Below, one piece after another: positions 1 to 42,201 of a stretch of DNA of 42,201 nucleotides. This stretch comes from a virus. Below the pieces are notes generated by a model, which saw only the letters and a list, made by a program, of their open reading frames with translations, searched no databases and was not told where the DNA came from. The position numbers were made by a program, and so were the translations under genes. Every line of letters starts with the position of its first letter. Positions within the stretch are counted from its first letter, which is position 1. Location of the stretch: positions 1 to 42,201 of IMG/VR virus record IMGVR_UViG_3300024259_000072; one strand, 5' to 3'.

Positions 1-320
1 ATTATATAATCTCTATATAGCTATATCTAGTATAGAATACGATAATCTATATAAATGAATACCCCTTTCCGATATATAAGAAAGATAAAAAAAACAGAAG
101 AAAAACACGTATAAAAAACACGTGATTTTCACGGGTACGTTCTTACTAATCGTACTCGATAGAATAGGATTTCATACATTAAACGATAATCTAACGGATA
201 CACACAATGGTTAAGTTTACGTATAGAGAAAAGTATATATCCACGCTAACACTACCATTACATTCTTTTGTAGACAACTAGTTAGGGCATAGACCCATAC
301 AGTTAGTGGAGGTCAGTAAA
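1..320. other. Left terminal noncoding region
   Basis: No gene is supported in these 320 bases. The DNA is AT-rich and holds several TATA-like stretches. At 105-150 there is a cluster of CACG motifs: ACACGT occurs twice, 13 bases apart, the second being part of the palindrome CACGTG, and CGTG pairs with CACG around a short loop. With the 284 bases beyond 41917 it separates two divergent arms. If the molecule is circular or circularly permuted it would be part of one control or origin region; that is inference, as no repeat joins the two window ends. Confidence 0.5.
226..241 (+). promoter_or_regulatory. Candidate archaeal promoter for the left arm
   Basis: A purine-rich BRE-like stretch (GAGAAAAG, 226-233) runs into TATATAT (234-240). 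Archaeal transcription usually starts about 25 bases past the TATA box, here near 265, leaving a leader of about 55 bases before the ATG at 321. No better promoter is seen closer to the first gene. Confidence 0.45.
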
Positions 321-569
321 ATGGAATTTTACGGCATAGAACAAAAGGAAAAGAAATCAACAAGTGACAGGGAGTACTTCGGTATTAGCATAACATCCAA
401 AGACCCTTGGGCAGAAGCTTTCGTTAAGGACTTTGAGACAATTGGTCAGAAGTTCGGGTTTGGCAATAGTAAGAAAATGGTTCTACTAGCAGCAGTTAAG
501 ATTGCAGCATTCGCCATAAAGAAAGGTTATTCATTAGATGATAAAAAGCCAGTTGAGAAAGCAAATTAG
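321..569 (+). CDS. Small protein of unknown function, first gene of left arm
   Basis: 82 residues. A longer reading from GTG 306 is possible, but GGAGGT at 308-313 lies seven bases before ATG 321, so 321 is the start. The second half is predicted helical, with a GFGN turn between two helices and an alanine-rich helix after it. The layout resembles the 79-residue protein at 4101 (GGYNN turn, then an alanine-rich helix), so the two may be distant paralogues; both have their own terminator. Being first, small and separately terminated suggests an abundant early product such as a DNA-binding or regulatory protein, but no family is recognised. Confidence 0.75.
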   Translation: MEFYGIEQKEKKSTSDREYFGISITSKDPWAEAFVKDFETIGQKFGFGNSKKMVLLAAVKIAAFAIKKGYSLDDKKPVEKAN

Positions 570-582
570 CTTTCTTCTTTTT
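557..582 (+). terminator. Hairpin/T-run terminator after first gene
   Basis: GAAAGC (557-562) pairs with GCTTTC (569-574) around a six-base loop that includes the stop codon. It is followed by TTCTTTTTTCTTTC. Stem plus T-rich tail suggests the first gene is transcribed partly on its own. Confidence 0.65.
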
Positions 583-626
583 TCTTTCGTTATTTTTTAG
601 ATTAGTACAATTGGTAGGTGAATTAC

Positions 627-911
627 GTGAAAAAGAAAACATGGAAGCGTAATAAATTAGTACAAGAACCTCAGATAATTAGGAGTATTGAGCACGAACT
701 TCTTACTATCAGATTAGGTGTTGATTGGAAGATTCAGAAATCATTTCCAATTGATAAGGAATCACAAGGCTCTGGTGTTAATGATTACGATGCGTTGCAA
801 TACGCAAAGGTTAACAACAACGATGGATTGTTTAGAGGATTAAATCCGAGTCATTACGACTTTGATTATAGAAGAGCAGTATTAGTGTGGGAAGAATTCA
901 ATTCCATTTAA
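627..911 (+). CDS. Hypothetical protein
   Basis: 94 residues if read from GTG 627, which sits five bases after AGGTGA (616-621). GTG 618 in the same frame overlaps that ribosome binding site and is less likely. The first ten residues are very basic; the remainder is mixed and rich in aromatic residues. No cysteines or membrane segments. No family recognised. Confidence 0.65.
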   Translation: MKKKTWKRNKLVQEPQIIRSIEHELLTIRLGVDWKIQKSFPIDKESQGSGVNDYDALQYAKVNNNDGLFRGLNPSHYDFDYRRAVLVWEEFNSI

Positions 912-952
912 TTTTTTACATTCATATTCATAAACAATATTAAGAGGTATAT

Positions 953-1150
953 ATGAGAGACAAAATAAGGTGTCCTAACTGTAACAAGTTATATACACCA
1001 GAGTTAGTTAGACCATTAGGTGATGATAGAAGTATACAAAATATATTTCCTCAATCAGAACCTTATCAAAGAGAACAATTAATCACAGGAATATGTTCTG
1101 ATGATTGTTGGGATGATTTCTTAGGTTTTAAGAAAGGAGGAGAAGTATGA
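953..1150 (+). CDS. Small zinc-ribbon-like protein
   Basis: 65 residues, starting after GAGGT. CPNC at residues 7-10 and a second pair, CSDDC, near residue 48 could together bind one zinc ion. The distal pair has four-residue spacing. Such ribbons usually bind nucleic acid or protein. Its stop overlaps the next start (ATGA at 1147-1150), so the two genes are translationally coupled. Confidence 0.7.
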   Translation: MRDKIRCPNCNKLYTPELVRPLGDDRSIQNIFPQSEPYQREQLITGICSDDCWDDFLGFKKGGEV

Positions 1151-1503
1151 GATTGTCAAAAAAGGAAATAAAAAGACTTCTAGAGTGGGAGAGATTTGTT
1201 CCTTATCATATATCTACTATAACATTAGATAAACAGATTAGGGACAAATTTAGGAACAAGAACAAAAATATACTTGTTAAAATGATTTTACGTAGAAATA
1301 TAAAGATCAAAAGAACAAGTGTGTATATATGTACATTACCTAATAATTGGTTAGGAACATTCATCTTAAATATTGTAAAGAAATTTACACCTGTTAGGAT
1401 TAAAGGTAGAAAACCAATTAAAGGACATAAGTATGCTTGGGGTGGAAGTTTAAAGTTAAAACACGCTGGAGCTTATGATGTATATACAAGATCAAATTGG
1501 TGA
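1147..1503 (+). CDS. Basic hypothetical protein
   Basis: 118 residues, coupled to the upstream zinc-ribbon gene by ATGA overlap, with GGAGG in the upstream coding sequence as ribosome binding site. Strongly basic, rich in lysine and arginine throughout, with several short beta-like stretches. The charge suggests nucleic-acid contact, but no domain is recognised. Confidence 0.7.
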   Translation: MRLSKKEIKRLLEWERFVPYHISTITLDKQIRDKFRNKNKNILVKMILRRNIKIKRTSVYICTLPNNWLGTFILNIVKKFTPVRIKGRKPIKGHKYAWGGSLKLKHAGAYDVYTRSNW

Positions 1504-1508
1504 TAAAT

Positions 1509-1592
1509 ATGCAACAAATAAACAACAGATCAAATATAGACGGTATTGTCTTTGATGATACTATTCTATTTTATGTTTTTAATTACAACTAA
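1509..1592 (+). CDS. Putative 27-residue microprotein
   Basis: ATG 1509 follows GGTGAT (1499-1504) by four bases, the spacing used across this genome. The frame runs to TAA at 1590-1592. The product begins MQQINN and ends in an aromatic stretch. It may be a real peptide or a leader peptide for the structured region behind it. Confidence 0.35.
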   Translation: MQQINNRSNIDGIVFDDTILFYVFNYN

Positions 1593-1715
1593 CTTACCAA
1601 TTGAGTTACGGCGAGATAACTTGTGTAAGATTGACACATCACTAGAGGCGAACGGCTACCTAGAGGAACAGTAACTTATACAGTTACGCCAAATCACATT
1701 CAAAAGGTGATATAT
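1593..1715 (+). other. Structured noncoding leader
   Basis: No gene. Three clear elements: a hairpin TGTGT/ACACA (1622-1626 and 1634-1638, seven-base loop), a direct repeat CTAGAGG (1642-1648 and 1660-1666), and a hairpin GTAAC/GTTAC (1671-1675 and 1683-1687, seven-base loop). A second GTTAC at 1605-1609 could pair with the same GTAAC, so two exclusive folds are possible. GGCG (1610-1613) and CGCC (1687-1690) could close the whole. It lies just before the ribosome binding site of the 1716 gene, so a cis-regulatory RNA is possible. Confidence 0.4.
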
Positions 1716-1964
1716 ATGAGTACAATGAAAGTAAATCAAGTAAAACATACAGTAGAAGCAACAATAAACCTGGAATCATTTAGAAAGTTCCTTGAAGGTC
1801 AAGGAGTCGAAATTGAAGGAAAGGTTGATAGGATATCATGTGAGCATGATAGTACATACATGCAATATGAAGGAATTATCAAAGTTAAAGTTGTTGCTAC
1901 AAAAGAAGATAGATTAAAGGAATTAAACTATGATGGTGTTGTAGATGGCAAAAGCAATAGCTAG
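1716..1964 (+). CDS. Hypothetical protein
   Basis: 82 residues from ATG 1716, six bases... after GGTGAT at 1706-1711; a longer frame from GTG 1707 would start inside that site. The product alternates beta-like stretches with one helix and has a single cysteine near residue 43. No family recognised. The structured region upstream may control it. Its last 20 bases overlap the next small gene. Confidence 0.7.
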   Translation: MSTMKVNQVKHTVEATINLESFRKFLEGQGVEIEGKVDRISCEHDSTYMQYEGIIKVKVVATKEDRLKELNYDGVVDGKSNS

Positions 1965-2118
1965 TGTAGTTTGTTTAACATTAAACAATTACGAAGCTAA
2001 AATAGTTGCATTAGCATTACACGAATGGGCTGAAGTACATAAAGACGCATCTGAAGACATAGATACAACTCCGATAGAAATAAAAGCAATATCTGATAGA
2101 ATCAGTAATTTGTTATAA
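1945..2118 (+). CDS. Small hypothetical protein (57 residues)
   Basis: Begins MAKAIASVVC and is predicted mostly helical, with an acidic C-terminal half. ATG 1945 has GGTG ten bases upstream and overlaps the previous gene by 20 bases in another frame. The frame stays open to TAA 2116-2118. No family recognised. Confidence 0.55.
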   Translation: MAKAIASVVCLTLNNYEAKIVALALHEWAEVHKDASEDIDTTPIEIKAISDRISNLL

Positions 2119-2348
2119 TAAAATCGATTGTATTTTACTATTAGTTTCTTTAATTTCTTTTCTTTTTTTAAACAGTTTTACGAGTTCATTATATAATATA
2201 TATATTACGTTACATATAATACATTATATATACTGTAGAATAGGTATTTACTAGTAGATAGATATATAAATATAACTTACGTACTAGTATTATCATATAT
2301 ACAATCATATTCATATTGACAACAATATATACAGTGAGGTAAATAAAG
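2119..2348. other. AT-rich intergenic region
   Basis: About 230 bases without a supported gene. It opens with a T-rich tract (2145-2175) that may end upstream transcription, followed by dense alternating TA runs (2190-2235). An opposite-strand open frame here consists of low-complexity AT and is not taken as a gene. Confidence 0.5.
2263..2270 (+). promoter_or_regulatory. Candidate TATA box for the 2349 gene cluster
   Basis: TATATAAA at 2263-2270, preceded by a purine-rich stretch. A start about 25 bases downstream would leave a leader of roughly 55 bases before ATG 2349. Other TA-rich runs nearby make the exact box uncertain. Confidence 0.35.
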
Positions 2349-2525
2349 ATGATGACACAACAGTTGTATACACCAATACATAAAGGTGTAATACATAAGA
2401 ACAAACATTTAGTAGATGTCAAAATAGGAAAAGATGTATTCATAATAGATGAGTTAAGAATGATTATGACACATACATTCCTTGGAGAAGTCTATGAACT
2501 TGAAGACGACAACAGTACATATTAA
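2349..2525 (+). CDS. Small hypothetical protein (58 residues)
   Basis: Starts with two consecutive ATG codons (2349, 2352), with GAGGT at 2336-2340 eight bases upstream. The product is beta-rich in the middle (VDVKIGKDVFIID) and ends in an acidic tail. No family recognised. First gene after the TA-rich intergenic region. Confidence 0.6.
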   Translation: MMTQQLYTPIHKGVIHKNKHLVDVKIGKDVFIIDELRMIMTHTFLGEVYELEDDNSTY

Positions 2526-2537
2526 GAAGGTGATTGA

Positions 2538-2777
2538 ATGAAACAAAGGTTAGATCTTCACAAATGTCCACAATGTGGAAAGGAGAAGATGTTAGAGTTA
2601 AGAAAGAAGAGAACAAATTATCCATTTGGGATGAAATCAAAGAGTAGAAGTTCACCATCAATAAAATGTGTTGATAAGTGTACAAACGTTAAAATATCCA
2701 AAGGTGTTAATGAACAAGGACATAAAGTCTCTAAGATGAAACATTGTGGATATATTATGAAATGGAATATTAGGTGA
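2538..2777 (+). CDS. Zinc-ribbon-like basic protein
   Basis: 79 residues after AAGGTGATTGA. CPQC at residues 10-13, then C44, C48 and C69, with many lysines and arginines between. The layout suggests a zinc-stabilised nucleic-acid-binding fold. The gene directly after it also encodes a ribbon, making a tandem pair. No named family. Confidence 0.7.
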   Translation: MKQRLDLHKCPQCGKEKMLELRKKRTNYPFGMKSKSRSSPSIKCVDKCTNVKISKGVNEQGHKVSKMKHCGYIMKWNIR

Positions 2778-2782
2778 GTAAC

Positions 2783-2983
2783 ATGTGGACTAATTGCATG
2801 GATCAAGCACAAACCAAATTTCCTTCTTTTTCTTCTGAAACTCAATTAACTATTGATGATTCAGGTAATATTCAAAAGTGCCCATATTGTGGAGCACCTA
2901 CTAAACTTATACAACCAAAAGGAGATACGTATAAGTGTACAAATATAAGTTGCCAAAAACATTGGGCACCATTACCAAAATAA
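2783..2983 (+). CDS. Small zinc-ribbon protein
   Basis: 66 residues from ATG 2783, five bases after GGTGA; a frame from GTG 2774 would begin inside that site. CPYCG near residue 33 and CTNISC near residue 51 form a typical C-x2-C/C-x4-C ribbon, followed by a tryptophan and prolines, as in transcription-factor or topoisomerase-type ribbons. Alone it is likely an adaptor or nucleic-acid-binding module. Confidence 0.7.
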   Translation: MWTNCMDQAQTKFPSFSSETQLTIDDSGNIQKCPYCGAPTKLIQPKGDTYKCTNISCQKHWAPLPK

Positions 2984-2996
2984 AGGAGTGATTAAA

Positions 2997-3143
2997 TTGA
3001 CATTTGAAGATGATGTGAAAGAATTAGATAATATATTAAAGAACAAAACAAGAGAAGAGATTAAAGTAGTTTCATTTATGAGTAGAGTAAATGGATTTCT
3101 AGAAGAATTAGAAGAAGTATCAGAAGAACTAGAAGGGATATAA
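2997..3143 (+). CDS. Small acidic helical protein, TTG start
   Basis: 48 residues, read from TTG 2997 after GGAGTGAT (2984-2991). Almost wholly helical with glutamate- and leucine-rich heptads in the second half, suggesting a short coiled coil. No in-frame ATG lies near the ribosome binding site. Its stop touches the next start (TAAATG). Confidence 0.55.
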   Translation: MTFEDDVKELDNILKNKTREEIKVVSFMSRVNGFLEELEEVSEELEGI

Positions 3144-3290
3144 ATGATAAAAGTCATATGCTCTGCTAGTGAATGTGAATTTAATGATAATGGTTCATGT
3201 ATATTTAATGGCAATATCAAATTCACTATGTATTTAGGAGAATCTGAACCAACTGAGAATTGTAATCAATTTAGAGAAGGAGGAGAATGA
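3144..3290 (+). CDS. Cysteine-rich microprotein, DUF1540-like spacing
   Basis: 48 residues. Four cysteines are arranged CSASEC...C...C with an asparagine-glycine turn between, then NCNQF near the end. The pattern resembles the DUF1540 metal-binding microproteins, but the match is by eye. It lies in a run of coupled small genes. Confidence 0.6.
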   Translation: MIKVICSASECEFNDNGSCIFNGNIKFTMYLGESEPTENCNQFREGGE

Positions 3291-3291
3291 T

Positions 3292-3387
3292 ATGTGTAAT
3301 ATATGTTCAAAAGTATTCAATAAAATATTAGGAGGCAAGAATGAAAATAAAGAAAGGAGACAGATTCAAAGTAAAGAGTATACCTAA
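3292..3387 (+). CDS. Possible 31-residue microprotein overlapping the next gene
   Basis: ATG 3292 follows GGAGGAGA by a normal distance and begins MCNICSKVF with a CxxC pair. Its last 47 bases overlap the better supported gene at 3341 in another frame, so it may be a real short peptide or just the leader that carries that gene's ribosome binding site. Confidence 0.3.
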   Translation: MCNICSKVFNKILGGKNENKERRQIQSKEYT

Positions 3388-3580
3388 AGAAGAAGAAGAT
3401 ATAATAACTATGAGAACATATAGATGGGTAGATGCGATTGGTCATGAGTTCACCATGTTACATGATAGTGATTTTGGTAGTTGTATTACATCTCAAGATA
3501 CAACATTAGAAAGAAGAGGTATTGTTTATTGTCAAAATATACCAATTAAAGCACTTGTGAGGATAAAGAAAAGAAAATGA
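3341..3580 (+). CDS. Hypothetical protein
   Basis: 79 residues, preceded by AGGAGGC. Beta-rich with a basic N-terminus (MKIKKGDRFKVKS) and basic C-terminus (IKKRK), two cysteines. The look is of a small SH3-like or KOW-like barrel, but this is only an impression. Coupled to the next gene by ATGA overlap. Confidence 0.65.
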   Translation: MKIKKGDRFKVKSIPKEEEDIITMRTYRWVDAIGHEFTMLHDSDFGSCITSQDTTLERRGIVYCQNIPIKALVRIKKRK

Positions 3581-3870
3581 ACAGATGGAGTTACGAAGAA
3601 CAACAAATGATTCTTAAAAGAGAATTAGATGCAACTAAACGACCACAAAGAAGTGCAAGTAATCCACCAAAAGGTTGTGGACCAATTTGTCCACATTGTG
3701 GTATCGTTGCTATCAAACTAATTAACTTCATAGAAGGAGATAGAAATTATACGTGTTGTAGACATTGTAAGAAAGATAAAGATTATCTTAGAGCTCATAC
3801 AAGAAGACGTGTAGTAGACAAGAATTATGTACCACCAAAGGAACTAATAGATGAGGTATTAGCTAATTAG
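3577..3870 (+). CDS. Zinc-binding protein with two CxxC pairs
   Basis: 97 residues. CPHCG near residue 38 and CCRHC near residue 60 form a ribbon; both flanks are basic. The end of its coding sequence forms half of a perfect 9-base-pair terminator, so it closes this small operon. Possibly a DNA- or RNA-binding regulator; no family recognised. Confidence 0.7.
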   Translation: MNRWSYEEQQMILKRELDATKRPQRSASNPPKGCGPICPHCGIVAIKLINFIEGDRNYTCCRHCKKDKDYLRAHTRRRVVDKNYVPPKELIDEVLAN

Positions 3871-3879
3871 TTCCTTTTC
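3840..3879 (+). terminator. Strong hairpin terminator
   Basis: GGAACTAAT (3840-3848) pairs perfectly with ATTAGTTCC (3866-3874) over a 17-base loop, followed by TTTTCTT. The left stem lies in the last codons of the upstream gene. Confidence 0.7.
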
Positions 3880-3921
3880 TTATTATATATTTTAATATAG
3901 CTATTGTAGTAGCTATATTAA

Positions 3922-3937
3922 CCGATAGCTTTATAAA
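3922..3937 (+). promoter_or_regulatory. Candidate archaeal promoter
   Basis: TTTATAAA (3930-3937) is preceded by CCGATAGC and lies between a terminator and the next genes. A start near 3962 would leave about 20 bases before ATG 3982. It would drive 3982 and 4101. Confidence 0.55.
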
Positions 3938-3981
3938 GAAGTTCCCATTCCATTTATAAATTATAAAGGTGATTAAAACCA

Positions 3982-4056
3982 ATGAAATCTAATAAACTTA
4001 CAATCCTTGAATCATATAAAAAACTTGTATCTGAGGTAAGCCATACCGATGTATAA
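3982..4056 (+). CDS. Possible 24-residue leader peptide
   Basis: ATG 3982 lies behind AAGGTGAT with a spacer of about eight bases. The product begins MKSNKLTILE and is lysine- and serine-rich. It is the first frame after the promoter and comes before a separately terminated gene, so it could be a leader peptide. Confidence 0.35.
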   Translation: MKSNKLTILESYKKLVSEVSHTDV

Positions 4057-4100
4057 GATGATAATAGGAGATAATATAAATAAACTAAAAGGTGATAGAT

Positions 4101-4340
4101 ATGGCAGAAGAAGAAGTAGTAGTAGATCCAGCAGCTCCAACAGAAGCTGACAGTGCAAAAAAATACGTTACAGGAACATTCGATTCTGTAGAAGATGAAA
4201 AATTCTTAGCAAGATACAATTTGTTAAGGAATGTTGGTGGTTATAATAACAAAGAAGTTATTATGGCAGGAGTAGAAGCAATGTTCGCATCCCCAGACTT
4301 TAAAGGGAAAGTTCAACAGCTTCAAGGAGTTCTTAAATAG
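4101..4340 (+). CDS. Small acidic protein, separately terminated
   Basis: 79 residues from ATG 4101, four bases after GGTGAT; a frame from GTG 4092 would start inside that site. The first 20 residues are acidic and alanine-rich, followed by helix, GGYNN turn, helix. The turn and the helix after it resemble the first gene of the window (321). It has its own promoter and strong terminator, suggesting high expression. No family recognised. Confidence 0.7.
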   Translation: MAEEEVVVDPAAPTEADSAKKYVTGTFDSVEDEKFLARYNLLRNVGGYNNKEVIMAGVEAMFASPDFKGKVQQLQGVLK

Positions 4341-4349
4341 ATAAAGATC

Positions 4350-4375
4350 AGAAGGATTTTTCCTTCTTTTTTTAT
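4350..4375 (+). terminator. Hairpin terminator with long T run
   Basis: AGAAGGA (4350-4356) pairs with TCCTTCT (4361-4367) around a TTTT loop and runs into TTTTTTTATTTT. It directly follows the 4101 gene. Confidence 0.75.
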
Positions 4376-4393
4376 TTTATTAATAAAGTACAT

Positions 4394-4463
4394 GGGAGCG
4401 TATAGAAATATACTTAGAAAAGTTGACAGGTTCAACGAGATGGTTAAAATCCATCAGCTCCCA
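4394..4463 (+). ncRNA. Compact multibranch, tRNA-like RNA candidate
   Basis: GGGAGC (4394-4399) pairs with GCTCCC (4457-4462), closing a junction with three good hairpins: TATA/TATA with a GAAA tetraloop (4401-4412), GTTGA/TCAAC (4422-4436), and GATGG/CCATC (4439-4455). The last has a seven-base TTAAAAT loop, differing from a consensus T loop by one key base, and joins the closing stem through one base, as in a tRNA. The 70-base length also fits. Against a functional tRNA: no D-loop GG, no normal anticodon loop, no encoded CCA. CTTTTT follows. It lies in a gap between a terminator and the next gene. Confidence 0.5.
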
Positions 4464-4481
4464 CTTTTTAATAATTAAAAA

Positions 4482-4721
4482 ATGATACATAACTGTTTAG
4501 AGTGTGGAATTCAATTTGATTGTGATAAGCAAAATGAATTTGGTCCAAGTAATTGTAGTTGTGCTATGTGGGCTGTCCTTTGTAATTGTCCTAATAAACC
4601 TTGGGACAGTGAGTGGGATATTATTGAGATACCGATTGTAAAACCGATTCTAAATGATGATTACGAATTGATTTTAGCGGACAAATCAACCGATATCTTA
4701 GAGATTATTATTCCTGAATAG
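4482..4721 (+). CDS. Cysteine-rich hypothetical protein
   Basis: 79 residues. The first 36 contain seven cysteines (CLEC, C14, CSC, then C34 and C36), enough for one or two metal sites; the rest is a beta-rich acidic tail. No clear ribosome binding site is seen before ATG 4482, so the transcript may be nearly leaderless after the RNA element. The stop lies in a TATTCCT/AGGAATA hairpin. Confidence 0.6.
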   Translation: MIHNCLECGIQFDCDKQNEFGPSNCSCAMWAVLCNCPNKPWDSEWDIIEIPIVKPILNDDYELILADKSTDILEIIIPE

Positions 4722-4789
4722 GAATATTAAAGGTTAAATAATAACGCCAAGAATCAATCGGAATTTGTCCTTATTTACAGGTAAAAAAA

Positions 4790-5008
4790 ATGAATACTAA
4801 CGATACTAAAGACCCATTCGATGGGTATAAATCTCTTTCTAAAAAGAAGTTTGAAAATTTAATTGAAGGGCTTATAAAATGTCCAATCCACAAAGAAAAA
4901 ACTATTTATGATATAGATGAGATAGGTGTATTTTGTAAGTCTTGTCATTCTATTAAAGGTACAAAGTACCCTGAAGATTATTTAAGAAAAGTAAAATTTA
5001 AATGGTAA
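4790..5008 (+). CDS. Small zinc-binding protein
   Basis: 72 residues. CPIH near residue 31 and CKSCH near residue 49 form a C-x2-H/C-x2-C ribbon with a basic C-terminus. A GGTAAA stretch just before ATG is a weak ribosome binding site. No family recognised. Confidence 0.65.
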   Translation: MNTNDTKDPFDGYKSLSKKKFENLIEGLIKCPIHKEKTIYDIDEIGVFCKSCHSIKGTKYPEDYLRKVKFKW

Positions 5009-5013
5009 AATAG

Positions 5014-5625
5014 ATGACATTAGCTGAAGTATGGGAAGTATATTGTGACAAATGGACTCATGATGGTCAAAAGAAAATATACTTAGAACAATTGTTAGAT
5101 GAATTACATCCAAAAGAACTTATATTGTTTGATGAAATATTTAATGACATTCCAATTATTGACGATTGGTATAATTACACTTACAGAGGTAAGCAAGAAG
5201 AATTTGAATTAATCATTGCTGAACCTGATACAACTGTATTGAATAGTAAGGAGGAAGAAATGAAAGCATGGGATAGATGGTATAACATAGATGAACAACA
5301 TACTGTTAAGCGAAAGATTCTAGAGAATGTATCATTACATAAAATAGATGAAGAATTAACTAAATTAGAAAGTCAACCTGAAGTACTAAAAGTATTTGCA
5401 ACACAACCTTTTATTAAAGAAGGAGTAACTATTAAAGTTAAAGACGAAGCAGTAGAAGTTGGTCAAAAAGAAAAGATAAGACAAGCGTATGATTGTTTTA
5501 TATATTACAAAGAAAGAATAAATACACCAGCAGCACCAATAGAACCAAAGACAGTAACGGCAGAACAAGGTGTTTTAGATGTTGATGACTTAGTTCTTGA
5601 TGAAGAGATCATATTGCCAAATTAG
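5014..5625 (+). CDS. Hypothetical protein with possible internal start
   Basis: 203 residues, acidic and mostly helical, ending in a proline- and valine-rich stretch and acidic tail. In frame at 5260 there is an ATG preceded by AGGAGGAAGAA, a stronger ribosome binding site than that of the first ATG. A second product of 121 residues starting MKAWDRW is therefore likely. The two-part layout recalls phage genes that make a long and a short form. No function recognised; it heads the block leading to the AAA+ ATPase. Confidence 0.65.
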   Translation: MTLAEVWEVYCDKWTHDGQKKIYLEQLLDELHPKELILFDEIFNDIPIIDDWYNYTYRGKQEEFELIIAEPDTTVLNSKEEEMKAWDRWYNIDEQHTVKRKILENVSLHKIDEELTKLESQPEVLKVFATQPFIKEGVTIKVKDEAVEVGQKEKIRQAYDCFIYYKERINTPAAPIEPKTVTAEQGVLDVDDLVLDEEIILPN

Positions 5626-5634
5626 GTGGTATAA

Positions 5635-5895
5635 ATGACACAAAACAAGTTAGGTGGAGTACAATTAAGTAATGTAACAACAAAAGTACTTAAGCCTAAA
5701 GTAGCAAAACCAAAAAAGAGAAGAAAACAAACAACATTGGGGAATGCACCAGTACTAATAAAGAATAATAGTGGAAAGCTAATAAATGTTCAAGGATTAC
5801 CTTTAGAACCTAACGGAACTAGAAGAGTAATAGTTGATCAAGAAATAAAGACATTAGAGTTTCATAAGTATATTCTTTATATACAAAGCATGTAA
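5635..5895 (+). CDS. Small basic beta-rich protein
   Basis: 86 residues after AGGTGGT. The first 40 residues are basic (KPKKRRKQ), the rest beta-rich with a turn PNGTRR. The beta part resembles the 47-residue product at 8843 in its order of motifs (IKN/IRN start, then a P-G/N-G turn, then IxI), so they may be paralogues. Function unknown; the basic tail suggests DNA contact next to replication genes. Confidence 0.65.
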   Translation: MTQNKLGGVQLSNVTTKVLKPKVAKPKKRRKQTTLGNAPVLIKNNSGKLINVQGLPLEPNGTRRVIVDQEIKTLEFHKYILYIQSM

Positions 5896-5909
5896 GAGGT
5901 ATAAATAAA

Positions 5910-6692
5910 ATGGAAGGAGAATGGTTTAGAGGAAAAACATTTGTATTTAAATTACTAAATACAACATGTCAAGAAAGAACTACTATCTGGAAAGGTTGGT
6001 CTTACAAAGATACACAAATTGTAGATGCTGAAGGAAAAGAAATGAAATTCCCTATGACAGATGGAGAATTAAGTGGAACTGACGGAGTAGTTTATCAATT
6101 TGATCAAATGAAAGCAATGGCAAATAAGAAGTTTAAGGAACTATTCCCTTACTTCAAAATGAACATTACTTTTATAAGAAGTATTGATGTAGGTGGAAAC
6201 CAATTCCAGTATGAGTTCAAGAAAAGTATTAACAGTGAACTTGAGAAGATGTGTCTAATGACACCTGGCGATGTACCTAAGGCTTGTTTCAAACAGATAT
6301 TTGATAAGGACAAACCTGGTATGCAAATGTATAAACTAGATGTTGTATCTGAAGAAGATGCAAAGAATTGGTTAGCATCACATAACGCATCATCTGACAA
6401 ACCGATTGGTCCGATACCAAAAAGAATACAGATGGGAGCAGCAACAGTTGTACAACCAACATCTACGGCTACAAGTACACCAGTTAGTCAACCAGTAGCA
6501 ACACCAACACCAAAACCTGAAGGTTTAGTATTAGATGTCTTAGAACAAAAGTTATTAACAGCAATCAAAGGCATGGGCAGTAAGTTCGAAGAGGATAGAT
6601 TTATTAAATCATTTGAACAAACATACGCTAAACAAAGTAAAACAATTGACGTTGAAAGAGTAAAGAAAATATTCAACACAATGTACAATTAG
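5910..6692 (+). CDS. Candidate ssDNA-binding or replication accessory protein
   Basis: 260 residues after GAGGT. Three parts: residues 1-165, beta-rich with many aromatics; 170-205, a flexible linker rich in Thr, Pro, Ser and Ala; 206-260, a compact helical domain. A beta domain plus flexible linker plus small C-terminal domain matches many single-stranded DNA-binding proteins, and the next gene is the AAA+ ATPase. I see no motif that proves the OB fold, so the role is inferred from layout and position. Separated from the ATPase gene by nine bases. Confidence 0.6.
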   Translation: MEGEWFRGKTFVFKLLNTTCQERTTIWKGWSYKDTQIVDAEGKEMKFPMTDGELSGTDGVVYQFDQMKAMANKKFKELFPYFKMNITFIRSIDVGGNQFQYEFKKSINSELEKMCLMTPGDVPKACFKQIFDKDKPGMQMYKLDVVSEEDAKNWLASHNASSDKPIGPIPKRIQMGAATVVQPTSTATSTPVSQPVATPTPKPEGLVLDVLEQKLLTAIKGMGSKFEEDRFIKSFEQTYAKQSKTIDVERVKKIFNTMYN

Positions 6693-6701
6693 GTGGTATA
6701 A

Positions 6702-8063
6702 GTGTTAATGGAACAGGCAGACATGGACTTCAAGCCTAATCTCCATCAAGTGCATAAAATTATCCATACTAAGATAGTTGGTGAATACAGATCTTCAATG
6801 AGTATATTCACCAACTTTGTATTAGCAGGAAGATTCGTTATGGTATATGGTCCAAGAGCATCTGGTAAAACATATATATCAGAAGCTATCAGAGATTTCT
6901 TTTTAGGAGATATGGAAAAGAAAACTGGAACTTCATATAGTATGACGATGGGTAGTGATAAAGCACCTTGGTATCAAATTGACTTGATCAATCAAGCAAG
7001 TCATATTTTTATTTTTGAATTGAACCAAGTCCCAAAAGACTTTATGGAAATCATAAAGAGATGGGGAGAGGATAAGACAGCAACATATAAAACTACAATA
7101 AGTAAAGGTGGAGCAAGAACAGTCAAACCTTATAGATTAGAACCTAGACCAGTTACGTTTTGTTTAGCTGATGAACAATACCAAGAGATTGGTGATCAGT
7201 TATCTAGTAGATTAACAGTAATAAGAACAGACAGTTCAATTTCTCAAAACAAAGCAATTATGTTTGATCAAGCTAAGAGAGCAAAGATCAGGAAAATGGA
7301 ATATGATGTGTCAAATGATACAATAGTAAGTATGAAAGACCATATATTCACAATGCCTGAAATGAAAAACTTATTATTCAAACATCCAGCAGCAGATAAA
7401 TTTATAGAGAGTATACCACCATTCTGGACAGATTGTAGAAGAGACTTTCCTAAATATCTTTGGAATACATATGGTATTACAAGATTTCATTGGAAAGAAA
7501 GAATTAGGGCACAACAAGGTAAAGATAAATTCTTAATATTTGTTACTCCTCAAGATATGTATTCAAATCATATCATATATGGAAAGACATTGATTGATAG
7601 TTCTCTAAAATGTAATGAGACACAAAGAGATATTATTGAAATATTAAAGAAACAAGAAACAAATGAGATGTTCAAATTAGGAATGAAAACAGCAGATGTT
7701 CAAAGATTCTTAAGAGGAATGGGAAACAATGTAAGTACACAGATGACTACAAGATATCTAAATGATTTATCAAACATTGGTTACTTAGTAAAAGATGAAG
7801 TTAAAAAAAGATATATAACAGGAGATTTATTCAATGAGTTTAAATTCCAGATTAATTGGAAAGAAGTTCTTGAAGAAACCAAACAAACAATGTTAAGAGA
7901 GTTTCCTGAAGCAGCACCTGCATACATAAAGAAGTACATTGATGACGATGTAGTATTACATCCATTTAGTGGAAAGAAAGTAAAACTTAGTGAATTAGAA
8001 GTAATGAAAGTAGATGCAATGAAGAAAGATGATTTATCATCATATTTCAAGGAGGAAAAATAA
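6702..8063 (+). CDS. AAA+ ATPase with winged helix, likely replication helicase or initiator
   Basis: 453 residues. Walker A is GPRASGKT at 50-57; a Walker B-like strand IFIFE ends at E106; a conserved-looking stretch near 145-180 (RPVTFCLAD ... SSRL) fits sensor 1 and the arginine region of AAA+ proteins. Residues 300-370 look like a winged helix (NETQRDIIEIL ... YLVKD). This layout occurs in MCM-like helicases and Cdc6/Orc-like initiators; I cannot separate them by eye. GTG 6702 lies five bases after AGGTGGT and is preferred over ATG 6708. It sits between the candidate ssDNA-binding protein and the Cas4-like nuclease, so a replication role is likely. Confidence 0.8.
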   Translation: MLMEQADMDFKPNLHQVHKIIHTKIVGEYRSSMSIFTNFVLAGRFVMVYGPRASGKTYISEAIRDFFLGDMEKKTGTSYSMTMGSDKAPWYQIDLINQASHIFIFELNQVPKDFMEIIKRWGEDKTATYKTTISKGGARTVKPYRLEPRPVTFCLADEQYQEIGDQLSSRLTVIRTDSSISQNKAIMFDQAKRAKIRKMEYDVSNDTIVSMKDHIFTMPEMKNLLFKHPAADKFIESIPPFWTDCRRDFPKYLWNTYGITRFHWKERIRAQQGKDKFLIFVTPQDMYSNHIIYGKTLIDSSLKCNETQRDIIEILKKQETNEMFKLGMKTADVQRFLRGMGNNVSTQMTTRYLNDLSNIGYLVKDEVKKRYITGDLFNEFKFQINWKEVLEETKQTMLREFPEAAPAYIKKYIDDDVVLHPFSGKKVKLSELEVMKVDAMKKDDLSSYFKEEK

Positions 8064-8230
8064 TGACTTTATTATGTAAGTTATTTGGACATTGTTATGT
8101 GACTAGAATAAATAATCAACATATTGGAGATTACATAGAATTCGAAATACAAAGAAATGCGTTTTGTAAAAGATGTGGAAATATAGATAAAGAATATATA
8201 AAATTATTACATATAAAGGTGATAAAATGA
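8063..8230 (+). CDS. Small zinc-binding protein
   Basis: 55 residues; ATG 8063 follows AAGGAGG and overlaps the last base of the ATPase stop. C5, C11 and then CKRC at residues 35-38 form a possible metal site. It ends in ATGA overlap with the nuclease gene, so ATPase, ribbon protein and nuclease are translationally coupled. Confidence 0.65.
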   Translation: MTLLCKLFGHCYVTRINNQHIGDYIEFEIQRNAFCKRCGNIDKEYIKLLHIKVIK

Positions 8231-8853
8231 TGAACTTTGGAACAGTGTTAAGAGAACAAATAATGGCACCATCAGATCATGGGAAGGATGACGTAGAAGA
8301 AACTTATCATCCTTCTTCTTCTGGTTATTGTCTTAGACAGATGTTATTGTCAAAAATAAAGAAGAAAGAATTCACTTATGTAGATAGAGGTGGTTTGTTA
8401 ATTGGAACTATTCTCCACGAGTGGATACAAAGTAAAGTTGAAAAAGAAGGTATTATCGAGCAAAAGATTAAACTAAATGTACCTGATTCAAACCTACATT
8501 TTTTAGGGTCAGTTGATTTTTTACATAATGTAGATAAAGAACCTTACGACTTTAAAACAACATCTAATTTGTATTATGTTAAGAAGGCAGGTAAGCCAAG
8601 TGTAGAACATAAATACCAATTAAATTTATATATGGAAGCAGTAGGAGCACAAAAAGGATATATTGTATATATGGATAAAAGAAACTTACAACATATACAA
8701 TTTGGAATTAAAAGAAATCCTGCTATATTAGAAGAAATATATGCAAAAACAAAAGAAATCCATAAAGCTTATTTAGAGTATAAAGAAACAAAAATTATCA
8801 AATATGATAAATGTGGCTGTTGGTTATGTAAAAGGGAGAAGAATGAAGATTAG
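8227..8853 (+). CDS. Cas4/RecB-like PD-(D/E)XK nuclease with Fe-S cysteines
   Basis: 208 residues. Catalytic motifs in order: H64 in the helix TILHEW, D97 in GSVDF, D108-F-K110, then Q131 and Y135 in the QxxxY helix. C35 together with C196, C198 and C201 forms the one-plus-three cysteine set that holds a 4Fe-4S cluster in Cas4 and AddB. Such proteins are DNA exonucleases or endonucleases. No cas genes are near, so the role is replication or recombination, as in other archaeal viruses. Coupled by ATGA overlap to the upstream gene. Confidence 0.88.
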   Translation: MMNFGTVLREQIMAPSDHGKDDVEETYHPSSSGYCLRQMLLSKIKKKEFTYVDRGGLLIGTILHEWIQSKVEKEGIIEQKIKLNVPDSNLHFLGSVDFLHNVDKEPYDFKTTSNLYYVKKAGKPSVEHKYQLNLYMEAVGAQKGYIVYMDKRNLQHIQFGIKRNPAILEEIYAKTKEIHKAYLEYKETKIIKYDKCGCWLCKREKNED

Positions 8854-8986
8854 AAATAGCACTTCTTCCCCTTTTTTTTTGAAAACTCTTTACGTTGAGT
8901 TAGGCGTCTTATTACCTGGAAAAGAGATCAAAATACGTAGAAGTACAGGTTCAGTTTTACAAATATGTGAGGTAGATAAAAAATGA
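8843..8986 (+). CDS. Small beta-rich protein
   Basis: 47 residues. ATG 8843 follows GGGAG and overlaps the end of the nuclease gene by 11 bases. The sequence runs through a tract of ten T at about 8871-8880 that reads as Phe-Phe and could act as a terminator or slip site. Its motif order resembles the C-terminal half of the 5635 protein. Overlaps the next gene at its stop. Confidence 0.5.
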   Translation: MKIRNSTSSPFFLKTLYVELGVLLPGKEIKIRRSTGSVLQICEVDKK

Positions 8987-9081
8987 ATGATAGATGTAAA
9001 AAATGTGGTGATGAGTTAGCAGATTCAGAAGAAGATTTGTGTGCAACATGTGAACCAGATGATGATACAATGTTATATTAA
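8983..9081 (+). CDS. 32-residue zinc-ribbon microprotein
   Basis: A minimal ribbon: CKKC at residues 5-8 and CATC at 20-23, with little else besides an acidic tail. It follows GAGGT and overlaps the previous stop. One of the smallest complete-looking two-CxxC proteins in the window. Confidence 0.6.
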   Translation: MNDRCKKCGDELADSEEDLCATCEPDDDTMLY

Positions 9082-9083
9082 AA

Positions 9084-9245
9084 ATGGTAAATTCAAATAA
9101 ACCATTGGGAGTATGTAAATGCGGACTTTGTTTTAAAGTTAAAAAAGTTTCAATTTTAAATTCTACTTTAACTGTGTATGTTTGTCAAGTTTTTGAACAA
9201 GAACCTGAACGAATTGGAACATTTACTCAATTGGAAGTGTATTAA
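9084..9245 (+). CDS. Small cysteine-containing protein
   Basis: 53 residues. CKCGLC at residues 11-16 and a fourth cysteine near residue 34, followed by an acidic stretch. No strong ribosome binding site, but it lies two bases after the previous stop and its TAA overlaps the ATG of the methyltransferase gene, so coupling is likely. Confidence 0.55.
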   Translation: MVNSNKPLGVCKCGLCFKVKKVSILNSTLTVYVCQVFEQEPERIGTFTQLEVY

Positions 9246-10555
9246 TGGCAACTGAACATATATTAATACATGGAAACTGTAAGAATCCTGCACAAATACC
9301 AGATGAATCTGTGCAATTAGTTGTTACTTCTCCACCTTATTTTAATGTCATAGATTACGCTGATCAGAAAGAAGGGAATATAGGTAACACAAAAGAAGGA
9401 AAATTACCTTATGAAGGATATTTGAAAGAAATGCGTATTGTTTATGAGCAATGCTTTAGAGTATTAAAATGGGGAGGTTTCATTGTATCTAATATAGCAG
9501 ATGTTATTTCTAATACAGAAAAGTACCCATTGAGTTATGATCATTTCTATTTGTTAAGAGATATATTTGGACATAATGGTTATCAAGATACAATAGTTTG
9601 GCAAAAACCATCAGGAATGTCAAGTCAGAAAAGGTTTGGTGTATTCATTCAGAATAACTTTCCTTATTACTACAGACCAAATAATATGTATGAACCTTGT
9701 ATAATATTTGTCAAAGGTAAAAGAGAATATACAGAAAGATGTAAGCAATTTCCAATTGATTGGGAGAAGATGAAAAAGTATCAATCAGATATATGGCAAA
9801 TGCAACCAGAGACACAAGTAGTTCAAAAAGGATTACATGAAGCACCATTTCCTTTAGAACTACCAAAGACATTCATTAAATTCTTTACCTGCCCAGGGGA
9901 TTATGTATATGATCCATTTATGGGAAGTGGTACAACAATGATGGCTAGTCAAAATCTTGGTAGAAATTGTTGGGGGTGTGAGCTTGAAGATAAGCACATA
10001 GAAACAATCAAACTAAGGACTGGCTTTCTAAATGGTATGAGGCAAGGAGATTGGATAGTAAATCTTGGACAAGATAAGTTTAAAGTCATCAAAGGTCAGG
10101 TGTTGTTACCTGTTCAAACTAATGTGGAAGAATCTCTCAGTACAATCACCCCACCCACCCATGATTCTGAACCATTAGTCCTTTGTGACGAACAATTATC
10201 TGTCCAAGATCCTGTTCAATTAGGAAAAGAAATATGTGATACTTTCTTTCCAGAAACAGAGAAACCAAAATCAGATTGGAAGACAGCGTTTGGTTCTGAA
10301 CAGCCAGAAGAGAAGTTTGTAGACCCAATAGATACTTTAGATGATGATATAGTATTAGCACCATTAGAATCTGATAAAATAGCACATAAAAGAGAAAGTT
10401 ATGAACAATCAGATTCTTCTGATTGGGATTGTACAGATTGTGGAGAATCGTTTACTGTTTGTTCTCAATTTATTACAACAGAGAATGGATTAGTTGACTT
10501 TCAACAAAAGTGTAAGTTCTGTCAATCAAATAAAATAAAGAAGGTGTTCCCATGA
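9245..10555 (+). CDS. Site-specific DNA methyltransferase with C-terminal zinc ribbon
   Basis: 436 residues. Motif IV TSPPY is at 28-32 and the SAM-binding motif DPFMGSGT at 223-230, the beta-class order used by N4-cytosine and some N6-adenine methyltransferases. Residues 1-265 make up the enzyme. Residues 280-395 are an acidic, low-homology linker, and about 395-430 carry a zinc ribbon (CTDC, then CKFC). No restriction enzyme lies beside it, so it is probably an orphan that protects or marks viral DNA. The ribbon fusion could recruit it to DNA or replication proteins. Confidence 0.88.
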   Translation: MATEHILIHGNCKNPAQIPDESVQLVVTSPPYFNVIDYADQKEGNIGNTKEGKLPYEGYLKEMRIVYEQCFRVLKWGGFIVSNIADVISNTEKYPLSYDHFYLLRDIFGHNGYQDTIVWQKPSGMSSQKRFGVFIQNNFPYYYRPNNMYEPCIIFVKGKREYTERCKQFPIDWEKMKKYQSDIWQMQPETQVVQKGLHEAPFPLELPKTFIKFFTCPGDYVYDPFMGSGTTMMASQNLGRNCWGCELEDKHIETIKLRTGFLNGMRQGDWIVNLGQDKFKVIKGQVLLPVQTNVEESLSTITPPTHDSEPLVLCDEQLSVQDPVQLGKEICDTFFPETEKPKSDWKTAFGSEQPEEKFVDPIDTLDDDIVLAPLESDKIAHKRESYEQSDSSDWDCTDCGESFTVCSQFITTENGLVDFQQKCKFCQSNKIKKVFP

Positions 10556-10662
10556 ACTTTATAATGAATTTTTTTAAAAGAATAAAAGGTTTTTTCATTG
10601 AAGAATTAGATGAATTAGAAGTACCTAAACCTAAAGAATATGAATATTGGTGGATAAGATGA
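10552..10662 (+). CDS. 36-residue amphipathic protein
   Basis: Starts in ATGA overlap with the methyltransferase stop, with AAGGTG upstream. Residues 1-16 are hydrophobic and basic (MNFIMNFFKRIKGFF), the rest acidic and aromatic. This may be a membrane-surface helix; function unknown. Confidence 0.5.
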   Translation: MNFIMNFFKRIKGFFIEELDELEVPKPKEYEYWWIR

Positions 10663-10910
10663 TATGGAAATGGTTATCAGATAATGAAGCAAGAGTATTA
10701 ACGACAGTAGAAGAAAAGTCTAATTTGTCAAGAATAATAAAAAGAGTTAATGTCTCTTTTAAGACTGGAAGAATAATAGTTAATAAACTTGTTGACAAAG
10801 GTTTATTATATAATATAAAGAAATTCAATGAAAATGAGATAGGTCTTACAGCAAGTGGTGTATTAGTAAGAGGACTTATCTTTAAAATAAATGGGTTGAT
10901 AAGAAAATGA
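10659..10910 (+). CDS. Winged-helix DNA-binding protein
   Basis: 83 residues from ATG 10659, overlapping the previous stop, with GGTGGAT before it. A central helix-turn-helix reads from about residue 10 to 55 (SRIIKRVNVSF ... VNKLVDKGLL), then a wing and a return strand. This is the MarR/PadR-like pattern for small transcription regulators. Could regulate an arm switch. Coupled to the next gene by ATGA. Confidence 0.65.
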   Translation: MIWKWLSDNEARVLTTVEEKSNLSRIIKRVNVSFKTGRIIVNKLVDKGLLYNIKKFNENEIGLTASGVLVRGLIFKINGLIRK

Positions 10911-11185
10911 CAGAAAAAACATTTATAGATAAATATCCAGAGTTCAAGTCAAGAATTGAATATTATGATGATGATAAAATACATCTTAAAGAATTAGAAT
11001 CAATCCTTGATAAGCATTTTATGACTAAAGAAAAAGCAGGAAGTATGACACAACTTGTAGTTGAAAAGACACTTAAAGGATATAAAAGGAAAGTCAAAGA
11101 TGCTATTAATAAAATATTTGATATTAATGATGAAGAAGATAAAGTACATAATTATATGATTAAAGAAGAATTAGAGTTGATATAA
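10907..11185 (+). CDS. Helical hypothetical protein
   Basis: 92 residues, charged and predicted mostly helical, with an acidic C-terminus. It overlaps the winged-helix gene by four bases. No cysteines and no recognised domain. Confidence 0.65.
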   Translation: MTEKTFIDKYPEFKSRIEYYDDDKIHLKELESILDKHFMTKEKAGSMTQLVVEKTLKGYKRKVKDAINKIFDINDEEDKVHNYMIKEELELI

Positions 11186-11186
11186 A

Positions 11187-11822
11187 ATGAATAATAAAAA
11201 GAAAGGATTGAAATATGCTTTAGAACCAATTTATAAATTAGGTTGGTTATTTTTAAAACAATTTCCACAATATAATGCAGGAAACAAATTAAATATTGGT
11301 GCAAGTAGATGGATAAGAAAAGGATGGATAAGAAAAGGATGGATTAATCTTGATTATTATAATAAACATTACTGCAATACATATCAAAAACACGCAGATA
11401 TAAAACATAATTTAAATACCTTTGATCCAATACCTGTTAAAGATAATTCTCTTGATAAGGTGTATAGTTCTCATTGTTTTGAACATATAATACCTAAATA
11501 TCTATTTCATAATTTTGCAGAAATATATAGGATGCTTAAACCTGGTGGGATTGTAAGAATTTTAGTTCCAGATAAAGATAAAGTAAAAGGAACAAGATTT
11601 GATTACACTAAACCAGAATCTAAAGATTTTGGAGACCATAAAACATTATTTGATTTCAAGTTTATGGAAATGTATTTAATATCTGTTGGATTTAAAGATA
11701 TAAGAAAGAGTACTGCATATGGAAGTACTGATGAAGAATTTAGAAGTAAGTATAAATTATATTCTATGGGATTTGATGGGGTACATTCTGATATATCTTT
11801 ATTCGTAGAGGCAAGAAAATGA
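11187..11822 (+). CDS. SAM-dependent methyltransferase (type 11-like)
   Basis: 211 residues. LNIGAS (about 35-40) is the motif I position; DNSLDKVYSSHCFEHI (about 90-105) matches the class I motif IV/V region, and MLKPGGIVRILVPD is the standard post-motif strand. The target cannot be read from sequence; small molecules, glycans or proteins are possible. An exact 15-base tandem duplication (about 11308-11338) repeats IRKGW right after motif I, which looks like recent slippage. Coupled to the next gene by ATGA. Confidence 0.8.
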   Translation: MNNKKKGLKYALEPIYKLGWLFLKQFPQYNAGNKLNIGASRWIRKGWIRKGWINLDYYNKHYCNTYQKHADIKHNLNTFDPIPVKDNSLDKVYSSHCFEHIIPKYLFHNFAEIYRMLKPGGIVRILVPDKDKVKGTRFDYTKPESKDFGDHKTLFDFKFMEMYLISVGFKDIRKSTAYGSTDEEFRSKYKLYSMGFDGVHSDISLFVEARK

Positions 11823-11959
11823 GTAGTGATGAACAGAGATGGTATTGTTATCATAGAGGATTTCATAGAGATAGAAAGAACTTTTGGGAATGGTTATCAG
11901 GAACTAAGAATAACGTAAAGAAAAATCATTGTTTAGATTGTGGAGATTTGATTAAATGA
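11819..11959 (+). CDS. Small zinc-finger-like protein
   Basis: 46 residues. C10, H12 and H16 lie before a tryptophan-rich middle, and CLDC ends the protein, giving a possible C-H-C-C site. Overlaps its neighbours on both sides (ATGA each). It directly precedes the primase gene. Confidence 0.6.
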   Translation: MSSDEQRWYCYHRGFHRDRKNFWEWLSGTKNNVKKNHCLDCGDLIK

Positions 11960-13020
11960 ATTATATTAAACAAGTACTTAATAACTATAGAAGAATTTAT
12001 GGTAAATTTACTGTAGCTATTAAACTAGGTAATAAATCATATAAATATTGGAAGCATTTTACTTATCCTAGTCAAGAGTATGATGATTTCTTTTTAAATG
12101 ATAGTGATGAAGCAGAACATAGAATAATATTTAATGATGAAATAGTCATAGAATCAGATCATTCAAATAGAAAGTTACTTAAGAAATATTCTTATAGATT
12201 AGTCAATAAATTAATTAAACATAACTTTGAATTTGAGATGTACCATTCAGGTAATAAGAGTTATCATATACATATATTCTTTGAGTTCTTAAATACTATT
12301 ACTGGAGACGATGATAGAAGATTACTAAAAGAATTATTCATAAAATGGTTAGTTGGTTGTCCTTGTCAAAGTTGGTATTATTCTACTTGTACAGCAGGTT
12401 TAAATTGCCCTATTAAAAAGATGGATATAGACATGCAAAAGACAGGTAAGACTATGATTAGGATGGAATATGCAGAACATGAGAAAACAGGAAAATTAAA
12501 GACCCCTATTGTTGAAAATATAACTGATGATATAAATGAATTTCCTATAGAGATTATAAAAAAATATCATAGTATTAAAAGAAACAAAGGAAAATATATA
12601 CCTACGAAACCAATTGAAGGTGTCAAAATGAATTGTATTAATTTCTATCTTGAAAATACATTCACAGATATGAGAAAGAGAATTGAATTCTTTTTGACAG
12701 CTAATGTAAATGACCCAGAACCTTTAATGAATTGGGCAAAGATAAACAACATTAGAGCAGGTAATATGGCTTATAAAATAAGATATAGAAATAGACAAAG
12801 TAAAAAACCTAAATGTACTTATAGTAAAGGACTACTTAAAGACATGAACAGATTAGATGTATGTAATGGTTGTCCTTATACAGATGAATTATATAGAAGA
12901 AGAGTGGCAGCTAAATTCAAAGGAAAGAAATTACCTTATCAAATTAAAGAGGTGAAGAAAGATGGCGAAGAGAAGACAACCAGAAAAGAAGAAAAAGATA
13001 AAGGAACTAAAACTAGCTAA
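11956..13020 (+). CDS. Archaeo-eukaryotic-type DNA primase
   Basis: 354 residues. Active-site pattern of the PriS-like superfamily: E66-S-D68 after a beta strand (motif I), SGNKSYHIH with H104 and H106 (motif II), and D157-I-D159 followed by MIRM ... EKTGKLKTP (motif III and the sugar-selecting region). A cysteine set (C135, C137, C145, C151) sits between motifs II and III, as in the zinc knuckle of PriS. C287, C303 and C306 (CNGCPY) near the end could be part of another metal site. It would make primers for viral replication. The last 59 bases overlap the next gene. Confidence 0.82.
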   Translation: MNYIKQVLNNYRRIYGKFTVAIKLGNKSYKYWKHFTYPSQEYDDFFLNDSDEAEHRIIFNDEIVIESDHSNRKLLKKYSYRLVNKLIKHNFEFEMYHSGNKSYHIHIFFEFLNTITGDDDRRLLKELFIKWLVGCPCQSWYYSTCTAGLNCPIKKMDIDMQKTGKTMIRMEYAEHEKTGKLKTPIVENITDDINEFPIEIIKKYHSIKRNKGKYIPTKPIEGVKMNCINFYLENTFTDMRKRIEFFLTANVNDPEPLMNWAKINNIRAGNMAYKIRYRNRQSKKPKCTYSKGLLKDMNRLDVCNGCPYTDELYRRRVAAKFKGKKLPYQIKEVKKDGEEKTTRKEEKDKGTKTS

Positions 13021-13249
13021 ATTTCCTAATTGTATTGGGACTTACCCAGATGAAGGATGTTTAAAAGCTACAAAAGAAAAACCTACTACAGATTGTATAA
13101 GTCTCCAAGGTGTTAAATGTGTTCATTATAGTTTATATGAAAGTGAAAAACCTGTTGAAGTAAAAAAGAAAAGTTATACTAAGAAAAAGAAGAAGTTTGT
13201 TATAACTAAAGAACAATATGAAGATTTACTTAAAGAAGTGAATACATGA
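12962..13249 (+). CDS. Basic cysteine-containing protein
   Basis: 95 residues. Starts inside the primase gene, after GAGGTGAAGAAAG. The N-terminus and residues 68-80 are lysine-rich; four cysteines (about C24, C33, C45, C53) lie between. The spacing resembles small metal-binding proteins, but no family is recognised. Confidence 0.65.
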   Translation: MAKRRQPEKKKKIKELKLAKFPNCIGTYPDEGCLKATKEKPTTDCISLQGVKCVHYSLYESEKPVEVKKKSYTKKKKKFVITKEQYEDLLKEVNT

Positions 13250-13395
13250 GTCCTAATGCTACATTTAATATATATAATAGAACTTGTCAAATATGTAAAA
13301 AGAAGTTCTATACTAAATGTAAATATGGTAAGAAATGTAGTGATTGTCAAAAAGAATATTATAAAATAAGGAGGGGTAAAAATGGAAAATATTAA
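13246..13395 (+). CDS. Small zinc-finger protein
   Basis: 49 residues, ATGA-coupled to the upstream gene. CQIC at 14-17 and C25, then CSDC at 31-34, with many lysines and tyrosines. Likely a nucleic-acid-binding ribbon. Its end overlaps the start of the next gene and supplies that gene's GGAGGGG site. Confidence 0.6.
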   Translation: MSPNATFNIYNRTCQICKKKFYTKCKYGKKCSDCQKEYYKIRRGKNGKY

Positions 13396-14047
13396 TAATA
13401 GTTGGGTTGAAGTGCTACCAAGTCTAATTAACAAGACAAAGATAAGTACAATGAGAAAAGCAGGAGAAATAAAATCTGATTATGAAATTATGAATTATAA
13501 AAATTCAGAAAAATGGGATAAGAAATCACCTATTATGATTTATGTTGAAAGACCACCACAGTATAAAGTAGGAGAGAAATATATGATGGTGTGGGACGAA
13601 GATAATATTAATAAAGTCTTTTGTAAAAAGTGTGGTTATCATATGGTAATGAATCATCATGTAGATACATATACAAGATTTATTAAATGTGTTGGGTGTG
13701 GATTACTTAAAGCAATCTTACCTTTAGTACATGAAGATAATGAAAGAGAAATAGAAGAAATAGCATTTCTTAAAGAACTTGGAATAATAGAGATAACTTC
13801 TGTGCAGAAAATAACATTTGGGTATGAAAGTATATATATAGGGAAAGGTTGTAAGAATGAAAAAGATTACTGGATGAAGATTATAAAAGAAGATACTGCA
13901 AAACAACATTTTGAGAGAGTTCAAAAAATCACACAAGATGAAGGATTTAATAATCCAGAGATAATGTTCAAGTCATTTGATAAATGGGTTGATTTAAGTA
14001 CACCAAGAGAGTTCTGGCAGTATAATTTCAAATGGGTAAAAGAATGA
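13382..14047 (+). CDS. Zinc-ribbon protein of unknown function
   Basis: 221 residues with a strong GGAGGGG site. A ribbon lies in the middle: CKKCG near residue 81 and CVGCG near residue 102. The flanks are mixed alpha/beta without a catalytic pattern I can name. It is coupled by ATGA to the resolvase gene, so a role in DNA processing is plausible. Confidence 0.65.
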   Translation: MENINNSWVEVLPSLINKTKISTMRKAGEIKSDYEIMNYKNSEKWDKKSPIMIYVERPPQYKVGEKYMMVWDEDNINKVFCKKCGYHMVMNHHVDTYTRFIKCVGCGLLKAILPLVHEDNEREIEEIAFLKELGIIEITSVQKITFGYESIYIGKGCKNEKDYWMKIIKEDTAKQHFERVQKITQDEGFNNPEIMFKSFDKWVDLSTPREFWQYNFKWVKE

Positions 14048-14505
14048 AACAAATCAAACTAACAATACCTAAAATACCACCAAGTATAAACTCTGCATAT
14101 ATTAGGACTAAGTTTGGATCTAGAATAATAAATAGAGAAGGAAAAGAGTTTAAAAAACTAGTAAAGAAATGTATTGAAAATCAAATTAAAGAAGATAAAT
14201 ATCCAGTGTTTGATAGTTATGTTCAAGTAGATATAAAGTTCTTTGTATCTCCTGCATATAAATATACTGATTCAGATATAGATAACAGACTTAAGATACT
14301 TATGGATGCTATAGAAGATAAAGTATGTGTTAAAAGAAAGTATACTTATTATGGTAAGATATTCAAAGATGATAAACAAATAGATAAACTTATAGTAGAA
14401 AGAATTATAGATTACAGATATCATAGAACTGAAATTACTATTACAGAACATATTAGAAAAATAATTAGATATAGAAAAGTAACAGAACAAACGGAGTTGA
14501 TTTAA
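14044..14505 (+). CDS. rusA: RusA-family Holliday junction resolvase
   Basis: 153 residues from ATG 14044, in ATGA overlap; a start four codons earlier is possible. The N-terminus IPKIPPSINSAY is the RusA signature. Catalytic aspartates are D76/D78/D80 in DSDIDN, D88 in the next helix, and D109-D110 in FKDDKQI. RusA dimers cut four-way junctions. In tailed viruses they resolve replication intermediates before packaging. The C-terminus is about 20-30 residues longer and more basic than usual. Confidence 0.88.
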   Translation: MKQIKLTIPKIPPSINSAYIRTKFGSRIINREGKEFKKLVKKCIENQIKEDKYPVFDSYVQVDIKFFVSPAYKYTDSDIDNRLKILMDAIEDKVCVKRKYTYYGKIFKDDKQIDKLIVERIIDYRYHRTEITITEHIRKIIRYRKVTEQTELI

Positions 14506-14700
14506 ATGAAACTAATACTTGATGAAGCAGACGAAATAACACAAGAACAATTAGATTTTTTGACAACTCATAAAATAGAACCAGTTGTTAAAAATAAAAA
14601 TGGAAGATTAATAATTGTTTCAACACCAAAACATAAGAAATGTTTTTGTTATACATTAAAAGGAGATATAGCTTGTTTATTATGTGGAAGAGGAATATAA
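14506..14700 (+). CDS. Small cysteine-containing protein
   Basis: 64 residues after GGAGTTGAT, immediately following the resolvase. The first half is acidic and helical; CFC near residue 46 and CLLC near residue 57 form a possible metal site at the C-terminus. No family recognised. Confidence 0.6.
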   Translation: MKLILDEADEITQEQLDFLTTHKIEPVVKNKNGRLIIVSTPKHKKCFCYTLKGDIACLLCGRGI

Positions 14701-14702
14701 GA

Positions 14703-14861
14703 ATGAAAATATGTAGAATATGTCCAAAAGAAGCAACTATAAGAGAGTTCTCACCAATCGGACCTGATTATTTCTTTTGTTCGACTGATTGTCAGTATGA
14801 ATGTCAAACTATGAATTATGATTTTGGATTGGTTTGGGCATCAATGAATATGGAGATTTAA
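14703..14861 (+). CDS. Small zinc-finger-like protein
   Basis: 52 residues from ATG 14703; upstream GGAAGAGGAAT is the ribosome binding site. CRIC at 4-7 and CSTDC at 27-31 plus C35 form a ribbon-like set; the protein ends in an aromatic and methionine-rich stretch. Its stop abuts the next start. Confidence 0.6.
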   Translation: MKICRICPKEATIREFSPIGPDYFFCSTDCQYECQTMNYDFGLVWASMNMEI

Positions 14862-15302
14862 ATGGCACTTTGGTTTTATTGTCCTGAATGTGGAGAACAT
14901 ATATCTGGATTCCCTAGAAATTACTATCTTAAAAGAGAAGCTCAATGTAAGAATGAGAAATGTAATTGGAAAGGAGTTTATGTTATCAAAAAAGAAAAGA
15001 GAATACATACTCATAAACATATAGAATCTATGAAGGCTATGGGTACTTTCCAAGGACAAATGAATAGATTAGATAATTTAGAAGAATCTATTAGAAAGTG
15101 TCAAATAATAACTGATAAATTAGATAGAAGAATGAAACAAATTCTATTAGTGTTTCACTTACTATTAAAGCAATCAGAAGGTAATAAGAAATATAATATA
15201 AAAGACTTAATATCTTTTATTGACAAAATAGTTATGGTGAATAAAGAACCAAATAAACCAGAAGCACCAATTGATTTAATAAATGAGTTGATGAATAAAT
15301 GA
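14862..15302 (+). CDS. Zinc ribbon with coiled-coil tail
   Basis: 146 residues. An N-terminal ribbon (CPECG at 7-11, CKNEKC at 29-34) is followed by a basic stretch, a helical segment (about 60-125) with coiled-coil spacing, and a short acidic end. The form fits a DNA-binding dimer. Overlaps the next gene by ATGA. Confidence 0.65.
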   Translation: MALWFYCPECGEHISGFPRNYYLKREAQCKNEKCNWKGVYVIKKEKRIHTHKHIESMKAMGTFQGQMNRLDNLEESIRKCQIITDKLDRRMKQILLVFHLLLKQSEGNKKYNIKDLISFIDKIVMVNKEPNKPEAPIDLINELMNK

Positions 15303-15592
15303 AAAAGAAGTATAAAATAGTTAAGAACGATAGAGGAGTATTTATTATCAAAAAAGAAACTAAGAATGGTTGGAAACCTTATATGTGGTACACAAGTCTA
15401 AAGAGAGTATTAAAAGGATACTGTAACCTTCAAAAAGAAATAAGACAACCATGTTTTTATTGTAAGAGAAACCTATTACCTTTTATAGTAGAATTTTATA
15501 AAGGAAGAACATTCTGCTTTTGTAAGAAGTGTGAAAGGTATGTCAAACCATCAATGAAATCACTTAAACTATTATCCGAGGGATTAATATAA
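15299..15592 (+). CDS. Basic zinc-binding protein
   Basis: 97 residues, very basic in the first half. CFYC near residue 52 and CFCKKC near residue 73 make up the metal site. It ends the main left operon; a conserved noncoding element follows. Confidence 0.65.
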   Translation: MKKKYKIVKNDRGVFIIKKETKNGWKPYMWYTSLKRVLKGYCNLQKEIRQPCFYCKRNLLPFIVEFYKGRTFCFCKKCERYVKPSMKSLKLLSEGLI

Positions 15593-15729
15593 AATTATAA
15601 CGTTACCTGAACAAATCTGGAAACGATTTAACGATTATTTTAATAACCCCTTAATATTAATATTAATAAAAATAAACCCTTTAAAATCGATTAAAAATAT
15701 GTTAAAACATAAATAACGAGGTGTAAACA
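15593..15729 (+). promoter_or_regulatory. Intergenic element, copy A
   Basis: 137 bases without a gene. From 15607 it matches the - strand at 26641-26567 block by block: CTGAACAAAT (15607-15616), CGATTTAA (15624-15631), CCTTAATATTAATATTAA (15649-15666) and ATCGA (15686-15690), with nearly equal spacing. The third block is palindromic (TTAATATTAATATTAA). Both copies lie between a stop codon and a gene with its own ribosome binding site, so a promoter, terminator or protein-binding site is likely. Confidence 0.55.
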
Positions 15730-15984
15730 ATGTTACTAATAAGAGAAAGAAAAAGAACGTGTAAATACTGTGGTACTAAATTAAAAAAGACAGCATCAAT
15801 ATATAGGAAATATTGTGACTTTGAATGTTCTAATGAATACAATAGTTTAATGGGAAAGATTAAATCTAAAGTAATAGGAAAGATAATCAAAGGTAAGAAA
15901 GAATATATATTAAATCAGTCTAAAAAACTGGTAAATAAAAAACTAAAGGAGATGAAGAGAAATGGAAACATTAAACCCAGATAA
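15730..15984 (+). CDS. Basic zinc-finger protein
   Basis: 84 residues after GAGGTG. CKYCG at 11-15 and C29/C33 form the metal site; the remaining 50 residues are lysine-rich helix. The charge suggests nucleic-acid binding. It follows element copy A, so it may be separately regulated from the long upstream operon. Overlaps the next gene by 23 bases. Confidence 0.65.
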   Translation: MLLIRERKRTCKYCGTKLKKTASIYRKYCDFECSNEYNSLMGKIKSKVIGKIIKGKKEYILNQSKKLVNKKLKEMKRNGNIKPR

Positions 15985-16369
15985 AATAAAAGAAATAGGA
16001 CAAGAAGTAGAATTAGTAGAACCTAAAGGATATAGTGAATTACCAACTATTAATAAGGAAGCTGCTGAGAAATTAAGTAATCATGAAGTGTCAATAATGA
16101 GAATTGATGATGGAAGATTTGTACTAATAGATATTCGAAGAGAATTGATTGATAATAGAACATTAATTAAAGAATGTGAAAACGTACAAGAAACTCAAGA
16201 AAAAATATATAATCAATACGAACAAACTAAAGAAGTAAATGACGATTATATGATTGAAATAAAAAAGCACGCTCAATATAACCTTGAAAAAGAAAGAGCT
16301 AGAATAAGAAAAATACAACAAGAAGCAATTAAAACAGTAGAACAAATAGAAGAAACTAAAGAAGAGTAA
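15962..16369 (+). CDS. Coiled-coil protein
   Basis: 135 residues after GGAGATGA. The first 60 residues are mixed; from about 60 to 135 the sequence is a long charged helix rich in Glu, Lys and Gln with heptad spacing. No enzymatic motif. Last gene of the left arm, ending in the shared terminator. Confidence 0.65.
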   Translation: METLNPDKIKEIGQEVELVEPKGYSELPTINKEAAEKLSNHEVSIMRIDDGRFVLIDIRRELIDNRTLIKECENVQETQEKIYNQYEQTKEVNDDYMIEIKKHAQYNLEKERARIRKIQQEAIKTVEQIEETKEE

Positions 16370-16390
16370 TTCTCTTCTTTTATTTATTTC
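16358..16390 (+). terminator. Convergent terminator between the two arms
   Basis: AAAGAAGAG (16358-16366) pairs perfectly with CTCTTCTTT (16372-16380) over a five-base loop. The + strand continues TTATTTATTTC; the - strand continues with a weaker T-rich tract (AGTTTCTTC). It sits between the last left gene and the last right gene and could stop both arms. Confidence 0.7.
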
Positions 16391-16548
16391 TATTTCATTG
16401 ATGTTCTTAGACCAACAAATCCTAATGCTATACCAAATGAACTTACAGGTGCACCATATTGTTCTAATCCTATACCTGTTAATCCAGCACCAATAAATAC
16501 TAATACTCCTCCCCAAATACTTTTACTTTCATACCATTTCTTTTCCAT
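16390..16548 (-). CDS. Small two-segment membrane protein, holin-like
   Basis: 52 residues with a strong GGAGGT site. A charged N-terminus (MEKKWYESKS) precedes two glycine-rich hydrophobic stretches (about 12-30 and 36-49). Size, topology and position next to a peptidase and another membrane protein fit a holin or a holin partner. No named holin family is recognised. Confidence 0.6.
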   Translation of the reverse strand: MEKKWYESKSIWGGVLVFIGAGLTGIGLEQYGAPVSSFGIALGFVGLRTSMK

Positions 16549-16560
16549 TTTAATTACCTC

Positions 16561-16863
16561 CTAATTATTTAAATAAATACTTAATACAAATGTAATTATA
16601 GTTACTAACCAACCAGCACCAACTAAATTCTTAATTAAATTATCTCTACCTTCAATTTTATCTAATCTAGATTTATTTTTCTTTACAACTGGTAAATTAT
16701 TATCTACTAATTCTTGAGAATGAATAATATGATCACTCAATTTTTGATTAGTTGTAGCTTGAATAGTGTATAGTCTAGCAGTAGCTTTAGTATTCTCTTT
16801 TAAATCTTTTTTAATCTCTTTTATATCTTCTTTTAGACCATTATCTACATATCTTGTTGCCAA
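16561..16863 (-). CDS. Coiled coil with C-terminal membrane anchor
   Basis: 100 residues, read from TTG 16863 after GAGGGGAT. Residues 8-70 are charged helix with coiled-coil spacing; 78-97 form one transmembrane segment. This layout recalls XhlA-type proteins that work with a holin in bacterial phages, but homology is not shown. It lies between the peptidase and the small membrane protein. Confidence 0.6.
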   Translation of the reverse strand: MATRYVDNGLKEDIKEIKKDLKENTKATARLYTIQATTNQKLSDHIIHSQELVDNNLPVVKKNKSRLDKIEGRDNLIKNLVGAGWLVTIITFVLSIYLNN

Positions 16864-16877
16864 TTATATCCCCTCTA

Positions 16878-17678
16878 TCAATTCATTATTGTAAAAGTAA
16901 ACATATCATACATATAATCATCAATATAATTATAAGGTAATTTACATATACCTTTATCCTTCCAATCTTTTCCCCAAGAGTTTATTATTGAATACTCTTT
17001 TGAAACATCATTATAATCAAATATTAATACTCCATGTCCTCCAAATAATCTTTCTCCTTTTACTACTTCTATTCTTCCACTATTTCTTCGAAAAGAATTA
17101 TTAATTTTTAAACCTATATTAACAGGTCTATTTTGAAGCAACATATCTTTTATTTGAGATTTAAAATATAATTTATAATAATGTTTAATTCTCCACCATT
17201 TAGCAAATGATTCTGTGAACATTCCTAAATTATCATTCATTTCTGAAGATATATAAGGACAAAGTTTCTCAGGACATATTCCAAATTGTTGTGCTATTTT
17301 CATAGAATCTCTCATAGTTTGTCCTTTATTATCTGGAAAGTAACCATTCAAATGTCTTACTTTATTATAATGAAATCTTTCTGATAGTTCAATTCCTTTC
17401 TTATTTGTATCTGATAAATCATATGCTATTTCTAAACATGTTGCTATTGAATGAGAAGCACAACTATTCCAAGAACCTTGATCTTTAACATATTTATAAG
17501 GGTCTATAGGTAATGAATAATTCTTAGGTTTTTTGTCAAATAATCCAAGTAGATTTGCATTATAATCTCTTTCATCTTCTTCTGATTGTTGTAATCCACT
17601 AAGTTGTTTATTAAGTTTGCCACCATCTCTTTCTTTATCCATTAATATACTAACTAAAAATTCTATTATCTTTCTCAT
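16878..17678 (-). CDS. Papain-family (C1) cysteine peptidase, likely lysin
   Basis: 266 residues from ATG after AGGTGATTGAA; a frame from 17687 would begin inside that site. Full catalytic set: Q67 in DQGSWNSC, nucleophile C73, H215 in GGHGV, N233 in INSWGKDW. Residues 1-13 are hydrophobic, perhaps a short membrane-surface helix, and 15-50 resemble a propeptide. At the end of the tail module and beside two membrane proteins, it is a good candidate for cleaving the host S-layer or cell-wall protein at lysis, or for entry as a tail component. A peptidase rather than a muramidase fits an archaeal envelope. Confidence 0.82.
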   Translation of the reverse strand: MRKIIEFLVSILMDKERDGGKLNKQLSGLQQSEEDERDYNANLLGLFDKKPKNYSLPIDPYKYVKDQGSWNSCASHSIATCLEIAYDLSDTNKKGIELSERFHYNKVRHLNGYFPDNKGQTMRDSMKIAQQFGICPEKLCPYISSEMNDNLGMFTESFAKWWRIKHYYKLYFKSQIKDMLLQNRPVNIGLKINNSFRRNSGRIEVVKGERLFGGHGVLIFDYNDVSKEYSIINSWGKDWKDKGICKLPYNYIDDYMYDMFTFTIMN

Positions 17679-17687
17679 TTCAATCAC

Positions 17688-18668
17688 CTATATTTTAAAA
17701 TTATAAGATGCACCTGTTCCACCATTACCACCATCTCCACCTTTAGAAGTTGTACCATCAGTACCTGCAGTACCATTTCCACCTACTCCATCAGCACCAC
17801 CACCTCCTCCTCCTCCTTCATTTGAACCTCCACCATCGTTACCACCAGTACCACCAGTACCACCAGTAACAGTATAAGTAGCTGCTGAGTAAGTACCTGC
17901 ATAAGATATAACTATAGTTCCACCTGCTCCACCACCACCTGCTCCACCTCCTCCATTTGAAGTATTACCTCCAGCTTGACCATTAGCACCATTATCACCT
18001 GACACATTTATAGTTCCACCTGAACCATTAAAATTACCACTACAAATTATTATTATGGCTCCACCACTATCTCCGCCTTTAGTACCACTTCCACCAGAAC
18101 CACCACCTGAATTATATCCTCCTCCACCAGAAGCACCACTAGCACCAACTAATATATTAAAAGATGTTTGAAGATTAGAAGGTGTCGCATCAAATGCAGT
18201 AAAAGTACCTGCAGCCCCACCTGTCCCATTAGAACCTGAACTTCCATTAATACCTCCTATCCCATGACCTAATCCTACAGATGAAATCAATGAAACATGT
18301 GAATTACCATTAAGACCTACTGCATTATATGTAACTTGTGCACCACCTATTACTCCAGTACCATCTGCTAATAAACTTGCAGATATTACAACGTTACCAT
18401 TAACTAAAAATACAGTTGGATTAGCTGATGTTCCAGTTATTGTCAAATTATTAGTTGCTATATTCATTGAACTACATCTATATGTTTTACCAGCTGCTAA
18501 ACTAATAGCCCCACCAGAAGTATCTAATGGTTCTGCATAATGTGTTACTGAATCTAATCCAATTAAATTAGCGAATGCTATATTAGCACTTAATTGTATT
18601 GCTGTATTTGCATTTAATTCTGTACTAAAACTTGTATTTACTCCTGATGAAAAACTTGTTAATCCCAT
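17688..18668 (-). CDS. Glycine-rich tail tip or receptor-binding protein
   Basis: 326 residues. Residues 1-130 are a beta-rich head; from about 131 to the end there are dense glycine runs (GGGG, GGNGG, GAGG) interrupted by short beta motifs, resembling the polyglycine-helix adhesins at the tips of some phage fibres. It lies directly after the baseplate-type proteins, where receptor-binding genes usually sit. The low-complexity part can vary rapidly by recombination. No enzymatic motif. Confidence 0.65.
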   Translation of the reverse strand: MGLTSFSSGVNTSFSTELNANTAIQLSANIAFANLIGLDSVTHYAEPLDTSGGAISLAAGKTYRCSSMNIATNNLTITGTSANPTVFLVNGNVVISASLLADGTGVIGGAQVTYNAVGLNGNSHVSLISSVGLGHGIGGINGSSGSNGTGGAAGTFTAFDATPSNLQTSFNILVGASGASGGGGYNSGGGSGGSGTKGGDSGGAIIIICSGNFNGSGGTINVSGDNGANGQAGGNTSNGGGGAGGGGAGGTIVISYAGTYSAATYTVTGGTGGTGGNDGGGSNEGGGGGGGADGVGGNGTAGTDGTTSKGGDGGNGGTGASYNFKI

Positions 18669-18669
18669 A

Positions 18670-19668
18670 TTATACCACCTTTATTGTTGAAAAATCTTGT
18701 ACTTTAAACAAAGCTAATTTAGGTATTAAACCATACCTTGTTTGTGTACATAAATTTGAACCTGTTGAACTAACATGTAATCCCATCTTAGTTATATCTA
18801 TACTATTTAATTCACTTGATGCAAGTATTGTTTTAAATTCTACTTTTGTACCAGGGCTAGGATTCCTCTTTATAGTTGAAATATTCCTTTCTTTATTAGC
18901 ACCATCTAAAGCAGTATCTGTTGATTCTGGTATTGAAGTTCCATTACTCCATTCTAAATATGTTGGAGGAGAACCAATTGAATTATATAAATAATCTCTA
19001 GCTTGATTATATAAATAATCTGTTACAAGACTTTCAGATGAAGAAGGATTACTAAAATCTATATAGATAGTTATTTTATAGTTTTTAGAAGTAACCATAG
19101 TTAATGCACTTGTCACCCATCTCAACCACATATTACCTGAAGTTAAAGCATCGAATAAACCAACTTCTCTTAATGTTAAATCTCTATCAGTTATATCTTC
19201 TATATATATTAATCTTTTTGAAGTAGCATTACTTATTGATTTTATAATAAATCTTGCACCAGATATAGTTACTAAATCTGTCTGACTATCACTATAAGGA
19301 GTTGAACCAGTACCTATTGCTATATGAGAAGGACTTGTTGATGATTCTCCTGCTAAGAATTTAGCCATTTCTATTTTTGAAGATATTGTTAAGTTTTTAT
19401 TTACTGAATCTGACACTGAAGTTGATAAACTACCTAATCCAGTATCTAATTGTAATGTTGCACTATCAAGAACACAATTAACTGAATGGTCAAGTGTAAA
19501 ATGATTATTAAGTGCTTGTTCTTCTATTTTTAAAAACACCCCTTTAATATCAAAGAAATATTGTCCAAAGGTAAAATAAGTTGTTACTGATCCTTTCTTT
19601 ACAACAGATTGAGTTATCTTATTTTGGTCTGCTATAGTTGTACCTATTACTTCTCCTACATTTGTCAT
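18670..19668 (-). CDS. Tail or baseplate protein with repeated fibre-type domain
   Basis: 332 residues. Residues about 95-205 contain the pattern IGTGSTPYS ... LREVGLF, typical of tail-fibre or baseplate proteins; a second, weaker copy (LEWSNGTSIPES ... ITKMGLH) lies at about 235-305, suggesting an internal duplication. Beta-rich throughout. Probably links the distal tail to the glycine-rich tip. Starts after GAGGT. Confidence 0.6.
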   Translation of the reverse strand: MTNVGEVIGTTIADQNKITQSVVKKGSVTTYFTFGQYFFDIKGVFLKIEEQALNNHFTLDHSVNCVLDSATLQLDTGLGSLSTSVSDSVNKNLTISSKIEMAKFLAGESSTSPSHIAIGTGSTPYSDSQTDLVTISGARFIIKSISNATSKRLIYIEDITDRDLTLREVGLFDALTSGNMWLRWVTSALTMVTSKNYKITIYIDFSNPSSSESLVTDYLYNQARDYLYNSIGSPPTYLEWSNGTSIPESTDTALDGANKERNISTIKRNPSPGTKVEFKTILASSELNSIDITKMGLHVSSTGSNLCTQTRYGLIPKLALFKVQDFSTIKVV

Positions 19669-19669
19669 T

Positions 19670-21223
19670 TTATACCTCTGTTATAGTTGTTTCATCTTCT
19701 TCTATATCTATAATAGTATCCCAAAACTCTTTCTTAATTTGAATAACTCTTAATTTCTTCTTTGTTAATCCAAAAGCATCTGTTGAAAATTCTAATAACT
19801 CTCCTAATATATATTTATTAGTTAATGGTTGTGTCAAATTGAATTTATATTTAGGATTACCCATCAAATCTATTATTCTATCTGTTGTTTCTTTTCCTCT
19901 CCATTTAGCTTCATTAACAACTGCATCATTAAATGTTTTATTACTTGAAGCTGTAGCATCTACACTAGTGATATTTCCATCGTCATCTCTTTCTTTAAAT
20001 TGGAAAGTCCAACTAGATGTACTTGTAGGATAATTTTCAGTTCTATTTCCTTCATTACCAGTATCCCATTCAGAAGTATCTGCTTCAAATTCAGTATTTA
20101 ATATTTCAGATATTATATTTGAAGTTTCAGTTACGTATTTCCATTTACTTCCATTTGATACTTGACTAGTAGAACCAAAGTTAGGGAAGTCCCAAGGTAT
20201 CTCATTACAATCAAATCCAATATTATATATAATTGCATTTATTATCTCATCTTGATTCTTACCACCTTTAATTCTAGTTAGTAATTCTTCAGCAGTTATT
20301 TCATTACTTGAATTAACTGATATATCTTTATTCTTCCAAATTAATTCATATCTATTATTTTGATCATCATAAGCAACATGATAAATATAATAACCATCTC
20401 CAGTAAATTTATCTGCTGAAAGTTCTTCTATTATTTCTACAGCACTTTTATAAGAAGCATCATATTGTATATCATCAAAAGCACTTCCATCTGATTTAAG
20501 TGCATTGTTTCCTATGTTTGCCCATTCTGTTGGATCTTGTCCATATATAGTTCTATTTGGATTATATTTGTTTAATTGAGATATAACTGCTTGTATTATT
20601 AAATGAGGTTTAGTTAATCCTTCATTTCTTGCAAAAGCTAAAGCTTTTAGTATTTGATCTATAAAACCAGTACCTATAATCTTAATTTTATTTGTACTAT
20701 CATTGATTTCTATTTTAGGTTCTGTTATAGTTCCTTCTAATGATAAAGCATTAGTCTTATCATTTGTTGACATACCTGACCACAAAGCATTTGTCCATTG
20801 ATATATTCTTATTTTATCATCTGATTCTATAACTGGGTATTTAACAACTACTGCATCATTAAGAGTTAAACCAGAACCAAAAGTTATAGTATTACTAGAT
20901 ATTATGTAATCTGTTGTGTATGTTTGTGTAACATCATTTACAGTTATAAATAGTTTTTGTTCTGAACCACTCAAATGTTCTGTAGGTATTGGATAGAATT
21001 TTAAAGTAAATTCAGTTTGACCACTAGTAGATGTAAACTTCTGTTCATGATATTTATTCTTAGCGTTTAATACTTCAAAACTAAAAGTATCTTTCTTTTT
21101 ACCCATACCATCATTAACAGATACCTTATTAGCATCTTCAAGTACTATAGCTGTACTGTCCCAATCATGAGTAGATAGCTTTTTGAAAAGCTCTACTCTC
21201 CTCATATGATAGTTTCTTCCCAT
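19670..21223 (-). CDS. Baseplate hub or tail-associated protein
   Basis: 517 residues. The N-terminus binds a beta-rich insert (about 55-140) with the pattern FTSTSGQTEFTL, a common phage adhesion or decoration module. Residues 150-330 and 440-517 look like the barrel domains of gp27/gp44-type hub proteins. No catalytic motif. Its place after the tape measure and a small tail protein fits a hub role. ATG 21223 has only a weak ribosome binding site; an in-frame ATG six codons later is possible. Confidence 0.55.
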   Translation of the reverse strand: MGRNYHMRRVELFKKLSTHDWDSTAIVLEDANKVSVNDGMGKKKDTFSFEVLNAKNKYHEQKFTSTSGQTEFTLKFYPIPTEHLSGSEQKLFITVNDVTQTYTTDYIISSNTITFGSGLTLNDAVVVKYPVIESDDKIRIYQWTNALWSGMSTNDKTNALSLEGTITEPKIEINDSTNKIKIIGTGFIDQILKALAFARNEGLTKPHLIIQAVISQLNKYNPNRTIYGQDPTEWANIGNNALKSDGSAFDDIQYDASYKSAVEIIEELSADKFTGDGYYIYHVAYDDQNNRYELIWKNKDISVNSSNEITAEELLTRIKGGKNQDEIINAIIYNIGFDCNEIPWDFPNFGSTSQVSNGSKWKYVTETSNIISEILNTEFEADTSEWDTGNEGNRTENYPTSTSSWTFQFKERDDDGNITSVDATASSNKTFNDAVVNEAKWRGKETTDRIIDLMGNPKYKFNLTQPLTNKYILGELLEFSTDAFGLTKKKLRVIQIKKEFWDTIIDIEEDETTITEV

Positions 21224-21225
21224 TT

Positions 21226-21696
21226 TTATATTGTCTCATGAAAGTTTATTGTATATGGCCAACCATGACCTTCAGTTGATTGATCTCCACCATGTGTAGC
21301 AAAGTTTATATTTGCTGTTTCTAATTGTATTTTTAATGAATTAACATAAGTCCCACCAACACTATAACCTGCAGTAGGTCTTCCTTTAAAATAAGTTCCA
21401 CTAGTACCTGTTAATATAACTAATGTAGTTGTTGCAGATTTCTCTTGTAAGAAATCCATTAACAAGGATTGTGTTAAACTATTAGTTGGAACTTCATCTA
21501 CATTAATAAATCCACTTAATGACATTTTAGGTGATAAGAAACCACCAAATCTAGATTCTTGAATATCATATTTTCCTTCTACTGCTTCATTCTTAGTTAA
21601 GTTTTTCCAAGTCCAACTAAATTTTGCACCTTGTAAAACAACTGCTGTTCCACTATTAACATTTGGATTAGTTAAAGTCATATCTGTTGCTACCAT
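21226..21696 (-). CDS. Small tail structural protein
   Basis: 156 residues after GAGGTG. All-beta, Thr/Ser/Gly-rich, few charges, no cysteine. It lies between tape measure and hub, where distal tail proteins are found. Family not recognised. Confidence 0.55.
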   Translation of the reverse strand: MVATDMTLTNPNVNSGTAVVLQGAKFSWTWKNLTKNEAVEGKYDIQESRFGGFLSPKMSLSGFINVDEVPTNSLTQSLLMDFLQEKSATTTLVILTGTSGTYFKGRPTAGYSVGGTYVNSLKIQLETANINFATHGGDQSTEGHGWPYTINFHETI

Positions 21697-21704
21697 TTTT
21701 CACC

Positions 21705-22940
21705 TCAATATGTTGTATTAGATGTATTTTGATTTATCATATCTAACATCTCTTGTATATCTTTAGGATTCTCAACTACTACTGTGTCTATTATAAATTT
21801 ATTTCCACCAGCAAATTCTTCATCACTTACACCTGCTCCAGAAGATATATTACTATTAAATTCTTCTTCTGATACTTTAGGTGCTAATCCACTACTTCCT
21901 TCCCAGTCAAGATATTTTTCAATAAGATCTCCAAATTGACCAGTTATTTTAGGTATATCTCTTTCTTGTATTAAGCTAATAGATTTCATTTCACCAGCAC
22001 CCATAATACCTGCTACTTTTTGAGCGAATTCACTTTCAAGTAGTTTATTAACTTGTTTAATTACCCAGTTAATCCCTTTAACTATGAAATCGAAGAAACT
22101 ATCAAATATTGTTATAACTACATTTGTTATAGTTCTAGCTACACTTAAAAGTGCATCTATTAATACAACTAAAAGTCTAAGTATTCCCCTTATAACTGAT
22201 TTACCTAGCTCTCCCCAACCCCCCATAGCTTTTGCCATCTTACCAAGTAACATTATACCTAATGCTATTCCTGCTCCTATTAATATAAGTGGAAGTACTG
22301 TCGCAATATTAGCTGTAGCAAATGCCCACATTTTAGGTATAAATGCAACAACTGTAGCCATACCTGCTTTAAGTGCTCCCCATACAGGACTACTTGCAAT
22401 CCAAGTAAATAACCTAATCATTTGTGGTCCAACTAATACTATAGTACCTATAAATGAAAGTAAATGACCTAATGCAAATGCACCTGCTAATATAAATAAT
22501 GTTGCTTTAGGATGCTTTTGAATAACTGCTGCTAACCACATTATAAATTTAATCAAATAAGGCATCAATGGTTGTAGTGCTCGATTAATAGCACTACCAA
22601 CAACAAACTTAAGATATTCAAAATGAACTCCTAATCTCTGTATAGCACTTCCAGCATAACCACTAGATTCCATTATCTTTGTGAATGCTGCTGTAGAATC
22701 TCTCATAATCCTTTGAGAAGATTTAGCTAATTCCATACCAAAGAATTTCATACTGATACCGAACATAAACATGCTTCTTGATGCACCAGCCATCTGTGCA
22801 CCTACTCTAAAAGAACTATTACCAACATGTTTTAGAGACGTAGCTAATTGATTGCCACCTGTAATACCTGCTTTTATCCCTCTTTGGAAAGATTGAGATT
22901 CTAATCTCAAATTGATTAATATTTCTCCTATTGTAGCCAT
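21705..22940 (-). CDS. Tape measure protein
   Basis: 411 residues after AAGGAGA. Mostly helical with long hydrophobic stretches (about 130-180 and 210-285) and glycine-rich turns; the N-terminus IGEILINLRLESQSF is typical of tape measures. About 1.5 angstrom of tail per residue gives a tail near 60 nm, so the virus should be short-tailed for a siphovirus, or a small myovirus. It follows two small chaperone-type genes, the standard order. Confidence 0.75.
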   Translation of the reverse strand: MATIGEILINLRLESQSFQRGIKAGITGGNQLATSLKHVGNSSFRVGAQMAGASRSMFMFGISMKFFGMELAKSSQRIMRDSTAAFTKIMESSGYAGSAIQRLGVHFEYLKFVVGSAINRALQPLMPYLIKFIMWLAAVIQKHPKATLFILAGAFALGHLLSFIGTIVLVGPQMIRLFTWIASSPVWGALKAGMATVVAFIPKMWAFATANIATVLPLILIGAGIALGIMLLGKMAKAMGGWGELGKSVIRGILRLLVVLIDALLSVARTITNVVITIFDSFFDFIVKGINWVIKQVNKLLESEFAQKVAGIMGAGEMKSISLIQERDIPKITGQFGDLIEKYLDWEGSSGLAPKVSEEEFNSNISSGAGVSDEEFAGGNKFIIDTVVVENPKDIQEMLDMINQNTSNTTY

Positions 22941-22944
22941 TTTA

Positions 22945-23166
22945 TTATTCTCCTTTTTTATTCATTTTATTTTTAAATTTCTTATCAGCTATTACAGCTA
23001 CTGATACATTTGTTAATATCCAAGGTATTGGTTCTTCCATGAATTGATGAAAACTTAGTTTATATCTATGAACATATGATTCTATGAATATTGATAAATC
23101 AACATCACTAATAACTCTATTTTTTTTTAACCTGTTTATTCTAGAGCTTAGTGGTGATGTTGTCAT
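22945..23166 (-). CDS. Probable tail assembly chaperone, second part
   Basis: 73 residues, directly before the tape measure, starting in ATGA overlap with the gene upstream. In many tailed viruses the matching pair is joined by a programmed frameshift; here the stop/start overlap suggests reinitiation instead. Basic and helical; no named family. Confidence 0.55.
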   Translation of the reverse strand: MTTSPLSSRINRLKKNRVISDVDLSIFIESYVHRYKLSFHQFMEEPIPWILTNVSVAVIADKKFKNKMNKKGE

Positions 23167-23579
23167 TTTACTGATACTGCTGGTGTATTACATTTCATTA
23201 CTGCCATAAATAACTCAAAAGGATGTGCCATCTTAAAACCTTCTAATATTTCTTTATCTCCACCAGCAAATGAATCTTCAAGTGTTACTGTTACAAGTTT
23301 ATCTAATCTTCCTAACATTGACTCATTCATATTGTTGAAAAACTTCTGTCCTTCTTCTAGTTCATATCTTGCATTCTCTTCTGGAGTCATAGCTTTTAAT
23401 TCTAGTTCAGTTTTAACCTCTATTTCTAGACTATTTAAGTCTTTTAATAATAACATGAAATCTACTAAATACTTACCTTTTAAAGGTTGTATTTGTATTT
23501 CATCTACTTTACCATCTTTGTCTTTTAATTCCATAATATATGGTTTTGCTAAGTGTCTCTTTAATACATCCATGCTCAT
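23163..23579 (-). CDS. Probable tail assembly chaperone
   Basis: 138 residues after AAAGGTGAA. Mixed alpha/beta with an acidic helical middle and the C-terminal stretch EGFKMAHPFELFMAV, the kind of sequence seen in tail chaperones. It would bind the tape measure during tail assembly. The call rests on position, size and style. Confidence 0.6.
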   Translation of the reverse strand: MSMDVLKRHLAKPYIMELKDKDGKVDEIQIQPLKGKYLVDFMLLLKDLNSLEIEVKTELELKAMTPEENARYELEEGQKFFNNMNESMLGRLDKLVTVTLEDSFAGGDKEILEGFKMAHPFELFMAVMKCNTPAVSVK

Positions 23580-23580
23580 T

Positions 23581-23946
23581 CTAATTCACCTTTTTTACAC
23601 CAAATCCCATTGGTGACTTTCTTTCTACTGGTTCTTCTTTTTTAGTTGATATTTGTTCTGATATTGTACTTATATTATTTTCTGCTGCTGATAACCTATC
23701 AAATAACATTTGATTTTTACCATCTGCTTCTGCTATATCTAATAGTATTCTAAGTCCCATGTGATATATAAGTTCTTCGTATTGACTTATTATCTCACCA
23801 GTATCTCTGTTCTTTTTGACTCTTACATTTCTAGCATTCAATTTACAAAAATTAGTAAATCTTTGATATGTCTCTTCAGGACAACCAGCTATTGTAAATA
23901 CTCTTGTCGTAATGTTCTTTATTCTGTTACTTAGATTATTGTCCAT
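23581..23946 (-). CDS. Hypothetical protein with C-terminal coiled coil
   Basis: 121 residues after GAGGGAG. The N-terminal half (VFTIAGCPEETYQRF) has a strand followed by helices that recall ribbon-helix-helix proteins; residues 78-105 form a coiled coil; the tail is basic. Overlaps the upstream methyltransferase gene by 11 bases. It may be a tail assembly factor or a regulator. Confidence 0.55.
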   Translation of the reverse strand: MDNNLSNRIKNITTRVFTIAGCPEETYQRFTNFCKLNARNVRVKKNRDTGEIISQYEELIYHMGLRILLDIAEADGKNQMLFDRLSAAENNISTISEQISTKKEEPVERKSPMGFGVKKVN

Positions 23947-25036
23947 CTTTTTCTCCCTCTATTTTGACTAAAAATATATTCCAGTCTCTTTCTTCTATTG
24001 TTCTATTCATTCTTATTATTTTGACATTACTACTAATATTGTCAATATAATCTGCTACTGTGTAGAAATCCATTCTACTACTTATTGGATTTTTATCAAG
24101 TAAGTTCTCTCCTTCGTTAAAGAAGAAAAATAACTTTCCATCTTTTTTAGTCCTAGCTAACATTATTGATATATCAGTATTTATATTATTACTTTTATTC
24201 ATAGGAATTATACATATTGTTACATCAGACCAATTATTTAAAGAGTCATTTACTTTAACTTCACATCCTTTATCAATAATATCTAAATAAAGTATTTGAC
24301 TAGATTTTCCATGTATGTATACTTTATTATTTGAATTAATATACCTCATTAAGTACTCATGTAAATAATTAGGTTCTTCAAATACAGATTTACCTTTCAT
24401 TCCTTTCATTATCTTAATTGCCCATAAATTAGGTTTAAGATGTTCAAAGAATTTATTCTTTTTCAATATTACAAAAGTACTATCTTCTCCAAGTATGTCT
24501 TTGAATAGTTTGTGTATATCAATATAATTAAAGAATTGTTTGTGGTCTGCGTCATATAAATTTCTACCTATTGGAGTAGTTATAAATAATTGTCCATTTG
24601 GTTTCAATACTCTATATAATTCTTTAATAGCTTTCTCTGGTTCTTCCATATGTTCTATTACTTCTGAACAAGTTACATAATCACAACTATCATCTCTTAT
24701 ACTAACTAAATTATTTAAATCTGCCGTATGACAATATTGTAATGCTTTCTTATGGAAGTGTCTAGCTTTATCATTTCCTGTTTCTGAAAAGTTATCTACA
24801 CCTACTACATTAAACCCTGCTTCTTTTAATATATGTACAAAGAAACCTTTTCCACAACCAGCATCTAAAATATTTAATTTATCTTTAGGTCTCTGATCTT
24901 TATTAAGTTGTTCTAACATCCATTTAAACCTATAGCTTAAAGGTTGTTTAACTCGCTCCTCAAATGATGCAGCTTCGTTAATATAGTTACTGTTATATAC
25001 TGTATGTATATTATTATCTTTATTGTCAATATTCAT
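23936..25036 (-). CDS. SAM-dependent methyltransferase inside the tail module
   Basis: 366 residues. Class I motif I is LDAGCGKGFF at 57-66; acidic loop VGVDNF follows, then CSEVIEHMEEP and RVLKPNGQLFITTP at the expected distances. Residues 230-366 form a second alpha/beta domain without a motif I can name. It is coupled by ATGA to the glycosyltransferase upstream, so the two probably modify a glycan or a glycosylated surface or virion protein. Confidence 0.78.
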   Translation of the reverse strand: MNIDNKDNNIHTVYNSNYINEAASFEERVKQPLSYRFKWMLEQLNKDQRPKDKLNILDAGCGKGFFVHILKEAGFNVVGVDNFSETGNDKARHFHKKALQYCHTADLNNLVSIRDDSCDYVTCSEVIEHMEEPEKAIKELYRVLKPNGQLFITTPIGRNLYDADHKQFFNYIDIHKLFKDILGEDSTFVILKKNKFFEHLKPNLWAIKIMKGMKGKSVFEEPNYLHEYLMRYINSNNKVYIHGKSSQILYLDIIDKGCEVKVNDSLNNWSDVTICIIPMNKSNNINTDISIMLARTKKDGKLFFFFNEGENLLDKNPISSRMDFYTVADYIDNISSNVKIIRMNRTIEERDWNIFLVKIEGEKDGQ

Positions 25037-25998
25037 TCTTTATCACTCTCTTCTAATGCTTCCATATATCTCTCTTTAGAGTTAGTATAGTTAAAGAACT
25101 CTACTTTCTCTCTTGCTTCCTTTATGACACTCTCTCTAAACTTCTCATCTGTAATTAATTTTTTTATTGATGCAGTCAGACTTTTAACATCGTAAGGATT
25201 ATGTGATGTTTGTGGGAAACAATGTTTCATTGAAAATACTCTTTCACTACCTGCCGTTGGAACACCTATAGCTGCTGTATCAACACTTGTTCTACCATAT
25301 GTTTGGCACGTACTATTTTCAACAACTACTTGATTTTTAGCAAAGTCAGTTATGTAATCATAATAACCTTTACCCATATCATATTCATCAAACATAGAAT
25401 CAACAAATCTTTTATTCTCATCTACTCCTTGTCTGTAACCATATAATTTACTAGATAGTTTTCTGTCCCATTCTTTAAGTCTTTTAGCAATAGTTCCATT
25501 TGTAAAACTCTTACCTTCCCACCAATGATACATAAATCCAACTCTATGTACATTTTGATCAACACCAATCTTTGATATATATTTGATATTAGTTGGGTGT
25601 GGTATCCATTTAGTTTTATCAATCATGTGTGCTTGTTGCATAGGGTGTGTAGCAAATAACATATCTGCTTGTTTCTGTACATGTTCCCAATATCTAGGGT
25701 GTAATTGCCAACTTCCCCAAGCTTCAACAACATAATCATTATTTAATACTAATTTAGTTGAACTTGACTTACCAAGTTTATCTCTTATTTCATGTACGTA
25801 ATTCATATCTACTGGTGCAAGATTTACTTGAACTACATCATATTTCTCAAAGTCTTCTACTGTATCATAAGCTTTCATATCTCCTTTAAAAACTTGTAAC
25901 CAGTTATAAAGTCCACCTCTAGCAGGTGCTTCATTTAGTACGTTCCCCATCAAGCTACTTATCTTGGAAGGACACATTAAGTATTTTAATTTAGTCAT
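25033..25998 (-). CDS. Glycosyltransferase (GT-B, family 4/1-like)
   Basis: 321 residues from ATG after GAGTGATTAAG. The C-terminal half has the GT-B donor-site pattern: a helix with CQTYGRTSVDTAA, then GVPTAGSERVF, followed by a closing helical segment (SLTASIKKLITDEKF). The N-terminal half is a Rossmann-like acceptor domain. Acceptor and sugar are unknown. Placed in the tail operon next to a methyltransferase, it may decorate virion or host-surface protein. Confidence 0.72.
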   Translation of the reverse strand: MTKLKYLMCPSKISSLMGNVLNEAPARGGLYNWLQVFKGDMKAYDTVEDFEKYDVVQVNLAPVDMNYVHEIRDKLGKSSSTKLVLNNDYVVEAWGSWQLHPRYWEHVQKQADMLFATHPMQQAHMIDKTKWIPHPTNIKYISKIGVDQNVHRVGFMYHWWEGKSFTNGTIAKRLKEWDRKLSSKLYGYRQGVDENKRFVDSMFDEYDMGKGYYDYITDFAKNQVVVENSTCQTYGRTSVDTAAIGVPTAGSERVFSMKHCFPQTSHNPYDVKSLTASIKKLITDEKFRESVIKEAREKVEFFNYTNSKERYMEALEESDKE

Positions 25999-26003
25999 CT
26001 TAA

Positions 26004-26204
26004 TCACTCAAATGCTTTCTTAGCTTTATCTAACTTTGTAGTAACTTCTTGTAGTTTGTCTTCAAGTTTTTGGACTTTCTGTATTAACATAAGTCTTTCA
26101 TTTTGAAGTTTCGAAATTAATTCATCTCTTTCATAAACTTCTTTGTTTACTCCATCTATCATTGCTTTTAATTCCTTTGATATTTCATCTATCTTTTCTT
26201 TCAT
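26004..26204 (-). CDS. Short coiled-coil protein
   Basis: 66 residues from the ATG seven bases after GAGGT; a frame extends to ATG 26222, but that would overlap the upstream gene. Nearly the whole length is a charged leucine-heptad coiled coil. It lies between a frameshifted small tail-region gene and the glycosyltransferase. Function unknown. Confidence 0.6.
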   Translation of the reverse strand: MKEKIDEISKELKAMIDGVNKEVYERDELISKLQNERLMLIQKVQKLEDKLQEVTTKLDKAKKAFE

Positions 26205-26214
26205 TTCATTTACC

Positions 26215-26494
26215 TCAATCATCTTTTAATAATATATCAAAAGTTGTATTTAGACTTACACTATTTGCACTCCCTATTGCACTAACTCTAATATCTGTCT
26301 TTGCAGGTATCTTTCCATGTAGTGGTGCAGGAATTCTTATAAAACTTGAACCTTCATTATTAACACCGAAAAAAAGGAATACCTGCATTAACATCTAAAT
26401 GAGTTTTAGTTTCAATTTTAGACACAGTAACATTATCTAATGCTATCTGATTTGCCTTTTGGTTTGTATCATATCCTGCTAATATAAATGACAT
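26215..26494 (-). CDS. Small beta-rich structural protein with frameshift at T7
   Basis: Read from ATG 26494 after GGAG. The first frame gives MSFILAGYD and ends in stop codons soon after a run of seven T near 26362-26368. Skipping one T (a +1 shift) restores a clean frame that continues GVNNEGSSF to the TGA at 26215-26217, about 92 residues in all. The downstream half is beta-rich and clearly coding. Either the T run is a sequencing or replication indel, or it is a programmed slip. The product would be a minor tail or decoration protein. Confidence 0.55.
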
Positions 26495-26643
26495 TTTTGT
26501 TTCTCCGTATTAGGTTTTAACTAACCTGTAATTTTATCGATATTGGCTCCGTTTACCTATTAAAACTCGATTATTTTTAAGGCTTAATATAAATATTAAG
26601 GAAGGGAAAAACCCTTATTAAATCGCCCTTAATTTGTTCAGTT
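26495..26643 (-). promoter_or_regulatory. Intergenic element, copy B, with hairpins
   Basis: On the - strand: CTGAACAAAT (26641-26632), CGATTTAA (26625-26618), an AAGGG/CCCTT hairpin with TTTTT loop (near 26616-26602), then the palindromic block CCTTAATATTTATATTAAG (26601-26583) and ATCGA (26571-26567). The order and spacing match copy A at 15607-15690. The first hairpin could be a terminator for the 26644 gene, and the TATA-like block a promoter for 26494. Confidence 0.55.
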
Positions 26644-27033
26644 TTAATGTATCGGATTATAATATACTACTACTCTTAACGTATCATCAGCTGCAGCACT
26701 TGCATATGCTAATTCTAACCTTCCAGACACAATCATTTGACTAAATTGGTCTGGATCTGTAGTTGCATTAGTACTTCCGACAACATTAGCTACAACTGGA
26801 TATGATATTAATGTTGTATTAACTGTTATTTTTGTTCCTGTAACACCTAATACATTTTCATCAACTATATTCCCATCATCTACATCTGATGCATCTATAT
26901 ATATCCAAACATCTGTTGATGCTGAAGCTACTATTTCTATTTTTTGAATTATGCCTCTAATAGTCCCAATAGTTACAGTTCCTGTTGCAGCACTACAAGT
27001 TATTGATTTATCGACTCTATTCATATTTGTCAT
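26644..27033 (-). CDS. Small virion protein, beta-rich
   Basis: 129 residues after GGTGGTTTAA. Ala/Thr/Val-rich, all-beta, with an acidic loop (DASDVDDGN). The sequence style matches decoration or minor tail proteins. It follows the putative tail tube protein and is last before the intergenic element. Confidence 0.55.
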   Translation of the reverse strand: MTNMNRVDKSITCSAATGTVTIGTIRGIIQKIEIVASASTDVWIYIDASDVDDGNIVDENVLGVTGTKITVNTTLISYPVVANVVGSTNATTDPDQFSQMIVSGRLELAYASAAADDTLRVVVYYNPIH

Positions 27034-27042
27034 TTAAACCAC

Positions 27043-27681
27043 CTAAGTTCTATAACTTCCAGTCCAAGCAGGAGTTGTTGCGTTCCATGTTAATACTCCT
27101 TTATGTGCTGTAGTTGTCAATGTAGTTAATGAACTAGCTGTTGCTTTATATTGATCAAATATATTAGCGAATCCACTTGCGTCTGTTGCAGATACTTCAA
27201 AATTAATTGTTCCTTTAAATGTATCATCTACTGCGAACTCAAAGTCATTATTAACCCCTCTACAGTCAGCGAATATAATTCTATGACATTCTTGTGCCTT
27301 AGCTGGAACTCTAATTGTTTTAGTTGCATTTTCAACAATATATTCAAATGGTTGAAACCAAAGTACAATTCTCCATCTTTTAGTTTTACTACTTGATCTT
27401 ATTTCTGTTGTTCCTGCTACATTAGCGTTAGTTACTGTTCCAAAATTCATATTTGAAAAATCTGGATTAGTTGTAAAGTATTCTAACTCAACATTAAACT
27501 TTTCTCTCGGTTTTGAAAATACTATTGTTTTATTTCCAAATGCGAACTTGTCCTCATTTGAAACTGATCCACCACTTACTCTGATATTAGTTATCCTACC
27601 TTCAAAGTTAGTAACAGTATCAGCTCCTTCTTGTTCAAACGTAATGATTACGTCTTCTCCTTCCCAATGGTCTGCTGTCAT
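27043..27681 (-). CDS. Putative major tail (tube) protein
   Basis: 212 residues after GAGGTAATA. All-beta with two repeating sandwich-like halves, GTITNIR-type turns and no catalytic motif. It lies directly after the tail completion and terminator genes, the usual place for the tube protein. No strong family match by eye, so position carries the call. Confidence 0.55.
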   Translation of the reverse strand: MTADHWEGEDVIITFEQEGADTVTNFEGRITNIRVSGGSVSNEDKFAFGNKTIVFSKPREKFNVELEYFTTNPDFSNMNFGTVTNANVAGTTEIRSSSKTKRWRIVLWFQPFEYIVENATKTIRVPAKAQECHRIIFADCRGVNNDFEFAVDDTFKGTINFEVSATDASGFANIFDQYKATASSLTTLTTTAHKGVLTWNATTPAWTGSYRT

Positions 27682-27703
27682 ATTATTACCTCTATATTTT
27701 TAT

Positions 27704-28249
27704 TTACTTAATATTTCTGAAAAAGACTGAACCTTTTAGTCCTTCTCCTAATATAAAACTATTCTTCCATATATCAACTAATGCTCTTCTTATATCATTC
27801 TGGTGTGATGTTCCTATTTCTAAAGCGTGTTTCATTCTTAGTATCGCATCTGTCATAAAATTCATAGGTCTTGAACCTGGATGTTTTATAAAAGGATAAG
27901 TTGTATTACCTTTCCAACCCATTCTAAGTTTTAAAGGTATTCTCATATAATTCATATTTATTCTTGAAGGTGTACCAAATTCAACTTCAGATGAATAATG
28001 TGCCGTTGAACCAATTACTATATATGAATTATTCCTACCTCTACTTATTGTTCTTATACCTCTTTCAAGTTTACCTGTGTTAGGTTTAAATCTAACTCTA
28101 TTTCTAACGTTTTGTTTTGCATATTCAATTAATTTTTTAGATAATCTCAAATTAGTCATACCTGCTATTCTAGGAACAGTATGACTCATTTTTCTCAATC
28201 CTTTCATAGTTATATTTAATCCTTTAACTTCAATTGTAAAAGTTGGCAT
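27704..28249 (-). CDS. HK97 gp10-like tail completion protein
   Basis: 181 residues after AGGAGAGG. It has the VEFGTPS motif (about residue 90) typical of the gp10 neck family, an N-terminal helical part with many basic residues and a C-terminal helix. It joins the connector to the tail. Overlaps the upstream gene by one base. Confidence 0.65.
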   Translation of the reverse strand: MPTFTIEVKGLNITMKGLRKMSHTVPRIAGMTNLRLSKKLIEYAKQNVRNRVRFKPNTGKLERGIRTISRGRNNSYIVIGSTAHYSSEVEFGTPSRINMNYMRIPLKLRMGWKGNTTYPFIKHPGSRPMNFMTDAILRMKHALEIGTSHQNDIRRALVDIWKNSFILGEGLKGSVFFRNIK

Positions 28250-28704
28250 TAACCTCTCCTTCCTATGAATTTAAAACTAAAATTAAGAGTTGTCAAATGA
28301 ATAGTATTATGTGACATTCCATACTCTGGGTTGTAATCATCACCATCAAAATTATAATCTGTTAAACCTGCATCTCTAAATATTTGCCTAGCTGTTTTTT
28401 GTTCTACTTTATGTTGAATTTCATCAGAAGTAGTTTTAGCATCTGCAGAATTATCTTCTCTAATTTCTATAGAATATGAAACATCTGCACCAGATACTCC
28501 ACCAAATCTATTTTGAGATATATTACCTATTTTAGGTTGAATAATAACTACTTCAGGATAACCATATTGATCTATTTGATCTTCTTTATGAGTAGGAAAT
28601 ATATTATCAGAATTAGTAATGGCATAGGTGCCAGTCTTTAAATGATTGTATAATAATGTATATAGTGTACTTCTTAATGTTTCTAATGTGACTGTTGTAG
28701 TCAT
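28249..28704 (-). CDS. Putative tail terminator or neck protein
   Basis: 151 residues from ATG after GGGAGGTGAAAT; the longer frame from 28713 would start inside that site. N-terminal helix (TLRSTLYTLLYNHL), then a beta-rich middle and VVIIQPKIG strand, as in terminators of the gpU type. The call rests on fold style and its place between connector and gp10-like genes. Confidence 0.55.
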   Translation of the reverse strand: MTTTVTLETLRSTLYTLLYNHLKTGTYAITNSDNIFPTHKEDQIDQYGYPEVVIIQPKIGNISQNRFGGVSGADVSYSIEIREDNSADAKTTSDEIQHKVEQKTARQIFRDAGLTDYNFDGDDYNPEYGMSHNTIHLTTLNFSFKFIGRRG

Positions 28705-28759
28705 ATATTTCACCTCCCAAGCGGGAAAACTTTAAAGTAAGGGAAGCCCCTTATAAAGT
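28705..28759 (-). promoter_or_regulatory. Intergenic hairpin and possible TATA box
   Basis: On the - strand CTTTATAA (28758-28751) is followed by TAAGGG/CCCTTA with a GCTT loop (about 28754-28739) and the palindrome ACTTTAAAGT. It may be a promoter for the tail genes or a processing or termination site after the connector gene; the two readings overlap in the same bases. Confidence 0.4.
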
Positions 28760-29359
28760 TTAATTTGAAACGTATAATTTCGGTCTTATGTTTTTAAAGT
28801 TATATCCTTTTCTTAATAATGCTACATCTGCTAGTTCGTAAAACTTATCTCTCATTGAAATAAGCCTATCCTTACCTAAAGCCTGTGGTTGTCCACCTGC
28901 TAGTCCGTGATCAATAACGTAAGCGTCTGTCATATACCTTATTGGTCTTTTAAAACCAGCTGTAGTTCCAGTTATATCTTTGACGTCTTCTTCAGCTCTT
29001 CCTATTAATCTTGATACTATTGCTGATGTTGTACCATCAATCATATTCCAAGCTTTACCAACATCATCTCTTATATCACTATAAGTTACTGAACTCGTTG
29101 GGGTATAAGTCCCTACTGCTAAACCTATTGAAAATTCAAAAGGTGGACTCTCTAAACCTAACGAAGCTACGTTCATTAAAGCTACATAAGCATCAGTTGT
29201 TGAGGTTGTAAAATCGTAATAATACACACCTGAAGAGCTAAGCTCTGTCATAATGGCTTCATTTATAATAACTGTAGATGCGTCATTATATATACTTACC
29301 TTAACGTCAGTTAAGCCTGTTCTTCTTCTAGCTGAAAAATAAATTCTCTTTGTTGTCAT
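28760..29359 (-). CDS. Head-tail connector protein with N-terminal beta domain
   Basis: 199 residues after AGGTGGTATAA. Residues 1-85 form an Ig-like beta domain; 95-199 are helical with the pattern of gp6/gp15-type adaptors (IRDDVGKAWNM ... SRLIGRAEEDV). The extra beta domain is unusual for a connector. Position after head genes and before neck genes supports the role. Confidence 0.6.
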   Translation of the reverse strand: MTTKRIYFSARRRTGLTDVKVSIYNDASTVIINEAIMTELSSSGVYYYDFTTSTTDAYVALMNVASLGLESPPFEFSIGLAVGTYTPTSSVTYSDIRDDVGKAWNMIDGTTSAIVSRLIGRAEEDVKDITGTTAGFKRPIRYMTDAYVIDHGLAGGQPQALGKDRLISMRDKFYELADVALLRKGYNFKNIRPKLYVSN

Positions 29360-29368
29360 TTATACCAC

Positions 29369-30928
29369 CTATATTAATCCGCACTGTTGCCATACTTCCT
29401 TATCATAATAAGCCCAACTAGTTATATTACTTACATCTGACATATCATAGTTAGCTGTTGCATTTGCTATATCTGATATATCTTGTGAAGTAATTGCACC
29501 TGATGAAGTTAAAGTTCTTGTTACGTATCCCCATATATCTGCTGATGTTGTTCCACTTGTATTATATAAACCAGTTCCATGATCAACTGTTATATTTCTT
29601 GTAATATTATCTATTGAATCACTCATTAATCCTAACCATTCAGAAGATGTATCTTGTGCACTTGTATCTATTAATATCGCATTTGTTCTTGTGTCACAAG
29701 CATCTATTTGAGATTCAGTAGTTGTTGTCAAAGTTGTAATTCCTTGTGTAAGGTTTGTATCATAACATATACCTGATAATGTTGCCTCTAAAGATAATGC
29801 TGAAACATCTGATTTGAATTGATCTTCATTACTTCCTGCTATGAAATAAGTATATATTTCTGCTTCAGTTGGTGAACTTCCACCTGCTCCTGTTAAATAA
29901 TCTCCTTCTCCATGTGAAAGATTTATTCTTGTATCTATTGCTGGAACTAAAGTGTTTGAAATTTCATTAATACCATCTGTAGCTAGTTCTGATGAACCTA
30001 TTGAATTCGCTGCTAGTTCAGTTGAACCTATTGCGTTATCTGCTATTATAGATGATGTTATTGCATCGTTAGCTAAACCATATCCTGTCTTATCATTATT
30101 TGTAGTTAATGCTGAACAAGTCCCTACTGTCGCAGTCGTTAATTCAGTTCCATCTAAACATTCAGTATCTACTTGTGCTTGAGTTGCAAATCCTGTTGCT
30201 GTAGCCCATTGAGCATCTCCATATGTTCTAAGAGATTCATTTAAACTATTAAATAATGTCTTTGATGTACTTCCTGTAGCCCAATTTGAATCACCATATC
30301 CTCTTAATGATTCATTCAAATTATTTATATCTGTTTTAGTTGTGAATCCTGTAGCAGTCACCCAATTACCCTGATTAGTTTGAAGTTCTCCTGTATCTGC
30401 AAGAATTGATGCAATCTCTGTATCTAAATAATCATCTAATGTTGTTGAAGTATCAACAAGAATTGCATCTACATTCGCATCTATCGTATCAATCTTTCCA
30501 TCTAAAGTAGTTCCTGTATCAGTAAGAATAGAATCTACATTACTGTCTACTACTGCAAGTGCTGCATCTAATGTTGTACCTGTATCTGTTAAAATACTTG
30601 CAATGTCATCTTCTATCCCTTGTTGCCACACTGGGATTGAATAATCAACTGCTCCTGTTGGACAATCTATATAACAAGTATAATAATCATCTGTTTCAGA
30701 AAAAGTATATCTAAACTTTCCTGTTGCTACATTTGTCATAGCTGCACTAGCAACATCATTTGTATTTGCACTGTCATAGCAATCTATATTTGCTGCACTT
30801 CCTAATAACTCACCACTTGTTGCATTATTACAAGTAAGATGGAATATATCTCCTGTGCTTAATTGAAATGCACTTACAAATGGCAATATTAGTGCCATCA
30901 TTGTCAATAATATTATTTTTTTATTCAT
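29369..30928 (-). CDS. Exported repeat protein in the virion gene cluster
   Basis: 519 residues after GGGAGTGAAA. The N-terminus MNKKIILLTMMALILPFVSA is a clear Sec signal peptide with cleavage likely after SA. Cysteines around 33-90 may form disulfides. About residues 108-180 hold at least three repeats of ILxDTxTTLD, then a NLNESLRxYGDxxW pair, as in trimeric fibre or coiled-coil stalks. Exported proteins are not expected in a capsid built in the cytoplasm, so this is either a host-surface protein made by the virus or a fibre with unusual assembly. It is paired with the exported LamG-like protein upstream. Confidence 0.7.
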   Translation of the reverse strand: MNKKIILLTMMALILPFVSAFQLSTGDIFHLTCNNATSGELLGSAANIDCYDSANTNDVASAAMTNVATGKFRYTFSETDDYYTCYIDCPTGAVDYSIPVWQQGIEDDIASILTDTGTTLDAALAVVDSNVDSILTDTGTTLDGKIDTIDANVDAILVDTSTTLDDYLDTEIASILADTGELQTNQGNWVTATGFTTKTDINNLNESLRGYGDSNWATGSTSKTLFNSLNESLRTYGDAQWATATGFATQAQVDTECLDGTELTTATVGTCSALTTNNDKTGYGLANDAITSSIIADNAIGSTELAANSIGSSELATDGINEISNTLVPAIDTRINLSHGEGDYLTGAGGSSPTEAEIYTYFIAGSNEDQFKSDVSALSLEATLSGICYDTNLTQGITTLTTTTESQIDACDTRTNAILIDTSAQDTSSEWLGLMSDSIDNITRNITVDHGTGLYNTSGTTSADIWGYVTRTLTSSGAITSQDISDIANATANYDMSDVSNITSWAYYDKEVWQQCGLI

Positions 30929-30934
30929 TGTATT

Positions 30935-32209
30935 TCACTCCCAATAACTTTTCATATTTTGAATTATAACTTGAACTGCTGTTTTTAAAATTGTTGTTGG
31001 AGATGCAGGTGGTTCTCCTCCTCCTATCCCAAAACAATCATTATAAGCATCTTGTCTTGCACTCTCAGTTAAAGTATTTTCAACGTGAACTGTAAGACAA
31101 TCTAATGAGCCTTCATACTCCTGTGAGTTATCTTGTCCAATTCTAAAAAATGAAGCAGAACCATCCATCTGTGAACCTGCGGCAGGTTCATCTCTCATTT
31201 GATTTGTTACATTATTATATACATAACAACTTGTACCATTATATCCTGCTGTTATATAATGCCAAGTATCATCAGTTATGAAAGTACTATATTCATACCA
31301 ACCAATATTACATTCAGTAGTTCCACCTTTCATTCTTAATTCTATTCTTCCAGTTTTTAATTTTACTCTGAATTGGTCTCCATCTACAGAAACTACTACA
31401 TATTCTCCTGCTTCTGCATTATAATGTTTCATAGCGAAACTTACTTCAAATTCATCTATAGTGTCCCAGAGTCCATAATTAGCGGTATTAAAAAATGATA
31501 CAGAACTAAAATTACCTGCATATCCTTCTCCACTTGCACCTGTTACATAATTATAATCTGTACCATCAACTATTGTTCCATTGTGGTTAGATGGATTTCC
31601 AGCACTATCATATAATTGCTGAGTAATGTCATTTTCTTCAAAATCGTATTGATAATTTCTACTTCCATTATTCCAAGTACTTATCATTGGGTCGATTTTA
31701 TCTTTAGAACTGATGAATATTAATTCATTCTTTTTCATTGTGATATTATAATTAGATGCTCTACTATAATTTTCTTGAACATAATCAATACCATCTATTG
31801 TAATTGTTTCATTACTAAGAAGATTATAATCTGGTTGAAAATAGAATTGTTTATCTCCAATTAAATAATGCACTGAACTTAATTGTACTATGTCTTTTGC
31901 AGATACTTTATATTCCCAATGGTCTTTTTTCCATACACCTTTAGTGAAATCTATTGAGAATTTGATTCTATCTCCATCAAAGGAATCTATTATAATACTG
32001 TCTTTTGGAAACTTTAAATATTTAGTATTCTGATAAAAACTATCAGTTCCTTCTTTTTTATAATCAATAAATTTAGAATTAATCAACTTATTCTCTTCTG
32101 TCTTATCTATAGATTTTGCATTGATTGATATATTTTCAGTACAAGAATCTAATGCAATTACTAATAATGTAGAAAATAATAAAAAAAATAGAATAAGTTT
32201 AGATTTCAA
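30935..32209 (-). CDS. Exported protein with LamG/concanavalin-like domain
   Basis: 424 residues from TTG 32209, five bases after AAGGTGA; ATG 32236 gives nine more residues but a longer overlap. Residues 1-22 are a signal peptide or anchor. About 30-175 are beta-rich; 185-385 match the concanavalin-like jelly roll (YDFEENDITQ ..., WHYITAGYNG, FRIGQDNS). A short C-terminal helix follows. Such domains bind glycans. Together with the next gene it forms an exported pair inside the head module. Confidence 0.7.
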   Translation of the reverse strand: MKSKLILFFLLFSTLLVIALDSCTENISINAKSIDKTEENKLINSKFIDYKKEGTDSFYQNTKYLKFPKDSIIIDSFDGDRIKFSIDFTKGVWKKDHWEYKVSAKDIVQLSSVHYLIGDKQFYFQPDYNLLSNETITIDGIDYVQENYSRASNYNITMKKNELIFISSKDKIDPMISTWNNGSRNYQYDFEENDITQQLYDSAGNPSNHNGTIVDGTDYNYVTGASGEGYAGNFSSVSFFNTANYGLWDTIDEFEVSFAMKHYNAEAGEYVVVSVDGDQFRVKLKTGRIELRMKGGTTECNIGWYEYSTFITDDTWHYITAGYNGTSCYVYNNVTNQMRDEPAAGSQMDGSASFFRIGQDNSQEYEGSLDCLTVHVENTLTESARQDAYNDCFGIGGGEPPASPTTILKTAVQVIIQNMKSYWE

Positions 32210-32465
32210 TAATTTCACCTTCAGTCGTTTTTTCATCTTCTGGTTCTGGGTTTTTAATTTCTATTCCGAATAGTTCTTTTTGTGGTTTTGTTTCGTTTGT
32301 ATCTACATTTAATCCTTTAACGGAATCAAATACAGTTAAACCATTGATATGCTTTAACATATCTTTCCATTCTTCTTTTATAGGTATTGCAACACCATGT
32401 GGTAGACGACCAACAACTGGATGAGATATAGTAGTTCCTTTTTGTGTATTTAATACATAAGGCAT
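32199..32465 (-). CDS. Hypothetical protein of the head cluster
   Basis: 88 residues after AAGGTGAATTGAG. The first half is beta-rich with a glycine-proline turn; the C-terminal 30 residues are acidic. Overlaps the exported protein's start by 11 bases. Its place after the capsid genes suggests a minor head protein. Confidence 0.55.
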   Translation of the reverse strand: MPYVLNTQKGTTISHPVVGRLPHGVAIPIKEEWKDMLKHINGLTVFDSVKGLNVDTNETKPQKELFGIEIKNPEPEDEKTTEGEIIEI

Positions 32466-32476
32466 CTCAATTCACC

Positions 32477-32902
32477 TTATATTTTCTCTTCTACTGATGC
32501 TGCATCATATGATTCTTGTGATTGATAAGCTTCTAGTGTATCAAATGGTTTACTTGAATCTATCCAAGGAATTATTAGTTTGGATTTTCTAACCCATTCT
32601 GCCCACTTAGCATTTCCAAATTTGATATCATCTTCATCATCTGGATTCCTTATTACTTCTCTTGAAAGTATAGTTCTGCCATCTTTAAGCTTACCTGGTT
32701 TAGCGTAATTTTTACATCTTTTAAACATCATTACATATTTACCTTGTAATTGTTTATTATTACTCTTAGCCCATTGAGCTATTTTACGTTGTACTCCTTC
32801 TTTAGTTAATCCTGCTGAATTATACTTTATCTCGTGTAATTCCTCTGGATTAAGGAATATTGTTTTTTGTGCTTTACTTACGTCTATATATTGTTCTGCC
32901 AT
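32477..32902 (-). CDS. Hypothetical basic/helical protein of the head cluster
   Basis: 141 residues from ATG after GAGGTGTTAGAT; the longer frame from 32920 starts before that site. Lysine-rich, mixed helix and turns, with tryptophans near residues 102-115. No named family; position suggests a head or connector accessory. Confidence 0.55.
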   Translation of the reverse strand: MAEQYIDVSKAQKTIFLNPEELHEIKYNSAGLTKEGVQRKIAQWAKSNNKQLQGKYVMMFKRCKNYAKPGKLKDGRTILSREVIRNPDDEDDIKFGNAKWAEWVRKSKLIIPWIDSSKPFDTLEAYQSQESYDAASVEEKI

Positions 32903-32941
32903 ATCTAACACCTCATTCATTTATTAAAAAGAAAAAATAGT

Positions 32942-33235
32942 TCAAAGTATTGGAGTATTTGGAGTGTCAAAAGAAATCTTTTCATTTACTTGTTCTAAGT
33001 CTTCTTCATCTACAACACCATCTTTATTGACATCTTCATCTTCGAATACATCAAATTTTTCATCTGCTTCTACTGGTGCTGTTATTTCCTCTTCTACAAT
33101 TACCTTTTCTACATGAACTTCTTTCTCTTCTTGATCATTAATTAATTTTAATTTGTTCTTTGCTTGTTTTACTAAAATTGGATTATAGTCATTCCATAAT
33201 TCAATTTCTTTCTCTAGTTGTTCTCTAGTTTCCAT
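32942..33235 (-). CDS. Acidic protein with dockerin/EF-hand-like calcium loop
   Basis: 97 residues after GGTGATCTAA. Helical N-terminus, then a strongly acidic Glu/Val-rich stretch; DVNKDGVVDEEDL at about 68-80 matches the 12-residue Ca2+ loop of EF-hand and dockerin domains (D, N, D, G, V, E spacing). A calcium site in a small acidic head-cluster protein could help fix it to another subunit or to the capsid. Confidence 0.6.
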   Translation of the reverse strand: METREQLEKEIELWNDYNPILVKQAKNKLKLINDQEEKEVHVEKVIVEEEITAPVEADEKFDVFEDEDVNKDGVVDEEDLEQVNEKISFDTPNTPIL

Positions 33236-33244
33236 TTAGATCAC

Positions 33245-33646
33245 CTATACTGCACTTAATGCAACAGACCCATAATTTTTCAAGATTAAGAATCTCTTAT
33301 CACTTATACATACAAGTACTAATGCTTCGTACTGTGCGTTTAATGTAGCAGTATTATTTGTTCCATCAAATGTAGCGCCTGTTGGAGTTAATGTTACTGT
33401 ATGACCATCTGTTCCTGCGTCAATTTGAGTTATTACTAATATTCTACCTACATCAAATCCACTACTTGGAATAGTCATTGCTGCTACAGTTCCTGAACTA
33501 TTTATATCAACTACTGTATCAGCATCTTTTATCGCACCAGTTGCTGTGTAAGCTACTGCTGTAGATGCTGCTCCTTGACCTAAAGCTGGAATGTTACCAA
33601 GTCCTTTGATAAATCCACTTCTTAAACTTTTGCTTCCTAATACCAT
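33245..33646 (-). CDS. Small virion beta protein, decoration-like
   Basis: 133 residues from ATG after AGGTGATATTT; the longer frame from 33655 starts inside that site. The C-terminal half (VTLTPTGATF ... LNAQYEAL ... RFLILKNYGS) is a typical trimeric beta decoration or tail-spike module. It directly follows the major capsid protein. Confidence 0.6.
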   Translation of the reverse strand: MVLGSKSLRSGFIKGLGNIPALGQGAASTAVAYTATGAIKDADTVVDINSSGTVAAMTIPSSGFDVGRILVITQIDAGTDGHTVTLTPTGATFDGTNNTATLNAQYEALVLVCISDKRFLILKNYGSVALSAV

Positions 33647-33690
33647 AAATATCACCTGTATTTTAACTTAATAATAAAAAAAGAAAAAAA

Positions 33691-34545
33691 TTAAGTAGTT
33701 GTTATTTCTGATACAGCTGTTGATTGGATATACCTTACACCTAATCTTTGTGTAACTGAAGCAAATCCTGCGTCTCTTGCTGCGTCAAAGTATTTCTCAA
33801 TTGTTACTGGTCTTTTTTCAACTACCATAAATGCATGATCTGCATCTATAACGTATGCCAATACTGATGAAATACTATTGCTTACTATAACTTTCATTTC
33901 CCAGATTTTTCCAATCAGTCTTTTACTTGGGTCATTAATACCTGACTCAGCTGCTGATGTAAAAATATCTAAGTTCCTTAAGTCATTAGCTATTTCGACT
34001 CCACATAAGAAATGTGTAGCTACGTGATTAGCTGCTTCTAGATATTGAATTGCTCTTGTAATATCTGAAGGAGGTATTGTTGCATTTGAATTAGCGACAC
34101 TCTGACTTGATGCTGTATCAGCTGCATCTAATTGTGCTACAATTAAACTTTCCTCGTTCTTAGCTAGTGCGTAACCTGCAGTCTCAACATTCATATCCAT
34201 TGAGTCCCACATGCCATCTTCAAGAACTTCTTTAACAATCATTATTCTGCATCCATACTTAGCAGGTCTGACGTTAAATCCTGAATATTGTTCAACACTT
34301 AGTGGTATTTCTGCACCAGGTGCTACTCTATTAACTACAAGTTTTTCTGGTAGGTCTAATGCAAAGTCAATACTTGAACCTGCAAAATTAGTAACAATTC
34401 TTGCTGCTAATGCTCTTAAAACTAACTTCCTTCTAACAGCTCTTATTAAAGTTCCGAACAGTGTTCTTGGAATTAACCTTGATGCTGTTGTACTTCCTGC
34501 TGTAGCGGATGTTGAATCTTTATAATCTGTGTGTAATATGTTCAT
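33691..34545 (-). CDS. Major capsid protein, HK97 fold
   Basis: 284 residues after GGTGATGAAGA. No scaffold part is fused. Features of the fold: a long basic helix (LIRAVRRKLVLRALAARIV), the E-loop and P-domain strands (VRPAKYGCRIMIVKEVLEDG), an A-domain with ITRAIQYLEAANHVA ... FLCGVEIANDL, and the C-terminal IEKYFDAARDAG strand. Position after protease/scaffold and decoration genes fits exactly. Confidence 0.82.
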   Translation of the reverse strand: MNILHTDYKDSTSATAGSTTASRLIPRTLFGTLIRAVRRKLVLRALAARIVTNFAGSSIDFALDLPEKLVVNRVAPGAEIPLSVEQYSGFNVRPAKYGCRIMIVKEVLEDGMWDSMDMNVETAGYALAKNEESLIVAQLDAADTASSQSVANSNATIPPSDITRAIQYLEAANHVATHFLCGVEIANDLRNLDIFTSAAESGINDPSKRLIGKIWEMKVIVSNSISSVLAYVIDADHAFMVVEKRPVTIEKYFDAARDAGFASVTQRLGVRYIQSTAVSEITTT

Positions 34546-34555
34546 TCTTCATCAC

Positions 34556-35053
34556 CTACAATGATAGTTTCCACATGACATATTTTCCGTCTGCGGAACC
34601 TCCAGTTAATGCTCTTCCTACTTTCCATTGAACTGCTTCTTTAGCTGCGTTAGCTAATGTCGTTGAACCTACTGCTAAAATGTCCAATTTCTGTGAAGTA
34701 GCTTTATCGAAAATAACTGCATCTCCTGCTTCTGTGTCTGCGTTAACTGGATGGAAGAATATACCTTCTAAAGCTACTGTTACTTCTCCGTCTCCAGTTC
34801 CACCTGCTACACTTGCATCACTAATAGCGATACCAGCTGGTGTTTTATACCCAGTGTTGCTACATACTAATGATTTAACTTGTAAATCACTATATGCGTA
34901 ATTTGCTCTTACACTTGCTGCTGTTGAGCCAAATGCGTCGTTGTTAGTTGTAAAGTATACTGGATCTCCAGCTGTAATAGCGGTTGTACCACTATCATTC
35001 TGAGCTGTGATTGTTCTACCTTCATCTAGCAACAAAAATCCTACTTGTGCCAT
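34556..35053 (-). CDS. Capsid decoration protein (DUF2190-like)
   Basis: 165 residues after GGGGATTT. The pattern AITAGDPVYF ... TPAGIAISDASVAGG ... VTVALEGIF ... AGDAVIF is that of the small beta proteins that coat phage capsids. It precedes the major capsid gene, where these usually lie. No catalytic residues. Confidence 0.7.
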   Translation of the reverse strand: MAQVGFLLLDEGRTITAQNDSGTTAITAGDPVYFTTNNDAFGSTAASVRANYAYSDLQVKSLVCSNTGYKTPAGIAISDASVAGGTGDGEVTVALEGIFFHPVNADTEAGDAVIFDKATSQKLDILAVGSTTLANAAKEAVQWKVGRALTGGSADGKYVMWKLSL

Positions 35054-35063
35054 TTAAATCCCC

Positions 35064-36122
35064 TCATCTATATATTGAATGAATAAGTTCTTTATTAAAC
35101 TTTTCCAAACCTGCTTTTGCTAGTTTTACGTCACCATTATCTTTTTCAATCATAACGTTTTCAACTGCGTCAAAAGACTTCTCGCTGTCTCCTTCGGATT
35201 TAATATCCTCAACAACTGCTCTTCCATTTCCTGGTACTCTCCCAGCGCCTTCACTTTCTTTCATTTTCTTTTCATAGCCAAGCATGATATTTAATTCACT
35301 CTGACTTTTAACATTAAGTTCACTTTCTTTAAACTCTTTGTTAAGATCAATTAAATTCTTAATTGTAGCTTCTTTTTCAGCTTTTACTTGTAATTCTTTA
35401 GCTTCCTTAAGTTCTTTAAGTTCTGCTTCCATTTTTACTTTCTCTGCTTCCATAGATGTTTTTTCACTTAATAGTTCTTCTTTTTCTTGTTTTATTTTTT
35501 CTAATAGTTCTGCTGTTGCTTCCATTTGTAGCACCTCATCTTTTTTATTTTCTACTTCTTCTTTCTCTATCTTGATGTCTTTCTTTTCTACCAATTTCTG
35601 TAACTTATCATAATCTTGCCATTTCTCTGCGATTGCGTAATCTATAGTATTTGAAGCTATTCCACCAACACCTACAGCACACAATCCTCTTATCTCAGTT
35701 CCTTCTACTTGATAGTTTATTTGTTTATCTTCTGTTTCTTTAGCTATTACATTTTTAAATCTATAATCAACTGAAACATCAACAAGTCTATCTTGAATTG
35801 ATTCAATTATATCTGGATGTGCTTTAGTATTACGAGCTTTAGCTTCATATTTAAGTATATCTCCTTCACTATGAAATTTAACATGTCCTACTGAATTTAC
35901 TGGTGTTAAGCTATGTGTTACAAAAAACTTAGCATCTCTACCATCATTCTCTTCAATATTCTTTTTGACATACTTTACTTTATTTCTACTTACTTCATTT
36001 TCCTTCATACAAGTTCCACCAAAATTAAGCCATTTAGTTTCACCTTCTGTTCCTAATTTAGTATATTCAATAGTAGCTTGTCTTAAACCTTGAACTTCTC
36101 CTAATTTTATATCTTCTGAAAT
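35064..36122 (-). CDS. Prohead protease fused to scaffold, probable ATT start
   Basis: 352 residues if started at ATT 36122. Residues about 60-135 match S78-type proteases: VTHS (His), SVGHVKF, LKYEAKARNT, and DVSVDY (Ser). The middle (about 190-290) is a long glutamate- and lysine-rich coiled coil, the scaffold part; the end is acidic and helical. No in-frame ATG lies near the ribosome binding site: GAGGTGATTAAG is followed directly by ATT, in the same geometry as other genes of the arm. GTG 36131 and a far upstream ATG are alternatives; the latter overlaps the upstream gene by 80 bases. The fusion means the protease frees itself and digests its own scaffold. Confidence 0.75.
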   Translation of the reverse strand: MSEDIKLGEVQGLRQATIEYTKLGTEGETKWLNFGGTCMKENEVSRNKVKYVKKNIEENDGRDAKFFVTHSLTPVNSVGHVKFHSEGDILKYEAKARNTKAHPDIIESIQDRLVDVSVDYRFKNVIAKETEDKQINYQVEGTEIRGLCAVGVGGIASNTIDYAIAEKWQDYDKLQKLVEKKDIKIEKEEVENKKDEVLQMEATAELLEKIKQEKEELLSEKTSMEAEKVKMEAELKELKEAKELQVKAEKEATIKNLIDLNKEFKESELNVKSQSELNIMLGYEKKMKESEGAGRVPGNGRAVVEDIKSEGDSEKSFDAVENVMIEKDNGDVKLAKAGLEKFNKELIHSIYR

Positions 36123-36132
36123 CTTAATCACC

Positions 36133-36405
36133 TCAACAATTATATCTATTACTTCCTCTTCCACCAGCATACTTGTTCCTTTCAGGTAAAGCATGTTTAT
36201 TGGGGTTTTCAATCTCTATATCTTCATAAGAAGATACACTCCTACAAGTTTTACTCATATTCCAATTATTTCTTGTTAGAATATTAGCAGGAGTTCCACC
36301 TCTAACTTTTTTCTTCTGTGCTAAACTATTAGTGACTGTAACATCTGAATCATACTTATTGAATGCAATCATTCTACCTGTATGCTTATCTTTTAAAACT
36401 GGCAT
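36133..36405 (-). CDS. Small basic protein between portal and protease
   Basis: 90 residues starting just after the portal stop. Basic with a few cysteines (C55 and the last residue C90) and the pattern MSKTCRSVSSYEDIEIENP. It might be a minor head or portal-associated protein. No family recognised. Confidence 0.55.
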   Translation of the reverse strand: MPVLKDKHTGRMIAFNKYDSDVTVTNSLAQKKKVRGGTPANILTRNNWNMSKTCRSVSSYEDIEIENPNKHALPERNKYAGGRGSNRYNC

Positions 36406-37821
36406 TTACTTTTTCACCTGTGGTTTCTTTTTTGAACCTTTATCATCCATTGGCTGTTTAACAAATGATTTATCAGCTCTTTCTCTTTTACCTGCTTTAC
36501 TTGTTTTAGTTGGGTCATTTGGATTATCTTTAATTTTATCTGGTCCAAGTGCTTGTGAACCAAAAGGAAGTTTCATTGGATTTGCATCTGTATTTTCTAC
36601 ATCTTCATCATGAAACTTTTCTGGTAATAATGAGTTAGCTTTTTTATTCGTTAGTATTCCATCAGTTGTAAGTCCTCTTATTAATTCAACTTCTGTTTCA
36701 AATTGTCTCTCTTCTACGTCTTCAAATTCTAAATGATCTTTTCTATCATTAGTCATTGGTTTTATTATTTGATCATCGAATTGCATAGTGAATTCTTTTT
36801 GGACAGCTCTTATATGTCTACCACTAGCCCTTAAAGCAACCTCTGGGTCTGAACCTGAACCTTTACTTGTTATATCTGTTGCAAGGTTTACATCGTGAGT
36901 TTGTAGTCCAATTAATATATTTCTATCAACATGTTCTAATATTGGTTGAAAGTTCATTCCTTTCTGTCCAAAATCAAGAACACTCAAATCAACTAAATGA
37001 TTTGTTGTATATTCTGTATCTGCATATATATCTTCTAATTTACCTTGAACGTCTTGAAGATCTTCAGTATTCGCAGGCATCAAATCAGAACCTACTTTGG
37101 CATGTATAATTGGATTAAGATATCTTTCAATTGTTATTCTTAAATCACTTTCAAGTTTCTGTTTATGTTCAAGTAAAGTTAAACCTGAATGAATAATAGC
37201 ATGTCCATGCTTCTCTGAATTATTTGTGTTCCATTTGAAGTGGAATATGTCTGATATTTCTCCAACCTTCTCAACATTTGCACCACGCATCTCTTTATGT
37301 CTTTGGTCTATTTTTCCCCATACAAGTTTCTTACGATTAGAAAGAGTTTGAACATACGCTAATACTTCACCAGTTGCCAATCTAACTATATCCATAGTTT
37401 TCATATCTATTAATTTTAAATCGACTGGGTTTTTTAATTTATCTAATCCTTCTAATCTATTACTCTCTAATGGTATCTTTTCACCAATAACTCCACCATT
37501 CTTTAAAAAAGGTTTAACCATTCTTCTAAGGTGGATAAATAGATTTATTTCATCTCCCCATTCATTTAGGACTTCATTATTAGTTCCATCGAATTTATAA
37601 TCTTGCACTATTTGTTCAACCTGCGCATCTATAGAACCAGCAACTAAAGGGAAATTATTATAAGCATTGTCATATTGTGTTTGTAATGGGATAGATACTT
37701 TATCTTCATCTGTTTCACCAGTACTAGAACTTCCATATCTTAGAATGAAAGATTTGCCCATTTTTTGGCGTTGTTCTTCCTCTTTTCCGATTTTGTTTAG
37801 ATTTATACCTAAGAATCCCAT
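36406..37821 (-). CDS. Portal protein
   Basis: 471 residues after GAGGTTATTAC. It has the layout of phage portals: a basic N-terminus, AGSIDAQVEQIVQ helix, beta-rich wing with FLKNGGVIGEKI, LIDMKTMDIVR and FHFKWN, a central helix with ALRASGRHIRAVQKEF, then a charged, disordered, lysine-rich C-terminus. It follows the terminase in the usual order and has a promoter of its own. Confidence 0.8.
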   Translation of the reverse strand: MGFLGINLNKIGKEEEQRQKMGKSFILRYGSSSTGETDEDKVSIPLQTQYDNAYNNFPLVAGSIDAQVEQIVQDYKFDGTNNEVLNEWGDEINLFIHLRRMVKPFLKNGGVIGEKIPLESNRLEGLDKLKNPVDLKLIDMKTMDIVRLATGEVLAYVQTLSNRKKLVWGKIDQRHKEMRGANVEKVGEISDIFHFKWNTNNSEKHGHAIIHSGLTLLEHKQKLESDLRITIERYLNPIIHAKVGSDLMPANTEDLQDVQGKLEDIYADTEYTTNHLVDLSVLDFGQKGMNFQPILEHVDRNILIGLQTHDVNLATDITSKGSGSDPEVALRASGRHIRAVQKEFTMQFDDQIIKPMTNDRKDHLEFEDVEERQFETEVELIRGLTTDGILTNKKANSLLPEKFHDEDVENTDANPMKLPFGSQALGPDKIKDNPNDPTKTSKAGKRERADKSFVKQPMDDKGSKKKPQVKK

Positions 37822-37893
37822 GTAATAACCTCACTCAATAAAATATATATTCAAGCATATTTTTAACTAATAACGTATTATAAGAAATCGATG

Positions 37894-37908
37894 TATATAA
37901 ACCTTTCT
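37894..37908 (-). promoter_or_regulatory. Archaeal promoter upstream of portal gene
   Basis: BRE AGAAAGG (37908-37902) followed by TTTATATA (37901-37894). The 13-mer AGAAAGGTTTATA is identical to that at the right end of the genome. A start near 37868 would leave a leader of about 47 bases before ATG 37821. It lets head genes be expressed independently of the terminase genes. Confidence 0.7.
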
Positions 37909-37935
37909 GAACGTAGCTTAAGGTGACTCTTTAAT

Positions 37936-39498
37936 TCAAATAATGAAACGACTTCTTTTGTTACCAGAACCCCTTATGACAGCTGGCCTCATAGTTCCAA
38001 AACCCCTTGCTCCAAATGCTGCTAACATTAAAGCAGTGATCAAATCATCATGTTCACCTATTCCTTCATATTTTACTGTATGTTTCTCTCTATCGAACTT
38101 CATACCATAAGAGTGAAGTTCCTTTCTTAATACTTCAGTAGTCATATGAGTTAATATATCAGTTTTACTTTTGTTTATAAAGAATGTTCTTTCACTTAAT
38201 GGTTTAGGTTCTTTTATGTCATTAGTGAATTTGTAGAAGTTAGTTTCAAATAAAGAACGCAGATTTGCAATACAATCATATTTAGTATGTGAGTGCTGTT
38301 GATTTGTAAATCTTAAAGGCATAAAATGAAATCCTGGTGCCATATGTTTTATATCTTCTATGAACGCTGCTCCAAATGAACCTTCATCTGGAATTATCCT
38401 TGATGGTTTCCAATGTTGTATAGTTTGTGCTAGTTTTAGTTTTTGATTATGATAAGATAGATTCTTCCAACGATTTGCAAATACAAGTCTTAAATGATTA
38501 TGAGTATTTCTTTCTAATACAACAACTGTTGTCCAATCTGCCCCTGATTGTGCACTCATAGCGAAATCCATTCCCATGTAATATTGATTTCTATAATCAG
38601 GTTCATCTAAAAAGTTTTGTGCATAATCAAATGATAGTTCTATTAATTCATTTGGATATAATTGATCACCTGCTGACATAGGGTTACATAACCATTCAGT
38701 TGACCAATCTAATGTTGAATATGTATCATATATTTTAATCTTACCATTAATTGGAGCTCTACTAAAAATTAACCATTTACCATTCTTGAATTTGTATTCT
38801 CTGTCTGGATAACGTATATCCCACAAAGTTCTACCATCTTTGTATTCTGTATTAACTGCATATACATCTGAGTAATATTCTTCTTTCTTTTTAAGAACGT
38901 GAATTAAATCTATTTCTGATTTTGGAGTACCAATACAGAATATCTTACCTTTCTTTGAATGTACTGTTGGTGTTACAGCTTTTGATAATACATCATGATC
39001 TCTATATTCACCAATCTCATCACATCCAACCCAATCAACATGTTCACCACGAATATTATCATTGTAAGCTTTTGCCACTATTCTAGATCCATTTTTAAGA
39101 ACAATCTCTTCTTGATTCCAAATAGCATCTTTACCAGTTGGTACTGCTGTCCTCAACAATTCATTAGTCATCATTTCATCTTTTATTTTCCTAAGGTTTT
39201 TCTTACATTGCTTTAAAGCATTAGCAACAAGTATACCTTCCCAACCTGGATTAATAAATGCCATAGCTAAAGGATAATTAACTAATAATGATTGAGTCTT
39301 TGTAGAACTTCTAAAAGCTGATATATTTATCCTATCATAAGTTTCTGCTAATCTAATCCAATCTTCTGCATAATCAAATAGTTTCCAACCATAAGGAGAA
39401 AGAACTATATTGTTTATAAAGAATATTGGATTCTTAAGAAGCTCTTGAGTTTTATCTCCGTACTTTTCTAATAAATTATCTAATATTTGAAAACTCAT
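37936..39498 (-). CDS. terL: Terminase large subunit
   Basis: 520 residues. The Walker A position reads AFRSSTKT at 61-68, deviating from the usual GK by having T before K. Walker B is VDWVGCDE (D160, E161); the coupling motif is FCIGTP near 187-192. The nuclease domain has D311 in MGMDFAMS, D371 in IIPDEGS and D484/D485 in GEHDDLITAL. This motor packages DNA and cuts it to length. It is overlapped by the small-subunit gene upstream. Confidence 0.88.
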   Translation of the reverse strand: MSFQILDNLLEKYGDKTQELLKNPIFFINNIVLSPYGWKLFDYAEDWIRLAETYDRINISAFRSSTKTQSLLVNYPLAMAFINPGWEGILVANALKQCKKNLRKIKDEMMTNELLRTAVPTGKDAIWNQEEIVLKNGSRIVAKAYNDNIRGEHVDWVGCDEIGEYRDHDVLSKAVTPTVHSKKGKIFCIGTPKSEIDLIHVLKKKEEYYSDVYAVNTEYKDGRTLWDIRYPDREYKFKNGKWLIFSRAPINGKIKIYDTYSTLDWSTEWLCNPMSAGDQLYPNELIELSFDYAQNFLDEPDYRNQYYMGMDFAMSAQSGADWTTVVVLERNTHNHLRLVFANRWKNLSYHNQKLKLAQTIQHWKPSRIIPDEGSFGAAFIEDIKHMAPGFHFMPLRFTNQQHSHTKYDCIANLRSLFETNFYKFTNDIKEPKPLSERTFFINKSKTDILTHMTTEVLRKELHSYGMKFDREKHTVKYEGIGEHDDLITALMLAAFGARGFGTMRPAVIRGSGNKRSRFII

Positions 39499-39977
39499 TT
39501 TACTGTAAAGAAATCCAAAGCATCATTTTTATCTACTTCTTTCTTCTCCTCCTTAGGTTTTTCTATTTTAGCTTTTACTTCTTTAGCATTTATAAAATCT
39601 GAAAATGATTTATCACCTGTTTTAAGTTGTTGAACTATAGATGATCTTTTAGTCATAAGAAGTTCTTTCATGTTATTTCTAAATTGATTCTCTAGTTGTA
39701 ATATTAATTTAGATGCTTCATTTACTCTAACTGTTTGTGTTCCTTGTCTATTTTCCCACATATAAGTATCTCCATGATCTTGAATAACTTTTTGTAATCT
39801 CTTTATTCTTATGAAATCATTCATAGTTGTATCAAGTAACATAGCATCACTTAATTTATCTATATTATGTTCTTTTTTAAGTTCATCTATAAACACTTTA
39901 AAAAGATTCTTCTCATCATCAGATAAAGTATGATTAGTATATTCAGTTAATTGTTTACTATATTTTGGTGCTCCCAT
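39495..39977 (-). CDS. Putative terminase small subunit
   Basis: 160 residues after GAGGTAACTAAAG. Helical with a basic middle and a lysine/glutamate-rich C-terminal tail, overlapping the large subunit by four bases. No clear helix-turn-helix can be named; the call rests on position and size. It would recognise the packaging site. Confidence 0.6.
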   Translation of the reverse strand: MGAPKYSKQLTEYTNHTLSDDEKNLFKVFIDELKKEHNIDKLSDAMLLDTTMNDFIRIKRLQKVIQDHGDTYMWENRQGTQTVRVNEASKLILQLENQFRNNMKELLMTKRSSIVQQLKTGDKSFSDFINAKEVKAKIEKPKEEKKEVDKNDALDFFTVK

Positions 39978-40276
39978 TCTTTAGTTACCTCTTCATTTGT
40001 ACAATTATCTAAATAAGTATATTGTATTCTTTCTATTGAATCATTCCAAGATTCTACTTTTATCTTCATAGTCATATTCTTACAATTTACTTTATACTTA
40101 TATATTGCACCACCACAACCATTTCCAGAATTAGTTTCAAAGTAATCATCTTCCCAAAGATCTATACAAGTACAATTCTGTTCATAATGATTAGTATAAT
40201 TAATATATCTAGTTGCACATATATCAGTGCAAGAACTAAGTATTAGTATTGTCAAAAAGAATATTAGATGTTTCAT
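39947..40276 (-). CDS. Putative lipoprotein
   Basis: 109 residues from ATG after GGAAGTGAAC; the longer frame from 40285 begins inside that site. Residues 1-16 form a short signal with LILSSC, a fair lipobox with the cysteine at about residue 16. The rest has eight more cysteines in pairs (CTC, CGG). An exported or membrane-anchored protein encoded right before the packaging genes is odd; a role in exclusion of other viruses is possible. Overlaps the terminase small subunit by 31 bases. Confidence 0.6.
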   Translation of the reverse strand: MKHLIFFLTILILSSCTDICATRYINYTNHYEQNCTCIDLWEDDYFETNSGNGCGGAIYKYKVNCKNMTMKIKVESWNDSIERIQYTYLDNCTNEEVTKEWEHQNIVNN

Positions 40277-40281
40277 ATTGT

Positions 40282-40515
40282 TCACTTCCTTATTTTAAAT
40301 GCTACCCAAGAGAATGGATTAAAGTTCTTCGATTTATAACTAGAGCAAGTACCATTATTTTGAACAGTAACATTGTTCTTACTACATTCTCCGAAGTAGT
40401 TCATTTCTTTATCTTCTACATAACCTTTAAAGAATTTACACTTATCACAAGGATAAGGTTCAATCTTTGGTCTTGATAGAATCTTTATAAGTTCTAAGCT
40501 GATCTTCTGTTCCAT
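40282..40515 (-). CDS. Small cysteine-containing protein
   Basis: 77 residues from ATG after ACGTGATTGG. CDKC at about 23-26, C44 and C57 suggest a metal site, with a sequence CSKNN ... TCSSY that resembles DUF1540-type proteins and the 3144 product. Overlaps its upstream neighbour by 56 bases. Confidence 0.5.
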   Translation of the reverse strand: MEQKISLELIKILSRPKIEPYPCDKCKFFKGYVEDKEMNYFGECSKNNVTVQNNGTCSSYKSKNFNPFSWVAFKIRK

Positions 40516-40798
40516 TCCAATCACGTGGGTAACTTCCTTCTACCCATTCTTTATCTTGTATTCTTTCTTCACAAAAGAAATACTTCATCATCTTTTCTAC
40601 TTTCTTTAAAGAATAAATAGATCTAGCTTGAGTTCTATGTAAATCTATAGGTACATCTTCTGTTTTAATTTTACCATCGTTTGCATCTTTAACTAATATT
40701 ATTCTATCTTCCATTCCTTTTATTATTTCAGAATGTAGTTTTTGAAGTATAACTCTTTTCTTTATATATATTATTTCTTCTTCATTCAGTTCTATCAT
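40460..40798 (-). CDS. Hypothetical helical protein
   Basis: 112 residues after GTGATAAAAA. Charged, mostly helical, with a central basic stretch and one cysteine. Ends inside the next gene by 56 bases. No family recognised. Confidence 0.6.
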   Translation of the reverse strand: MIELNEEEIIYIKKRVILQKLHSEIIKGMEDRIILVKDANDGKIKTEDVPIDLHRTQARSIYSLKKVEKMMKYFFCEERIQDKEWVEGSYPRDWNGTEDQLRTYKDSIKTKD

Positions 40799-40804
40799 TT
40801 TTTA

Positions 40805-40951
40805 TCACTTATTAAAATAATCAATGAAATCTTGTATTTTATCTTCTTTAAAAAATATTACATAACTAAGATCTTTATAATCTTTCATGACTTCATTTAA
40901 TTTATCTGCACATTCTTTAATATGTTTTAATTTATTCTGTTTTTCTGCCAT
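40805..40951 (-). CDS. Small helical protein (48 residues)
   Basis: ATG 40951 follows GAGGTTGAT. Lysine-, aspartate- and phenylalanine-rich with a single cysteine. Overlaps the upstream regulator gene by 20 bases. Function unknown. Confidence 0.5.
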   Translation of the reverse strand: MAEKQNKLKHIKECADKLNEVMKDYKDLSYVIFFKEDKIQDFIDYFNK

Positions 40952-41072
40952 TATATATCAACCTCTCAATTACATTATTATGTGTATCTCTTTCACTTTC
41001 TTTTAATCTATCCAGTTCAGACCTAGTATCTTCCTTTACATTAATCCTTACATTTCCCCACTTATCTGCCAT
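40932..41072 (-). CDS. Ribbon-helix-helix DNA-binding protein
   Basis: 46 residues from ATG 41072 with GAAGTGA upstream; an ATG five codons earlier (41087) touches the upstream stop. The sequence NVRINVKEDTRSELDRL is a ribbon strand plus first helix, and NNVIERLI is the second helix, the CopG/Arc pattern. Such dimers repress promoters; a good candidate to regulate the right-end promoter. Confidence 0.65.
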   Translation of the reverse strand: MADKWGNVRINVKEDTRSELDRLKESERDTHNNVIERLIYNGRKTE

Positions 41073-41087
41073 GTTCACTTCGCTCAT

Positions 41088-41249
41088 TTACGTAACAAAA
41101 AATAATATTATTACAAATATAAGTAATATAAATAATGCTAAATTAACCCAATCGAAATATGATTCATCTTCATATGTTGTTTTCTTCTGTTTTGGTTTCG
41201 GAAGGTGCTTCTTTAGTTGTTCTATTGATGTCATTGAATATTGTATCAT
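41088..41249 (-). CDS. Nested single-pass membrane protein (53 residues)
   Basis: ATG 41249 is preceded by GGTGAGTAAAG at standard spacing and lies inside the 41170 gene in another frame. The N-terminal 34 residues are basic then acidic; residues 35-52 are an almost pure hydrophobic segment. It ends directly at the start of the regulator gene. The strong ribosome binding site makes it likely to be real. Confidence 0.6.
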   Translation of the reverse strand: MIQYSMTSIEQLKKHLPKPKQKKTTYEDESYFDWVNLALFILLIFVIILFFVT

Positions 41250-41418
41250 CTTTACTCACCAAGTCTAGTTCATATACATCTTCTCTATCTGTTTCTTTCA
41301 ATAGTATTTTAATATTATCTATATGGTATTTCTTAGGCTTAACTGTTCCATAGAATCTTTCTATCTCATCTGCTAATTTCCTTAATTCATAAGGACTTGT
41401 ATTTATTGTTTTTACCAT
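41170..41418 (-). CDS. Hypothetical protein
   Basis: 82 residues after GGTGATGAGTA; TAATG overlap with the gene upstream. Helical N-terminus with lysines, acidic C-terminal tail. The last 80 bases also encode the start of a membrane protein in another frame. Confidence 0.6.
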   Translation of the reverse strand: MVKTINTSPYELRKLADEIERFYGTVKPKKYHIDNIKILLKETDREDVYELDLVSKDDTIFNDINRTTKEAPSETKTEENNI

Positions 41419-41627
41419 TACTCATCACCTTTTTTATATTGATATAAAAATTTCTTAGGAAATCTAGTTTCATGTAATCTAAAGTTTAACATTTTACTTC
41501 TTCTAAGACTTCTAAATTTCCTAGTATAAGAACCTACATTAATTGGATGTTTACATAAGTTGTTAATATTCTTAGCATCCATCCATTCAGGATAATGTTG
41601 TTTCAAAATAGATATAATTTCATCCAC
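41418..41627 (-). CDS. Possible winged-helix or helix-turn-helix protein
   Basis: 69 residues from GTG 41627 after AGTGATTAG; the frame from 41636 begins inside that site. A helix VDEIISILKQHYPEW, then MDAKNINNLC and a basic SYTRKFRSLRRSKML helix followed by a wing-like FRLHETRF, fits a small DNA-binding domain. Coupled to neighbours on both sides. Confidence 0.55.
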   Translation of the reverse strand: MDEIISILKQHYPEWMDAKNINNLCKHPINVGSYTRKFRSLRRSKMLNFRLHETRFPKKFLYQYKKGDE

Positions 41628-41632
41628 ACTAA

Positions 41633-41917
41633 TCACTTCATTATTTTAGAACTCTTTGTTAAAGCATCCATACAGATACCTACCATTACAAAATATAAAA
41701 CTACCCAAGCAATTACTATCCAGAATCCTCTTAATCCTATTCCTCTAAGTATCCAATTTGTGAAATCCCTTATACCAGTACCTAACATAAACAACATAAT
41801 TATTGTAGTTGTTATCAATGAAGTAGTAATTATCCTTCCGTTCTCTTTAAGTAATATTTCTGTTTCTTTACTAATTGGTTCTTTCAAAGGTAATTCTATT
41901 TTATCTAATTTACTCAT
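41633..41917 (-). CDS. Two-segment membrane protein, first gene of right arm
   Basis: 94 residues from ATG 41917 after GGTGAAAG. A longer frame reaches 41971 but would read through the promoter. Residues 1-28 are charged; membrane segments are at about 30-49 and 66-85. First gene behind a strong promoter; it may be early and act at the host membrane. No family recognised. Confidence 0.65.
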   Translation of the reverse strand: MSKLDKIELPLKEPISKETEILLKENGRIITTSLITTTIIMLFMLGTGIRDFTNWILRGIGLRGFWIVIAWVVLYFVMVGICMDALTKSSKIMK

Positions 41918-42201
41918 TTTACTTTCACCATGTTTATATGGAATGTTTATATATTTATAAACCTTTCTCACCCTAGCTCCTTACACAAAACGAGTAAGTT
42001 AAAAAACTTACACAACGTTTATTGTGTATATATGTTAATTCCTTATGTTAGCTTACGACCTTTACTTTATTTATGAAACAGGTTTTTTTTTAAAAACACC
42101 TTCCCTAACGTTCCTTCGGTTTCTCGGGTTAGTGGCTTGTATACATAGTATATAACATACTGTATATATATATAATAATAATAATAATACTAATACATAA
42201 G
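41918..42201. other. Right terminal noncoding region
   Basis: No gene. It holds two adjacent hairpins, GTAAGTT/AACTTAC (41994-42011) and CACAA/TTGTG (about 42010-42026), a repeat CTTACACAA at 41980-41988 and 42007-42015, and a run of AAT/ATA units from about 42164 to 42190. CTAAC/GTTAG near 42103-42135 may pair. The reverse complement of the 9-mer repeat also occurs at 1621-1629. This is the best candidate for an origin or packaging region. Confidence 0.45.
41954..41968 (-). promoter_or_regulatory. Archaeal promoter of the right arm
   Basis: BRE AGAAAGG (41968-41962) and TTTATAAA (41961-41954). It shares the 13-mer AGAAAGGTTTATA with the promoter before the portal gene. A start near 41930 gives a leader of about 13 bases before ATG 41917. 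Confidence 0.7.

Follow-up and report, generated by a model that had tools for sequence, protein, structure and literature searches.

It has been assumed that the whole virion of a tailed phage is built in the cytoplasm, an assumption made testable by a recurrent group of virion-type fibres with export signals that are tied to a change in a neck protein. Among the phage proteins described as leaving the cytoplasm, T5 Llp shields progeny from useless adsorption (PMC9586334), and lambda Lom is encoded in a structural module (PMC12309495). At the neck itself, phage R4C (PDB 8GTD) carries an Ig-like adaptor domain that lies exposed on the capsid exterior, at the portal vertex, and was assigned by its authors to local stability and capsid contact (PMC10276861). 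The locus described here lies in a 42.2-kb virus record, analysed over its full 42,201 nucleotides and referred to as the window.

Two predicted exported proteins in the late gene block

The late block of the window lies on the minus strand and runs in the order terminase, portal, cement, major capsid protein, small genes, two exported-protein genes, presumed adaptor and neck/tail genes. The features relevant to the following sections are:

37936-39498, minus strand: TerL
36406-37821, minus strand: portal (phrog_9232)
33691-34545, minus strand: major capsid protein, MCP (phrog_267, E 5e-10; PF25209)
30935-32209, minus strand: 424-aa LamG-like protein, predicted to be exported, with a TTG start and a Shine-Dalgarno sequence
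32153-32209, minus strand: predicted signal peptide of the LamG-like protein, MKSKLILFFLLFSTLLVIA
31085-31414, minus strand: LamG-like (Laminin_G_3) stretch (PF13385, E 1.9e-4, below the gathering score)
29369-30928, minus strand: 519-aa fibre, predicted to be exported, with a signal peptide, a Cys-rich N-terminal domain and phage-fibre repeats
30869-30928, minus strand: predicted signal peptide of the fibre, MNKKIILLTMMALILPFVSA
30608-30868, minus strand: N-terminal domain of the fibre, residues 21-107, with four Cys
29960-30607, minus strand: fibre repeats 'ILTDTGTTLD', 'TNNDKTGYGL' and 'AIGSTELA', common to many phage fibres
28760-29359, minus strand: presumed head-tail adaptor with a beta-rich N-domain (about residues 1-85) and a helical C-terminal part, without a signal peptide
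27704-28249, minus strand: neck/tail-completion protein (phrog_5, E 9e-9)

In map order, the exported pair follows the major capsid gene and precedes the neck genes. An earlier note on this DNA had located it inside the head module, between minor head genes and the connector; the location stands, with the MCP found on one flank and the presumed adaptor and neck genes on the other.

Signal peptides were predicted with a strict rule comprising a basic n-region, an uncharged 10-residue core and an A/V-x-A site. Only the two genes 29369-30928 and 30935-32209, out of 33 late genes, pass this rule, while shuffled versions of the two proteins passed 11 and 6 times in 20,000, respectively. In the fibre, MNKKIILLTMMALILPFVSA is followed by FQ, with cleavage predicted between VSA and FQ. 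In the LamG-like protein, MKSKLILFFLLFSTLLVIA is followed by LD, with cleavage predicted between VIA and LD. The best start of the latter is the TTG at 32209, as had been proposed, since it is preceded by the Shine-Dalgarno sequence AAGGTGAA; starting instead at the ATG at 32236 would create a 38-base overlap with the upstream gene and leave the signal in place. With n-, h- and c-regions and a small-residue cleavage site in place, both proteins are predicted by rule to be Sec-exported. The signals are probably cleaved, leaving the mature proteins outside the cytoplasm. Thus, the two Sec signals reported among the head genes by the earlier note are confirmed, and the conflict it pointed out between export and cytoplasmic head assembly holds up.

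One reading of this conflict is that the signals stay uncleaved and act as anchors; the fibres would be held in the membrane, where particles would be tethered or completed before the cell lyses. Both hydrophobic segments would be long enough for this purpose, but all 13 fibre signals compared end in a small-residue cleavage-type site with A as the last residue, and an anchored fibre would point away from the cytoplasmic particles. Membrane anchoring is therefore considered very improbable.

The mature window fibre contains nine Cys (1.8%, versus 0.74% in the other late genes). Its fibre-like repeats, noticed earlier from the sequence, are real: they match a phage contig (L005) with a BLAST E of 3e-11 and the fibre of an Omnitrophota contig (L029) with 64% over 36 aa. 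Judged by this repeat homology, the protein is a member of the phage fibre repeat family. The lectin-like character of its neighbour could be substantiated only as a likeness. The LamG-like stretch scores 22.0 bits against the PF13385 cut-off of 27.6 and thus does not reach the gathering threshold, so that "LamG-like" is a fair description and a secure LamG assignment is not.

The protein encoded at 28760-29359 was named adaptor by its position and helix pattern, with no profile match behind the name. It is the top window protein for the fibre N-domain profile, a weak match (E 0.0068) that was equalled by 4 of 2000 shuffles, while the profile of the 'IPES' Ig-like adaptor N-domain did not match it. 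A single-sequence model of poor quality (pLDDT 40) shows strands followed by four helices. The N-domain is thus assigned tentatively; it may play the same part as the extra domain of the cassette adaptors discussed below.

Other genes and possible host of the window

Directly upstream of the terminase genes, a small lipoprotein-like ORF (39947-40276, minus strand; MKHLIFFLTILILSSC) is a candidate Llp-like exclusion protein. Among the tail genes, a methyltransferase gene and a neighbouring 324-aa ORF without a Pfam match are inserted (23936-26007, minus strand). A short structural-type ORF (26223-26494, minus strand) resumes in another frame past a seven-T run at about 26375, either through a sequencing error or through a frameshift. 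At the end of the tail module, a papain-like protease (16878-17687, minus strand; PF00112, E 1e-13) adjoins a small ORF with a hydrophobic stretch at its C-terminus (16561-16863, minus strand), and the two could form a lysis pair acting on a protein envelope.

A DNA methylase (9245-10555, plus strand) finds its best phage matches in the archaeal viruses STSV1/2, and the Shine-Dalgarno motif GGTG precedes 16 of the 54 window genes. Together, these features hint that the host may be an archaeon. Omnitrophota are not proposed as host, because the window TerL gives only weak matches there.

Recurrence of the exported fibre cassette

Searches for close relatives of the window gave none. IMG/VR scans with its MCP, TerL and LamG-like protein as queries gave no matches, nor did a genome scan with the LamG-like protein. 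A genome scan with the window fibre led to the Omnitrophota contig L029, which encodes a GpA-type terminase, a Zn ribbon, a signal-peptide (SP) protein, an SP-LamG protein (PF13385, E 8e-12), an SP-fibre, a gpW-type adaptor and a lambda-type portal. The term exported fibre cassette is used here for SP-LamG, SP-fibre and adaptor in this order inside the head block; in L029 the three genes lie between TerL and portal.

Searches based on L029 revealed the same block in the genomes G072 (L050) and G208 (L118), block variants in G152 (L119) and L059, and the uncultured phages L057, L058, L060 and L061. The order SP-LamG, SP-fibre, adaptor is found again in L050, L057, L060, L061 and L118. Related pairs of SP-fibre and adaptor were seen at two other loci, one siphophage-like (L051, L145) and one podophage-like (L056, L088). 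The SP-fibre loci L005 and L063 are additional, unrelated cases. Hence the comparison with relatives suggested in the earlier note yielded none that are close, but an arrangement that recurs in Omnitrophota prophages and uncultured phages. The mature fibre is under strong constraint, with a dN/dS of 0.05-0.07.

The window shows the same gene order, with the adaptor named from position, and its likeness to the cassette is one of repeats, signal peptides and gene order. Profile and BLAST searches detected no homology of the window fibre N-domain and LamG-like protein to cassette proteins, the N-domain profiles of other cassettes leaving the fibre N-domain unmatched, and the window adaptor failed the profile tests against the cassette families. 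The window is therefore treated as an analogue and not as a proven member; it may be a very distant member of the exported fibre cassette, or at least a close analogue.

At the sensitivity used, annotated phage records contained no full-length match. Three partial matches were repeat matches in uncultured phages, whose annotated fibres carry no signals. Of two later IMG/VR scans, one contributed a near-duplicate and the other nothing. A literature search, with most subscription journals outside its coverage, returned no report of such an arrangement, and no virion proteome was found for any cassette phage.

Other runs of exported proteins were observed in these searches. In the 111-kb phage contig L063, an SP-fibre with repeats of the tail-fibre kind (phrog_892) comes after an SP protein of 1238 aa (3827-8549). 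In L005, an SP-fibre shares a run of exported proteins (4197-10381) with two ORFs of lipoprotein-like appearance and two presumed beta-helix proteins. In the G128 prophage, a 269-aa protein that by eye resembles a T7-type tail-fibre N-terminus precedes two small signal-peptide proteins (L144, 8840-10768), an arrangement that may again separate an unexported anchor from an exported tip.

Origin of the fibre signal

The fibre of L003 lacks a signal peptide, and its gene also precedes neck genes. Its residue 1 aligns to residue 22 of the L029 fibre with 72% identity; the L029 fibre thus consists of 21 signal residues followed by the N-domain with which L003 starts. Across about 50 fibre loci whose start is intact, a signal was found only in L005, L063 and L088, the last being identical to L056. 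L003 and L109 had been flagged as signal carriers by a crude rule and were rejected as false calls. As the L003 fibre aligns from its first residue, the signal appears to have been added before a virion-type fibre, and the fibre signal is most simply regarded as a derived addition.

Link with an Ig-like adaptor domain

In the Omnitrophota phage family, the adaptor carries an extra Ig-like N-domain at eight loci, all with the exported cassette, versus a bare gpW of about 70 residues at ten inspected loci, all without it. In these ten loci, the Zn-ribbon gene is directly followed by gpW or portal. A profile search for the N-domain over 384 Omnitrophota genomes identified adaptors in G001, G072, G128, G137, G152 and G208, each of them preceded by an SP-fibre. 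L057-L061 were found via the fibre, and four of the six genomes were already in the query profile; therefore, only G152 and G208 count as independent positives, and the ten gpW-only loci count as independent negatives. TerL and portal trees indicate that the cassette state changed at least two times, the exact count being unsure owing to long branches.

The same N-domain is fused to adaptors of the gpW, Ad1 (L051) and tail-tubular (L056) types, and in L051 and L056 the adaptor again stands directly behind the SP-fibre. It was absent from all loci with SP-less fibres that were scanned. In the L060 adaptor model, the Ig-like sandwich is confident (pLDDT about 90), the gpW part less so. An hhalign comparison of fibre N-domains with adaptor N-domains returned nothing.

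Two further arrangements were noticed in these phages. In L059, the Ig-like adaptor domain also occurs as a separate copy, encoded between SP-fibre and adaptor (10961-11260). Between portal and cement, the head block of the cassette-free Omnitrophota phages L121, L126 and L129 contains five conserved inserted genes, among them a 377-399-aa ORF that is glycosyltransferase-like by eye.

Possible roles of the exported pair

An exported fibre that meets the Ig-like domain outside the cytoplasm is the simplest reading of an export signal coupled to a change in a neck protein. The tentatively preferred explanation is that the fibre works with the virion neck, docking probably at or after lysis. Both proteins would be synthesised late, pass the Sec system with cleavage of the signal and fold after leaving the cytoplasm, the fibre being a virion-fibre-type protein with a gained signal peptide. 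Particles would be assembled in the cytoplasm with the Ig-like domain exposed on the adaptor ring. Lysis would bring them together with the fibre, exported beforehand and accompanied by the LamG lectin, and the fibre would then attach to the neck and serve in adhesion. We infer the physical docking and the lysis step. The generalisation that some tailed phages export neck fibres and lectins by Sec, mature them in the envelope and add them at lysis via an Ig-like dock is more doubtful.

The main rival is cell-surface decoration, which is nearly as likely as neck docking. Exported fibre and lectin would attach to the host envelope, either externally or inside the periplasm, and mask receptors, keeping released progeny off debris and excluding rival phages, as T5 Llp does by another route. 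This reading is in line with the predicted export of every cassette partner, the typical surface-binding nature of LamG and beta-helix proteins, the lipoprotein-like character of some partners (L051, 1051 aa; L005, 376 aa) and the precedents of T5 Llp (PMC9586334) and lambda Lom (PMC12309495). Yet it leaves the domain gain of a virion adaptor alongside the cassette unexplained, and the second, unexported fibre with a shared tip that a decoy would predict was not found in the G208 prophage or the window. Among the three roles suggested by the earlier note, namely coating of the infected cell, attachment of progeny and a virion finished at the membrane, a virion link close to the third is therefore favoured over pure cell coating by the co-occurrence of exported fibre and adaptor domain. 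"Finished at the membrane" is better read as a possible completion beyond the cytoplasm, during lysis or following it.

Coincident insertion is an unlikely third reading: the cassette would be a moron, and exported morons are common, travelling by chance with the Ig-like domain, with the exported proteins serving host or lysogen and the domain merely steadying the neck, as proposed for R4C. R4C indeed has the domain without the fibre, and Ig-like domains are widespread in phage structural proteins (PMC10276861). Chance association is difficult to reconcile with an N-domain found on three unrelated adaptor types with an SP-fibre ahead every time. The cassette, so far seen in uncultured phages only, points to an unrecognised route for adhesion parts or progeny protection.

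Comparison with known systems

R4C resembles the cassette phages in its Ig-like N-domain on a gpW-type adaptor ahead of the portal gene. However, no exported fibre is present upstream, and its Ig part has no sequence match to that of the cassette adaptors. The Ig-like domain can therefore have another role. Lambda Lom shares with the cassette proteins its export and its location in a structural module, but is a beta-barrel outer-membrane protein encoded in the tail module and not a fibre homologue. T5 Llp is likewise an exported phage protein, but a small lipoprotein that is made early and encoded outside the head module. A signal peptide, present in the cassette fibres, is missing from nearly all of the 'TNNDKTGY'-type repeat fibres (L003 and about 50 IMG/VR loci). 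These nevertheless share the repeats with the cassette fibres and the whole N-domain with the L029 group and, in the cases checked (L003, L064), are encoded beside neck or head genes.
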